Of a stretch of DNA of 64,000 bases, positions 1 through 64,000 are shown piece after piece (position 1 is the stretch's first letter; each line of letters begins with the position of its first letter). A program made the translations under genes and the position numbers. Origin of the DNA: Strigamia acuminata (lineage: Eukaryota > Arthropoda > Chilopoda > Geophilomorpha > Linotaeniidae); contig OX442322.1 in assembly GCA_949358305.1 (NCBI GenBank), positions 6,014,001 to 6,078,000 on the forward strand, written 5' to 3'. The notes under the pieces were generated by a model. It saw only the letters and a list, made by a program, of their open reading frames with translations, was not told the DNA's origin and ran no database searches.

Positions 1-239
1 TTCAAAATAAATATCCAAATTGAATTCGAAAACCTAAACAAATTAAATTGAATCCAATTTTAAATTAAACTATATTCTTATGAATATTTAAATAATTAGT
101 TCAAGATCTTGAAACCAAACAAACACAACACTCATGAGAATATTTCTTAAATAACTTCGAATAACACAACAAAACACTTGGAGTATTTTTTAGTCAAAAA
201 ATATCCACTCGGAAAATAACGAACGTTAATTTGTCGCTT
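1..239. other. AT-rich non-coding stretch, probably 3' untranslated part of element F
   Basis: The stretch is A/T-rich with many stops on both strands and lies downstream, in the minus direction, of the last open part of F ORF3. The F 3' LTR has not started here: I see no match to the AT-rich sequence at the F 5' edge (41880-41901). Confidence 0.5.
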
Positions 240-1057
240 CTATTCCTTCTTCTCGACGTCAGTCGAATCTTTCACCTCTAGTTTCTCGACTTCAGCAGAA
301 GTCAGAAAATCAGACTCTTCAGTCGCCTCGGTCGAGACGGCGGAAAACACAGCTTCCTCCGGCGCTTCAATTTCTTCCGGACTCGGAGGTGGAAACGGCA
401 GATCCTCGAGGAGCTCGGCCACGAAATCGATGACGGAAATCATCTCCTCGGCGTCCTCGAATTGTGCCTCGTCCGAAGTTTCAGACTTAGACGTTAGACA
501 CGTCGGTTACTGCCGCTGGAGGATCCTCCACGGGTTTAGCCGATCCTTCTACAGCCTGCTGGAGCTTACGAGCTCGCCCTCGTGCCAAGATGTTGGTTCG
601 TTGAACCTTGGCGATTTCTTTTGCTCGGTCGAGCGTCAGACAGCCTCGTCCACGCGACATCGTCCTTGGTCGAGCGACTTCTTCCTGCACTTCGCTTCCA
701 ACGCTTTCGGCGGCCTGGACAGTTTCAGTAGAAACTTCGGAGTCCTCGGACGGCGGCGGCGATTGTCGAAGGGGTTCGACTCTTACGCCAGCGTTGGCTT
801 CAGCGCGGGTCCATGTGAGGAAGCGCGGGTCGATGTACACAGCCTCGCCGCGGCTGTTCAAAAACAATCGACACTTTGGGCAGTGAGCCCAACATCGCTT
901 CTCGTTTGGCTTAATCCCCTTGACGACGTGGGGTTGAACCTCCTTTCTCCAGGACTCCAAACGCGGTCGCGTCTTCCGTCCTCGACAATTTGGGCAACGC
1001 ATCAATGAAGACCCTGCGGATGCACCGCAGCACCACCCGCAGCCGACGCAAAACGGG
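240..1057 (-). CDS. Element F ORF3, C-terminal part (cysteine-rich protein)
   Basis: This is the second half of the third ORF of gypsy F, cut off from its N-terminal half (6984-7672) by copia A. Joining across A with one copy of the CAGAT duplication keeps the frame. The segment starts with a cysteine cluster (a CPFCVGCGWCC-like run, then CPNC, then CWAHCPKC), a pattern of paired CxxC-type ligands that suggests zinc binding. A basic region with an RGR repeat and a Glu/Ser-rich stretch follow. The frame closes at 487. An acidic, proline-rich frame (translated from 443 to 240 and open upstream of that) overlaps the end in another register and continues the acidic composition, so a small indel near 490-540 may have split one longer protein. 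I do not recognise the family. It has no signal peptide or transmembrane segment, so it is not a typical envelope protein. Confidence 0.55.
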
Positions 1058-1062
1058 CAGAT

Positions 1063-1399
1063 TGTTGGGTTATAATATTTACTAAAGACATTGTACATAT
1101 TATTGTATCGTATTATCAAGCAACTACGATTGCTAATTGTCCCTTTTGTATATATATGTCATGCATATTAACACTTTGCCTTACGAGCATTTGTAGTGTT
1201 TACATTTGATATGTATAACTTCCATTTCACGCCTATAGGTGGCACTTGTATACCTTTGGATCACGTGATCAATTGGAATAAACTCACTCTATGTTTAGAT
1301 TTTCACCTGCACACACCTGTCTCTTCTTTCCTATGTTTTGGGTTTTCCACACCACTGCAAAGCTGGGCTTTTGCTAATGATTTGTACCACAAATCAACA
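1063..1399 (+). repeat. Element A 5' LTR (337 bp)
   Basis: It begins TGTTGGG and ends AATCAACA, matches 6647-6983 base for base as far as I can read, and is flanked by CAGAT. Confidence 0.95.
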
Positions 1400-2144
1400 A
1401 GGTTATGGGCCAAACAACGTGGGAAAACCCTGGAAAACCATTTGAAGTCATTTTCAACAAGTTGGAACCAATTAGAGGTGAAGAAAGAAATTTCCTCTAA
1501 TTTATTCAAAATGGCGGCGCCCACAAGAGAGGATGACAACAACTTTTTATGCCGGGATTCCATGGAATTTCGAGGAGCAGAGAGTCATTAAACAACACAG
1601 GAACACTATTTGGGGTTTGATAGATATTAAACCCATTAATTATTCGTTTTTCATTTCCGAATTTTGGATTTTGGGCGTTTTTCCGTGCTACGAGGCGAAG
1701 CACGCATCGGCGACGTGTCGATATTTACGCAAAGTGAACGTTTTCTTCGAGTGTTACACGAGGACATTAATTCTCGACAACCACACGTGAAGTGTGAACG
1801 AGAAAGAAGAAAGGAGACGGAAAACAAGCAGATTTTTGTGACAAAACAACACCTGATTTGATGAACGAGATTTTCGACGCGGAAAAGACATCAAAACGGG
1901 GCGAAATCAACAATACAGCTTTAAGAAGACTAGAACTTTTGTTTATTTTGAATATTGCTTTGAATACTATTAGTTATTTAAGTTTATTAGCTTAGTACTG
2001 TGTTAGGATTTACTAACTTAACTATAAGAGCGAACTAACATCACAACTTTGCACCTTGTTGTGATAAACCAGTACTGAAAGTGTTTTTGAGGAAAACAGT
2101 GTGTGTTTTCAACGTTTTTCAAGTGGTGGACACTTATTTCAACC
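1400..2144 (+). promoter_or_regulatory. Element A leader: half-tRNA primer site, YY1-like motif, hairpin
   Basis: The leader opens with AGGTTATGGGCC (1400-1411). Eleven bases of this match the complement of the initiator tRNA-Met anticodon arm, the internal site that Drosophila copia uses with a cleaved tRNA. At about 1507-1522 lies AAAATGGCGGCGCCCA, a good match to the YY1/Pho consensus. A hairpin at 1771-1804 has arms TTCTCG/CGAGAA and CACAC/GTGTG around a GTGAA loop and recurs in elements H and I. No open frame in the leader looks coding. It ends at an ATG in strong context (CAACCATGG). Confidence 0.7.
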
Positions 2145-5100
2145 ATGGAAACGGACAAACCAGAGAGGAAAATCACCTTGCTGAACAGAGAGAACTATGA
2201 TTCCTGGAAACAACAGATAAAAGTACTGTTAATGCATCATGGTTGTTGGGGTTTCACCGATGGAACTGAGGAGGCGTTGGCACCGGGAGCGTCATGGCGT
2301 GATCGCTCAGATTACAAACTGCGGAAAGGACGCGCCTTCAGCCTGATTTACTATTCGATTGAAGACCAATACCATGAACTGCTCAACGGGATCGAAGACG
2401 CGAAAAAGGCGTGGAATACGCTGCAAACCAACTTTGAACCAGTTTCCAGAGCGCGGATCATTCGTTTGTTGGACGAATTCTTCAGTTTAAAATATGACCC
2501 GGCAACGGAAACAATTGGGATTTTTGCAGCAAAAATACGAAACGCCGCAAAGAAATTGGCCGACGTGAAACACAAGTTGGAGGACTTATATCAAGCTTTC
2601 CAGTTGATTCGGTATTTACCTCAACAATACCAATCAATCGTTCAAAGTATCTACAGATGGGAAGACATAAATTTTACATTACAGAGAAGGTCGAGGCCGA
2701 ATTGGTGGCAGAAGAGGGCAGACTTGCACAACAGAGACGAGATTCGGGTCAGGGGCAGATCATAGATGCTTTCAGCACTGGACCAAGCAAATCCAACACA
2801 AAGAGTGCTGAAAACACGCCGAAATCTCAACAGCAGCAGGGAAACAATAGCCAAAACAATCGTGGATACGGAGGCGGACAAAAGGGTGGCCGATCAAACT
2901 ATAGAGGCGGCAAAAATTTCAGAAATTTTCGTGGAAACACGACCGGATCATCAGGACGGGGGCCGTGTTTTCGCTGCAATCAACCAGGCCATTGGGCGAG
3001 AGATTGCACGACGCAATTGCCACCAAATAGCAGCCTAAATACCAACACAATGAAAGAATTGGATGCGAATATGATGAATGTCGGTTTCCTAACCGAATTG
3101 GACAAAGAAGAAATGCTGCAGTGCAGCACAGCAAATAACTGTTGGATTTACGACACTGGGGCGACAGGGCATTTCTGTAAAGAAAAGGACCAGTTCTTTA
3201 ACTTCAAACAAACCACGGGGACCATTAGCCAAGCGGATAAGAAGACATTAATCCAAATCCAAGGCGTCGGCGACGTCTGCGTGATGTGCGTCGTGGGAAA
3301 AGAAACGATTCCAATAACCTTAAAGAAGGTTTACTACGCACCGGATTTGAGAAGAAATTTGATGTCGGGACCGTGTATAGACGAAGCAAGGTGCAAGGTC
3401 GCAATTGGCTCTGGAATAGTGAAGATTTATGATCCACAGTGGAAACGACAGTTAATGCAAGCAGTGAAAAAGGACAGGCTGTATTACCTTCAAACAAGTG
3501 ATCAGAAACCAGATTTTGACAAGTTGAGACAAAAACAGAACAATAAAGCCAATGTTGGCGAGCAACAAAACCAATCACCGGCTGGATCAACGAAAAATGC
3601 ATCAAGTCCAGAAGAGGCTAGGCTTTGGCACGAGAGATTGGGACACATCCATTTTCCCAGTGTCCAACAAATGAGCAAAACACAAGCGGTAATTGGATTA
3701 CCAGTGCTAGATGTCCCAATCACACAGTGTGATGTCTGCACATTGGCGAAAAAGAAGTCGGTTTCGCACAAATCAATACCTGGAATTAGATCGAAACAGC
3801 CACTAGAATTACTGCACATGGATGTATGCGGGGCTTTTGGGACAGCAACGCTCTCAGGAAATAGATATTTCCTGACCATCACAGATGATTATTCGCGTTA
3901 CTCAACAGTGTATCTAATGAAGAAAAAGGATGAGGTATTCGAAATATTCCAGAAGCACGTGAAACGAATAGAACGATTGCTCGGAAAATCGGTTCTAGCA
4001 ATTCGAACCGACAATGGAATGGAATTTTGTTCCAACAAGTTTGGAGAGTATCTCGAGGGACAAGGAATTGCACACGAGAGGACCAACGCATACACGCCTC
4101 AGCAGAATGGAGTTTCTGAGAGACTGAACCAGACTTTGGCAAATCGGATGCGTGCGCTTGTCTACGATGCGCAGTTGGAACACCGCTTTTGGGGCGAAGC
4201 AATCCTCACTTTTAATTACCTTCGAAATAGGATTGCCAAATTAAATTCGGACAAAACACCAATGGAACTATATTATGGTCGTAAACCATCGCTTCGACAC
4301 CTGCGAAAATTTGGAAGTTTATGTTTCGTGCAGAAGAAAATTTGAGATGGCAAAATAGACAATAAGGGACTGCACGGAATTATGCTTGGCTATTCCCGGA
4401 TAACAAAAGGATACAGGGTCTGGCTGCCAGAATTTTCCAAAGTGATCGAGACCAATGACGTTAAGTTTGTAGAAAGCAGACGCGGAGTTGAAGGCGTGCT
4501 GGGCCTACCAGAGAAATATACAACGTATATCGACAACCTAGAAGACAACTTGGATGATAACATCGATCGTCAATACTATTCGGATGATGATGTAAGACCA
4601 CCGCTACCTCCGCCGCAACCTATTGTGAAGAAAGAGGAAGAAGAATTTCCTCAACTGAAATTGAAGTTCAGATTACCGGATGAAAAGCTTCGACCCAAAC
4701 CAAACATACCAGGAGCTGAAGCAGGGGTAAAACTGTAGGGCATTTTACCGCAACCATGTCTTATGAATCCAATACCTACGATACCTGATCTTGTTTGGAA
4801 GAAGACAGAAAAGACAAGACCAACTGGACAGAGAGATATTGAGTACACCATCGAGGGATACGACAAACCAAGATTGCGTTCGATACCAGAAGTCAAACGT
4901 TACTGCAGGGACCACAATCTCCGTGTTCCTGAACATCTTTTCGAGGACAAGAGAAAGAAGAAGCCATCTGAATCGAATACAACAGCAGACTATTCAGACG
5001 CAGATATAGACGAATTAACCCTTGATTTTGAAGCCAATCACCTCGAAGTTCACATTCCTACACGCTTTGAGCAGATTGCTAACTTGCCACAAAAAGGAGA

Positions 5101-6628
5101 GTGGAATCAAGCGATGTCTGACGAGATCGACACTATGCACGAACGCGACGTTTGGGAGTTGGTTCCACCGCCACCCGATACTAAAGTGATTGGATGTAGG
5201 TGGATCTACACAATCAAGCTGAATGAAAAGGAAGAGATAGCCCGATATAAAGCGAGACTTGTCGCGCAAGGTTTTTCGCAAATCTACGGCGAGTCTTATG
5301 AAGAGACTTTCTCGCCTGTGGTCGACTTCTCCATTGTACGCTTTATGTTTACGCTGCTAGTGTGCATGTTAAAGTGGTCCTATATCCAGGCTGATGTCAA
5401 GTGCGCTTATCTCTACGCAAAGCTGCACAAAACCATATATATGCGCCAACCCAAGGGATTTATTTGCAAAGGGAAGGAAAACTACGTATGCAAACTCCTT
5501 CGAGCAATATACGGTCTACACCAATCAGGCCGAGAATGGGAAATCGAATTGGAGGACACTTTGTTAAAACTTGGATTGGAGCATGTCAACTGGTGTAATT
5601 GCGTTTACAAGTTCGGAAACGTGGCATACTTAATTGTGTATGTCGACGACCTCGTTGTTTTCGGCAGACAGTACGAGGATGCCATGAACGTCCTGAATAT
5701 GGTCAAAACGCAATTTGATCTCGTGATTTTGGGAAAAACGAAGAAGTTGCTGGGAGTGGAATTCCATCCACATAATCAACAGATGGTGTTACATCAAAGG
5801 ACTTATATAAATAAGGTCCTGCTCAAGTTCAAAAACCATCTGGAATTGGTCAAGATCAGATCGCAGCCGATGACGAAATCGACTGTTCTCACAAAGAAGC
5901 AGTGCCCAACCACGATAGATGACTTTAAACAAATGGAGGGGATCCCTTACAGGAACCTACTTGGGTGTCTGGCCTTCATCGCTTCGAGAACCAGAGCAGA
6001 CATTACGTACGCAGTTAATATACTGAGTCAGTTCCAATCCAATCCGGGGTGGGACCACAGGATCGTCCTACTGGACCTACTCAGCTATGTTAGAACCACC
6101 AAGAACTTAGGACTGATGCTTTTCCCAAATAATCAAATTGAGATCATTGGATACAGCGACTCCGATTATGCTAATAATCGAGACGATCGGATCTCCATTG
6201 GAGGGACTTTAATAACTCTTGGCGGCGCACCAATTTATTGGAGAACTTTTAAACAACGAAATGTGACGCTGTCCACTATGGAAGCCGAATATGTGGCCCT
6301 TACCGAAACAGTGAAGGACTATATTTGGATCGTCCGAGTCCTACACGAGATCGTCCCTAAACTTGCAGATCACTTTTACCATCGTGTTCTATGCGATAAC
6401 ATTTCGGCAGTAGATTTCACCAAGTCGAATATCGAAAATCGCAAAACTAAACACATCGATATAAGATATCATTTCATCCGAGAGCTTGTTAGAAGAGACA
6501 ACCTCCAGATCTCACACGTTGGGACGAAATATAATTTTGCAGACATTTTTACTAAGTCCGTCGACAAGGTTGACCTTTTGCATTTTTGTAATCTTTTCCT
6601 TGTTGACATTTGTACGTTGAGCGCTTGA
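2145..6628 (+). pseudogene. Element A copia gag-pol polyprotein, broken by a frameshift and two stops
   Basis: The ATG at 2145 aligns with the start of the intact relative H. In order: gag of the DUF4219/UBN2 type, zinc knuckle (CFRCNQPGHWARDC, near 2964-3005), aspartic protease (YDTGATGHF, near 3150), pre-integrase zinc region (WHERLGHIH...CDVC), integrase with D (HMDVCGAF), D (RTDNGMEF) and E (NGVSERLN), reverse transcriptase with YVDDLVVF (near 5640), and RNase H (SDSDYANNRDD). Three lesions are visible against H: a 2-base excess near 2678 that shifts gag into pol frame, TGA at 4343-4345 where H has Arg, and TAG at 4736-4738 where H has Gln. The final stop at 6626-6628 precedes the polypurine tract. 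Confidence 0.93.
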
Positions 6629-6646
6629 TTATACGAGGGGGCCGAT
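6629..6646 (+). other. Element A polypurine tract
   Basis: A purine run with GAGGGGGCCGA abuts the 3' LTR at 6647. This is the expected plus-strand priming position of an LTR retrotransposon. Confidence 0.75.
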
Positions 6647-6983
6647 TGTTGGGTTATAATATTTACTAAAGACATTGTACATATTATTGTATCGTATTAT
6701 CAAGCAACTACGATTGCTAATTGTCCCTTTTGTATATATATGTCATGCATATTAACACTTTGCCTTACGAGCATTTGTAGTGTTTACATTTGATATGTAT
6801 AACTTCCATTTCACGCCTATAGGTGGCACTTGTATACCTTTGGATCACGTGATCAATTGGAATAAACTCACTCTATGTTTAGATTTTCACCTGCACACAC
6901 CTGTCTCTTCTTTCCTATGTTTTGGGTTTTCCACACCACTGCAAAGCTGGGCTTTTGCTAATGATTTGTACCACAAATCAACA
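6647..6983 (+). repeat. Element A 3' LTR (337 bp)
   Basis: It matches 1063-1399 and is followed by the target duplication CAGAT (6984-6988), after which F ORF3 resumes. Confidence 0.95.
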
Positions 6984-7672
6984 CAGATCGTCTCTGTTGC
7001 CTGGTCCGTCACGATGTTATCGTGCGAAATTCCGGCGGCCATGTCACGCTCGCACTGTTCTTTGCGCAGGCGGGCCTTCTCGTCCTTCTTTCTTGCCTTA
7101 TTAGCCGCGCGGTATTCGCGGTTGCGAGATACAGGCTCCGAAAAACGTAAAGCGCCCGGCGGCGGCTCATTCCATCCGTATTCTGATGCCGAAGATTCAG
7201 CACCAGCAGGGAGACGTACATCAGACGTTGATTGCCCCGCTACAGTCGGTGCAGTCGCATTCGACGTGTTGGCGACGGTAGGCGCCACGCTCGCAGTTGG
7301 CGGCCGAAATTCTGTCGAATGCGGGGCCAACGGGACGTTGATAATGTTTGCGGGCGGATATGCCACCTGGGCCAACGGGGCCAAATGCGCCGACTCATAA
7401 ACGGTTGGCTGTGCAGATGTGGACGGGGCCTGCATCATCGAATTCAAATCGAGCGGAAGTCCGTCCGGATGGACGCTCAGCCAATTTAGCGTTGCGAGTT
7501 GTAGCGGCGTCAAAGCATACATTGAGGCGGGCGCCGTCGGTACCGGTTGGGCCCTCAAATATGCACGTTCTGCCGAACGGCGTTGCTCGTCACTAGACGA
7601 GGTGGACGAGCTGGAGCTTTCGTGACGGTGACGTCGATGACTCCGTTTTGAACGGTGTTTACCACCTCCCAT
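6984..7672 (-). CDS. Element F ORF3, N-terminal part
   Basis: This is the first half of the third ORF of gypsy F, interrupted at 6984 by copia A. The first ATG is at 7672-7670 and follows a CTGCAG, which fits a 3' splice site placed directly before the start codon, as expected for an ORF made from a spliced subgenomic RNA. The protein begins with a His/Arg/Lys-rich run, then a serine cluster, an Ala/Pro-rich middle, and a charged stretch rich in Lys/Arg/Glu (about residues 190-220) that could be helical. With the distal part (487-1057) it would be about 419 residues. I do not recognise a family. The position corresponds to env in errantiviruses, but the composition suggests a soluble nucleic-acid-binding protein. 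Confidence 0.55.
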
Positions 7673-8728
7673 CTGCAGACGCAAATAAATTATTTTATTA
7701 AAAATAATTCCACTCTAAATAGTCATTCCTTGAGTCCAAAGAATTAAAACGTATTGTTCGCAACGAAAATACACAACTCGAGTTATTTATAACCCTTAAC
7801 ACGTGACACTAATGAGTCACATTCCCCTTGTGTTTATGACACGAAAATGGACTCGCCGACAGGGATTTTCATCGAAAATCGCAACTTGTTGATTTTTCAA
7901 AAGAAAAATTCCCGTAGATTCTATAAACTATTTAGTTCAATCTTTGAATATCAAGATAAACTTCGTATTAATTAATTAACACTTAGTATACCAAATATCT
8001 CAAATCGAAAATTCACCGCTAAATAGTTTATGCAAGCCTCGACCGCGACTTGATTTAAATAATTAGTGCCTACGTACTTAAATTTTAATAATTCATTATC
8101 AAAATCTAAACTAAACTATTCGACAGAATAGTAAAACTTCCAGAGTGATTTAATGCCTATTCACGCTTACAATAACACGTGAACTTCTAACTTTTTATCG
8201 GGACGCCGATTTTTTTTCAATTGTTGCAAACAATTTTTTGTAATTCTTTGGTCAAAGAATAATTTCGAAAACTACTTACTGTTGAAGCTAGTTTTCCTTG
8301 CTTGAGGTTGGCTAAATGAATTAGCGCTGAAATTTCTGAGTAGAAACGTGAAGACGGGTCGAAGGGACGAAGTCACTAGTATTCGTGTGTTTAACGAAGT
8401 GTTTGTGTGCAATGAACCCTGGGAATTTTATTCCCTATTAATTGTCGGGTTCGAGGTTTAATCACACCTCGTAGATCTCGTACCTTCGTAAAAATGCGAG
8501 ATTATCACTTTTCAAAGTAATTCTCTGTATTTTAGTTAAAACACATATAAATCTGACCAAATAATAAAATATTCCACTGAATATTTTAACTTATCGCAAC
8601 CAATTTAAAATTTAATATAAATTTCAATAAATATCGTAATATCTTGTCCCCCGGTGTTGAGATTATAAATCACTACACCTGTTAAACATGTAAATAATTA
8701 CTGTTTCCAAGTTTTTAGATAAAACTTA
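7673..8728 (-). other. Non-coding gap between pol and ORF3 of element F
   Basis: The gap is about 1.05 kb, A/T-rich and without a plausible ORF. It separates the end of pol (8729) from ORF3 (7672). Element E has a gap of similar size in the same place (21980-22905). In both, a candidate 3' splice site lies at the ORF3 side. Confidence 0.55.
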
Positions 8729-9190
8729 TTAATTCCAACAAAACTTTGAGAGTTTGCCTCGTTGCTGGTATGGTTTTTTAAATACTGCAGTGATGTTCCG
8801 CACAAAATTTTCATCTGCATATTTAGGACTCGGCCTTCGTTCTCGTCGAGGACGAAGACTAGTTCTCGGAACTAACGGTTGGGGTTTGCGGGGTTTTCGA
8901 GGCGGTTTCTTTGGAACTTCGCCTCTTTTCAACGCCGCTTTCCTTTCCATAGCAGTTAATCGTTGTCTATGTCTATGTCTAGACTTTGTGGGCGCAGATT
9001 TGTCAGTCTGCACTGGAGTTGAGTCAGATAATTCCATTGGAATTTCTGAGGAATTTTCAGGAATCAATTCCATTTCTTCAGCATCCGGCAGTTGATTACT
9101 TTCGTCCATCCATTTAGGATTTTCTTGTGCTGAGTAAGAGGCGGACTTTTGTCCTACTTTCCATGTCTCAATCGGGTATGAAGGCGTATA
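8729..9190 (-). CDS. Element F pol, C-terminal tail beyond copia C
   Basis: The pol reading frame that enters copia C at 33135 resumes here on the other side of the insertion; the GTATA duplication lies at 9186-9190 and 33135-33139. The tail is hydrophilic, with an acidic middle and then Lys/Arg/Pro-rich stretches (PPRKPRKPQP, RPRRERRP), and ends at 8729. This is a basic extension after the integrase of gypsy F. No chromodomain is recognisable. Confidence 0.8.
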   Translation of the reverse strand, partial: YTPSYPIETWKVGQKSASYSAQENPKWMDESNQLPDAEEMELIPENSSEIPMELSDSTPVQTDKSAPTKSRHRHRQRLTAMERKAALKRGEVPKKPPRKPRKPQPLVPRTSLRPRRERRPSPKYADENFVRNITAVFKKPYQQRGKLSKFCWN

Positions 9191-9670
9191 TGTTGGTCTA
9201 AAGACCATGTTTTTGTCGATGTATTTATTTATATACTTTTGATTTCGATATTATTGTTAGTTTAGCGATGTCTCGTATGTAATTCCATACTCTTGTCTTG
9301 TTTTGATATGATTTGTTCTTCAATCCAATGATTTATCCTTTATTAATGCTAATTTCCGGCACCAGAGTGCCACCATCATTGTTATCCAAATCCAAGATGG
9401 CGCAGCACACGGCTGTGTGCTGCTTGATTGTTTTTCACACCATTAATGTAATGTATTCTTATTTTAGTAAAGTGTTTTATATTTTGTTATCATTGCCTTT
9501 GCTTTAAAGCACATTGTGTGCCAGTTTAGTGCGCTATAAGTGGCCATAAGCCACGCGCCGTCTCGCTTACGATACGCGTCGTATCGCCTACGTCCGTGCG
9601 CGCAGCACGGCCCCATTATTCACGCTTCCCGGTGATAATTCACCAATATTCTGCGCCCTACTCTGCTACA
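9191..9670 (+). repeat. Element C 5' LTR (480 bp)
   Basis: It begins TGTTGGTC and ends CTCTGCTACA. It contains CCAAGATGGCG (about 9391-9402), a YY1/Pho-like motif, followed by an inverted repeat GCAGCACA/TGTGCTGC, and further on a GATACG/CGTATC palindrome. The copy at 32655-33134 differs at one base I can see. Confidence 0.95.
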
Positions 9671-9671
9671 T

Positions 9672-9690
9672 TGGTAGCAGAGGATGGTTT
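9672..9690 (+). other. Element C primer-binding site (initiator tRNA-Met 3' end)
   Basis: TGGTAGCAGAGGATGGTTT lies one base after the LTR and is complementary to the CCA-terminated 3' end of metazoan initiator tRNA-Met. Confidence 0.9.
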
Positions 9691-10686
9691 GCTATTAAAT
9701 TAGCAACATTCTCGGCTAATTATCGACGTAAAATTTGCAAAATTTGCGAATTTGCGCCGAACTTGTTATTTTCAGATTTTCAACCGTTTTTCGACCCGAA
9801 AACGTCTGCACGACGTTCTCGCTGCTGCCTGAGACGTTCAATCAACGTTTAGGACCATTCACGACGTCGATCTCACCATTTTTGAATTTAATTTAGCCAG
9901 AAATTGTGCGGGATTCGCAAATTTCTAGGCAAATATTGTATTTTTCCGTTTTCACAGATTTTCAACAGATCACCACAGCCAAGGCTGTTTTTCCAGCAAT
10001 TCTTTAGTTAATGTTGTCCGAAACCACGCGGGATTCGCGGATTTCGAGACGAATTATTTTCTTTTTCAGATTTCGCGACTTTTTCGAATTCCGACACCGT
10101 TTAGCGAAGTGCGACGGTTCCAACGAGAACCCAATACTCGATTATTGGCGGCTTAGTTCCCCGGTGAACGGTCGTAATCTGCGATCTATCAAGAGGAAGA
10201 AGAGCCTCGAATTTTTCGAGAAGAATTCGGACATTAACGTCCGAATTGCGTTTTCTCCGGCTTTTCGAGAAAGCCGAGCCGCGCCTTCATTTGCGCGAGG
10301 ATCGCAACCGCGATCGATTCACCTATTTCTCCTTTTTCGAAATACCATTGTTAACTTTAAGATAAATTTAAGGCTTTTGGGGGTTCCTTTAGAATCGTGT
10401 TTGCTCTTCGATCGAGTCCGATCACGCTTACACGTATTCTCCGGTTGTGCTTGTCGTGGTACAAGTGAAGTTTCCCGCGGCTCCAGGAAGCCGATCGGAC
10501 CCTTTCAGACTGGCAACCGGAGGTTATTTGATTCCTTCAGAAGGAATTGCCCAATTTGTGGTTTGTCGCCTCGAACACCGAGGGAACCGTGTAGTGAAGT
10601 GCTCCGAATAGTGAATTGTGCTCCGATTCTGTGCCACTCTCTGAGCCTTTGTGTTCTCCGCGTCGTGTCTCGTCCAGCGATTCAAA
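9691..10686 (+). promoter_or_regulatory. Element C leader (about 1 kb)
   Basis: A long untranslated leader lies between the PBS and the gag ATG. It has an open stretch from about 10011 in another frame that shows no protein similarity I recognise. The last 300 bases contain the conserved three-hairpin block annotated separately. Confidence 0.6.
10375..10547 (+). ncRNA. Conserved leader RNA element, copy in element C
   Basis: The block begins TTTTGGGGGTTCCTTTAG and holds three hairpins: GATCG-AGTC-CGATC (10410-10423), CGGCT-CCAGGA-AGCCG (10478-10493) and ATTCCTT-CAG-AAGGAAT (10531-10547). The same order, with the same loops and different but still complementary stems, occurs in the leaders of D and J, and in K with one weaker middle hairpin. 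Possible roles are RNA packaging, dimerisation or translation initiation; the sequence does not say which. Confidence 0.75.
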
Positions 10687-13600
10687 ATGCACAAATCAGG
10701 GAATCCGAACAATTTAATTACGGTTCTTGGTGTCGACAATTACGAACAATGGCGATTGTCGATGCAGTTTCTCCTGAAATCTGAAGGACTTTGGCGCCAC
10801 ATAACGGAGGACAAAGAGGCAGAACACATTGCCACCCTGACGGCTAAAGAACTTGATCGCTTCAACATAAAGAGGGACAAGGCGCTAGGCCTCATATACC
10901 TCCATGTGAGCCCCGCCAAGCGTACTGTTTTGGAAACCTGTAACACGCCAAAGGAGGCTTGGGACAAGTTGGCGAAAACATATGCGCCCAGCTCTAGAGC
11001 CCGTCAAGCGGCGATGCGCTGGGAGTTCCTCAGCCTCCAACTCCAACCTGGCGAAGATGTGCCAGATTTCATTGCCCGCGTGGACAATTACGTGCGCCAA
11101 TTAAGCGACGTCAATGAAGTCATCAGTCCGGTTTACTACGCGTACCAGTATCTGAAGTGTCTGCCGCCCGAATATGCTCAGGCGACCTTCGCAATATACC
11201 ATTGGCCGGATCCTCAATTCACGCCGAAGGATGTTGCCGAACAATTGATTTCCGAGCACAAGCGGCTCAAATCCATCGGGTTACTCGGAACGAGCCAATC
11301 AGCAGCTCACGCGTCTATGAAGGGACAATTCCGACCCCGAAATAAATCCGGACCTCGTGATATCTCGACAGTGAAATGTTTTAATTGTGACCAGCTCGGA
11401 CATTACGCAAACCGATGTCCACGCCCGCCCCGTCAACAACAGGACCAACCTACGGTTTCACTCCAACGTAATTCTCGGAGCAAAAGTCGCAGGCGCAACA
11501 AGAACGCTGCTGCGAAGGCCAACAACGCGCGTCCCCGAGAAAGCTCGCATCCACACCGAGAGGGGACATATTTCGTCAATGCGCCGCAGGTTATCCAACG
11601 TCCAGTCGCTCATTTCATGCAATCCAATGAGTGGATTCTGGATTGCGGCGCTACAGATCACGTATCTCACGTGCGTGCCGGTTTCACCGAGTTCACCGAT
11701 GTCATTCCATTCGACATCGAGTTGGGACAGGGAAAATCCCAAGTCACGGGCAAAGGAACGGTGCGTTTGTTAATGGCCATCGACAAGACCCGCTGCACCG
11801 TGAATTTGACCAATGTTCTTTACGCGCCGAATTTCGAGGCAAACTTGATTTCGGTTTCGAAGATAGACAAGGCGCGACATCACATCCACATTTTCAATAG
11901 TGAGATACATGTTTACAAATCGGACATTCGCAGCCCTCTTATCCGTGCAAAGGAGAGAGGAAGTCTTTATTATGTGGACGGTTTGTGTACGAATCCGACA
12001 TTTGCGACAACGGTTTCTCCCATTGTACAACCGATTCCAACGCTACCGCCGCAAATGTACGTGACAACAGAAGAGGATTTTATTAAAATTCCCAAACCGA
12101 AAAAGGGAAAAGGACAGCAAAGAGAAATTACGGATTTTCGGATTGAAATGCCGCTAGTTGAACCCGCGAAGCAAATTCCCGTCCAACAAGCTCCCATTCC
12201 AACCAATCCGATTCCTCCTCCTATCCCTACTCAAATCCACAACAATTTGACCACCCCTCCTTCCTATGCGAGTGCCCTACAGTCAATCCCAACGGCAACC
12301 CCTATTGCAATTCCAAATGCAAATTCCTTTCCTCCCCTCGGCAACCCGTCTCAACCGAAAAAGAAGGTCATCGCCAATTCAGCCTCCGTCAAGGACGCCA
12401 CCGGCTTATGGCATAGCCGGCTTGGCCACCTTCATACGAATGGAATGAAGCTGTTGGCCGCAAACGACCAAGTTTACGGAATGTCACCAGGGGAAGTGAG
12501 CAGGGAATTGGCCTGCAACGATTGCAGAATAGCCAAATCGACAAAACCTTCTCATAAGCCTGATCCGAATCCCTCGACTACGAAGCCTTTGGACCTTCTC
12601 CACATGGATATTTGGGGGCCAGCCCCAGTTCCATCGTTTGGAGGAGCGCGTTTCGTCCTTACTGTCATCGACGACGCAACACGCTATTGCTGGATTATAC
12701 CGCTAGCCCAGAAATCGCAGGTTTTCGCAACCTTTAAGGACTTCGTCGCTCGAGTTGAGAGAATCCAGGACACGCAAATAAAAGCAATTCGGACTGATCG
12801 AGGCGGAGAGTTTATGTCAAACGAGTTTCTCCGATATCTACAAGACAAGGGCATCCAGGGTCAGCGAACGAATCCGTCATCGCCACAGATGAATGGCACG
12901 GCCGAGCGCATAAACAGGACAATGGCCGACAACTTTCGTGCAGTCTTATCCGAAACCAAGTTGCCGGAGGCGCTCTGGGCCGAGCTCTCGGTCACGTTTG
13001 CCTACATCAAGAATCGGAGCCCTCATTCTCGACTTAATAATCAGGTCCCATACATCCTTTGGCGACAGAGAGCCCTTTCGTTACGACATCTACGGAAGGT
13101 CGGTTCCAAGTGCTGGGTGCACTACACCGCGCCAGGCCGCAGGAAACTGGATCCGCGGGCCTGGGAGGGATATTTAGTCGGCTACGCTTCAGGGACCCGT
13201 GGATACAGAATTTGGAACCCAACTGACAACAAAGTCTACGAATCTATTCACGTTAAGATCGATGAGCGCCAGTCGTATCGGAAATCCATCAAAATTTTGA
13301 CGCAGCAGCTGCAACAGTCGTTTACTGGTCCCGGACAACAAACCGTTACATTTGATGATAACCTACATTACCATCAGTGGCCGAAGGGATCTGATTCCGA
13401 GGCGTCGGAACATTCTGCGAACGATTCCGAACGTGTGTCGACGGCATCCGCTTCGATGCACACGCCTCTGGCTTTTCCGCACATCCACATACCACCACCG
13501 ACAACTCCGGAACGGGCATTGCTGGATTTATGTGCGACATTACCTCCAGGTTCTGCGTCTCTTCGTCAATCCCATCATATCTCGTACGAAGAGGAACGTG

Positions 13601-14902
13601 ACACCGACCTCGACATCCGAGAGATGGACGAATTGTCGATTTATCCGGAAACATCCGAACGCGTTGACGCATCAGCGGAACAATCGGCTCGACAATCGCC
13701 TCCAACAACTCCTCGTACATCCGCTCCACCCTCGCCTCAACGTCCGGCAGCACCTCCACTTCCTCGCGAAACGCCGGTGCCGACGCCAAGGTTCATTACA
13801 ACCCGTCGTCAACAACGCGTCGACGATCACGCTACGCAAGGGTTGCAAATCTTCGACCCCGATCCCAGTTCACCAGCGACTGCGCGCCACACCACTCATA
13901 AGTGGCGATTCGTCGGTGGAGATAGCGAGTGCCGTGAATGGGTACGCGAGGAACATCTCAGAAAGGATCAAAAACCCGGGAAAATCTTGATCGATGTCTA
14001 TTATTTTCCAACTCCGAAGATCCGTCTAAGATCTTATCACGACATCGAGGAGTATTGCATGTTAAATAACATCGATTACGACCCCGGACTATTTTTCTTC
14101 GGTAATCTCGAACACAAGTTACCAGTTCTTCCGGGCGTTCGTCATGCGGCTCATTTATGCCGAACCGAACCGGCTTCGTTTGCCGAAATTCCGAAATTCA
14201 ACGACGCTCCGAAGTGGCGGGAAGCCATCCAAGAGGAACTGGACACTTTCAAAGAGCGGGAGATTTACACCGAAGTTCCCCGACCACCGGACACGACAAT
14301 ACTCGGCTGCAAGTGGATTTTTAAGCTAAAGACCGATGCAACCGGAACCGTCACTCGATACCGAGCACGCTTAGTAGCGCAAGGTTTTTACCAAACCCTC
14401 GGTGTAGATTTCGATGAAGTATTTAGCCCGGTCGTGAACTTCGTGTTAATTCGTCTATTTTTCTGCCTTCTCGTCGTACTCCGCGGTTGGAAGGACGCCC
14501 ATCTCGATGTGAAATGTGCGTACCTGTATGGGGAGCTCAAGCATAAAGTCTACATGCGAATCCCCGCAGGTGCCACATGCTCCGACTCGAATAACGTGTG
14601 GCTTCTCCTCAAGTCGCTATATGGGCTCCACCAATCCGGCAGGCAATGGTTCGAAAAACTCGACGAAACTCTTCGGGCCCTCGGATTTCGAAAGATGCCG
14701 GCATGCAATTGTGTCTACGTACTCGGCAACACCGCTGTCATGCTGGTTTACGTGGATGACATCGTTGTATTCTATGCATCCGACAGTGTTTTCACACAGC
14801 TGATTCGACTCATCAGTTCAAAATTCGATATCGTAAATCTCGGCCCGATCACGAAGCTCCTAGGCGTCGAGTTCATCCGCGACGCCGGACGCACGTTTAT
14901 TA
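10687..14902 (+). CDS. Element C copia gag-pol polyprotein, N-terminal part
   Basis: The ATG at 10687 (AAAATGCA) follows the leader. In order: gag of the UBN2 type (about residues 1-200), zinc knuckle CFNCDQLGHYANRC (near residue 231), protease WILDCGATDHV (near 316), a proline-rich linker (about 455-550), pre-integrase zinc region (WHSRLGHLH...CNDCRIAKS), integrase with D (HMDIWGPAP), D (IRTDRGGEF) and E (NGTAERINR), then reverse transcriptase with LVYVDDIVVF near residue 1357. The frame runs into element D at 14903. Removing D with one TATTA copy joins it to 31658-32445 as 5,004 bases, divisible by three, giving about 1,667 residues with no stop. It was coding-competent before D inserted. 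Confidence 0.95.
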
Positions 14903-15372
14903 TGTTGTTTATCGATGCCAAACAGTCCTCCGTACTTGTTTTGCGCATTTCTTAAAGTATTACTGCATTATGCAGCCTAGTGTATTTATTAGGATTTATT
15001 TCATTATTTAACATTGGGCATAATGCTGCCTGCATCATGTTAGTATTAGTTTACTTTTTCCAACACCAGATGGTGTCACTTGTATGTTTTCTCTCAATCA
15101 CAATGGCCGCTTGCATGCCAGCAAGCACTCATGTATTTTCTCCATCTAAATGGACCAAATTATGTAAGCATTTTCGTTTTTATTAAACATTTAGTTTATT
15201 TTACATTGTGTTTGCTATATATGAGCACTTTAGAGTGCAGTGACTTTATTTTCCACCATTTTCAAGCGCTGGAGGTGCGCGCACGTCATTGCGCTCATAT
15301 TAGCCGTGTTTCGGCATTTAAACTCGCTTCCACACACAGTATTTTATACTGTGAGCGCACTCCTCTGCTACA
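14903..15372 (+). repeat. Element D 5' LTR (470 bp)
   Basis: It begins TGTTGTTTATCG and ends CTCTGCTACA, and matches 31183-31652. Confidence 0.95.
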
Positions 15373-15374
15373 AG

Positions 15375-15392
15375 TGGTAGCAGAGGGTGGTT
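15375..15392 (+). other. Element D primer-binding site
   Basis: TGGTAGCAGAGGGTGGTT is complementary to the initiator tRNA-Met 3' end with one mismatch. Confidence 0.85.
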
Positions 15393-16223
15393 GCTATCCT
15401 TGCAGCACGCCGAAACCGCTAATTTTTATCGCCATTTTCGCGAAATTCGCGAATTTGCGATAAATTTTCTATTTGCAGATTACGCCGATTTCCGCGACGA
15501 TTTTCGTCTCTAGAACATTCGAGACGACACGCCGACGTTCTCACGTAGTCTGCACAACCAACTCTACGATTTTTCATTTAATTTCGTCCGAATTTCTGCG
15601 GGTTTCGCAATTTTCGAGACGAATTTCAATTTATTTTCAGATTTTCGCCGTTTTCCAACGAGATTCGACGTTGGAAACCCGCTTTACACAGCGTGAACGA
15701 CGAATTGGATATCCCGACCTCGTACACAGTGTACGGTCGTTGTTACGACGATTTTCCAGGATTTTCGCATTTTAAATGCGCAACAACGCCATTTTCGATT
15801 CTCGAATATTGGCGCAACGTCTCATCACACTAATTAATACTTGCCTTTCAGTTGTCGTAATTAGCTTGTTAGTATTTAAGGTCGTATTAAGTTTTTGTGG
15901 GTCCTTTAGAATAGTTTTTGCTCTTCTGTTCCAGTCGGAACTACCGCATTAACTCATTCCTAGCCAGTGCTTACCGTGGCCAACAGGTACTCCCGCGCCT
16001 CCAGGCAGGCGAACGGACCCCTGTGTGTTGGCTGGCTAGGGTTATTTGGCCACTTCAGAAGTGGTCGCCCAATTCGATTGATATCCGCTTTGACAGTGCT
16101 CCGATTAGTGCGCCGTATTTGTGTAGTGCTACGCGATATTGTGCACCGAGACCGTCAAGTGCTCCAATTGTACCATTCTCCATCCAGTGTGTTTTGCTAC
16201 GGGTTGTTTCGTAACTCCACGTC
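15393..16223 (+). promoter_or_regulatory. Element D leader
   Basis: An untranslated leader of about 0.83 kb runs between the PBS and the ATG at 16224. Its distal third carries the conserved three-hairpin block. No open frame in it looks coding. Confidence 0.6.
15892..16066 (+). ncRNA. Conserved leader RNA element, copy in element D
   Basis: It begins TTTTGTGGGTCCTTTAG. Hairpins: GTTCC-AGTC-GGAAC (15928-15941), CGCCT-CCAGGC-AGGCG (15996-16011) and CCACTT-CAG-AAGTGG (within 16048-16066). Loop sequences equal those in C while the stems differ by paired changes. Confidence 0.75.
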
Positions 16224-19200
16224 ATGTCGAAGTCCGCAGACGAAAATCCAGGACGTCTTCCCATCCTTAGCGTAGGAAACTACGAACTTTGGCAGCGCTC
16301 AATGCGCATGGTACTCCGAAGCGAGGAATTGTGGGAACACGTAACGGAAGAAGAAGAGCAAGATTTCCTTAAAACCGCCGGAGATAAGGAAAAGAAGAAA
16401 TACAAGCGTCGTAAAGCCAAGGCATTAGGCTTAATATACTGTTCTGTAAGCGAGGCGAAGAAGTCTGCGCTGGATGATTGTAAAACCCCGAAGGAAGCAT
16501 GGGACATTTTAGCCAACATTTATGCGCCATCATCTCGCGCACGACAGGCAGCCATGCGCCGCGAATTTTTGAATTTGCGCCTAGAGCAGGGCGAAGATAT
16601 GGCCGACTTCTTAGGACGCGTTGACTATCATGTCCGCCAAATGAAGGATATCGGAGAGATAACTTCGTCTGATCACCACGCTTACCAATACTTGGACTTA
16701 TTACCTCGTGAATATTCACAAATTTCATTCACGACATATCACTTGCCCAAAGGAGAATTTACACCAAAGAAAGTGTCTGAACAATTGCTCGCGGAACATA
16801 TGCGACTCAAAGCTATGGATTCGCGCGACATAGACAATTCTAAATCTCCACGTGCCTATGCTGGTGAAAAACAGCAACGTGGGAGAAATTGTTCTCGTCC
16901 CTCTCGACCGTTGTCTTCGGTGCAGTGCTTCAACTGCCAGGAATTTGGCCATTACGCAAATAAATGTCCTTTGCCATCGCGCCGAGATGACAAGAATCAA
17001 CCGGCAGCTTCACTTCAAAGGAAGCCAAGAAGTTCTAGCCGCAAACGCAATAAGAACTCAAACCGTGATGATTCGAGGCCAAGGGGGAATTCCAGCGCAA
17101 GACGGGAAACGAACTTTTTCGCCAGTGCGCCTCAACCAATGCCCACAATTCACTTCATGCAATCACATGAATGGATAGTGGATTGTGGGGCAACGGATCA
17201 TGTGTGCCACGTCCAGGCTTGGTTTCAGGACTTTGTTAAAGTTGTGCCCTTTAACATAGCATTAGGTCAAGGACATTCCGAAGTTCTAGGAAAGGGCAAA
17301 GTCCAGATTATCTCCATGATTAACAACGTAGAATGTGTCGTAAATCTCCAAGATGTGTTGTATGCGCCAAAATTTGAGGCAAATTTGATTTCAGTGTCAA
17401 AAATAGACAAAACTAAACATCACATCCATATTTGGAATGGAGACGTCTATGTCTACAAATCCGACATTAAACATCCAATGCTTCGGGCCAAAGAAAAGGG
17501 CGGCCTTTATTATGTCGACGGCTTGTGCCCACCTTCAACGTTGATATCAACAGTGGATGTGCCTATTGCGCAGTCGACCGCTCCGACCTGAACATTAGTC
17601 ACGACAGAAGAGGATTTCATCCAGTATCCAAGGGCAAAGAAAAAGTCGAAAGATCCTGAACTTTTTACTGATTTTCGGCTCGAATTCCCTCCTTTGCCAA
17701 ATGAAATTCCTCCACCTGCACCAATCAAAGTAACCCAGTCCAAGACACCTCCTGTACCTGTTCCTACCAACCCATTACCTCAAGTCCCATCCTTTGCCGA
17801 GACATTAAAGGCAAACCCACCGATCTCCCAACCGAGTTCAAATTCAAAACCGAATTCAAAGCCAACCAACGCAAAGAAGGTTGCAGCACCATCGGTTAAA
17901 AAGGATGCGACTGGGATATGGCACAGCAGATTGGGTCATCTTCACACCAATGCAATGAAACTTTTGGCCGGAAATAACCAAGTTTATGGAGTCACACCGG
18001 CAGAAGTAAACAAAGAACTTTCATGTAATCATTGTCGAATTGCGAAATCAACGCGCATTTCTCACAAACCGGATGAACATCCAATTTCAACAAAGGCTTT
18101 AGATCTCCTACACATGGACGTGTGGGGAGCTTCAAGAACGACTTCCTATGGAGGCGCGCGTTATGTGCTAACGATTATCGATGACGCCACGCGCTATGCC
18201 TGGATATTTCCGATGGCCCAAAAATCCCAAGTGTTTGGACTCTTTAAGGACTATGTCACACGAATTGAACGAGTGACGGGCAAACGAGTCAAGGCCATCC
18301 GAACAGACCGAGGAGGGGAATTCTTATCAAACGAATTCGACCGCTATTTAAAGGAAACTGGGATTCAGGCCCAAAGGACCAATCCACATAGCCCCGCTAT
18401 GAATGGCACAGCGGAGCGAATAAACCGCACCATGGCGGATTACACGCGTGCCATACTAGATGAAACTGGACTTCCAAACGAACTTTGGGCGGAATTTGCA
18501 GTGACTTTCTCGTACATAAAGAACCGGTGTCCTCATTCTCGTCTCAAAAATGAGGTGCCCTATATCCTGTGGCGACGACGTGCCCTTTCGCTCAGACACC
18601 TGCGCAAGTTAGGCTCCAAGTGCTGGGTTCATCATACAGCGCCCGGCAGGGACAAATTGGATCCACGAGCTTGGGAGGGCTATTTAGTCGGCTACGCCAC
18701 GACAACGCGAGGTTATCGCGTCTGGAATCCAACAGATAACAAGGTTATCGAGTCCATTCACGTCAAAATAGATGAACAGCAGTCCTATAAACGCTCAAAT
18801 CATTATCGAGGTCCACAGGAACCGTGGACAGGACCAGATTTGGACCAAACGCATCAAGCGTCACAAATTTATGAACCATTGCGCATTTCACAACCGCAAG
18901 TGAGATTTGACGACGAGTTGGAATATACCAATTGGCCCAAATTTCCGGATTCAGAAGATGAATGCGATACAGACTATGACTCTGACGATTCAGCTCCGCC
19001 AGGCGCTCAAGCCCGGACACCACCAGGGTCTCCAATTAGGATTCCAACACTTGTCCAATCTCCAATAATTTCTCCAGTGATATCTCGAGCGCCAAGCCCA
19101 CTTATCACACCAGGTAATACACCAACTCACACACCGCCAGGAACACCACCGGGTTCACCACCACGTTTCGTGAATGCTCGTCGAGGCTCTCGAGGGAATG

Positions 19201-19665
19201 CACCTCAAGCACATCCAGCAGCACAGCATGGCCCACCTCCAACTGGAGCTGCAACTGCATATAAATGGCGTTACATTGGTGGAGATACCGAGTGTAGACA
19301 CTGGAAAAGAGAGGAACATTTGCGCAAAGTGCAGGAACCTGGCAAATTAAAAACAGATGTTTATTATTTCCCAGAAGCGGGACTCCGATTACGTTCTAGA
19401 GGTGAAGTTGAGGAATTCTGTCACATGAACAATATTCCTTATGATTCTGAACTGTTTTATTTTGGCAATATGGAATATGAATTGGAGGATCTTCCACAAC
19501 CACTTCCCAGAGTGCACCTTTGTCGTCGTGATCCCACTAGTTACGCAGAGGCTGTAAGATTTCCGGATTCGACCAAATGGCAGGAAGCCATTAATGAAGA
19601 GTTAGACACTTTTGCAGAAAGAGGCGTCTATGAAGAGGTCCCAAAACCGGAAAATACAACCATAT
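16224..19665 (+). pseudogene. Element D copia gag-pol polyprotein, N-terminal part, one in-frame TGA
   Basis: The ATG at 16224 is preceded by the leader. Domains follow the same order as in C: UBN2 gag, zinc knuckle CFNCQEFGHYANKC (near residue 236), protease WIVDCGATDHV (near 318), pre-integrase region (WHSRLGHLH...CNHCRIAKS) and integrase with HMDVWGAS, IRTDRGGEF and NGTAERINR. A single TGA at 17589-17591 lies in the variable proline-rich linker after the protease; the frame is otherwise open. Gypsy E enters at 19666. Joined to 29578-30974 with one ATAT copy the total is 4,839 bases, divisible by three (1,612 codons before the final stop). The TGA may be a simple mutation or may be read through; one copy cannot decide. 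Confidence 0.93.
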
Positions 19666-20235
19666 TGTTACGTGGATTCTGGGCTTCCATCCGAGTTCCA
19701 CGCAACTGTATTTTGACTGAGTGATAGAGAAAGAATGAGGCGTTGTTTATAGTTTTCAAATTCAAATCTGATCTTTATTAGATCGGACAGACAAAGTCTG
19801 TTCGACCTTCATTAATTGTGCGCTTTACAACTCGAATAAATCATCACTATTAACCTTGAATGAAATGGCATTTATATTATATTAATTCAATACAACTAAA
19901 TAACACTTTACAACTGGGTGATAAATTGCATAAATCATAATATCAGAAGATAGCCGTCAGCCGTACCCTTTGTTTATCGGGCGACATTAGGCTAGTAAGT
20001 TAAATTGATGTTCTCTGAAAAGCAACATAAGATTAAGTGAGCTGTCTTAGAGTGGGTCAGTTCATAGGAAATCTCCTATTCTACCCTTAATCGAATTGAT
20101 CGGTCTAACAGACGACGATGACGGTTTCCAATCGCCACGCCATCTGTTGCCGAAATTTAGCAACATTAAACCAATAATGGATCAAATTACGTGTTACGAA
20201 TCGCGCATTAATCGACACGGTTCGTACACGTGACA
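19666..20235 (-). repeat. Element E 3' LTR (570 bp)
   Basis: It matches 29004-29573 except for one a/g difference I could find. A purine tract (AAAAAAGGGAGT in element sense) abuts it at 20236-20247. Confidence 0.95.
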
Positions 20236-20536
20236 ACTCCCTTTTTTGCTGTGATTTGGACCCCAAATTACAAATTTCGGTCCAGACAGGTCTCTTTTAT
20301 AGTCGGACATTCTTAAGGAATGTTCGGTTGCTCTTTGCTTTTTATACAAGTTATCACTCAGCTGTTTTACAATTATTTCTCAAAATCAAAAGAAAATTTC
20401 ACAATTTTTACATGTACTCCCTTTTAGTTTAATTTATACAGGTCTTTTGTATTTCTATGTTTTATTTTACATGTTTTTTTTCTGAAATGAAATGAAAAGT
20501 ACAAAACTCAAATAACTCAAAATAAAAAAATAAACT
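20236..20536 (-). other. Element E 3' untranslated region with polypurine tract
   Basis: About 300 A/T-rich bases separate the ORF3 stop from the 3' LTR. The polypurine tract is at the LTR edge. Nothing else is recognised. Confidence 0.6.
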
Positions 20537-21979
20537 TTAGATTTCTTCAAAAGGTTCGAATTTTCCTTGCTGGATCTCGTACAGGATTCGAACTCGCAAT
20601 TCCGAGCCCTCCGCTAGTTTCATCAGGTCTCGGCACTCAACGTATCTACGAGCAAAATGTAAAATCATGGGCCCGCAGCTGTCCCCATCAAGCTGGGCTG
20701 CTTTTGGTGGTTCCCATGGCTCGTAACTCGGTATTTCGTATCCAGAACCTATTAAATTGAGTTTAATATTACACCACCACGTGAAATGATCCACGTGTGG
20801 CTTTCCCGACGAGTCGTAGAACCCCACACACGGCGGAGAACGCTCCATATCGAACACGTATATGATCCAGTGTTCCTCCGCCGGTATGGGGAAGAACCAA
20901 ATCTTGTGCTGTTTTTTCGGTTGGTCGACCTGGTCGCGGAGCCAACGCCATGTATTGGGTTTATCCTCGCCTTTCATTAGTTTTGCCACGGTTGTCACTG
21001 GAAACGCATAAACTATCGGATATCGCTTCATCAACATACCCAAATAATAATCAACCACCGTGTCGTGCACCCAAGATATGCGGCCTGGCATTAATGCTCC
21101 TAAAGAGATCATTTCTCTAGGGCCGACCGCGATGTGTGGTCGCACTTCCGACACGTACATTTGCTCATCCGGGTGATGTTGAAAATATTCCGGCCATTTC
21201 TCCAGGGCTTCCATCGCTTTGTCTGCAGAGATCTTGACTTCATAGTCGGCTGGTGGTAACGGCAGGTTGATCCGTGGGTCGTAGAGCGCTGTTCGCTTCC
21301 CTAATTCCTTTGCGCGATCCACTTTGTTACGGATCTTTGCTTCTTCCAGGATCAATACCTGCGCCTCCTGCTTATAAGCTTGAAAGATCGGTCGTCCTTC
21401 CGCGCCCCTCGGTTGAAGAGGAATAACCGCCGCCGCTAGATTTCTCCGTTCAACGTTAATCTCCAGCAAACGACGGAAATTTCTCCTCACCGCTCGCTGA
21501 GATTGCTCTCGAATAATTCTCAAACCCCTTGGTGTTAATTTCTTTTTCTCGATACCTTCAGTTTTACGACGCAAGGTTCTATTTCTCTTACGTCGGTCCT
21601 GACGGTTTTTCTTTTTGATGTACTTCGGGTCGTTTGGATCTAGCATCATTGGTGGCTGGCTGTGACCTTTCTTACGTCTGTTGGTAAATGGGCGCTCGAA
21701 CTGGACTATGTCTTCCAATTTAATCGTTTTACTGGTACCCGCTGTTGGATTGTTCAAGTCTATACTTCTATCGTACCAATTCCACATGGCCATCGGGTCG
21801 ATCTCTACTTCAGCTTGATCAGGCATTACGTCGTTTAAGTCTATTGACTCTTCAGTTGGTTCAATTGGTTCAACCTCAATTGGTTCAGTTGGTTCGTATT
21901 CTGGTATTTCAAACTCGTCGCTCTCATCTGAGCTCGAATGGATGTCCATCCTGTCGAATTTACTCGCCATATTTTCCAT
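20537..21979 (-). CDS. Element E ORF3: Ulp1-like (C48) cysteine protease domain protein
   Basis: The first ATG is at 21979; the frame is open 30 bases further upstream. The protein is about 480 residues. The N-terminal third is acidic (repeats of Glu/Pro/Ile such as EPIEVEPIEP), the middle is very basic (KKKNRQDRRKRNRTLRRK and similar), and the C-terminal 180 residues carry the hallmarks of Ulp1/SENP proteases: His in EEHWIIYVFD (residue 370), Asp in GFYDSSG (389), Gln in AAQLDGDSCG (429) and Cys (435). The spacings (19, 40 and 6) are close to those of yeast Ulp1 (His514, Asp531, Gln574, Cys580). Known members of the family cleave SUMO-type or ubiquitin-like conjugates or viral precursors; the substrate here is unknown. 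It occupies the env position and may be expressed from a spliced RNA, with a pyrimidine-rich stretch ending in AAGCAG just upstream. Confidence 0.85.
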   Translation of the reverse strand: MENMASKFDRMDIHSSSDESDEFEIPEYEPTEPIEVEPIEPTEESIDLNDVMPDQAEVEIDPMAMWNWYDRSIDLNNPTAGTSKTIKLEDIVQFERPFTNRRKKGHSQPPMMLDPNDPKYIKKKNRQDRRKRNRTLRRKTEGIEKKKLTPRGLRIIREQSQRAVRRNFRRLLEINVERRNLAAAVIPLQPRGAEGRPIFQAYKQEAQVLILEEAKIRNKVDRAKELGKRTALYDPRINLPLPPADYEVKISADKAMEALEKWPEYFQHHPDEQMYVSEVRPHIAVGPREMISLGALMPGRISWVHDTVVDYYLGMLMKRYPIVYAFPVTTVAKLMKGEDKPNTWRWLRDQVDQPKKQHKIWFFPIPAEEHWIIYVFDMERSPPCVGFYDSSGKPHVDHFTWWCNIKLNLIGSGYEIPSYEPWEPPKAAQLDGDSCGPMILHFARRYVECRDLMKLAEGSELRVRILYEIQQGKFEPFEEI

Positions 21980-22905
21980 TTGACGGTCCTTCGCACTGTC
22001 ACTAAGCACTGAACGATTCCAACCTGCTTATGAAGAAAATAAAACGAAACAAAATAAAATTAAATAATATCAACTATATTATGCCTAATAAATAAAATTA
22101 TTCCTATTGCAAATAAATATTCCATAATAAACTTCAAACTTCTAACAATTTCCTAAAAGAATTTCAAATTAATTAAATTTTTCTTTTATTTTTCAAGTTT
22201 TCTTTAAAAAATCATTAATATTTTCAAAAACAATCATCAACTTATTCCATTTTACTTATTTACCATAAATTATTCTTATCAAAATTCAATCAAATTTCTA
22301 TCGAAAAATATTTACATTCATCAAACTTTTTCAATTTTAACAAAATTCGCAATGAATTTCCCAATCGCGTCCCGAATCATTCGTGTTGTTAGAACTAAAT
22401 TTTCCAAATTTTCTCTTTGAAATTTATTTTTAATTTACTCTACTATGCTATTAAATTCAGCATTTTATAATTTTAAAACTTTACCTAAATTATTAAGCCT
22501 AATTAAAATTCAATGCAGATGAACGAAGATCGCGTTGGGTCCTTTCGCGTCCCCGCCATTCGCACTTTCATTACTTCTTATTTATGCTTTAAAATCATTT
22601 TATTTCACACTAATGTGTCATTAAATTTTACTCCTAAATTATTTAAAATTTTAGTTTAAAACATTTTCACCTAATTAAAATTCTAACACGAATGAACGAA
22701 CATGGCGATTAGTTTCACTTTACGAAAATCGCTCAAAAAAACGTTTAAAACCTCAAAATTCATCTCTAAAATCACTTAAAATTATCAATATCATTCGTAC
22801 AAACCTTTTGAAATACAATATCATACACAAAATATAAATAAATAGACAATAAAAAGATTTTTGTTTCCGGGTCACACTATGAGTTCGTGTTCACCGTAGC
22901 AAGAA
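21980..22905 (-). other. Non-coding gap between pol and ORF3 of element E
   Basis: The gap is about 0.9 kb, strongly A/T-rich and without an ORF. On the minus strand its ORF3-proximal end reads TTTTATTTTCTTCATAAGCAG followed by G, a good candidate 3' splice site about 45 bases before the ORF3 ATG. F has the same layout. Confidence 0.55.
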
Positions 22906-25900
22906 TCAATAGCAATGACGATAGTCTTTTCGTTTCTGCGGTCTGAGTCTGCGCGACCGGAAATCGTCTTTTTGTGTATTTGCGCCATCTTGTGGCGGAT
23001 TTTTAAGTTGATTTTCATTAGTTCCTATCAAAGGCTGTGGTTCAAATAGCGACTTTAATGAGATTTGTTCTGTATCGTCTATATAACGTTCTCTCGGTTT
23101 GATTTTCGTCATTTCGACTGGTTTTTTAATGTTTTCTTCTACACTTTGTCCTTTTTTACTGATTTTCTTTACTTTATCAGCAAATTTCACTTTCTTTTCT
23201 GGTAATTCTTTCAAAACTTCGTCTATTTCTGGTTCAACTCGTTCTTTATACGGTTTCAGTCTTTCTACATTCACTATATCACTTTTCTTTCTTGTTGAAT
23301 TGATTATTTCATAATCATTCGGTGCAGTTCTTCGCACAATTTCATATGGGCCGGAAAATTGCGGTAAAAGCTTCTCTGACAAGCCAACTTTTCTGTTAAT
23401 GGTTTTCAAATATACCAATTCACCTGGTTCAAATTCCTTGTTGACTCTATCTTCATCAAACCTTTTCTTGCTTTTTGCTGATTGTTTTTCAAGCCTCTCA
23501 TTTGCAATTTTCCTGGCTGCTCGAATGAATTTCGCTGTTCTTAAAGTAAACTCTTTCTGTGGCAAATCCAAATTTACATCTACTGTCAAATCCACGTCAT
23601 ATCCTCGTAAAAGATAGTGTGGTGTATATCCTGTTGTTTCATGAACGGCCGTGTTATATGAAAACAGGAGAAATGGAAGAAATTCGTCCCAGTCAGTATG
23701 TTCTTCATTAACGTAACTTTGCAACATTTTTGCGAATGTCGCATTAAATCTCTCAGTTAATCCATTTGTTCTTGGATGGTATCCTGACGTAGTTTTATGC
23801 AAACTTTTAAACATATTTGAGACTTCCTCAACCATTTTATTCCTGTATTCTGTTCCACGGTCACTTAAAATCTCTCTTGGACTGCCTTCTTTCAGAATTA
23901 CTTCATATAACAACGTTCTCGCTGCTTCTAAAGCTGTAGCTACTGCTGCTGGTCTGGCTATTGCATTTCTCGAAAGATAATCAGTCACAACAAAAACATA
24001 TTTATTTCCAAGACGTGATAATGGAAATGGTCCAAGCGTATCTATTCCAATTCGCTCAAAAGGCTTTGAAACTGTTGACCATGGCTGCATTAGTCCCTTC
24101 GCTGGTGTAGTCATCGTTTTTGCTTTCGCGCAACTTTGGCAGGACAAGACATAATTTCTAACGTCCCTATAAATTCTTGTCCAAAAGAATCGTGTTCTTA
24201 TACGTTTCCACGTTTTTGCCAAACCCAAATGAGCTCCTAGTAATCCATCGTGCATTTCGTATAATACATCTGTTTGAAGTTGTTTTGGAACTACTAGTAA
24301 CAAATCTTCCATGTTCAGGGAACTATTTAGTTTTTTCTTCCTGAACAACGTTTTGTTTTGAAGAACGAACTGCTTTAGAGGTCGTCTTCTTTTTCTTGGA
24401 AGTTGCTCTTGGTTTTCTAGCGCTGTTATGAGGTCCAGAAGTTTAGGATCCTTCCTCTGCTCAGCAGGGAGGTCCAAATTTTCTAAGAGAAGCGAAGGCA
24501 ATTTTTGAATTTCTTCTTCACTTAACTCTTCCTGGATCCTACTCAGGGCATCAGCATCTGTGTGCTTCTTGCCACTTTTATGAAATATATCAAAATCATA
24601 CTCAGCTAATTGCAGCGCCCACCTGGCCAGCCGTCCATTTGGATTTCGGACTCCTTTCAGCCATTGGAGGGCAGAATGGTCGGTAATAATTTGGAATTTC
24701 TGTCCATATAAGTACGGTCTAAACTTTTCAATAGCAAAAATAATTGCTAACATTTCCCTTTCAGTTGCAGTGTAATTCATTTCTGCTGTGCTCATCATAC
24801 GACTTGCATAAGCGATGGCACGCTCTTGATTGTTGACTTTTTGCTTCAAAATAGCTCCTAATCCATAGGCACTTGCGTCGCATGAAATCATGAAAGGCTG
24901 AGTAAAATCTGGATGCGCTAACACCGGCACTGTTATTAATGCTGTTCGAAGCGTGTGGAATGCTTTCTTATGGGGGGGTCCCCAATCAAACTTTTCATCC
25001 TTTTTGGTTAAATTCACCAGAGGTTTGGAAATGTCCGCAAAACCTTTAATAAATTTCCGGTAATACGAGCATAATCCAAGAAAACCACGTAGTTGTTTAA
25101 CGTTCACAGGAATTGGAAACTTGGCCACAGAATCCAGATTCCTGGGATCCGGTGAAATACCTTCAGCATCAACCACATGTCCGAGGTATCGTATGGTGTG
25201 TGTGGCAAACGTACATTTACTCAGTTTGACTTTTAAATTCGCTGCTCTCAGCTTTTCGAAAACTGCCTCCAAATCGACGAGGTGCTGGTCAAAAGTCTTT
25301 GAAAACACTATCAAATCGTCAAGATATGCTATGCATACTTTTCCCAGGAGGTTACCAAGTACCTTATTCATCAATTTTTGAAAGGCTGCTGGACTGTTAC
25401 ATAATCCCATTCCAAGGACATTAAACTCATAGTGTCCGCTTGAAGTAGTGAACGCTGTTTTCTCACGATCTTGTTCATCTATTTCTACTTGGTGATATCC
25501 CTGAATAAGATCCATCATTGAAAAATACTTTGCACCCGCTAGCTGATCTAGGGTGTCATCTATACGTGGTAAGGGATACACCATTTTCTTTGTCACTGCA
25601 TTCAAACGTCTCCAATCTACACAAAATCTCCATTTGCCATCTCTCTTCTTGATGAGCAGTACTGGTGCACTCCATGGGCTCTCGGATTCTCTAATGACTC
25701 CTTGCTCAAGTAACTTCTTTGTTTCAGCATCCTCGATTTCTTTTTCCTTAATTGATCGTCTATAAGGTTGTAAATGGATTGGAGGAGAATCTCCAGTATC
25801 TATTCGATGCCTAATCGTGTGAGCTCTGCCTAAATCATTATCAGTCTTCGCAAATCTATCTGAATTTTTCTTCAACAATTGTAGCATCAGCTCTTGTTGT

Positions 25901-26709
25901 GATGGCGTCATATTGTCATTTGCCATAGACGTGCTAAAGTCAAAATGATCATCTCTTTTTTCATCAAGCACGCCAGACTCAATTACATAAAAAGCTTTTG
26001 CAATTGCTGAATTACGTCCTAAATAAATTGTCTTTTTAGTCGGATTTGCAACTCGCAGAACTCCTTCACCTTTTCTGAATTTGGTCAATGTTTTACAGCA
26101 AATCACTCCAAATCGATCTACTACTCCACTAAGTGGTTCAATAAATAATTCATCGTCTACTTTCTTTGCAATTTTTATTGGTACTATACATTCATGTAAA
26201 GCTGGTATAGTAATAGGTTTCAAAACTCGAGCTATGTAATTTTGATCGGTATGATTTTTAGACATTGGGAAAATTTCTTGTTGTTCATCTTTTGGGCCTA
26301 CAAAGATCTTCTGGTGGTCGTAATCAAGTTTACACCTCGCAGATGTCAGAAAGCTATGTCCAAGCAGTAAATGGTGGCCAAATCCGTTGACGATCAGCAC
26401 TTCAATGGTGTGTTGCTGTTGTCCAACGTCAATAGTGATCTTGGTTTTTCCTTCCGGGATTATTATTGAACCATCTACAACTCTGAGTCGAATGTATGGA
26501 CATGGTTGATATTTGAGCTGCAATGTTCTTACCAAATCTTCATTAATAATATTACGATAACCTCCAGAATCCAAGACACCTGTTATCTCCATACCATTCA
26601 CCACTACTGGAATTTGCAAAAGTTCATCTGTGGCGTTCAACTCAATAATTTCTAACTTCCTTTTCCTTCTTCTCTTCTTTTTGTTATTTCGTCTTTGTGG
26701 CCATTCTAG
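22906..26709 (-). CDS. Element E pol: protease, reverse transcriptase, RNase H, integrase
   Basis: Pol has no ATG of its own near the start. Its frame is entered from gag by a -1 shift at 26709-26715 and runs open to 22906. After a very basic stretch (KKKRRRKRK), domains in order are: aspartic protease (GVLDSGGYRN), reverse transcriptase (FSMMDLIQGYHQVE, LGMGLCNSPAAFQ, AYLDDLIVFS), RNase H (ISCDASAYGLGAI, TDHSALQWL), integrase zinc domain (HLGLAKTW...CQSCAKAK) and integrase core with D (GIDTLGPF), D (LSDRGTEY) and E (NGLTERFN), then a GPY/F module (LPQFSGPYEIV) and a Lys/Glu-rich tail. All catalytic residues are present and there is no internal stop, so it was likely active when inserted. Confidence 0.95.
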   Translation of the reverse strand, partial: LEWPQRRNNKKKRRRKRKLEIIELNATDELLQIPVVVNGMEITGVLDSGGYRNIINEDLVRTLQLKYQPCPYIRLRVVDGSIIIPEGKTKITIDVGQQQHTIEVLIVNGFGHHLLLGHSFLTSARCKLDYDHQKIFVGPKDEQQEIFPMSKNHTDQNYIARVLKPITIPALHECIVPIKIAKKVDDELFIEPLSGVVDRFGVICCKTLTKFRKGEGVLRVANPTKKTIYLGRNSAIAKAFYVIESGVLDEKRDDHFDFSTSMANDNMTPSQQELMLQLLKKNSDRFAKTDNDLGRAHTIRHRIDTGDSPPIHLQPYRRSIKEKEIEDAETKKLLEQGVIRESESPWSAPVLLIKKRDGKWRFCVDWRRLNAVTKKMVYPLPRIDDTLDQLAGAKYFSMMDLIQGYHQVEIDEQDREKTAFTTSSGHYEFNVLGMGLCNSPAAFQKLMNKVLGNLLGKVCIAYLDDLIVFSKTFDQHLVDLEAVFEKLRAANLKVKLSKCTFATHTIRYLGHVVDAEGISPDPRNLDSVAKFPIPVNVKQLRGFLGLCSYYRKFIKGFADISKPLVNLTKKDEKFDWGPPHKKAFHTLRTALITVPVLAHPDFTQPFMISCDASAYGLGAILKQKVNNQERAIAYASRMMSTAEMNYTATEREMLAIIFAIEKFRPYLYGQKFQIITDHSALQWLKGVRNPNGRLARWALQLAEYDFDIFHKSGKKHTDADALSRIQEELSEEEIQKLPSLLLENLDLPAEQRKDPKLLDLITALENQEQLPRKRRRPLKQFVLQNKTLFRKKKLNSSLNMEDLLLVVPKQLQTDVLYEMHDGLLGAHLGLAKTWKRIRTRFFWTRIYRDVRNYVLSCQSCAKAKTMTTPAKGLMQPWSTVSKPFERIGIDTLGPFPLSRLGNKYVFVVTDYLSRNAIARPAAVATALEAARTLLYEVILKEGSPREILSDRGTEYRNKMVEEVSNMFKSLHKTTSGYHPRTNGLTERFNATFAKMLQSYVNEEHTDWDEFLPFLLFSYNTAVHETTGYTPHYLLRGYDVDLTVDVNLDLPQKEFTLRTAKFIRAARKIANERLEKQSAKSKKRFDEDRVNKEFEPGELVYLKTINRKVGLSEKLLPQFSGPYEIVRRTAPNDYEIINSTRKKSDIVNVERLKPYKERVEPEIDEVLKELPEKKVKFADKVKKISKKGQSVEENIKKPVEMTKIKPRERYIDDTEQISLKSLFEPQPLIGTNENQLKNPPQDGANTQKDDFRSRRLRPQKRKDYRHCY

Positions 26710-28217
26710 TTTCCCGATGCATTAGGTGGTCCACCACGTGGGGCTCCTCGATTTCCTCGGCCTTGGTAATTTTCAATAAAATTTTTACCTTTATAATTTG
26801 GATTTTTAGGATGACCTTGGTTATTTGGATTCCCCTGTTGTCTTTGACCTTGTGGTGGGTTCCTTTGCTGTTGTGGCGGATTCCATTGCTGTTGTGGATA
26901 TTGCTGTTGGAATCCTTGACCTGAATTATTCCACTGATCATTCCAATTACCTCTGTTTTGACCTCTATTGTTCCATCCTCTACCTTGGTTCCAAATACTG
27001 TTGTTATTCCACCATCCACGTTGTTGTCCAGGTCGTCCTCTAGAGTTACCTCTATTGTAGAACTGCGCCTGGTTTGGATGTGGCGTATACCATTGGTTTT
27101 GGTAGAAGACTGGAGTAACCTCTGCATATTGAACATCCCCAAACTGCTGCTGTTGTCTTAGCACTTTGACCTCTGCTAACAACTCGTCTTTTGTTTTATT
27201 GACGTCGCTCGGTTCTACCAAGCAACTCGGTGTCACCTTGCTAGGTGTATCAACAGCTTTTTGCAGTAGGGTTAGTAAAACTTCTGCAGGGTCCTCGTTG
27301 AATGCATGAGCTTCCAATAACCCAAGTTGAGATGTTAGTTGATCCAACGTCTTTGGAAAGTTGACTACTAATTTATCTCTAGTCGCCTTTTTAAGTGTCT
27401 GAAACACATGAAATATCTTTTGCTCTTCAGTAAATGATGGTCTTGCAAAAGAACATTCTTTTAATATCTTCTGCATGTGTTCCAAAGCTGTTCCATCCTT
27501 GTGCTGCATTGCTTGTAATTTCGACAAAATCGTTGTTATTTGTCGTCTAAATTTCGTCCTCAACGCATCTTTCCATTGTGTCCATGTTCTAGTCGGATAC
27601 AGTGGAAGTTGATCTAAATACCATGATGATGCGGAAGATTTCAGCACAATTGACAGATGCTTAATACGTTCAGTATCATCGGCGATCGTATCTTCATATC
27701 TAATCAACCACGTGTCAATATTTCCTATAGCCGGATTAAAATCAACTGGATTTCTTCTATTGACCACTAAGTTTTGTAACACTGTCTGTATTGCTACCAG
27801 TTCTGATGATGGCGAAGCATTAGCCATTTTAGTAGAAGATTGTTCAATTTTTATTTCCACTTTTGGTTGACTTGGTTCCTCGTGCTCTTCAATATCTTTG
27901 GCTGCGTCCTCAAATACGTCGTCCAAATTTACCTGTACCCTTTCCAAAAGATCGCCTAATTCTGATTGTTCCTTAGGCAATAACCAATTATACACCTCTG
28001 GATCTATTAATCTTTTATTACGCTGCTCGGGAGTTTCCAGATCTTCCCTTTTTTGTGTTTTTTGTTCACCTTTGGATTTTGATCTATACTTCCGACCAGT
28101 TACTTTATCATCCAGTAACTCTTTGGGTGTATCAGGTTCTCCTGGTTCCTTTTTGGCAAACAGATAATCTGCTACAAACTCTGGCAGTTTATAACGTTTG
28201 GATTCCGCAATGATTAA
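26706..28217 (-). CDS. Element E gag, Q/N/G-rich C-terminus, no obvious ATG
   Basis: The frame is open from about 28217 to the TAG at 26708-26706. The upstream 70 codons look coding (charged, Lys/Glu-rich), yet contain no ATG; the first in-frame ATG is near 27827 (MANASP). Initiation may be non-AUG, use a spliced leader exon, or the start may have been lost. The middle resembles the retrotransposon gag domain (WLIRYEDTIADD, WKDALRTKFRR). The C-terminal 110 residues are rich in Gln, Asn and Gly with no CCHC knuckle; RG-rich segments may replace it in RNA binding. The stop follows a GGGAAAC heptamer that allows -1 frameshifting into pol. Confidence 0.8.
   Translation of the reverse strand, partial: LIIAESKRYKLPEFVADYLFAKKEPGEPDTPKELLDDKVTGRKYRSKSKGEQKTQKREDLETPEQRNKRLIDPEVYNWLLPKEQSELGDLLERVQVNLDDVFEDAAKDIEEHEEPSQPKVEIKIEQSSTKMANASPSSELVAIQTVLQNLVVNRRNPVDFNPAIGNIDTWLIRYEDTIADDTERIKHLSIVLKSSASSWYLDQLPLYPTRTWTQWKDALRTKFRRQITTILSKLQAMQHKDGTALEHMQKILKECSFARPSFTEEQKIFHVFQTLKKATRDKLVVNFPKTLDQLTSQLGLLEAHAFNEDPAEVLLTLLQKAVDTPSKVTPSCLVEPSDVNKTKDELLAEVKVLRQQQQFGDVQYAEVTPVFYQNQWYTPHPNQAQFYNRGNSRGRPGQQRGWWNNNSIWNQGRGWNNRGQNRGNWNDQWNNSGQGFQQQYPQQQWNPPQQQRNPPQGQRQQGNPNNQGHPKNPNYKGKNFIENYQGRGNRGAPRGGPPNASGN
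26709..26715 (-). other. Slippery heptamer GGGAAAC at the gag-pol junction of E
   Basis: In the gag frame the bases read G GGA AAC TAG, a canonical X XXY YYZ heptamer, with the gag stop directly after it. A -1 slip gives GGG AAA CTA and enters the pol frame, which stays open. This heptamer is a known retroviral slip site. Confidence 0.8.
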
Positions 28218-29003
28218 TTAATTAAACTGAAGACACAATCCTTTGAAGCACTTAGAATCAGTTTATTCAATTGTAAATAACACTATAACTCTTTTAACTC
28301 TCTGAAAATAAGTAAATGATTAAACAGTTCAAACAATTCAATTTTCACAATCTAATTTCAAAATTTTCAAAACAATTAAATTTTCACGGTCATATTTCAA
28401 AACTTTATTAAATTCATTAGTAATAAATATTTAAGAAAACTTTTTATTAGTAAATAATTACAAAAATATCCTGAAATTCAAAAATTCATTAATAAATTCA
28501 AACTATATATTTTATTAATATACACTTTCATCAAAATGGAAAACACTAAATTCCTTATTTAATAATTATAAACGTCACCATTCACATTCAATTCACAATT
28601 AAACTCCACAATAAATATCACTCAATATCACTTCATTCAATTCAATATTCAAAGTTATTTTGTTATATTTTATCTCTTAATTTCACCAATTTTAAAACTC
28701 AATTAAGTCTATTATCTTTATTAGCAATGAGTCACCTTTTTCATTTCTATCACTCTTATCAATGAGTCATCTGTATGCAAATCAAGTTACAGTTTTTCAA
28801 AATTTTATATAATTTTTGAACTAATTTTCCACAAATTTCAATTCTAATTGTTTTAATTTCCCAATTTTAATTTTCCAATTTCCTGAAAAACTAATCACTA
28901 GGTAAACTCAAGCAAAACTAAGCTTAATTCCAAAATTTTCGCTAATTTTCAAATTTTATTCTAATTTTTATGCGGTATGGGAAAGACTCGCATCTCCACC
29001 ATT
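28218..29003 (-). promoter_or_regulatory. Element E leader with candidate primer-binding site
   Basis: Two bases inside the 5' LTR the minus strand reads TGGTGGAGATGCGAGTC (about 28985-29001), a plausible PBS because it starts TGG and sits at the expected place. I could not match it to a tRNA. The remaining 0.75 kb is extremely A/T-rich with no ORF. Confidence 0.5.
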
Positions 29004-29573
29004 TGTTACGTGGATTCTGGGCTTCCATCCGAGTTCCACGCAACTGTATTTTGACTGAGTGATAGAGAAAGAATGAGGCGTTGTTTATAGTTTTCAAATT
29101 CAAATCTGATCTTTATTAGATCGGACAGACAAAGTCTGTTCGACCTTCATTAATTGTGCGCTTTACAACTCGAATAAATCATCACTATTAACCTTGAATG
29201 AAATGGCATTTATATTATATTAATTCAGTACAACTAAATAACACTTTACAACTGGGTGATAAATTGCATAAATCATAATATCAGAAGATAGCCGTCAGCC
29301 GTACCCTTTGTTTATCGGGCGACATTAGGCTAGTAAGTTAAATTGATGTTCTCTGAAAAGCAACATAAGATTAAGTGAGCTGTCTTAGAGTGGGTCAGTT
29401 CATAGGAAATCTCCTATTCTACCCTTAATCGAATTGATCGGTCTAACAGACGACGATGACGGTTTCCAATCGCCACGCCATCTGTTGCCGAAATTTAGCA
29501 ACATTAAACCAATAATGGATCAAATTACGTGTTACGAATCGCGCATTAATCGACACGGTTCGTACACGTGACA
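29004..29573 (-). repeat. Element E 5' LTR (570 bp)
   Basis: It matches 19666-20235 with one visible difference. The duplication ATAT (29574-29577) follows and the D polyprotein resumes. Confidence 0.95.
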
Positions 29574-29577
29574 ATAT

Positions 29578-30974
29578 TAGGATGTAAGTGGCTCTTCAAA
29601 CTGAAGGAAGATGCTCTAGGCAAACCAGCCAGATATCGCGCCAGATTAGTGGCACAGGGCTTTCGCCAAACTTTAGGTGTAGACTACGATGAAGTCTTTA
29701 GCCCTGTTGTCAACTTTGTTCTCATACGCCTATTTTTCTGCCTATTAGTAGTCCTCAAAGGGTGGAAGGACGCGCATTTAGATGTGAAGTGCGCGTACCT
29801 ATACGGCGATCTTGCGCACAAAGTATATATGCGCATTCCAGCTGGCGCAACATGTTCAAATCCAAATCACGTATGGCTCCTGATAAAGTCGCTCTACGGA
29901 CTCCATCAGTCCGGGCGCCAATGGTTTGAAAAACTGGATCAAACATTGCGCGATTTGGGATTTCGCAGATTACCAGGGTGCAACTGTGTGTACATATACG
30001 GAACTTCCGCCGTGATGCTAATATACGTCGATGATATAGTACTATTTCACGCGACGGATAGCATCCTGACGCAATTAATTGCTCTCATTAGCACCCAATT
30101 CGATGTCGTGAATTTAGGACCAATTACGAAACTCTTAGGTGTAGAGTTCATCCGTACTCCCAAAGGAATCTTCATCATCCAACGTGCATACATACAGAAG
30201 ATTCTCAAGAAATTTGAAATTATCGCCGATAAACTCATCAAGGTCCCAGTAACACCAGGAACGACGCTCGTCAAAGGGTCGAAAGAGGACTTGCCAGAAT
30301 TTCCTTATCGTTCGTTAATAGGCTCTCTTCTCTTCCTCGCATCGAGGACACGACCTGATATATTATTCTCAGTGATAATGTTGTCACAGTTCAATAATTG
30401 GTACAACCACACTCACATCAAAGCGCTCATGCAGGTTGTGCGCTACGTAGGCAATACTTTGGATTACGCAATTGAACTGTCAAATTGTTCCAATGGACAA
30501 CTATGGGGATATACTGGCGCGTCCTGGGCCACCGAAGTCAGCACTTCTTTGAGTTTCGGCGGGTATATAGCCTATATTGGAAACGTCCCCATCGGATGGA
30601 GTTGTCGTAAACAAACCAGCGTGGCGTGCTCAACGATGGAGGCGGAGTTTGTCGCCCTCGTTGAGTGCGTCCGTGAGCTGTATTGGCTCGATTACGTCTA
30701 CAGTTCCGTACCGATGCTGAATAGATCTTCACCACCTATAGTGTTCTCCGATGCGCTTTCTTCCATCCAATTCACATCAAATGACGTGGAGAACAGTAAA
30801 ACGAAACATATCCGAGTGAAATTTCATTGGATTCGGGAATGGTACACAGCGGGTGCATTCCAATTGCGCAAAGTCCCCGGATCAATGAACGTGGCAGACA
30901 TTTTTACCAAATGGTTGGGCTCATCTCAACTGCGTCTCCTGATTTCCCGGATTTTCAATTTCAACCTATCGTGA
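29578..30974 (+). CDS. Element D polyprotein, C-terminal part (reverse transcriptase, RNase H)
   Basis: This continues the D frame after gypsy E. It starts inside the reverse transcriptase (LGCKWLFKLKED), with the catalytic MLIYVDDIVLF, LGPITKLLGVEF and then RNase H motifs (CSTMEAEFVALVE, SDALSSIQFTSNDVENSKTKHI). It ends at 30974. About 465 residues are open and no lesion is seen in this part. Confidence 0.95.
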
Positions 30975-31182
30975 CATTCTTAATTTAGTTTTACCCGAAT
31001 TTTGAGGATCATCGAGTTCCAGTGGGAATTTTCGGGCTTCCGTAGCGATTCATATAACAGTACCCGGCTCGATGTTCCGAATTATTATTTCCATTATTAT
31101 TATTCTATGCAAAGTTACATTTAAAGTTTTTCCCTTAACTTGTTCTTTATTTTTGCGGCTATTTGCCATCGAAGGGGGAAAT
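30975..31182 (+). promoter_or_regulatory. Element D 3' untranslated region with conserved stem and polypurine tract
   Basis: CATCGAG (31010-31016) can pair with CTCGATG (31068-31074). The surrounding bases are clearly similar to the 3' UTR of C. The polypurine tract GAAGGGGGAA abuts the LTR. Confidence 0.6.
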
Positions 31183-31652
31183 TGTTGTTTATCGATGCCA
31201 AACAGTCCTCCGTACTTGTTTTGCGCATTTCTTAAAGTATTACTGCATTATGCAGCCTAGTGTATTTATTAGGATTTATTTCATTATTTAACATTGGGCA
31301 TAATGCTGCCTGCATCATGTTAGTATTAGTTTACTTTTTCCAACACCAGATGGTGTCACTTGTATGTTTTCTCTCAATCACAATGGCCGCTTGCATGCCA
31401 GCAAGCACTCATGTATTTTCTCCATCTAAATGGACCAAATTATGTAAGCATTTTCGTTTTTATTAAACATTTAGTTTATTTTACATTGTGTTTGCTATAT
31501 ATGAGCACTTTAGAGTGCAGTGACTTTATTTTCCACCATTTTCAAGCGCTGGAGGTGCGCGCACGTCATTGCGCTCATATTAGCCGTGTTTCGGCATTTA
31601 AACTCGCTTCCACACACAGTATTTTATACTGTGAGCGCACTCCTCTGCTACA
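31183..31652 (+). repeat. Element D 3' LTR (470 bp)
   Basis: It matches 14903-15372 and is followed by TATTA (31653-31657), after which the C polyprotein resumes. Confidence 0.95.
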
Positions 31653-31657
31653 TATTA

Positions 31658-32445
31658 CACAACGTGCTTACATTGCTAAAATTGTAAAGAAGTTCGGGAC
31701 ATCAACTAACAACCGAGTTAAGGTGCCAGTGACCCCGGGAACAACACTCGTTCGTGGGTCAACAGAGAAATTGGAAGATTTTCCCTATCGATCGGTAATC
31801 GGCTCTCTATTGTTTTTGGCATCGAGGACTCGCCCCGACATCTTGTACTCCGTCATCGCTCTAGCACAGTATAACACGTGCTACAACCGAACCCACATCC
31901 GCGCTCTTCTCCAGGTTCTGCAGTACGTGGCAAATACTGCAGACCTTTGCATCGAGTTATCTGGCTGCACATCAAGTCAGTTATCGGCTTTCACCGACGC
32001 ATCGTGGGCGAGCGACCCGGAAACCTCCTTGAGTTTCGGAGGACACATCGTGTACATCGGTAACGTCCCTATCGGCTGGTCCTGTCGAAAACAGTCGACC
32101 GTTGCATGCTCTACTATGGAAGCGGAATTTATCGCCCTAGTAGAGTGTGTAAAGGAGCTTTTCTGGTTGGACTCCGTGTACACGGATTTCCCGATTCTCA
32201 ATCGATTAGCTCGACCTGTTGTTTACTCCGATGCCCTGGCCGCTATCCAATTCACGTCTAACGACATTGAGAACGCGAAGACTCGACACATTCGCGTGAA
32301 GTATCATTGGCTCAGGGAGTGGTATACGACAGGAGTCTTCGATCTTCGAAAAGTTGCATCCGAAGTGAATATCGCAGACATTTTTACGAAATGGCTCTCA
32401 TCCGAACGTTTGCGGTCACTCATTTCGAAGATCTTCCGAGCATAA
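31658..32445 (+). CDS. Element C polyprotein, C-terminal part
   Basis: This continues the reverse transcriptase/RNase H of C after element D: TQRAYIAKIVKKFG, PYRSVIGSLLFLASRTRPD, CSTMEAEFIALVE, SDALAAIQFTSND, ending ISKIFRA. It is open throughout and in register with 10687-14902. Confidence 0.94.
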
Positions 32446-32654
32446 CTTTATCGTGACATTCCTGATTTAGTTTCACCCGATTTCGAGGATCATCGAGTTT
32501 CTGTGGGAATTCCGAGCTTAGTTAAGTGATAACCACGACAGTATCCGGCTCGATGATTCGACTTCATCATTTTCCTTTCCCGACGATTATCAACTGTAAT
32601 TCCAGTATATGTTCATCTCGTCCCCTGATAAATATTTCCATCGAAGAGGGGATT
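32446..32654 (+). promoter_or_regulatory. Element C 3' untranslated region with conserved stem and polypurine tract
   Basis: ATCATCGAG (32489-32497) pairs with CTCGATGAT (32549-32557). The equivalent stem in D is shorter, and the flanking sequence is conserved between them. The purine tract GAAGAGGGG lies at the LTR edge. Confidence 0.6.
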
Positions 32655-33134
32655 TGTTGGTCTAAAGACCATGTTTTTGTCGATGTATTTATTTATATAC
32701 TTTTGATTTCGATATTATTGTTAGTTTAGCGATGTCTCGTATGTAATTCCATACTCTTGTCTTGTTTTGATATGATTTGTTCTTCAATCCAATGATTTAT
32801 CCTTTATTAATGCTAATTTCCGGCACCAGAGTGCCACCATCATTGTTATCCAAATCCAAGATGGCGCAGCACACGGCTGTGTGCTGCTTGATTGTTTTTC
32901 ACACCATTAATGTAATGTATTCTTATTTTAGTAAAGTGTTTTATATTTTGTTATCATTGCCTTTGCTTTAAAGCACATTGTGTGCCAGTTTAGTGCGCTA
33001 TAAGTGGCCATAAGCCACGCGCCGTCTCGCTTACGATACGCGTCGTATCGCCTACGTCCGTGCGCGCAGCACGGCCCCATTATTCACGCTTCCCGGTGAT
33101 AATTCACCGATATTCTGCGCCCTACTCTGCTACA
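32655..33134 (+). repeat. Element C 3' LTR (480 bp)
   Basis: It matches 9191-9670 with one visible difference and is followed by GTATA (33135-33139), where F pol resumes. Confidence 0.95.
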
Positions 33135-36100
33135 GTATAGGGATACAACGCTTTAATATTTACTGATTTTTCGATCGAACCATCAGCTAATTTGCGTAAT
33201 TTATACGCTCCGCCTGGAAGTACTTTAGTAATTTCCCACGATCCATCTCTCTTCTCGGCAAAACCAGCAGAAATATTTTTATCTGCGCAAGAGAGGATGT
33301 GAGTCTGTTTCCAGACTAAATCTCCGACTTCGAACTCCGTAATTACAAACTTTTGTTCGTGTATTTTTCTATGTCGTTCAAAATTCAATTGAATTCTGCG
33401 ATGCATCTCTTGATGCGATCTACGTAATATATCTAATAGTACTCTGACATATTTTTCTGGATTTTCTTTGTCAAATGGATTGGCATGTTTAATAATCCTT
33501 GGGTCGAAAGGTAATGTTACGATCCTTCCCGTGTTAAGCAGCATCAGGCTTGATCCCGTTGCCGATGACACATTATTTCGCCTTGCGAACGCAAATTCGT
33601 CTAAATAACGTGACCATTGCGTGTGCACATCTGTGTACAGAGCCAGCATCGTTTTTATATCTCTATTGGCTCGCTCTGTCGGGTTCGCCTGGGCATGGTA
33701 CGTGCTCGTGTGAGCCGGGCGAATGTTGTACATTTCGCAATACTCATTGTAAATATCGGAAACAAATTGTTTTCCGTTATCGCTCACAATCTTTTTGGGG
33801 TGTCCCCATCTGTTTGTAACAGATCTTAATTCTTGAACGCAGTTAGCGCTCGTGGCTTTTGTCAAAGCCTTAATTTCCACGAACTTGGTACAATTGTCAA
33901 TAATAATATACTGGTTTTGGGACCTTCCCGCGGGTTTTGGGCCCATCAAGTCCATGTTAATACATTCCCAAGGATTGGTCATGTTATGCGGTGTGTAAGG
34001 AGCTGCGTGCCTTTTCTGTTGAATAGGCCTGTACTGGGCACAGTGCGTGCAGCTTTTGACGTAGTTCCTGACACTTCTACTCATACCAGACCAGAAATAT
34101 ATTAAACGCGTTTTCTCGAGCGTCTTACTCATCCCAGCGTGACCGCTTAGGGGGTGGCCATGACAAGCGAAGAGTACTCGCTTTACGAGTGAACTGGGTA
34201 CAACGGCTTTAAAGCCATTTCCCGAATCGTTTAATTCCTCTTCGAATGAAGGGTTAAAATAGATGATCATTTGATCACCATCAACTTCCTTTTTGTCTAA
34301 ACAATAGTTTTTGACTTTGTTTTTCCATTCTTTTATTTCAGATTGTGGTATCCCAACAACCTTGTCATTTAATAAATATTCTCGAATGCGTTTGCATTCG
34401 GTATCTAACAACTGAGCATCTATTATTTCTCTCCGTGTAGGAGGGACTTCTTTAAGTACTTCAGTCAACGCACTGTACAAGGTTTCTTGTACTTCCTCCC
34501 CCTCCCTTTCTTCAGAACATTCTTTAGAATTTTCTGAAAAATGGACACGCACACTAGCCAAATATTCTCGTTTCTCTGGGGCACGATTTAATAAAACAGA
34601 AGGATTTCCGTCCCACTCAGGCCAGTACTGTTTAATTTCGACAGGTTCCACATGATCTCGGAGAGGAATGTCTTCCTCTGTTAGTGGGGCTCTAGAAAGT
34701 GCATCTACAACTTGATTAGCAGCACCTTTTCGAAAAACAATTTTAAAATTTCCACATTGGATTCTTAAGGCCCATCGGCCAAATTTCCCAGATGGTTCAG
34801 GCGTTCGCATCAACCATTTTAGTGCTTCTGCATCTGACTCTAAAGTGAATGTACCATATTCGAGATATGGTTTAAATCGATCGATAGCCCACACGACTGC
34901 GAGACATTCAAGTTTGGGCGTTGTATAACGCTTCTCCGCTCCACGTAAAACTCTGCTTGCGTAAGCCACAGGTCTGGGTACAGAAATGTTTTTCTGTTTC
35001 TTTTCATCGAATATATCGACATCTTGGCAAAGGACAGCTCCTAAGCCTTCATGAGAAGCGTCAGTCATGACGATAAATGGCAGAGTCATGTCTGGTTTGT
35101 GTAGACAGTTGTCACCACAAAGTAGCTCTTTAATTTTATTAAAAGCTTCTGTCTGCTCATCTCCCCATTCAAATGGAGTTTTCTCATTCATCATACGTGT
35201 GTATGGTGCGGCGATAGTTCCGTGATTTGGAACAAACTTCCTGAAGAAGTTAGTCATGCCGTGAAAGCGCTGAATATCTTTAGCACACGTGGGGGTGGGA
35301 AACTTCATAATCGCCGATATTTTATCGGGATCACCGAAGAGACCTTCGGGTTTGATCCAATGACCCAAGAATTTTAATTCTGTGCGGCCAAAACGAGATT
35401 TTGCTTTATTTATTGTCATGTTGGCTTGGTTAAGCCTTTCCAAAACATCTCGAACATGTTTGAGATGATCATCCCAATTATCTGAATACACAATTACGTC
35501 ATCCAAATAAACTAACGCGTAGTCTTGCAAAGCTGAGCCTAAAATGCCTTCCATCAGACGCTGGAAAGTACAAGGCGCATTGCAAAGGCCGAATGGCATT
35601 CGCACAAATTGATATGGACCATTTGGTGTATAAAAGGCCGTCTTTGGACGATCTTCCTCACACATTTCGACCTGATAGTAACCTTTGACAAGGTCAATGG
35701 ACGTAAAATACTTTGCCGGACCAGTATTATGTAATAAAAGGTCAATACTTGGCATTTGTATTACTTCGACTTCGGTGATGGCATTCAGCTACCGGTAGTC
35801 AATGCACATCTTATACGAGCCGTCAGGCTTCGCAACTATAACTGGATGACTTATAAAAGGCCCTTTGGCCTTTTCAATGAGTCCATCCTGTTCCAATTCT
35901 GCAGCTAGCTTGGTCATAATGGCTCTCTTGGCCGGGTTATACATTCTATACTGCATTTTGGGCAATGAATGCCCTTCTTTGAACTTAATACGATGCTGGG
36001 TCACGTTAGTGCACCCAACTTGATCACGAAATACGTTCGGTATCGAGTTAACCACTTCGCGAAGTGCTAGTCGTTGTTCTGGAGTGCAGTCGCTCTCCTC

Positions 36101-36868
36101 AACTAATTTTTCATCCCAAGTCAACACAGGAGTGTCTGTTAACTCAATTGAGTTGAGAGTGGACGACAGTCCTAAATAATCGAAAGTAATTCGATTTAAC
36201 GGGGCGAGGGCCAAATTGGCTTCTTCCGACTCATAAGGGGCGGACCAATTTGGTTTATCTGCACAAGAGAACTCTTGTAAATGTGGATGCGGACTAATTT
36301 TCTGTCTGCGCATGAAATTGTGACCAAGTATCAAGCCACAAACTCGTTTTGCCAAAACGATGAAATTCATTGGTGTAAATTTATCAGCCCATTGCACGCA
36401 CAAAGTTATTTGTCCGACAGGCTTGTGTGCTACGCCTACAGCGTTAACCAACATATTTCTGGGGGCCTCTTGCAAAAATTCTGGCAAAGCCTGAGTTTCA
36501 GACAAGAGTTGTTCCCCGATGTAACATTGAGATGCTCCTATATCCATGAGTGCGTTGTAGGTGAGTCCACCAATTGTGATCTTCATTCGAGGATCATCTT
36601 TATTATTACCTAAAGTAATATTGTGCAAATTATTACCACCTATGACTCTGTTGAGTCGGCGAAGTCTACAGAATTTCTTCGTGTAGCACTTGTGTGGAAA
36701 CAATGTCAGATTTTTTAATTGTTCTGTCATTTTTTTGCAGATTTTCATCCACTCCGCCACTATGACTAGTGGCTATGTCTAGACAAGCAGTGTCTACATC
36801 CATAAATAAAGTCTCCGATTTAGCATTAGCTACTTCTGGGGGATGGAATAAACCTTCGTCCCCCGGAT
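33135..36868 (-). pseudogene. Element F pol, broken by one stop and a probable frameshift
   Basis: The protease contains ALMDIGASQCYIG. A TAG at 35791-35789 interrupts the reverse transcriptase just after CIDYR, where Lys or Gln is usual. Downstream the frame is open: FTSIDLVKGYYQVEM, MPFGLCNAPCTFQ, VYLDDVIVYS, RNase H (VMTDASHEGLGAVL), integrase zinc region (GHPLSGHAGMSKT...CTHCAQY) and core D (NMDLMGPK), D (VSDNGKQF), E (ANPTERANR). The frame entered by a -1 slip after gag is open for about 70 codons and then stops near 36660, while the protease frame opens just before this, so a one-base indel around there is likely. Copia C interrupts the tail, which continues at 9190. Confidence 0.9.
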
Positions 36869-39118
36869 CTAGTTTTTTGAACTAGTCGCACTTGAATCAG
36901 CAGATTCGGGCTTGATCAAAGTCTTGACCATTTCTGCCAACGAGTTGGTCAGCGAAGTTTGTAACTTATTTTCAAAAGTATTAAGTTTCGCATCAAGTTT
37001 AGCATCCAGTGTTGCATCCAACACTTCTTGAGTTATCCACCTATTATTAGGACGTTTAGAAGTAGGATCCACAGTCGGGGAGTCCGGGGTACTTCGTTTT
37101 TGCAACTCTTCAGAGTTGAAATTTGTACGTGGTTTTGGATTTGTACATTCCCGACGCACATGTCCGGGCTGTTTACAGTTATAACAGACTATTTGACCAC
37201 GTCTGGTCTGATCTACTACTCCATTTATTAAATAAACGGCCTCGCACTCCTCAGGTAACTCTTCATCACAAATATTAAGTTGTTCTTGTGAATCCAAAGT
37301 TAAAGATTTAGCATTTGTCTTCGACTGAGGACGAGTGTCAGTTTTCCAAGGTGGAAAAACAACTGGATTGGAAATATTTTCCCTTGCTCCATTAGCTGTA
37401 CGACTGTACAAACCTTTATTTTTCGTTATAACGTTATAAATCTCTGTTAGAGGTAAGTCCGCTAGGCCTTGCGTATGCAAAAGCAAATCGTTAGCAGGAG
37501 TTACACTCCCGATAAAAAGACTTCCAGCCCCTTTCGCGTCGAGGTTGTCTTGTAATATCCATAACTGATAATATTTGTGCATAAAGTCGTAAAGACTTTC
37601 TGTTTCCAGTTGTCTCAATTTCGTTAATTGATTCGTCCGCTCTTGTCGAGTGGCCACAAACCGTTCTTTGAACGCCTGTTCAAATATATTCCAAGATATG
37701 AAATCTTCTCTCCTCTCATGGAACCAACCATGCGCCTGCTCGGTCAGATAACCGGCTACGCCTTTAACAAGCATGTCATCGAGTGACATGTTTCGCAGGA
37801 AAGCAACATTTTTTACAATGGTGAGAAAGCGTTCGCTTTCTTCTGCTTTACCGGAAAATACGGGAATATCTGGGGGCTTCAAACAGTTAGTTTGAGGGAC
37901 AGGGGCGGAACTTTTTCCTGCCTGCATCAACTTGTGCATGGTCGTGGCAATGGACGCGAGGTCATCAGCCGTCATTCCAAAGCTACTGGGGGGGCGCGAA
38001 TTGTCATTTGACGACCCGCCATTGTTTGGTTGACTCGAGTTATTTTGACTTGAGCCACCACTATTGGGGTTGAAATTATTCGACCCTCCTTGATTTGACC
38101 TACCGTGGTTACCAAAGTTTGAATGGTTATTCGAATTGCTTTGGTTCCCATAATTCGAATGATTATTAGAATTATCCTGATTGTCAAAATTCGGACGGTT
38201 GTTCGAACTTTCTTGACTACCAAAATTCAGACGATAGTTCGAATTACCTGGCGTACCCTGATTCAAATAATTATTTGAATTTCCTTGAGTTCCAGTAGAA
38301 GGATTATTTAAATCGTTTGGATTATTTGGGTTATTCGAGTTCGGAGGAACTGAGTGACCCCTTTGCAAGTTAGGTGCTGGACTAGAATTGTTTGCAAATC
38401 TAGAATTTGGGTCAAACCGGTAGTTTGGACCTCTAGTCGCATTTAAAATTGGATTCAAATTTCCAGCGAGATTCGGACAGCTAGTTGATCCGTTGGGGAA
38501 ACTTGGAGTAGGGTTGGCCATATTCGGCGGACCCATATTCGCTCTGTTGAACGTATTCTCAAAATTTCCGGGATTAGTAAATCCCCTTTGTTGGTTGCAA
38601 GCGAAGTTATTCGCTCGTAATCGTTGTTGGAAAGCACGATTAAAATCTCCTGGTGTCAAATTCGGTTGAGTTTGTCTAGGAGGTTGTTGCGCAGTTTTAT
38701 TTCTATACCTAGAAATAGGCGTCGATGGAGTGGGACTAAAATTATTTAATCTTTGGCTAGCTGAGGAATGGGGTTGCTCTGACGTAGCACGAGGCGCGTG
38801 CACAAAATCTAACACTTCGGTCAAAGATCTAAATTGGTTTGGGTTCAAACCGTGATCCTGACAAAATAGTAGGCCGCCTCGGCCTAAATGAGAACCTTCA
38901 GGAATGCATTCCTCTTCTCCAGGCGGAGTAGGTTCACGTGGAGCCCTGTTTTCTCCAGATGGTCCGGCTGTTTCATTTGAAACGCCATTATGGACAGCGT
39001 GGTTTCCCACTTCTTCAATTCCATTAGGAACAGGTACAAACCCGGATAGATTCATTCCACCGATCAAACAAGTTCTTTCCTTACCGCGGGTGTTCATGTG
39101 ATGCTGATTATTAGTCAT
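36869..39118 (-). CDS. Element F gag with Asn-rich repeats and CCHC zinc knuckle
   Basis: It starts at ATG 39118 and ends at TAG 36869; 749 residues. The N-terminal 150 residues are charged and Pro-rich. Residues about 200-390 are dominated by Asn, Ser, Gly and Gln, including a tandem run of about 12-residue units of the type GNQSNSNNHSNF. A gag domain follows (FLTIVKNVAFLRNMSLDDML, WFHERREDFISWN, YDFMHKYYQLW), then a zinc knuckle CYNCKQPGHVRREC near residue 660 and a helical C-terminus with repeated LDAKL. Length is well above usual gypsy gag because of the Asn-rich insert. The stop follows an AAAAAAC heptamer. Confidence 0.92.
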   Translation of the reverse strand: MTNNQHHMNTRGKERTCLIGGMNLSGFVPVPNGIEEVGNHAVHNGVSNETAGPSGENRAPREPTPPGEEECIPEGSHLGRGGLLFCQDHGLNPNQFRSLTEVLDFVHAPRATSEQPHSSASQRLNNFSPTPSTPISRYRNKTAQQPPRQTQPNLTPGDFNRAFQQRLRANNFACNQQRGFTNPGNFENTFNRANMGPPNMANPTPSFPNGSTSCPNLAGNLNPILNATRGPNYRFDPNSRFANNSSPAPNLQRGHSVPPNSNNPNNPNDLNNPSTGTQGNSNNYLNQGTPGNSNYRLNFGSQESSNNRPNFDNQDNSNNHSNYGNQSNSNNHSNFGNHGRSNQGGSNNFNPNSGGSSQNNSSQPNNGGSSNDNSRPPSSFGMTADDLASIATTMHKLMQAGKSSAPVPQTNCLKPPDIPVFSGKAEESERFLTIVKNVAFLRNMSLDDMLVKGVAGYLTEQAHGWFHERREDFISWNIFEQAFKERFVATRQERTNQLTKLRQLETESLYDFMHKYYQLWILQDNLDAKGAGSLFIGSVTPANDLLLHTQGLADLPLTEIYNVITKNKGLYSRTANGARENISNPVVFPPWKTDTRPQSKTNAKSLTLDSQEQLNICDEELPEECEAVYLINGVVDQTRRGQIVCYNCKQPGHVRRECTNPKPRTNFNSEELQKRSTPDSPTVDPTSKRPNNRWITQEVLDATLDAKLDAKLNTFENKLQTSLTNSLAEMVKTLIKPESADSSATSSKN
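36872..36878 (-). other. Slippery heptamer AAAAAAC at the gag-pol junction of F
   Basis: The gag frame reads A AAA AAC directly followed by TAG. A -1 slip enters a frame that continues with plausible coding sequence (LDPGDEGLFHPPEVANAK). The arrangement is the same as in E although the heptamer differs. Confidence 0.7.
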
Positions 39119-41901
39119 AACTAAACTTAAAACTAGAAAAATTTCCTAAGTCTGAGAGATAACGATGAAGTTGCAAACGTTCAGGAGGATTGCAAACGAA
39201 GCAGTGGTCACACTAGTTCGAATGGGAGTATGGGTACTTCAATACACCTCTCTGATTGGTCAAGTATCAACGCTAGTCTCGCGAGAGTCCAATCTCGTAC
39301 GAGATTGGTGGAAATCACCAAGTTCGTGGAACCGTAATCTTGTGAGATTCCAGTGTTATGACGTAGTCACAAAACAAAATGGATACTTTTAAAAGTATTT
39401 TAAATATCACCGTTTTTATTAGTGAAAGAACGATCACCTTTATGGAATTTTAAAGTTTTAAAACTCGTAATTTCGATAGATGCGTCGATTCTTTGAATCG
39501 ACGGCTTTTCTGCACAACACGGGTTGCTAGGCAACACAACAGCGAGAATTCTTCTCCGCTAAATTCGAATGGTATTCCATTCGTAAAATTCGATTTCAAT
39601 GGCTTGAGATCATGATTTTTAACCAACATTTTAATGTAGATCAAGTCTGTAAAATAAGGTAAACCCATTTGAAATAAAATATAAATTTTACTTCTCGGAA
39701 AAATGTCAATTTTCTTTCTAATTTATTTAGGCAAATAAATTTAGGTTTAACTTGAAGTCTCAAGCAAAATACATGTGAAAAATATTTCTAAAATTAAAAC
39801 AACTGTTAAATTGATAGAATTCTTTAAGAATTCCGTCAACAGTCAACTTTTCAAAATTAGGCCCGACCGCGTGGTTTTATCGGATTGTCGACGACAAAAT
39901 GACGTTACCCGGGCGGAACCAACTTCAACAAGTTCGGGCAAGACTCCTATTCTCGGGGTTGGGCCTTTAGGCCTGACCACGCGGTAGAAATTATTAGTTT
40001 TTGTTAAAGCACATAATTTCTCCGACGGAAAATCGGAATAAAGTGAATTACACTTATTTTCTTGCGAGAAGTTCTAAAACAGAATAACATATATTAAACA
40101 CAGATAAAATTTTCGTTCGAAATTTATTTTACACACAAAAATTTTACTGCAAAATTATACTACTCGAATTTATCATAGGCACACAAAACTTCAAAATTTA
40201 TTTTAAATTTAGGCAGCCTATCTCGGTAGAACCTCCACTTGTGACGATTCTACTTTTGGCTGATTTAATAGCCATTTAAGATAGATAAATAATCGGTTTA
40301 AACAAGACGTTGCTAGGAGTAGCAACAACCTAACCGAGATAAGCTTACGGAAGTCTGTGTAAAATATGAATTCATGACTGAGTAGAAATAACTTACAATA
40401 TTAGTGTGACATAACATATTTATTACTAAATATTAATGATAACATAATTGGGTTCTTGACGCGTGTAAGCAGGCGGCATCAACTGGTTGAGGATCCGGGC
40501 AAAGCCAAAGGAATACGGCTGACTTGCGGCATCGTCACAAATAACGCTACGGGGACGTATTTGGTCCGCAGCTCGAGTATCTAATGATGCGAAGAGTCCT
40601 TCGCATAAATAGGAATATTCGGCAGAATATTCCATGTTCCAAATGAATAAATGTAAAGTGATTAATGGAATATAACAAATGAATTGTTATAAAAATATTA
40701 ATTGGGCGGGGACCGTCACGACAATTGAGAGAACGTCGCGGGAGTTGTTGAGACTCCATCCGCCAGCATGCCTTACGACGACAAGATCTCGTGATCAGGC
40801 GCCGAGTATTTAATTGTACGCTTTAATTCGCTATCGGTGGTACCAACCACCAGGTAAACATTTCTATGGACTTAACGGGATAAAAAGTATTGCCAATACA
40901 GGATTACCAATGCCCGAGTAATTTGTTTAACACAGTGTTGTTCAACTCCTGTTCACGGGTTACTAACCCGGAGGGTACAATGGGGCGGGGACCGTCACGA
41001 CGGTCGAGAGAACCATCGCGAGAGGATTTGACTCCTCCATCCGCCAGCATACCTTACGATGACGGGATCAGCAGATCGAGCACCGGGTAAAATATTAATC
41101 GGCCACTGTCGTTGGATTACCATTATCCAGGTAGTTATTTATCGCAACATCTGAAGATATTACTCACGGGCTACCAACCCGGCGTGTTACCTGTGCATTA
41201 GGCCTTTACCGACTTTTAACGTGCGGAAGGACCAATCGAGAAAAGACGGGAACCTGCGCGGGCTGTTTACAACAGCCATCCTGCAGCGGACTGAGGCCAG
41301 TTAGCTGAGGGACCTACTTTCATTTAGCAAGGTCGTACTGTATACGACCGTTATATTAAGCCACCGTACGAAGTCTAACTGTCCCGTAGAACAGCTGGCT
41401 AACGGTAAGGGGCCAGTTCATGCGAACGCATGTCTATTACCGGAGTTAGCCTTCTTGAAATAGCCCTACAACAGCAATAACAATATAGTAATGAATACCA
41501 ACTGTGGAGAGCTGAGGCGGCCTGATGTGTCGATAGAGAAAGTGAAATCAAACGATAACAACAATTCAACTACAGACAGTATACGAGTTCAGTTATCAAG
41601 CCAGGGGGGTTAGTGGGTGAGAAACTGATGCTTATATAGTTCTGTAGAACTTACTAGATTGGCGACAGCCAATCAGCGTACGAATCGGCGGATTCGTGGG
41701 TCACTAGTCCGGACCTAAAATATGACTATGTCCAGATGGGCCCAGTTGGGGGCAGGAAGGGTCCAATTGGTTCCCTTCGACAGGTAAGTAATGTGGATAT
41801 TGTTTCAGCAGAATCAACATCATTAAGTAGTTAATACTTAATTTATATTTGAATAAAATACTTATATTTTATTCACCGTGTCTAAATAATTATTTATCAC
41901 A
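39119..41901 (-). promoter_or_regulatory. Element F 5' LTR and leader (boundary between them not resolved)
   Basis: About 2.8 kb of non-coding sequence lies upstream of F gag. The outer edge (41901) starts TGTGATAAATAATT in element sense. The inner LTR edge and PBS cannot be fixed because the 3' LTR is outside the window. It contains tandem structured repeat units (40704-41300) and an inverted repeat ACCGCGTGGT/ACCACGCGGT (near 39864 and 39970) about 100 bases apart. No ORF looks coding. Confidence 0.55.
40704..41300 (-). repeat. Three degenerate tandem units with hairpins in the F leader/LTR
   Basis: Unit 1 starts GGGCGGGGACCGTCACGAC at 40704 and unit 2 with the same bases at 40983; unit 3 at about 41221 is weaker. 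Each has a hairpin before a CCATCC motif: GGAGT/ACTCC (40741-40757), GAGGA/TCCTC (41022-41037) and GGCTGTT/AACAGCC (41261-41277). The stems differ but stay complementary. Confidence 0.65.
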
Positions 41902-42518
41902 CTTTTTAGTTTTAACCGAGTTTGAATTACGCGCGTTGGTTAAACAGCGCCATCTACTGTGAACATTGATAACTATCGATTTGTAATCATCACAAGCATT
42001 AACACTGAGAGCACTGGATTCCGTCGTTGGAGAACTCGTTCCTGTTGTGTATCGACGACGTGCACTCTCGGCGAGCAATGCCGCGGAAACTTTATCAAAC
42101 GTGAAGTCACCGTCACTCCACTGATAAATTGCCTGTACCTGATGTTCGTAGTCTTTACGAATTCTATTTATTAGGGTATAGGCTTTCACTTTATGATTTG
42201 GTTCTTGTTTAATCGACTTTAACTCGTCCGCTGCTAATTCGACACGCGTTATGAACGTATCCACTTCTTCCTTTTCGCCACAACGAATCGTGTAAAAATC
42301 CTCGAGAATTTTGGCGTTTCTCGCGACTGACGTGGGCTCATGTAGCTTCTTTAGGTAATCCCATACCTCTTTTGATGTATCGAGTTTGAGAAGCGACGGC
42401 TTCACCTGGTCGCGACGCTGTTGCACAAAATTCCGCGCGCGCGAGCTTTCCGCTTCTCGTATTTAGCCAAGTCCGTTGCCGACGTTCCATCCGGCGGCGC
42501 TTTAATTGTTCCGTCGTG
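41902..42518 (-). pseudogene. Element G gag, second part, frameshifted
   Basis: It continues the gag N-terminus (49500-49622) after K: HDGTIKAPPDGTS and so on, until a TGA near 42402. The next register is open from 42426 and carries typical UBN2 gag (KPSLLKLDTSKEVWDYLKKLHEP, YTLINRIRKDYEHQVQAIYQW). An indel between 42400 and 42430 explains the shift. The frame ends where gypsy F begins, just before the expected zinc knuckle. Confidence 0.8.
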
Positions 42519-42523
42519 GAAAC

Positions 42524-43046
42524 TGTGGAAAATAAATGATGGTGTAAGTCCAAAACAGCATATTTGGCTTTGCCAAAAATCCGCACAGGCGGTGGCCATG
42601 TTTAATCATGGTTTTCAACTTAAGAGTGCATACAGAACAAATCATTTATATGTTACATAGAATCATTGATCAGGTGACTTATGATCACATAAATGTTGAA
42701 CATAGAACAAATCATGTAAAATGCAAACAATACGGAAATACATTTGGCATGGCATTTATAATCTTACAAATGCCAGATAATATACATAAACTTAACGCAT
42801 ATAAATACACAAATGTATTTAACAACAATGTCACTTAAATGCACGTACAGTATTCCTGCGTATTATACAAATTCGCAACTCAGGGCAGGTAATACAAATA
42901 CACTGAACAATTAAAGGCACGTTGTACTAATGGCGCAATAAACCATAAACTCGCGCCAGATATCATCGAGCAATTAACACGCTTGGTAAGGTAAACATAC
43001 TCGGACATGCAACTTATTTGCCTACAAAAGAAACCTATTTCCAACA
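42524..43046 (-). repeat. Element K 3' LTR (523 bp)
   Basis: In element sense it starts TGTTGGAAATAGG and ends TTTTCCACA. It matches 48977-49499. Confidence 0.95.
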
Positions 43047-43068
43047 TACCCCCTCTTAGCAAACAAGC

Positions 43069-46000
43069 TTACATGTCGAAAATGTTGTCGCATAATTGTG
43101 TAAGCCTCGGGCTTGCTAACCACTTCGTCAGTAAGTCAGCTGTATTGAGCTTGCCCATTACGTGTTTGATATCAAACACTTTCGCCTCGTAAAGATCGCG
43201 CAGAAAATGAAAGCGCACCTCGATGTGCTTGTTTGACTTATTCTCTACGCGATTCTTACTATATTGAATGGCGGCAGTGCTGTCCGCCATTACGCACGGT
43301 CTTAGATCGCCAAAATAGTCGCGCATAATGGGCATAGCGAAAAAACGTCGGAGCCAAACAAGTTCTCGTACACCATCAACGATGGCAACAAACTCTGACT
43401 CCATAACTGACAAAGTTGTCATTTTCTGTTTGCGGCATGACCAGGAAATTGGAATGCCGCCTAAAAACACGATGTGGCCCCCGAAACTCTTCCGCTGTTC
43501 AACATCAGTTGCGTAAGACGCATCTGTAAAGACTGATAAGAATGCACTTTTGCATCTGGACAAATTGATGCCATAGTGCTCTGTTGTCTTCAAGTACCTG
43601 AGTACTTGCATGAGCATGTTCACATGCCTTTGGGAATGGGCCTCGTTGTACTGTGAAAGTACAATTGTGGAGAACAGAATGTCTGGTCTTGTTCTCGATG
43701 CCAGAAATAACAAACTACCAATCAGTGATCGGTACGGGAATTTAACCTCAGGTATTTCATCTTTCTTAACTCCAACAATCTCAGTTCCCACTGCTCCCGG
43801 CAAACGAACACGATTGGAACCATCAACTCCGAATTGCTTGCAAAGCTTTTGAATATAGTTCTGCTGATGGATAACAATCTTGCCGTTCGACCTGTCAAAT
43901 TGGATTCCCAAAAGTAGGGTGACCGGTCCAAGGTTTACCAGTTCGAAATACTTAGCAATCCAAGAAAGTACGTCAGTTTCAATAAACTCATTTCAAGAAA
44001 ATACGACAAAATCGTCCACGTATACTATTAAAACCACATCCCGGTCCATTGTGTAGACACAATTGAAACCAGGAACCGGTCGGAACCCTATTTCCAAAAG
44101 CTTTTCATGTAGCTTTTCAAACCACATTCTTCCCGACTGGTGAAGCCCATATAATGCTTTCCCCAGTCGCCAACACTTTCCAGCGTTCTCAGCTGTTTGG
44201 AAACCCTTTGGGATGGACATTAGTTGGGGCTCATCCAAATCTCCGTAGAGATAGGCCGCTTTGATGTCGATATGTACGTCCCGCCAACCCATGAGGATCA
44301 CGAGCATACAAAAGAATACAAGGACTAACACAAAATTTACAACGGGGGAGAAAACCTCGTTGTAATCAATCCCAGGACGCTGTTTGAAGCCCTGGGCCAC
44401 GAGCCTAGCTCGGTGACGTTTAATTGTCCCTGTATCGTCCCTTTTGAGCTTGTATATCCACTTGCTTCCTAACAGAGGTTGGTTGGCTTGACAATCGACT
44501 TCTTCATAAACTTTTCTCTCTTGAAAAATGTCAACCTCCTCTTGCATTGCGCTTTTCCAATCCTCTTTGTATTGACTCTGTATGGCCTCTTCATAGGTGT
44601 TTGGTTCTAATGCGCAAAACATTGCAAAGGGATTGGGAACTTCTTGGTCAAGGGACTTGCCCGTGAAGTCAAAAAGTTCCGGATCATACTCGTGTCCGGT
44701 TTTCTCACACCAGCGCAATGCTTCTACTCGGCTTCTGATACGTGTTTTGTCGGGTGCGATGTAGTGAGCATATTTCACACCGGCATCCCTGCCTGTCAAG
44801 CGCACGTATCCTTTCACTTGCCATAAATTCATGTCTAGTTTCAATAAAGGTACCCCTCCCGCAGCAACTTGTTGTTGACCCCCTCTTACATTAGGAGAAG
44901 CCAACAGTGCTTCTTGAAACAACTCTTCGTCCTCATATTCATCTACATAATCAAATCTAGGCTCAAATTCAATCAGCTTTGGCTTAGGTTGGGGTCCCTT
45001 CAAAGGTTTTGGGGTATCTGGTAGTGGTGGCGCCACTATTGGTAAAACCAAATTATCCGGTATCAGATTAAATATCTCATTATGTGGGCTTATAGGCCGT
45101 TTGGCTGGGATTTCCTCTTGAGGTACTGGGGGACCCGTGGTTAGAATCTCTTCATCGGAATTATCTCCCATTAGGTCAGGGACTAAATCCTCATTATTAC
45201 TCATGTGTGGAATAGGAGCCCCATTGGTACTCTTCTCATACCAAAACTGTTCCTCATTGATAGTCACGTGTTTTGACGAATGTACACTATTGCGAATGGG
45301 GTCCCAAACTCTATAACCCTGAGTTTCTGTACTGTAACCCACTAGGGCCCCACACCAAGACCTCTCCTCTAGCTTGCTCTTTCTTTGTTGGCTAGGGATG
45401 TGCACGTAGCACTTTGACCCGATACAGCGCAGATGTCGAACAGATACCTTCTTATTATGTAATACATTATATGGTGATTTATTGCCCAATTTAGGATGCG
45501 GCAGGAGATTCTTAAGGTAGACAATCGTGACCACCATTTCCCCCCATAATCGTTTAGGGAAGTCACTTTCAAACATCATTGCACGTGCCCCCTCTAAAAT
45601 TGTCCGGTTTGCACGCTCGGCAATGGAGTTCATCTCGGGGGTGTACGCATTAGTGCGCTCGCACTTTATCCCCTCCTGACCCGCGTAATCATCCCAGGCC
45701 CTGGAGACAAATTCACCCCCATTGTCGGTCCTAATTGTCTTAACCTTCCTCGAGGTTCGCCTCTCAATCTCACGTTGCCACGTCTTGAAAACATCCAGAA
45801 CATCACTTTTCTTCTTAAGAATTCTAATCCACATATAGCGCGAAAAATCATCTATAATTATTAAATAAAAAGTGCCCCCTCCAAGGGATCTGGTTTTAGA
45901 CGCGCCCCAAACGTCCATATGGACTAGTTCTAAGATGTCTTTTGTGGCAATAACTCCAATAGGGGGAAAAGAGGCCCTAGTCTTCTTAGCGCGCATACAT

Positions 46001-47751
46001 GCGTCGCATTGGTTCAATTTCCCATCTGTCAATTTAACACCAAAAATGTCTGTGGACTTCTGCATTTCCAAAATGCCCGCTGTATGAAAATGACCCATCC
46101 GGCCATGCCAGTAAGAGATATCTAATGCTTTCTCCTGCTGGAGTGCATTCCCTGTTGTGTTTGCTTGCAAAAGCCCCAAGTCGTTAGTGGAATTCGCGAC
46201 CGTGTCGGTACCCGCTGCCCCTTTCGCTTGCGGCGGTGCTTTAAGCACCTCACTATACGCTGGCTTCGCACTATCACTCGCTTGCTGCGTTTCGCTCACA
46301 CTCGCTGGAGAAATTAGTGCACTCTGGTTAACAACATTAGCATTTTCAACAATATTAAGTGTGTTAGTCAATTGATCACCCACAGCAACTGCATTCGAGG
46401 GCGTCGAAACTGCAGTTGTGTTTACAGTAAGAGCCGGTATCTGACATGAACTTTTATACATTCTATCTGATTGCCGCCACGCAGTCAGTACTGGCTCGGT
46501 GATCTTCTCTTTAAACACGACCAATTTCCCATTTGCAACACGGGTGATGAAACCAGCTTCGTCTGTTCGCCCCAACGAGATTAAATTTTTACAAAAATTT
46601 GGCGCATAGAAAACGTTGCGCAATACAAATGGGTGGCCATCAGCCTTAGTAGCTGATTCCAGTCTAATACTGCCTACACCCTCAATCTTGGAGGATCCTT
46701 CTCCAAGGCGAACAGTATAATTGGTAAACGGTTTGAAATCGATAAACCCGTGTTTACAAAATGTAAAGTGGTCGGTCGCGGCGGTATCTATGTACCACGA
46801 CATGTCTTTGTGGCCCGAAGAAACAAATGAGGCAACTGGCATAGAAGATTGTTCGACAGTTTGATGAAGCGACGTGTAAAAGTTCACCAATTCTTCAGAT
46901 GCGCTGAGATTAGCCTTCTTGCCACGTGATCGACCGCGTCCACGACCACGGCCGCGCGACTGTGCGACATTTGAGCTCACTTTCTGCATCGATGCAGAGC
47001 TTTGTTGCTTCGGGGTGGGACAATCTCGCGAGAAATGGCCCCTCCCGCCACAATTAAAACAAATAAGTCCTTTTCCTTGTTGGTGTGGCTGTCCACTAGC
47101 AAAAGCTCCTGTCGACGGCACTGCAGAACTATCAGAAGATCCCACGTGGGTGCGGTTGTACTCCGCTAAAAGCCTTTCACGCACTTTTGCCGTCGTGATA
47201 TCGGCTTTGTCCCAGTGGTATATTTGTTGCTTGAGTCCTTCCCATTCTGGACCCAAGAAATCCAAATATTGAAATGCAATAAATTTGTCTTCCAAAACAA
47301 TTTCAACGTCTTTAAGTTCTGCCGCCTTTCTATCTACACGTGCCGTAAACACGACCATTTCCTCATCGGGTGCCAATTTCATTTGTAGAAATTCTCTCCT
47401 AAGCCTTGCTTGTCTAGCCATGGTCGTGGGTTGGTAGGCTTCCTTCAATGCGTCCCATGCCTTTTTAGAAGTCGCATGAGCAACAGCAACAACCTTTTGC
47501 GCTTCTGCGCAAGCTAAACAAATCGAGGAACGTGCTTTATGTTCACGTGTCTTAAAGTCACGTATCTCGCGTGGTGTGGCCGCAGCCGTTAACGCTGGCT
47601 CATCGCCCACCACGTGATTCCACGTGCCTTGCTGCTCTAGAATTAGCTGCATGTTGGTTGCCCACGATTCATAATTCGTCCCATCAAGTTTACGTATATT
47701 AGGGGCGAATGGCTTTGAAAAGTCCTCAAATTTCCAATCGCCGGCTGCCAT
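43069..47751 (-). pseudogene. Element K copia gag-pol polyprotein with one in-frame TGA
   Basis: It starts at ATG 47751 (MAAGDWKF). Gag is of UBN2 type, with zinc knuckle CFNCGGRGHFSRDC, protease WYIDTAATDHF (the DTAA form, also known from Tnt1), pre-integrase region (WHGRMGHFH...CDACMRAKK), integrase with HMDVWGAS, IRTDNGGEF and NSIAERANR, reverse transcriptase with VYVDDFVVFS, and RNase H (TDASYATDVEQRKS, MADSTAAIQYSKN). The only lesion is TGA at 43995-43993, right after the reverse transcriptase active site; the same frame then runs to 43069. Total 1,560 codons plus stop. Integrase and linker are the best match in this window for element J. Confidence 0.93.
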
Positions 47752-48957
47752 GATCAAATTTCAAAATAATACCGTAGCACAATTCACTTTGCACAAACAC
47801 TTTCACAAAAATAATCTGAAGACACAGTAAATCCACCCTAGGACAAATCTCACTAAGTGAGATGCAAAACTCTACACAGTATCCCCCGAGTTCCGACCGG
47901 ACTCCTAGGACCGCGGGACACTCGGTGGCCAGGGAAAGCCTGTGCAGAAATAGGATGGCACTAGTCGACTGACTAGAGGGTGCCAAACACACTAAAGGGC
48001 CCAAACAAAACCTTAAATAACTAATGACAAGTAATTTCGAACCCCTAAATGCACTTAAATCGATGTGAAGTTGGCAAAGTTGAGATGATTCGTGTATTTG
48101 CGGGACTGTGCGTCGCAAAACGATCCCCAAGCTGGCAGCTGGTCGCTCTCTCGTAGCACGATAGTACGCCGGGGTACAGGCTCGTGTGTGTGCGGAATTT
48201 CCTTCCTCGCACACAATCGCGATCGTTCGCGACTTCGCAATTGCCGTTGTGCAAATTGCGGCTTTTCCAGTGGATGATATGAACGTTTCACGTTCGTAAA
48301 TGCTCCTGGGAGTGTCCACGGAGCTTCCAAGCACGTTGTCGAAGCGTGTGCGCGAAGAAACGTACGTCGTACGTCGTTGAATCGCCGCTAAATTGCCGAC
48401 GATCTCCGTGCGCTTGAAATGACGAAAATCTGGTCGAATTCCGTTGAAAACCAGCGCGAAAACGATCCAAACAATAAATATGTTCATTAAATAAAGTAAT
48501 CCTCACCGCTGAATGTCCAAATCAATCCAAAAACCACGATAAATGTGTGTTGATACTGCGCAAACACTTATAAGACGGGCGCCGCCATCTTGGATTTCGG
48601 AAAAGACGGTCTCGGTGAAAATGCACAGTCCAGCATGGTTTAACAGTTTCCAACTGTTAAATAATCAAAAAGAATGTTAATATATATTATATCCACCGCT
48701 GTCGGCAAAAACGCTGTGGTTCCAGCGCCGAAAAACGCTTGAAAACCGTCCAAAAACGAATAATTCCGTCGTTGCCGCCCCGAACTTGGCTTCGCTGCTA
48801 AACGACGCACTTCAGACGTTCGTCGATGCCTGGTTTCTGTCTCTACGGTCCGCCCGGGTCGTGCGCGATGTCCGTGGTTGCCGAAAATATGCGTTCCTGG
48901 TCAGAATTTCGGGCTGAGTTCGAATTTGGCCACGAAACTCACGCTGGACTTACAGAG
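47752..48957 (-). promoter_or_regulatory. Element K leader
   Basis: An untranslated leader of about 1.2 kb lies between PBS and ATG. It contains a YY1/Pho-like CCAAGATGGCGGCGCCC (about 48579-48597, minus) and the conserved three-hairpin block. Short open frames here have no recognised similarity. Confidence 0.6.
47847..48010 (-). ncRNA. Conserved leader RNA element, copy in element K
   Basis: In element sense it begins TTTTGTTTGGGCCCTTTAG. Hairpins: CTAGTC-AGTC-GACTAG (47961-47976) inside an outer TGGCA/TGCCA stem (47956-47985), CGGTC-CTAGGA-GTCCG (47898-47913, one mismatch) and ATCTCACT/AGTGAGAT (47847-47863). Order and the AGTC loop match C, D and J. Confidence 0.75.
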
Positions 48958-48975
48958 AACCATCCTCTGCTACCA
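48958..48975 (-). other. Element K primer-binding site
   Basis: In element sense TGGTAGCAGAGGATGGTT follows the 5' LTR by one base; it is the complement of the initiator tRNA-Met 3' end. Confidence 0.9.
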
Positions 48976-48976
48976 A

Positions 48977-49499
48977 TGTGGAAAATAAATGATGGTGTAA
49001 GTCCAAAACAGCATATTTGGCTTTGCCAAAAATCCGCACAGGCGGTGGCCATGTTTAATCATGGTTTTCAACTTAAGAGTGCATACAGAACAAATCATTT
49101 ATATGTTACATAGAATCATTGATCAGGTGACTTATGATCACATAAATGTTGAACATAGAACAAATCATGTAAAATGCAAACAATACGGAAATACATTTGG
49201 CATGGCATTTATAATCTTACAAATGCCAGATAATATACATAAACTTAACGCATATAAATACACAAATGTATTTAACAACAATGTCACTTAAATGCACGTA
49301 CAGTATTCCTGCGTATTATACAAATTCGCAACTCAGGGCAGGTAATACAAATACACTGAACAATTAAAGGCACGTTGTACTAATGGCGCAATAAACCATA
49401 AACTCGCGCCAGATATCATCGAGCAATTAACACGCTTGGTAAGGTAAACATACTCGGACATGCAACTTATTTGCCTACAAAAGAAACCTATTTCCAACA
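48977..49499 (-). repeat. Element K 5' LTR (523 bp)
   Basis: It matches 42524-43046 and is flanked on the right by GAAAC. Confidence 0.95.
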
Positions 49500-49622
49500 G
49501 AAACCCCACAAATTCAGCTCTTGTAATAGCAGCTGAACGTCCACCTTCCATGTTTCGTAATTCATCTTATCCAGCGGCGCAATTCCCGCGGCCGCCGACG
49601 CCGTGTTTCCTTTCGACGCCAT
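49500..49622 (-). CDS. Element G gag, first 41 codons
   Basis: ATG at 49622 begins MASKGNTASAAAG and includes the copia gag motif KMNYETWKVDVQLLLQE, comparable to LDGTNYESWATNMQ in K. It is cut by element K and resumes at 42518 in the same register. Confidence 0.85.
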
Positions 49623-49670
49623 TTTCTTGCTGAATGGTCGCTAATTTCCGTCGATTTCGGGTTTTAGCAG

Positions 49671-49688
49671 AACCACCCTCTGCTACCA
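49671..49688 (-). other. Element G primer-binding site
   Basis: In element sense TGGTAGCAGAGGGTGGTT directly abuts the 5' LTR; it matches initiator tRNA-Met with one change. Confidence 0.85.
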
Positions 49689-50547
49689 TGTAGGACACTC
49701 GGAACTATAACTTAATGCAGTGGAAAATATCGAATACCCGATGAAAGAATGTCCTATCCGCTTTATAGAGTATCGTCGCGCGGCGAGCGGTTTAGCTTTC
49801 CAACGTTGCGAGAGAATCGACGGAATTTACGTCGTCGTAACGTGCGCCGGTTGCGATGTGTATCGTACGAAAAATATAACGAAAATAATAATATTATATG
49901 TGAATGTGTGTACTCACATGTGATAAAGTTTGTTATCACGTAATAGTCCTATCCCAAATAAAGTTGTGGTTTAACACTCAAAGTTCCTTCTGAGATGTTG
50001 TGAAGTCAATGTGTAAAAGTTCAGTAACTGTCTCCAATCATTGTCTGGAAAATAGGTGATGTTCTTCAAATGTAAGCCTATTTTCATGCATGTATAATGA
50101 GGTGTTTAACACCGAAAAAGCACACAGTTGCGGGTAAAAGTCAAAAACAGAATGAATGAGTTTTATTCAAGTGACGTCATAAAACATACACACAGAACAA
50201 ATCGCTTAACAAAAAGAAATAAAGAATAAATGAGAGAAGAAATCTCTCAACTTGATGATGTCATGCCTTTGACATCATCACCACAGACTGATACATTACG
50301 AGAACGTTATCACATGGCGTGTGGCGCCCTCGTATCGCAAACAAGTAATAACACTTTAACATTTAACATCTACTAAGCCGAAATACAATAAAATCCAACA
50401 GCAAACGATCGTCACATATCCATTCATTTACCAATTCTTTAACGTTTTATACATTTCGACTAAAGACTAGATATTACCGTATTCATACAATGTTACACAC
50501 TTCAGTAATTATATATAAACGTGTAATATTTATTTTAATACACAACA
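49689..50547 (-). repeat. Element G 5' LTR (about 859 bp)
   Basis: In element sense it runs from TGTTGTGTATT to GTGTCCTACA. The inner edge is fixed by the PBS and the outer edge by the break in element I's reading frame. The partner LTR is outside the window, so the length is inferred. Confidence 0.7.
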
Positions 50548-52198
50548 GTTTCGACCTAATCCCAGGTATAGACTTGTGAGAAACAGACTTCTTCTTTGCT
50601 AAGTCACAAACGTCGCATTGTGTGATGGGCACATCCAAAATAGGAAGTCCAACGACTGCATCGCCTTTGCTCATTTCCTGCACACTTGGGAAGTAATGTC
50701 CCAGTCGCTCATGCCAAAGTCTTGCTTCTTCTGGATTTGACATCTTCTTAGTTGAGCTGATTGATTCTTGTTTCTTTTGTTCGCCCACATTAACTTTGTT
50801 GCTCTCCTTTTGTTATAATTTGTCAAAGTCGGGTTTTTAGTCACTCAATTTGATGTAGTAGAGTCTGTCTTTCTCCACTCCTTCCATCAATTGCCTTTTC
50901 CACTGTGGATCATAAATTTTGACCAAACCCGAACCAATGGCGACTCTGCATCTGGCTTCGTCAATGCATGGTCCCAACAATAAATTCCGTCTTAAGTCTG
51001 GCGCGTAATAAACTTTCTTCAATGTGATTGGAATTGTGTCACTTCCGACCAAACACATTACACAAACGTCTCCCACGCCCTGGATCTGAATTAGTGTCTT
51101 CTTATCTGCTTGACTTATTGTTCCACTTGTTTCTTTGAAATTGAAGAATTAGTTTCTGTCCTTACAGAAATGTCCTGTGGCCCCGGTGTCATAAATCCAA
51201 CAGTTGTTGGCCGCACTGCATTGCAGCATCTCCTCCTGACTTAATTCCGTGAAGAAACCCACATCTAGCATTTTATTGTCCAATTCTTCCGCGGTTTTCG
51301 TGTTTAAATTCGAGTTATTTGGTGCGAATTGCACTGTGCAATCTTTCGCCCAATGTCCTTGTTGGTTGCAGCGAAAACACGGTCCCCGTTCCGATGATCC
51401 GGTGCCATTTCCTCTGAAATTCCTTGTGTTTTTGCCGCCTCTGTAATTCGATCTTCCGCCCTTTTGTCTACCTTGATATCCTCGGTTGTTTTGACTACTG
51501 TTTCCTTGTTGTTGTTGGGATTTTGGCGAATTTTCACTGTTCTTGGTGTTGGAAGAATTTGCCCCCATGCTGAAAGCATCTATAACTGATCCCTGTCCCG
51601 AATCTCGCTTTTGTAGCGCAAGTCTTCCTTCTTCGGCGACCAATTCGGCTTCCACCTTCTCCAACGTGAAATTCGCGTCCTCCCACCGGTAAATAGCCTG
51701 GACAATCGATTGGTACTCTGCTGTCAGGTATCGAATTAACTGAAAAGCTTGATATAAGTCCTCCAATTTGTGTTTAACGTCGGCGAGCTTCTTCGCCGCG
51801 TTTCGAATCTTTGCTGCGAAGACCCCGATCGTTTCTGTCGCTGGGTCGTATTTCAGATTAAAAAATTCGTCTAACAAACGAATAATCCACGCTCTTGAAA
51901 CTGGTTTGAAGTTGGCTTTCAATGTGTTCCAAGCTTTCTTGGCGTCGTCGATCCCGCTGAGCAATTCGTGATACTGCTCCTCTATCGAATAATAAATCAA
52001 GCTGAAAGCTCTTCCTTGTTGTAGCTTGAAATCCGAGCGGTCGCGCCAAGATGCTCCAGGTGCCAATACTTCTTCTGTCCCATCGGTGAACGCCCAGCAT
52101 CCATGATGCATCAAAAGTACTTTGATTTGCTGTTTCCAGCCGTCATAGTTGGTCCTGTTCAGCAGTGTGATTTTCCTTTCTGGTTTGTCCGTATCCAT
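50548..52198 (-). pseudogene. Element I gag-pol fragment with several stop codons
   Basis: ATG at 52198 begins MDTDKPERKITLLNR. Gag, zinc knuckle CFRCNQQGHWAKDC and protease YDTGATGHFC are intact to a TAA at 51151-51149, where H has Gln. The frame continues through GDVCVMCLVGSDT to a TAA at 50839-50837 and another shortly after, then the pre-integrase segment WHERLGHYFPSV...CDVCDLAKKK, missing one codon relative to H, until the G LTR edge. The lesions at Gln positions fit C-to-T changes. Confidence 0.9.
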
Positions 52199-52692
52199 TA
52201 TGAATTAAGTGTCCGCCACTTGATAAACACTGAACACACACACACTAATTTCCTCAAAAACAATCTCAATACTGATAATCGCAACAAGGTGCAGTGTTGC
52301 GATGTTAGTTCGCTCTTAAACTAGGTTTAGTATAATAACTGGTACAACACTAAGCTAATAATTCAATAATATCGAATAATATCGAATAAACACAATAATT
52401 GTTCATGAATAGCAAATTGGTCATTAAATTTCCAGTAGTTGTGCGCCGTCTTGAATTCTCGTTCACACTTCACGTGTGGTTGGCGAGAAATACTGTCGTC
52501 GTGTCACTCTCGTAGAAACGTGGAAATAAACTCAATTTGTCCAATAATTTCCGGCTGCTTTTCCTTTGTTTTGAAATTCCTCTCGTCCGTTCTCGTTTCG
52601 TTGAATTCCCGTTCACACTTCCCGTGTGGTTGATGGGAATTTATCACCGTCGTCGCCACGTCTTTCGCCCGAAAATAATGTCACGTCGACGA
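52199..52692 (-). promoter_or_regulatory. Element I leader with two covarying hairpins
   Basis: It contains two copies of a hairpin with an inner CACAC/GTGTG stem: 52456-52489 with outer arms TTCTCG/CGAGAA, and 52604-52641 with outer arms AATTCCC/GGGAATT. The leader continues at 58611-58737 after element H. No ORF looks coding. Confidence 0.65.
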
Positions 52693-53011
52693 TGTTGAAT
52701 AGTGTTGCAAACTTCTGCAAATAGTGACAAATGTAGTGGATTGGAAAAACACATCAGGTGAAAGAAAGAGACATCATGTTAACAGGTGAGAACCAAAACA
52801 TCAAGTGATCTTTATTGATTGGTCACATGACCTCAATGCAATCAGCGCCACCTGTAGGCAGCATACAGACACTGTATGTAAACAAACATTGCGATCACTC
52901 GCGTTGGCCAAACACATACACTAACACTTAGCTACATGATAATACGCAAAGATATATATATACACATGTTGTAAAAAGTGATTGCCTAACAATATACATT
53001 ATATCTTAACA
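52693..53011 (-). repeat. Element H 3' LTR (319 bp)
   Basis: In element sense it starts TGTTAAGATATAATG and ends CACTATTCAACA. A G-rich tract (GGGGGGCCGAA) abuts it on the element side. Confidence 0.95.
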
Positions 53012-53037
53012 TTCGGCCCCCCGTATTATCTCATTCC

Positions 53038-56000
53038 TTATTGAGCCCGCAAAATGCTTAAATCAACTAAGAAGCGATCGCAAAACTTCACCAGGTCAGC
53101 TTTGTCAACTGACTTTGTAAAAATGTCGGCATGATTGGACTTTGTGCCTACGTGAACGATTAGAAGATTATCTCTTTTAACAAGCTCTCTTATAAAATGG
53201 TAACGGATGTCAATGTGCTTTGTTTTTCTGTTCTCGACACAAGATTTTGTGAAATCCACTGCTGATATGTTGTCGCACATGACATAATGAGAGAATCTTC
53301 CAGCCAATTCTGGGGATATTTCGTGCAGAACACGAACAATCCAAATATAGTCCTTAACAGTTTCTGTAAGGGCTACGTACTCCGCCTCCATTGTTGACAG
53401 TGTCACGTTCCGTTGTTTGAAGGTCCGCCAGTAGATGGGTGTGCTACCCAAAGTCACTAGTGTTCCTCCAACGGAAATTCGGTCGTCTCTGTTGTTCGCA
53501 TAATCGGAGTCGCTGTATCCGATTACCTCGATCCGATCATTCGGGAACAACATTAATCCGTGGTTTCTTGTTGTTCTCAGATAACTGAGTAAGTCCAGTA
53601 GCGCAATCCAGTGGTCCCACCCTGGATTCGATTGAAATTGGCTCAGGATGTTCACTGCATAAGTCATGTCGGGCCTTGTTCTCGACGCGATGAATGCTAA
53701 ACATCCAAGTAAGCTTCTATATGGAATTCCTTCCATGACTTTGAATTCATCAATTGTGTCCGGACAATCTCGTTTCGTGAGAACAGTTGCTTTCGTCATC
53801 GGTTGAGATCGAATCTTCACATGTTCCAAGTGATTTTTGAACTTCAACAACACTTTGTTCACGTACGATCTTTGATGTAGAACCAATTGTTGTTTGTGCG
53901 AGTGAAATTCGACTCCTAGCAACTTCTTCGTTTGTCCGAGAATCACTAAATCGAATTGCGTTCCAATCATGTTGAGTATTTTCATCGCATCTTCGTACTG
54001 CTTTCCGAAGACAACGATATCGTCAACGTAGACGATTAGATACGCAATGTCTCCGTATTTATAAACGCAATTGCACCAATTGACGTGTTCTAGTCCTAAT
54101 TTCAATAAAGTCTCCTCCAGTTCTATTCCCCATTCTGTTCCAGACTGGTGCAAGCCATAGATGGCTCGGAGGAGCCTGCAGACATAGTTCTCCTTGCCTT
54201 CAATGATGAAGCCTTTTGGCTGGCGCATGTAGACTGTTTTATGCAATTTTGCATAAAGGTATGCACACTTGACGTCTGCCTGAATGTATGACCATTTGAG
54301 CATACAGACGAGTAGCGTGAACATAAAGCGCACGATTGAAAAGTCTACCACGGGTGAGAATGTCTCCTCATAGGATTCGCCGTAGACTTGGGAAAACCCT
54401 TGCGCGACAAGTCTCGCCTTATAACGTGCAATTTCTCCCTCTTCGTTCTGTTTGGTCGTATATATCCATCTGCAACCCACTATCTTAGTGTTGGGCGGCG
54501 GTGGAACAAGTTCCCAAACCTCGCGCTCATGCATGGTGTCAATTTCATCGTTCATCGCTTGGCGCCATTCATCCTTTTCGGGTAAAGTCGCAATTTCCTC
54601 ATAACGTACGGGTACGTGGACCTCTAGATGATTGGCTTCGAAGTTGATATTGATATCGTCAAAGTCCACGTCAAGACTATCTGTCGTCGTGTTTGATTCT
54701 GAGGGCTTTTTCTTTCTTTTGTCCTCAAACAGATGCTCTGGTACGCGAAGATTGTGGTCAGTACAGTAACGCTTCACCTCGGGTATCGAGCGTAACTTGG
54801 GTTTGTCGTAGCCCTCGATCGTGTACTCGACATCTCTCTGTCCAGTCGGTCTGACTTTCTCCGTTTTCTTCCAAACTAGTGCTGGAATAGTTGGAACTGG
54901 ATTCAAAAGTCCTTGTCCGGGTTGTGGCAAAGTGCCCTGCAACTTCACTTCTGGTAAATTATGATGCAACTTGTCATCTGGCAGTCTAAATTTCAATTTA
55001 ACTGGGGGCAATTCCAGTTGCGGATCTTCCTTCTTCTTTACTGGTACTGGCGGTGGTAGTGGCGGCCTGACATCTTCATCCGAATAATATTGGCGTTCAT
55101 TGTCATTATCCAAATTGTCGTCCAAATTATCGATGTATGTCGTGTATTTTTCTGGTAAGCCCAGCACGCCTTCAACACCGCGCCTGCTCTCCACGAACTT
55201 CACGTCGTTGGTTTCAATTACTTTGGAAAACTCCGGCAGCCATACTCGATATCCTTTCGTGATTCTTGAATACCCGAGCATAATGCCATGCAGACTCTTG
55301 TTGTCGATTTTGCCATCTCGAATTCTTTTCTGCACAAAGCATAAACTCCCGAATTTTCTCAAATGTCTAAGTGATGGTTTCCGTCCGTAATACAATTCCA
55401 TCGGCGTCTTGTCCGAATTCAGCTTTGCGATCCTGTTCCTGAGATAGTTGAAAGTCAGGATGGCCTCTCCCCAGAATCGATGTTCCAAGCCGGCATCGTA
55501 CACAAGCGCTCGCATTCCATTTGCTAATGTCTGGTTAAGTCTCTCGGAAACGCCATTTTGGACTGGAGTGTACGCGTTAGTCCTCTCGTGAGCGATTCCT
55601 AGTCCTTGGAGGTACTCTCCAAACTTGTTTGAGCAGAACTCCATACCGTTATCCGTACGAATTGCGAGAACCGATTTCCCAAGCAATCGTTCTATTCGTT
55701 TCACGTGTTTTTGGAAAATGTCAAATACTTCGTCCTTCTTCTTCATTAAGTACACTGTCGAATAACGAGAGAAGTCATCCGTGATAGTTAAGAAGTATAT
55801 GTTTCCCGAGAGTGTTGGTGTACTAAATGCTCCACATACATCCATGTGTAGCAATTGGAGTGGCTCTGTCGATCTAATCCCTGGCAACGACTTATGAGGA
55901 ATCGCCTTCTTCTTGGCTAATGTGCAAACGTCGCATTGTGTAATTGGCACGTCCAGAACTGGCAACCCAATTACTGCACCTCCTTTGCTCATTGCTTGGA

Positions 56001-57510
56001 CGCTTGGAAAATAGATATGGCCGAGCCGCTCATGCCAAAGTCTTGCTTCCTCAGGATTAGATGCACTCTTCGTTGTACTTTGTGTTGAAATAGTTGGCTC
56101 TTGTTTCTTCTGTTCGCCAACGTTCGCTTTGCTATTCGCTTTTTGTCGTAATTTCTCAAAGTCCGGCTTCTGGTCGCTTAGCTTGATGTAGTACAAACGA
56201 TCCTTCTTCACGCCTTCCATCAGCTGTCTCTTCCACTGAGGATCGTATATCTTCACCAAGCCCGAGCCAACGGCGACTTTGCATCGTGCTTCGTCGATGC
56301 ACGGTCCCGACAACAAATTTCGTCGCATGTCCGGCGCATAATAAACCTTCTTCAATGTGATTGGAATTGTCTCACTTCCAACCAAACACATCACGCAAAC
56401 GTCCCCGACGCCTTGAATCTGAATTAAAGTCTTCTTATCCGCTTGACTTATTGTCCCTGTGGTTTCCTTGAAGTTGAAGAACTGGTTCCTATCTTTACAA
56501 AAATGTCCAGTGGCCCCAGTGTCGTAGATCCAACAGTTGTTGGCTGCGCTGCACTGTAACATCTCTTCCTCGCTCAACTCGGTGAGAAAACCGACATCGA
56601 ACATGTTTGTGTCCAATTCTTCCGCTGTATTTGTGTTCTGGCTGTTATTCGACGGTAATTGTGCTGTGCAATCCCTTGCCCAGTGCCCTGGTTGATTGCA
56701 CCGGAAACACGGCCCCCGTGGTGATGATCCGGTCGCATTTCCTCGGAAATTCCGCGAATTTTTGCCGCCTCGATAATTCGATTTGCCGCCCCTTTGTCCG
56801 CCTCGGTTGTTTTGGCTGCTATTCCCTTGCTGTTGTTGGGATTTAGACGAATTATCATTGCTCTTTGTGCTTGTTCCCATGTTGAAAGCGTCCGTAATTG
56901 GCGCTTGGCCCGAATCTCTGCGTTGTTGCGCGAGTCTGCCCTCCTCGGCGACCAATTCCGCTTCAACCTTTTCCAGTGTGAAATCCTTATCGTCCCATCG
57001 ATAAATACTCTGCACAATTGACTGGTATTCTTGTGGCAGGTATCGGATGAGCTGGAATGCCTGATACAAATTGTCCAAGTCGTGTTTGACGTCGGCTAAT
57101 CGCTTTGCTGCATTGCGTATCTTCGCCGCGAATACCCCGATCGTCTCCGTCGCTGGATCGTATTTTAAATTGAAGAATTCGTCCAACAGACGTATAATTC
57201 TCGCCCTCGAGACCGGTTCGAAGTTAGTTTTCAGCATATCCCACGCTGTTTTCGCGTCCTCGGTCCCGCTGAGCAATTCGTGGTATTGCTCCTCGATGGC
57301 GTAGTAAATTAGGCTGAAAGCTCGCCCCTTTCGCAGTTGAAAGTCCGAGCGATCTCGCCAAGACGCTCCCGGTGCCAGGGCTTCTTGTGTTCCATCGGTG
57401 AAGGCCCAACATCCGTGGTGCATCAACAGCACTTTGATTTGCTGCTTCCACGTATCGTAGTTCGTCCTATTCAAAAGTGTAATCTTCCGGTCGAGTTTTT
57501 CCGTGTCCAT
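53038..57510 (-). CDS. Element H intact copia gag-pol polyprotein
   Basis: ATG at 57510 (MDTEKLDRKITLLNR) is chosen over the longer open frame because relatives A and I start at the same residue. It has 1,490 residues. Domains: gag (about 1-210), zinc knuckle CFRCNQPGHWARDC (near 265), protease YDTGATGHFC (near 335), pre-integrase (WHERLGHIY...CDVCTLAKKK), integrase with HMDVCGAF, IRTDNGMEF and NGVSERLN, an acidic/proline linker (about 780-880), reverse transcriptase with VYVDDIVVFG, RNase H (SDSDYANNRDDR, CDNISAVDFTKS). All catalytic motifs are present and there is no stop. It reverse-transcribes and integrates its own RNA by analogy with copia. Confidence 0.96.
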   Translation of the reverse strand: MDTEKLDRKITLLNRTNYDTWKQQIKVLLMHHGCWAFTDGTQEALAPGASWRDRSDFQLRKGRAFSLIYYAIEEQYHELLSGTEDAKTAWDMLKTNFEPVSRARIIRLLDEFFNLKYDPATETIGVFAAKIRNAAKRLADVKHDLDNLYQAFQLIRYLPQEYQSIVQSIYRWDDKDFTLEKVEAELVAEEGRLAQQRRDSGQAPITDAFNMGTSTKSNDNSSKSQQQQGNSSQNNRGGQRGGKSNYRGGKNSRNFRGNATGSSPRGPCFRCNQPGHWARDCTAQLPSNNSQNTNTAEELDTNMFDVGFLTELSEEEMLQCSAANNCWIYDTGATGHFCKDRNQFFNFKETTGTISQADKKTLIQIQGVGDVCVMCLVGSETIPITLKKVYYAPDMRRNLLSGPCIDEARCKVAVGSGLVKIYDPQWKRQLMEGVKKDRLYYIKLSDQKPDFEKLRQKANSKANVGEQKKQEPTISTQSTTKSASNPEEARLWHERLGHIYFPSVQAMSKGGAVIGLPVLDVPITQCDVCTLAKKKAIPHKSLPGIRSTEPLQLLHMDVCGAFSTPTLSGNIYFLTITDDFSRYSTVYLMKKKDEVFDIFQKHVKRIERLLGKSVLAIRTDNGMEFCSNKFGEYLQGLGIAHERTNAYTPVQNGVSERLNQTLANGMRALVYDAGLEHRFWGEAILTFNYLRNRIAKLNSDKTPMELYYGRKPSLRHLRKFGSLCFVQKRIRDGKIDNKSLHGIMLGYSRITKGYRVWLPEFSKVIETNDVKFVESRRGVEGVLGLPEKYTTYIDNLDDNLDNDNERQYYSDEDVRPPLPPPVPVKKKEDPQLELPPVKLKFRLPDDKLHHNLPEVKLQGTLPQPGQGLLNPVPTIPALVWKKTEKVRPTGQRDVEYTIEGYDKPKLRSIPEVKRYCTDHNLRVPEHLFEDKRKKKPSESNTTTDSLDVDFDDININFEANHLEVHVPVRYEEIATLPEKDEWRQAMNDEIDTMHEREVWELVPPPPNTKIVGCRWIYTTKQNEEGEIARYKARLVAQGFSQVYGESYEETFSPVVDFSIVRFMFTLLVCMLKWSYIQADVKCAYLYAKLHKTVYMRQPKGFIIEGKENYVCRLLRAIYGLHQSGTEWGIELEETLLKLGLEHVNWCNCVYKYGDIAYLIVYVDDIVVFGKQYEDAMKILNMIGTQFDLVILGQTKKLLGVEFHSHKQQLVLHQRSYVNKVLLKFKNHLEHVKIRSQPMTKATVLTKRDCPDTIDEFKVMEGIPYRSLLGCLAFIASRTRPDMTYAVNILSQFQSNPGWDHWIALLDLLSYLRTTRNHGLMLFPNDRIEVIGYSDSDYANNRDDRISVGGTLVTLGSTPIYWRTFKQRNVTLSTMEAEYVALTETVKDYIWIVRVLHEISPELAGRFSHYVMCDNISAVDFTKSCVENRKTKHIDIRYHFIRELVKRDNLLIVHVGTKSNHADIFTKSVDKADLVKFCDRFLVDLSILRAQ

Positions 57511-58291
57511 TGTGAATTTAGTGTCCAACGCACCAGAAACACAGCAAAAACACACACAAGATTGCTCAAAAACACTTTGAAATACTGGTAATCGCAACTG
57601 GGTGCAGTGTTGCGATGTTAGTTCGCTCTTAATACTATGTTAGTGTATCCTAGTAACAACACTAAGCTAATAATGGTATTCAACAATATATTCGAAAATA
57701 AAACGAAATAAACGAAATAAAGAGTTCATATATGTTGGCTTCCTGCTGCAGACTATCCACTTGTTTCGTACTGACAGCTTTAAATCACACTTCACGTGTG
57801 GTTGAGAAAAATCGTCGTATTGTTGATTTTTCCTCGTTTTTCCGTCTCTCGTCTCGACAAATTCAGTTTCTTCGAGAATCTTCTCGTTCTTGGCAATTCC
57901 CTGCTCGTTCACACTTCCCGTGTGGTTGTCGAGCGTCGTCGTCCTCGCGTATTCGTTGTCGAGTTGTTTTCTCGGCGAAAATTAACGCCACGTCGACGTT
58001 ACGTATCGCGCCTCGCGATATTCGGAGAAATCGTCCGAAAATGGCCAAAATAAACGTATTAAATAAATGTTCTATAATGTTCGAACCCTTTTATTGTTCC
58101 TGCATCGCTTGATGACCAATAACCGCTTGTGAAACCGTAGATTCTTGGCTGGAACACAGGTTGCTGACTTTCCTCATGGGCGCCGCCATCTTGGATTTTG
58201 AGGAAAACGCCCACTTTTTCACCTGTGGTTGCTTTGAAATGTTTTCAAACACTCTAGCTGTTTTTCCCACGTTGTTTGTGGCCCATAACCT
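57511..58291 (-). promoter_or_regulatory. Element H leader: half-tRNA primer site, YY1-like motif, hairpins
   Basis: The PBS at about 58279-58291 reads AAGGTTATGGGCC in element sense. A YY1/Pho-like CCAAGATGGCGGCGCCC lies near 58178-58198 (minus). A hairpin at 57903-57934 has outer arms GCTCG/CGAGC and inner CACAC/GTGTG; a second copy (57786-57805) keeps only the inner stem. Confidence 0.7.
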
Positions 58292-58610
58292 TGTTGAATA
58301 GTGTTGCAAACTTCTGCAAATAGTGACAAATGTAGTGGATTGGAAAAACACATCAGGTGAAAGAAAGAGACATCATGTTAACAGGTGAGAACCAAAACAT
58401 CAAGTGATCTTTATTGATTGGTCACATGACCTCAATGCAATCAGCGCCACCTGTAGGCAGCATACAGACACTGTATGTAAACAAACATTGCGATCACTCG
58501 CGTTGGCCAAACACATACACTAACACTTAGCTACATGATAATACGCAAAGATATATATATACACATGTTGTAAAAAGTGATTGCCTAACAATATACATTA
58601 TATCTTAACA
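58292..58610 (-). repeat. Element H 5' LTR (319 bp)
   Basis: It matches 52693-53011 and is followed by GACGA. Confidence 0.95.
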
Positions 58611-58737
58611 GACGAGACGTATTGCGCCTCGCAATACGGGAAAAATCGTCCGAAAAACAGAAAAATAAACTTGTAAATGAATAGTTTAGTATTGTTCGAA
58701 CCCAATTAATGTTCCTGTGTTGTTGGATGTCTAGTTT

Positions 58738-59175
58738 GTTGGTATTTGGAGCAGGCATATGGTGTCGGTCAGCTAAAGTCGCGTGATTTCGGTTAAATGC
58801 GACTGCGATACATCAAGTGTTTAACCGTATTTTGTCTCGAGGTCGAGAGTCGCTTGATTCTGGTTTTTATCTCGCGTGTTTCTATATCGCAAGCGGCTCA
58901 TATACTGCGGTGTTCAATTGTTGTGTCGTCTGCTCAAATAAGCAATTTATGTTTGACAATTTGTTCTGTTCTTAGCATTTGTACAGGACAAATCAACTTA
59001 TGTTTAACTTTGATTTGTCCTATTCTTAGATATAGAGTGCAAAATAGCCTCTATGCATGTAACTTTTAGTTCACTAGTTATGCCTGAAATAAAATGGCCA
59101 CTTGCATGACTGTTCAAGTGCAAGTTTTGAAAACCTGCCTATTATTTGATACACTCACCTGCCTATTAGTCAACA
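58738..59175 (+). repeat. Element J 5' LTR (about 438 bp)
   Basis: The right edge is fixed by the adjacent PBS. The left edge is inferred from TGTTGG at the point where similarity to the I/H leader stops. It contains ATGGCCACTTGCATGAC, similar to ATGGCCGCTTGCATGCC in the D LTR. Confidence 0.65.
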
Positions 59176-59194
59176 TGGTAGCAGAGGGTGGTTT
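59176..59194 (+). other. Element J primer-binding site
   Basis: TGGTAGCAGAGGGTGGTTT matches the initiator tRNA-Met 3' complement with one change. Confidence 0.85.
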
Positions 59195-60736
59195 GGTGAG
59201 TGTTTAACGTTGCTACAACGTTAAAATTCGAATTTGCGACGATTTTCTGGCCGAGAACGTCGAGTGCGCGTGACCGGAGATTCGCGGAACGACGGGCGGC
59301 ATTCGAGGACGTTTTCGCGGCACGGCGATCGAGGATTCGCGTGCTCAGTAGCGCAGGAAACCGAACGGAAGTGAACGAGGCAGTTTTAGACGTTTTTCGA
59401 GGAAAAACGACGTGGAATCATCGTGGGAGTGTTTGCCTAGACAGTAGGAACAATTGTCGTTTAAATTGCGATTAATTTGGTGAAAATAACACCTATTTTC
59501 GACGAGACGAAAGCCACGATGACGTATGTTTTCAAAATGGCGACGCTCAGTGTATTTTTCAGAAGTGGCCGTGTTTAGACTGTTTCCAGGTCGCCCAGCG
59601 GTTTACAACGCTGGATTTGGCATCGTTTTAGTGCAAAAAGGCACGGCGGATCGTTTGGAAGCGGTTTCGAGTTGATCCGAGGGCAATTTTTGGTTGAAAC
59701 GAGGATTTTTGACCGGCGACGTGCGCGAACATATTTCGCCAACACATTACGAGTGTTTTCGCTAGTTTTAACGTCTCTCAGCACTGGAAATTACAACGTG
59801 GGACCACATAAGGATCCCAGGAAGCGATAGGAAGCGGTTTGGAAATAAATCGAATTGTTTTTCGTCGGAAACGAGCATTTTTCGGCGGCGACGAGAACGG
59901 CGTCGCATTCGACGATAAAGCGTCGAAATTCATCAAGAGACGAGTGGAATTCGTCTGTGGAATCGTGTAGGAACACTATTGGATTCCCTAGAGACAGTAG
60001 GACATTTGTATTAATCGATTTATTATTAATTTGCGTTGTATTTTTGCCGAGATGTGCGGGGCAGCCAAATTCAAGATGGCGCCACACGTGTGAACACGGA
60101 AAAGCGAGGAGAATCGTCTGCAACACGTCGTAAGATTATTTCCACGTGGGATTTCGTCGATTGGACGATCTACGAGGTTGCAACAAACGTTTCAGCGACG
60201 TTTCGGGATTTTTGGCGAACATTACGAGATTTTTGGACGCGTTTCGTGCGACGGGCACAAACGCATCACGGATTAGCCCGGGACGGGTATCTGTGCAACG
60301 AAGGGACCGGATAAGTCTTGTGCCAGGTGCACAAGTGAATTACACCGATTCAAGCGACGTTACAACGGCGTCAACGAGGGATTTTGCGACGCAAAAGTCC
60401 TGCAAAGAAGACAACTTGCCAGCAAAGTGTTATTGTTTATTTTCTGGGTTGTCGTGAAACTTTGTATAGTTTATAAGTTTTTGTTTGGGCCTATTAGTGT
60501 ATTCTGCACCCTTTTGGGTAGTCACCCAAGTGCAGTCTTATTTCGGTTTGGGCTTGCCCGTGGTACAAGGTAGCCGTCCCGCGCCACCAGGTTGGCGGTC
60601 GGAAGCTATCAGGGCGACCAAACTCGAGTATTAATCCTTCTTATAAGGATTTCCCCGGGAAGATTGTTATTTTTCGCCTATATTTTGGAGGAAAAGTGTA
60701 TTTATTTGTGCAAAGTGCTGCAAATAATCAGTGAAA
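59195..60736 (+). promoter_or_regulatory. Element J leader (about 1.5 kb)
   Basis: Two YY1/Pho-like motifs are present: CAAAATGGCGACG (about 59533-59545) and CAAGATGGCGCC (about 60071-60082). Open frames in this stretch have no recognised similarity. The conserved three-hairpin block is at its distal end. Confidence 0.6.
60478..60651 (+). ncRNA. Conserved leader RNA element, copy in element J
   Basis: It begins TTTTTGTTTGGGCCTATTAG. Hairpins: TTGGGT-AGTC-ACCCAA (60514-60529) inside an outer TGCAC/GTGCA stem (60505-60534), CGCCA-CCAGGT-TGGCG (60582-60597) and AATCCTT-CTTAT-AAGGATT (60633-60651). Loops of the first two equal those of C and D. Confidence 0.75.
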
Positions 60737-63103
60737 ATGTGTTTTGTGCCATCACTAAATATATTAGTGAGTGTGGTGTTGTTGAGCGGTACACGTTTTG
60801 TACAAACAGTGTTTTGTGCGACGAGAAGGTCTGTAACAGACAGTGTGAATGCTTTTAGCAGGCAGCCAATGGATGACACACACAAGCCACAATTGGAGAT
60901 GAAAACACACGAACAGAATGTCTTTAACGGACATACAGTGTATAACGCACTGAAAGATCATCTGAAAAGGAAAGATGATGTCTGTGAAGAAGAATATTTA
61001 GAGTTTGATTCTGATTTAGACAGAAATGTAAAATTACTAACCCATTTAATTTATAAGAGCACATTAACACATGACATTGCAGTGTTGGCAGGGGCCATTA
61101 ATGATCTAATTTTAGCGATTAGTAAAATGCATGTGCATAAAGGGGAAGCGAATGGGGTTAGCAGTAACAAAGTGCAGGGCACTAGTGATGGTAATCAGAA
61201 CAGCAACGTGGTTGATTCAAATGTGATTTTGAATGCCATGGATGATGTGCAAAACATCAAATCCCAACATGGATACGGGGATTTAGAATATTTGAACAAG
61301 GTTCAAATTAGAAAAGGAAATAAAGAATTGAATTTCACCACAATTAAAGGTGGTAACCCCCTTAATTCTGTTAAAACAAAGGAAGAAATTAGGCCTAAAT
61401 TCACAGAAATGGAACATTCGAACCGGGTTCGGAATGAAAAGAGAGAGGGGGACCCAGATAATATGAAAAAGGGTTTTGTTAGCAATAGGAAATTGCATGG
61501 TGCAACCTTAATTAAGGGAAGTGGTCTTCCAAAGGGGATTTCAGGAAAATCCAAAAGAGGTTTGAGTAACCAAAAGTCAAGTATGACAAGAATTAAACCA
61601 AATGATCCCTTGAATTCTGATGCTAGAAATCAGAAAAAGAGTTCTAAAAATGTTACAAAGCGGAAAGAAAAGTTTTACAAGGACAGGGCTCTTCCATTCT
61701 CACTGTGGCATACCCGGATGGGGTATTTAAATGAGGAAAGTGTTTACGCCATGAATGGGTCACAAGATGTTTTTGGTGTTCAATTGGAGAACACAGGGAC
61801 CTCTCCTATGACAGGAGATTTGGCAAAGAAGAATGTTCTTCCAACACGGATGAATAAAGCAAATGGGACATTGGATTTGGTACATCTGAGTGTCTGGGAT
61901 GTCCCACATGCACAGGGAGACAGATATGTCGTATTTGTTGATGACCATTCGGAATATGTTTGGTTAAGACCGCTACATAAGAGTATTTTGAGCGAATTTC
62001 AAGAATGGTTATTTGAAATTGGACACACAACTAAGAAAATAGTTAAAAAAATTAGATTGGGTCCCGGGATAATTTTTTCACAAGAAGAATGGGATCAATT
62101 CACTCAGGCTAGAGGAATTGAAATTGATGAAGAGGAATTTGATAATTTAGATATTAATTTCATCTCAAAAAGGACAAATGTGAATATCACAGAAAGTGTG
62201 GAAGCTTTGATAGTAGAAAATGAATTTCCAAGTTATTTGTGGTTGGAGCTAGCCAACACAATAACATACTTAAGGAATAGGACCCCCAGGATCGATTTAG
62301 ATTGGAAAACCCCTTACAATATATTGTATAACAGATGCATTTCTGTGCGACACCTGAGGTGTATTGGGTCAAAAGTTAAGGTGTTTTATGTTAAGGATGG
62401 ACTGAAACACTCCTTGGTGGGTGCCTTAATTGGGTATTCAAAATTTGGTAGGAAATATCGGATATGGGATCCGGAAAGGAACAGAGTATTTCAGTCAAAT
62501 AATGTTAAGATACATGAGTGGAGTTATTGGCACGAGGGGGAATTGAAACCCTCTCTGAAAGTTTCCAACAGTTGCAATAGTTGCATTGAGAGTTTGAAAG
62601 CTGAAATTTCATCGAAGGTTGGTGTGCCAATATCCCCTCATCAAGAAGCCCCATCAACATTAGACTTGTTGGAATTAGAAAATCCCCCATTGTCGTTAAG
62701 TAAAGAAGTCGACATTAATGAGTGTGGAATTATTGAAAACGAGGGGGAACTCTTAGAGAGAATTGAGTGTGATCTCTTAAAGACACATGTTGATTCCAAA
62801 GTGGAAACGGATGCGTTTTCTAGAGTTGATAAAGTTGGTTTGTCGACACCTAGGGAAGTTGACAGAGAAGGAGTTTATGAGGAAAATCTCCCATTGTTAC
62901 CGAGCGAAGAAATTTACGTTGATAAGTGCGAAAGCATTGAAAACGAGGGAAAACACTTAGGAACATTTGTCACAAGTGATGAAGAGGTTTATGAGGGACT
63001 TACTTTGTCGCGCTCAACTCTAACCGTCGCTAACTCGTGGGTTGATTACTTAATTCGACTAACTCACTACCGCTTTGCTCAAGCGGTTTACCCAAAGAAA
63101 TGA
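60737..63103 (+). CDS. Element J: long ORF with a catalytically dead copia integrase
   Basis: It starts at ATG 60737 (an in-frame ATG at 60869 is the alternative) and runs 788 codons without a stop. The first 310 residues are Lys/Asn-rich and lack both a zinc knuckle and a protease motif. From about residue 318 it aligns with copia integrase, closest to K: LWHTRMGYLNEESVYAM, DVFGVQLE, a core near 380-480 and the C-terminal region with SVRHLRCIGSK and YRIWDPERNRV. The catalytic Asp of HMDVWG is Ser (HLSVWD), the second Asp motif (RTDNGGEF in K) reads RLGPGIIF, and the CxxC zinc pair is gone; only the Glu (NITESV) remains. It ends in an acidic repeat-like tail. Enzyme function is excluded by these changes; a structural or interfering role is speculation. 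Confidence 0.8.
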   Translation: MCFVPSLNILVSVVLLSGTRFVQTVFCATRRSVTDSVNAFSRQPMDDTHKPQLEMKTHEQNVFNGHTVYNALKDHLKRKDDVCEEEYLEFDSDLDRNVKLLTHLIYKSTLTHDIAVLAGAINDLILAISKMHVHKGEANGVSSNKVQGTSDGNQNSNVVDSNVILNAMDDVQNIKSQHGYGDLEYLNKVQIRKGNKELNFTTIKGGNPLNSVKTKEEIRPKFTEMEHSNRVRNEKREGDPDNMKKGFVSNRKLHGATLIKGSGLPKGISGKSKRGLSNQKSSMTRIKPNDPLNSDARNQKKSSKNVTKRKEKFYKDRALPFSLWHTRMGYLNEESVYAMNGSQDVFGVQLENTGTSPMTGDLAKKNVLPTRMNKANGTLDLVHLSVWDVPHAQGDRYVVFVDDHSEYVWLRPLHKSILSEFQEWLFEIGHTTKKIVKKIRLGPGIIFSQEEWDQFTQARGIEIDEEEFDNLDINFISKRTNVNITESVEALIVENEFPSYLWLELANTITYLRNRTPRIDLDWKTPYNILYNRCISVRHLRCIGSKVKVFYVKDGLKHSLVGALIGYSKFGRKYRIWDPERNRVFQSNNVKIHEWSYWHEGELKPSLKVSNSCNSCIESLKAEISSKVGVPISPHQEAPSTLDLLELENPPLSLSKEVDINECGIIENEGELLERIECDLLKTHVDSKVETDAFSRVDKVGLSTPREVDREGVYEENLPLLPSEEIYVDKCESIENEGKHLGTFVTSDEEVYEGLTLSRSTLTVANSWVDYLIRLTHYRFAQAVYPKK

Positions 63104-64000
63104 TTACACAGATATAAAAGGTAAAATATAATATAGATTTATTCTGCGGGGCAATGTACAGATATATCTTATATATATATATATAAAGGGTAAGTAAAAG
63201 GTAAATCGGAATGGGTGATGGGAAATGGAAAGGCAAGGTAAGATGAAAGCTGGCTGGAATCGGCGAGGTCGTCTGTTGTCTCGTGCGTGTCCAAGATGGC
63301 GTCCTCGTTGTAGCAACGTGATGTCGTCTTGGGCCGGCGTGGCAATATGGCGTCCTCGGCTCGTCTCTGGCTGGTCCTTCGGGCTCACGCTGGTCGGGCG
63401 CGAGTGAATGCTTAGTTAAAAGGCTTACTTCGGTCTGTTGTCTAGGTTTTTTGTGTGGTGTCCGGCGATCACACAGCGGCGGACTCTTCTGGCTCCCGGC
63501 GGTCACACAGCGGCGGGAACGCTCGTCGTGGTTTTACTGCAGTTTAGGCTTGTGCGACCGTTTGTCTGCACAACTCGCTAAACTGGAGTGGTTTTTACTA
63601 TTTCTAGCTGGTGTGCTAAAATAGTGTGGTAATCTTATCTCGCAGGTTACTCTGCGGAGTTTGACACTGACCAAACGTACTCACGGTAAATTGTCCTTTG
63701 TCCTCGGTCAATCCCAGTATATTTACTTGGGCCTGATCTTGTAGGACGACGGATTTTACGTGTGTTTCTCGTTTGATGGTTGTGTTGGTTCTGCCCGCTC
63801 AGTGCAAGGCACATTCCTTTGCACAAAGCGGGGTTGACAGGTGACCGGAATCACCCAATGGTGGGGTGGACGAGCCATCCCCACTCCCTCAGGGCAGACG
63901 CCTGTCCATTGACTAGATGTCAATGCACTGAGGGAAGGGAGACGCGCTTGCGGCTCCCCTTACACCCGAAACGAGGTCACGAGAGAAACTCTTCGTTGAC
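63104..64000. other. Unassigned 0.9 kb at the right edge, structured towards the end
   Basis: It starts A/T-rich with a (TA)n run near 63170-63185. CCAAGATGGCG lies near 63291-63301. A 21-bp sequence recurs at 34-base spacing (CCGGCGATCACACAGCGGCGG at 63462-63482, one difference at 63496-63516). From 63802 to 63958 there are several adjacent hairpins. A minus-strand open frame across the A/T-rich part is low complexity and unconvincing. It may be part of another LTR element or of J's 3' region. Confidence 0.4.

What the first reader, a model, noticed from the sequence alone, without database searches (positions are those of the whole stretch)
10375..10547. Conserved three-hairpin leader RNA shared by four copia families, with covarying stems
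Leaders of C (10375-10547), D (15892-16066), K (minus, 47847-48010) and J (60478-60651) share an opening TTTGNNNGGGYCCTTTAG-like motif and three hairpins in the same order. Hairpin 1 has loop AGTC in all four with stems GATCG/CGATC, GTTCC/GGAAC, CTAGTC/GACTAG and TTGGGT/ACCCAA. Hairpin 2 has loop CCAGG with stems CGGCT/AGCCG, CGCCT/AGGCG and CGCCA/TGGCG (K: CTAGG loop, one mismatch). Hairpin 3 has stems ATTCCTT/AAGGAAT, CCACTT/AAGTGG, AATCCTT/AAGGATT and ATCTCACT/AGTGAGAT. Paired changes in stems with fixed loops are strong evidence for a selected RNA structure. Candidate roles: packaging or dimerisation signal, or an internal ribosome entry site in these 0.85-1.5 kb leaders. I know of no described family with this pattern.
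Basis: seen in the sequence. Interest (0 to 1): 0.88.

Follow-up and report, generated by a model that had tools for sequence, protein, structure and literature searches.

The report
Folded RNA leader of copia retrotransposons
Many related jumping genes in this genome share an intricately folded piece of RNA just before their first gene; the fold is kept even when the letters change, and even in copies that lack that gene, so it is probably the tag by which the element's RNA is picked for packaging.

Summary
The core motif occurs 478 times in the 237.5-Mb genome (reversed control 0). In 37 distinct copies 90.1% of pair cells are standard pairs (shuffled 65.7%); covariation is 0.692 against 0.231 (0 of 500 shuffles). 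A covariance model also found one lineage with a changed core (82 bits) and nothing in four short-leader copia lineages (one copy each). Rfam has no match.

Function is inferred. AUGs are avoided along the whole leader, upstream of the domain too (14 against 81 expected), so ribosomes probably scan it; this argues against an IRES. A gag-less, RT-less family (J) keeps the domain in 10 of 10 copies examined. In its non-coding 5' part J shares only the primer site and the domain region with its closest autonomous relative found. The spacer behind the domain holds repeated GUGCNNCG/GUG motifs (27 against 0.9 expected in one clade). Best explanation: a genome-packaging signal, a folded anchor plus single-stranded sites for Gag's zinc knuckle. 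RNA export or translational control remain possible. New RNA family; known kind of device.

The parts
10372..10549 (+). structured RNA domain of element C
   Evidence: CM R1 154 bits; helices mapped; R1 was built with this copy among its seeds
10399..10431 (+). C: arm 1 (outer stem 10399-10404/10426-10431, apical stem around 10410-10423, loop AGUC)
   Evidence: helices 1-2; two of the six outer pairs are mismatched in C
10438..10523 (+). C: long arm: 10-bp stem 10438-10447/10514-10523, 4-bp stem 10467-10470/10501-10504, UCC/GGA 10473-10475/10497-10499, hairpin 2 10478-10482/10489-10493 with loop CCAGGA
10529..10549 (+). C: hairpin 3 (9 bp, 3-nt loop)
10550..10686 (+). C: AUG-free spacer with GUGCNNCG/GUG repeats, before the gag AUG
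9672..9691 (+). C: primer-binding site TGGTAGCAGAGGATGGTTTG (recalled: complement of the 3' end of initiator Met tRNA)
   Evidence: sequence; tRNA identity recalled
10687..14955 (+). C: gag-pol open frame (gag, zinc knuckle, integrase, RT)
   Evidence: Pfam
15889..16067 (+). structured RNA domain of element D
   Evidence: CM 141.4 bits
15375..15394 (+). D: primer-binding site
16068..16223 (+). D: AUG-free spacer with GUGCNNCG repeats; gag AUG at 16224
47844..48012 (-). structured RNA domain of element K
   Evidence: CM 143 bits
47752..47843 (-). K: AUG-free spacer with GUG repeats; gag AUG at 47751
48977..49276 (-). K: 5' LTR (300-bp repeat, identical to 42524-42823); primer-binding site just inside at 48975
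42524..42823 (-). K: 3' LTR
60477..60653 (+). structured RNA domain of element J (gag-less family)
   Evidence: CM 160.5 bits
60654..60736 (+). J: AUG-free spacer with GUG repeats
60737..63103 (+). J: 788-aa open frame without gag or RT, with degenerate integrase; the frame is open in 4 of 4 copies read
59176..59195 (+). J: primer-binding site

Best explanation
A cis-acting genome-packaging (encapsidation) signal of one clade of copia LTR retrotransposons. SHOWN by sequence: a ~178-nt sense-strand RNA domain (arm 1; a long arm ending in a hairpin with a near-fixed loop CYAGGN above a UCC/GGA step; hairpin 3), followed by a 70-180-nt spacer almost free of AUG with repeated GUGCNNCG or GUG motifs, then the gag start (in J, the start of another frame). 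It lies 0.4-1.3 kb downstream of the primer-binding site, so it is in the full-length RNA. INFERRED: Gag recognises the folded arm with its loop, and its single CCHC zinc knuckle reads the exposed GUG motifs; this selects full-length RNA for particles. Gag-less J elements keep the same domain and are packaged in trans by the Gag of autonomous relatives. Ribosomes reach gag by scanning through the leader, so the same RNA can be translated or packaged.
For: Covariation and strand: G.U 44 against A.C 10 in the variable pairs outside hairpin 3 and outside one nearly fixed U.G pair, pointing to the sense RNA; on an RT tree of 13 elements the smaller of left/right parsimony steps sums to 68 over 31 pairs. 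Out-of-sample: L096, taken from a gag hit and not by the motif, scores 82 bits. Gag-less family: 10 of 10 J-type copies examined carry the domain; in the leader J and autonomous L050 match only at -121..217 around the domain, and at the LTR end only in a 21-nt primer-site match; hairpin 1 differs between them by paired changes. Between the two main clades 17 of 18 leader matches cover the domain; one 94-nt match lies elsewhere. 28 of 32 motif loci have sense gag downstream. Spacer motif GUGCNNCG in 8 C/D-clade spacers: 27 against 0.9 expected (3 against 0.4 upstream, 6 against 2.3 in coding sequence). AUG avoidance in the whole leader weakens the main alternative.
Against: No binding, packaging or expression data. 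J still has an open frame after the domain, so a role in translating that frame is not excluded. The hairpin-2 loop is not a general palindrome, so no dimer-initiation site is evident. The spacer motif was chosen after looking, and the spacers are homologous to each other; in the K/J clade GUGCNNCG is rare (4 in 11 spacers; L043 and L049 have none even in the looser form), and the looser WGUG(A/C) is also enriched upstream there (34 against 15.3). Another long-leader copia element in the window (53038-57510, minus) has no match to the model, so not every copia needs this domain.
Confidence: 0.6

Rival explanations
1. Nuclear-export element (like constitutive transport elements): the folded RNA recruits a host export receptor so that unspliced full-length RNA leaves the nucleus.
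For: A near-fixed loop and core suggest a protein ligand; gag-less J elements would need export too.
Against: The adjacent GUG motif array is not explained. Splicing of these elements was not examined. No match to an Rfam family.
Confidence: 0.13
2. Translational control element: a strong fold near the gag AUG slows or gates scanning ribosomes and so sets the balance between translated and packaged RNA, with no direct role in Gag binding.
For: Its core motif lies 160-270 nt upstream of the AUG; scanning inferred from AUG avoidance.
Against: Blocking needs only stability, not the observed near-fixed loop, core and conserved order of helices; the predicted energy is only 1-2 SD below shuffles.
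Confidence: 0.13
3. Internal ribosome entry site for gag.
For: Compact covarying structure near the AUG; no AUG between domain and start in the 11 leaders.
Against: An IRES would free the upstream leader from AUG avoidance; instead ATG is the most depleted of 64 triplets there (14 against 80.7 expected, z -8.7; CAT control 91 against 116.6). Caveat: TGA is almost as depleted (47 against 114.9, z -8.5), which is unexplained. No Rfam match.
Confidence: 0.05
4. Dimerisation or reverse-transcription scaffold rather than packaging as such.
For: Retroelement leaders often combine these roles (Ty1: PMC5454406, start of abstract in the listing; PMC4974528, passages); CUAGG variants such as K and L049 have a palindromic CCUAGG around the hairpin-2 loop.
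Against: The distance from the primer site varies from 0.4 to 1.3 kb; most copies seen have CCAGG, not a palindrome (read by eye).
Confidence: 0.09

Closest known systems
BARE1/BARE2 copia elements of barley (PMC3735527, passages read)
   Same: copia superfamily; a gag-less parasite (BARE2) is packaged into particles, consistent with conserved dimerisation and packaging signals, as that paper says
   Different: plant element; in the passages read the signals are only named, with no covarying structure described; BARE2 lost the gag start codon by a deletion, whereas J lacks gag and RT
Ty1 5' cis-acting region (PMC4974528 passages; PMC5454406 start of abstract in the listing)
   Same: LTR-element RNA; packaging needs sequence within 580 nt of the 5' end; highly structured; Gag binds there
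   Different: in Ty1 a main Gag site is a 5' pseudoknot, whose role in packaging could not be shown; here a separate domain lies 0.4-1.3 kb after the primer site and Gag has a CCHC zinc knuckle
Retroviral psi/encapsidation elements (recalled)
   Same: several stem-loops with conserved loops just upstream of gag, next to exposed G-containing nucleocapsid sites
   Different: no Rfam match found
Sirevirus conserved non-coding motifs (PMC2829016, title and start of abstract in the listing)
   Same: conserved motifs in non-coding parts of copia elements
   Different: plant-specific; not read further, no comparison made

Membership tests
LTR-retrotransposon/retroviral packaging signal | lies in the full-length RNA between primer-binding site and gag | tested here: met
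   the 11 leaders measured (10 before gag, J before another frame); positions
LTR-retrotransposon/retroviral packaging signal | kept in non-autonomous derivatives mobilised in trans | tested here: met
   J family, 10 of 10 copies examined; that J is mobilised in trans is inferred from its lack of gag and RT and its copy number
LTR-retrotransposon/retroviral packaging signal | specific Gag/nucleocapsid binding | not testable with these tools
   only the motif array and a CCHC knuckle in 13 of 13 autonomous frames, some near-duplicates
LTR-retrotransposon/retroviral packaging signal | needed and sufficient for RNA encapsidation | not testable with these tools
   experiment
Internal ribosome entry site | upstream AUGs tolerated because ribosomes do not scan the leader | tested here: not met
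   ATG 14 against 80.7 upstream of the domain
Internal ribosome entry site | match to a described IRES family | tested here: not met
   Rfam, (whole window; C and J regions, permissive)
Any described Rfam RNA family | score over gathering threshold | tested here: not met
   0 in the window; best sub-threshold hit mir-365, 18.3 bits against 62
Copia (Pseudoviridae) elements as carriers | gag (Retrotran_gag_2), integrase before RVT_2 reverse transcriptase, primer-binding site | tested here: met
   C and K; D split over two frames; J lacks gag and RT
Half-tRNA-primed copia with short leader (Drosophila-copia type, recalled) | carries this RNA domain | tested here: not met
   0 of 4 such lineages, one copy each (L092-L095), match the model; primer type read from sequence
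Ty1-type 5' pseudoknot | pairing of the 5' R region with sequence after the primer site | not tested
   transcript starts unknown

The most novel reading that the evidence does not exclude
The domain plus GUG array is a shared packaging code for a whole clade of copia elements: autonomous families and gag-less parasites all display the same folded tag, paired changes keep it alive while its letters drift, and the array motif (GUGCNNCG against WGUG(A/C)) has split together with the zinc-knuckle sequence (GHYAN(K/R)C against HF(A/S)R(E/D)C) in the two main clades, so that parasites can be matched to helpers from sequence alone. Two clades are only one contrast; the link is a suggestion.
Probability: 0.3. 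Interest if true: 0.75.

Novelty: new variant of a known kind. Interest (0 to 1): 0.62.

Why it matters
The eight paper searches listed no covariation-supported RNA structure for a copia leader of this kind. This one has a defined secondary structure, a covariance model, a near-fixed core, a candidate array of protein sites, and natural gag-less users, so how copia Gag picks its own RNA becomes directly testable. It also gives a handle for finding parasites and their helpers in other genomes.

Tried and rejected
IRES: rejected as most likely because AUGs are avoided over the whole leader. Coding explanation for the leader: the 257- and 253-aa leader frames of C and K that cover the domain show no resemblance by eye; treated as chance, not tested further. 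Pairing between loops, or between GGGUCC and GGACCC (seen in D): looked for by eye in A1-A3, not kept across families. Chance motif: the 24 hits in 257 Gb of prokaryote contigs and 1 in viral contigs look like chance; 22 of these 25 loci score 8.9-23.1 bits (best E 0.0019), most over the hairpin-2 part only, against 82-169 bits for the others. Change of both bases of the closing U-A pair with the rest of the motif intact: 0 hits. First loop base not C with the rest intact: 2 hits (reversed control 1), both with the full structure. These two searches miss copies whose core has changed elsewhere, such as L086-L091 (an extra base in hairpin 2) and L096. 3' LTR of J: not found in the window or 2.5 kb beyond. 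Homologues of the J protein: one weak hit (27% identity over 23%). Host species: not determined; 'insect' is a guess.

Rows dropped: A2 used 18 of 19 cluster representatives (L013 left out; the window's D stands for the L018 cluster). A3 used the window and 47 loci (L001-L008, RT loci, not searched). A4 left out L010, L020, L025, L026, L028-L031, L035, L037-L039, L047, L082 and L087, most of them duplicates of kept copies by their scores or sequence (L010 differs), and L096, found later. The 13-taxon RT tree contains near-duplicates (L042/L051, L049/L052, C/L041). L086 and L087 are identical over the 290 nt read, and L084 and L085 are near-identical.

Full report
WHERE. The window is C13:6014001-6078000 of an unnamed 237.5-Mb genome with no held relatives. 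It is rich in LTR elements: Pfam shows copia-type gag, integrase and RVT_2 in C and K, gag and integrase in the two frames of D, and little in J; other copia and Ty3-like elements lie between them. K has identical 300-bp LTRs. C, D, K and J have the primer site TGGTAGCAGAGG(A/G)TGGTT, which by recall is the complement of the 3' end of initiator Met tRNA.

OBSERVATION. The energies are only 1-2 SD below shuffles, so stability alone proves nothing.

COMPARATIVE TEST. The core pattern has 478 exact matches in the genome and none for its reversed control. Eighteen representatives align well; RNAalifold finds 30 pairs, 22 of them with double changes. A covariance model of 176 positions was built. 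In the window it finds only C, D, K and J (141-160 bits; these were seeds). In 51 matches (30 distinct) and then 46 matches (37 distinct) the named structure pairs in 87.9% and 90.1% of cells, against 66% in shuffles and 32-48% with partners slid; covariation is 0.626 and 0.692, against 0.22-0.23 in shuffles; 0 of 500 shuffles reach it. The alignments are fitted to the structure, which leans towards it. The number of further pair types does not exceed shuffles in either set, and the number of pairs with double changes (27) is reached by 10 and 29 of 500 shuffles. Helix 6 (hairpin 3) pairs in only 59% and 68% of cells because the model's register fits one clade; read sequence by sequence, 36 of 37 distinct rows have at least 6 bp there, against 20.5% of mononucleotide shuffles. 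G.U outnumbers A.C by 44 to 10 in the variable pairs outside hairpin 3, pointing to the sense RNA. On an RT tree of 13 elements the smaller of left/right parsimony steps sums to 68 over 31 pairs, so the paired changes are not one inherited event; this is a per-side minimum and not a count of simultaneous double changes.

FIXED PARTS. In the 37 rows UCC/GGA and the CG/CG base of hairpin 2 do not vary. With the rest of the motif intact, only 2 genome hits have a first loop base other than C (reversed control 1), and none has both bases of the closing U-A pair changed. This constraint goes beyond pairing and suggests a ligand. It is not absolute. The 600 nt upstream of the gag match were taken for five more copia lineages chosen from the gag list by frame length. 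The model scored 82 bits (E 8e-19) in one, L096, whose core is changed and whose 1647-aa frame is as long as those of domain-bearing families, and nothing in the other four. Those four show a primer site GGTTATGGG(C/T)CCA about 110-220 nt before a likely gag start, by recall the internal, half-tRNA primer of Drosophila copia. The domain thus marks a clade with long leaders and a 3'-end primer site, though one more long-leader copia in the window (53038-57510, minus) lacks it.

CONTEXT. 28 of 32 motif loci have gag downstream in sense, in most starting 198-268 nt after the motif. Between the two main clades 17 of 18 leader matches cover the domain; one 94-nt match lies elsewhere. ATG is the most depleted triplet in the leader upstream of the domain (14 against 80.7) and in the spacer behind it (0 against 29.5); CAT is 91 against 116.6 and 20 against 20.0; TGA is almost as depleted upstream (47 against 114.9), which I cannot explain. 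Ribosomes therefore most likely scan the whole leader; an IRES would not need this. The spacer is full of GUG: in eight C/D-clade spacers GUGCNNCG occurs 27 times against 0.9 expected, but 3 times in 3.6 kb upstream and 6 in 10.5 kb of coding sequence; in eleven K/J-clade spacers it occurs only 4 times, while WGUG(A/C) occurs 40 times against 10.5, and is also enriched upstream there (34 against 15.3). The motif was picked after inspection and the spacers are related, so the numbers describe, they do not test.

THE GAG-LESS FAMILY. J's 788-aa frame has no gag and no RT and a degenerate integrase, and no copia RT was found behind it in the window or the next 2.5 kb. Forty of 88 candidate places for its first 901 bp were scored and gave 74 matched pieces, the main ones at 73-100% identity. 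In the four closest copies, the window's own included, the frame is open (788-800 aa), with dN/dS 0.51-0.76 where defined. All ten copies examined (these four, and six of the other 36) carry the domain at 104-161 bits: four in an L050-like version and six in a version that by eye is K-like. Between J and the autonomous L050 the only similar stretches found in LTR end and leader are the primer site and the domain region, -121..217, and hairpin 1 differs by paired changes. An element that needs foreign Gag and RT keeps what a packaging signal would be.

MECHANISM. I therefore take the domain plus spacer for an encapsidation signal: a folded anchor with a near-fixed loop and an array of exposed GUG sites for the CCHC knuckle, present in 13 of 13 autonomous frames, near-duplicates included. 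Shown: structure, strand, position, conservation, retention without gag. Inferred: Gag binding, packaging, trans-mobilisation. Rivals are RNA export, translational gating and dimerisation; IRES is the least likely.

KNOWN RELATIVES. Rfam: none. [quoted passage not shown] Ty1 packaging needs sequence within 580 nt of the 5' end, with a pseudoknot whose packaging role could not be shown (PMC4974528, passages). Paper searches listed no copia leader structure of this kind; most subscription papers are not held.

Noticed in passing
window 60737-63103 (+); L083-L085: J family: multi-copy gag-less, RT-less copia derivative with a retained ~800-aa frame (signal-peptide-like start by eye, degenerate integrase), dN/dS 0.51-0.76; copies carry two different versions of the leader domain, suggesting leader exchange.
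   Followed up: partly
leaders upstream of the domain, 11 leaders: TGA is as strongly depleted as ATG by z-score (47 against 114.9) while TAA and TAG are not; GTG is enriched (146 against 80.6).
   Followed up: no
window 53038-57510 (-), leader 57511-58250: Another long-leader copia element without this domain; its leader has a different 8-bp hairpin (ATCGCAAC...GTTGCGAT, 57616-57591) about 80-105 nt before the gag AUG, perhaps a different signal.
   Followed up: no
L092-L095: Other copia lineages in the same genome show an internal-tRNA-type primer site (GGTTATGGG(C/T)CCA) and short leaders, so two priming types coexist.
   Followed up: partly
window 49688 (-): A second primer-site-like TGGTAGCAGAGGGTGG outside K's 5' LTR: K may lie in or beside the leader of another element.
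   Followed up: no
L048 1801-2612 and 5781-6093 (reverse-complement coordinates): A copy with the domain, no copia protein found in the 9.9-kb locus, and tandem-repeat-like arrays upstream and downstream.
   Followed up: no
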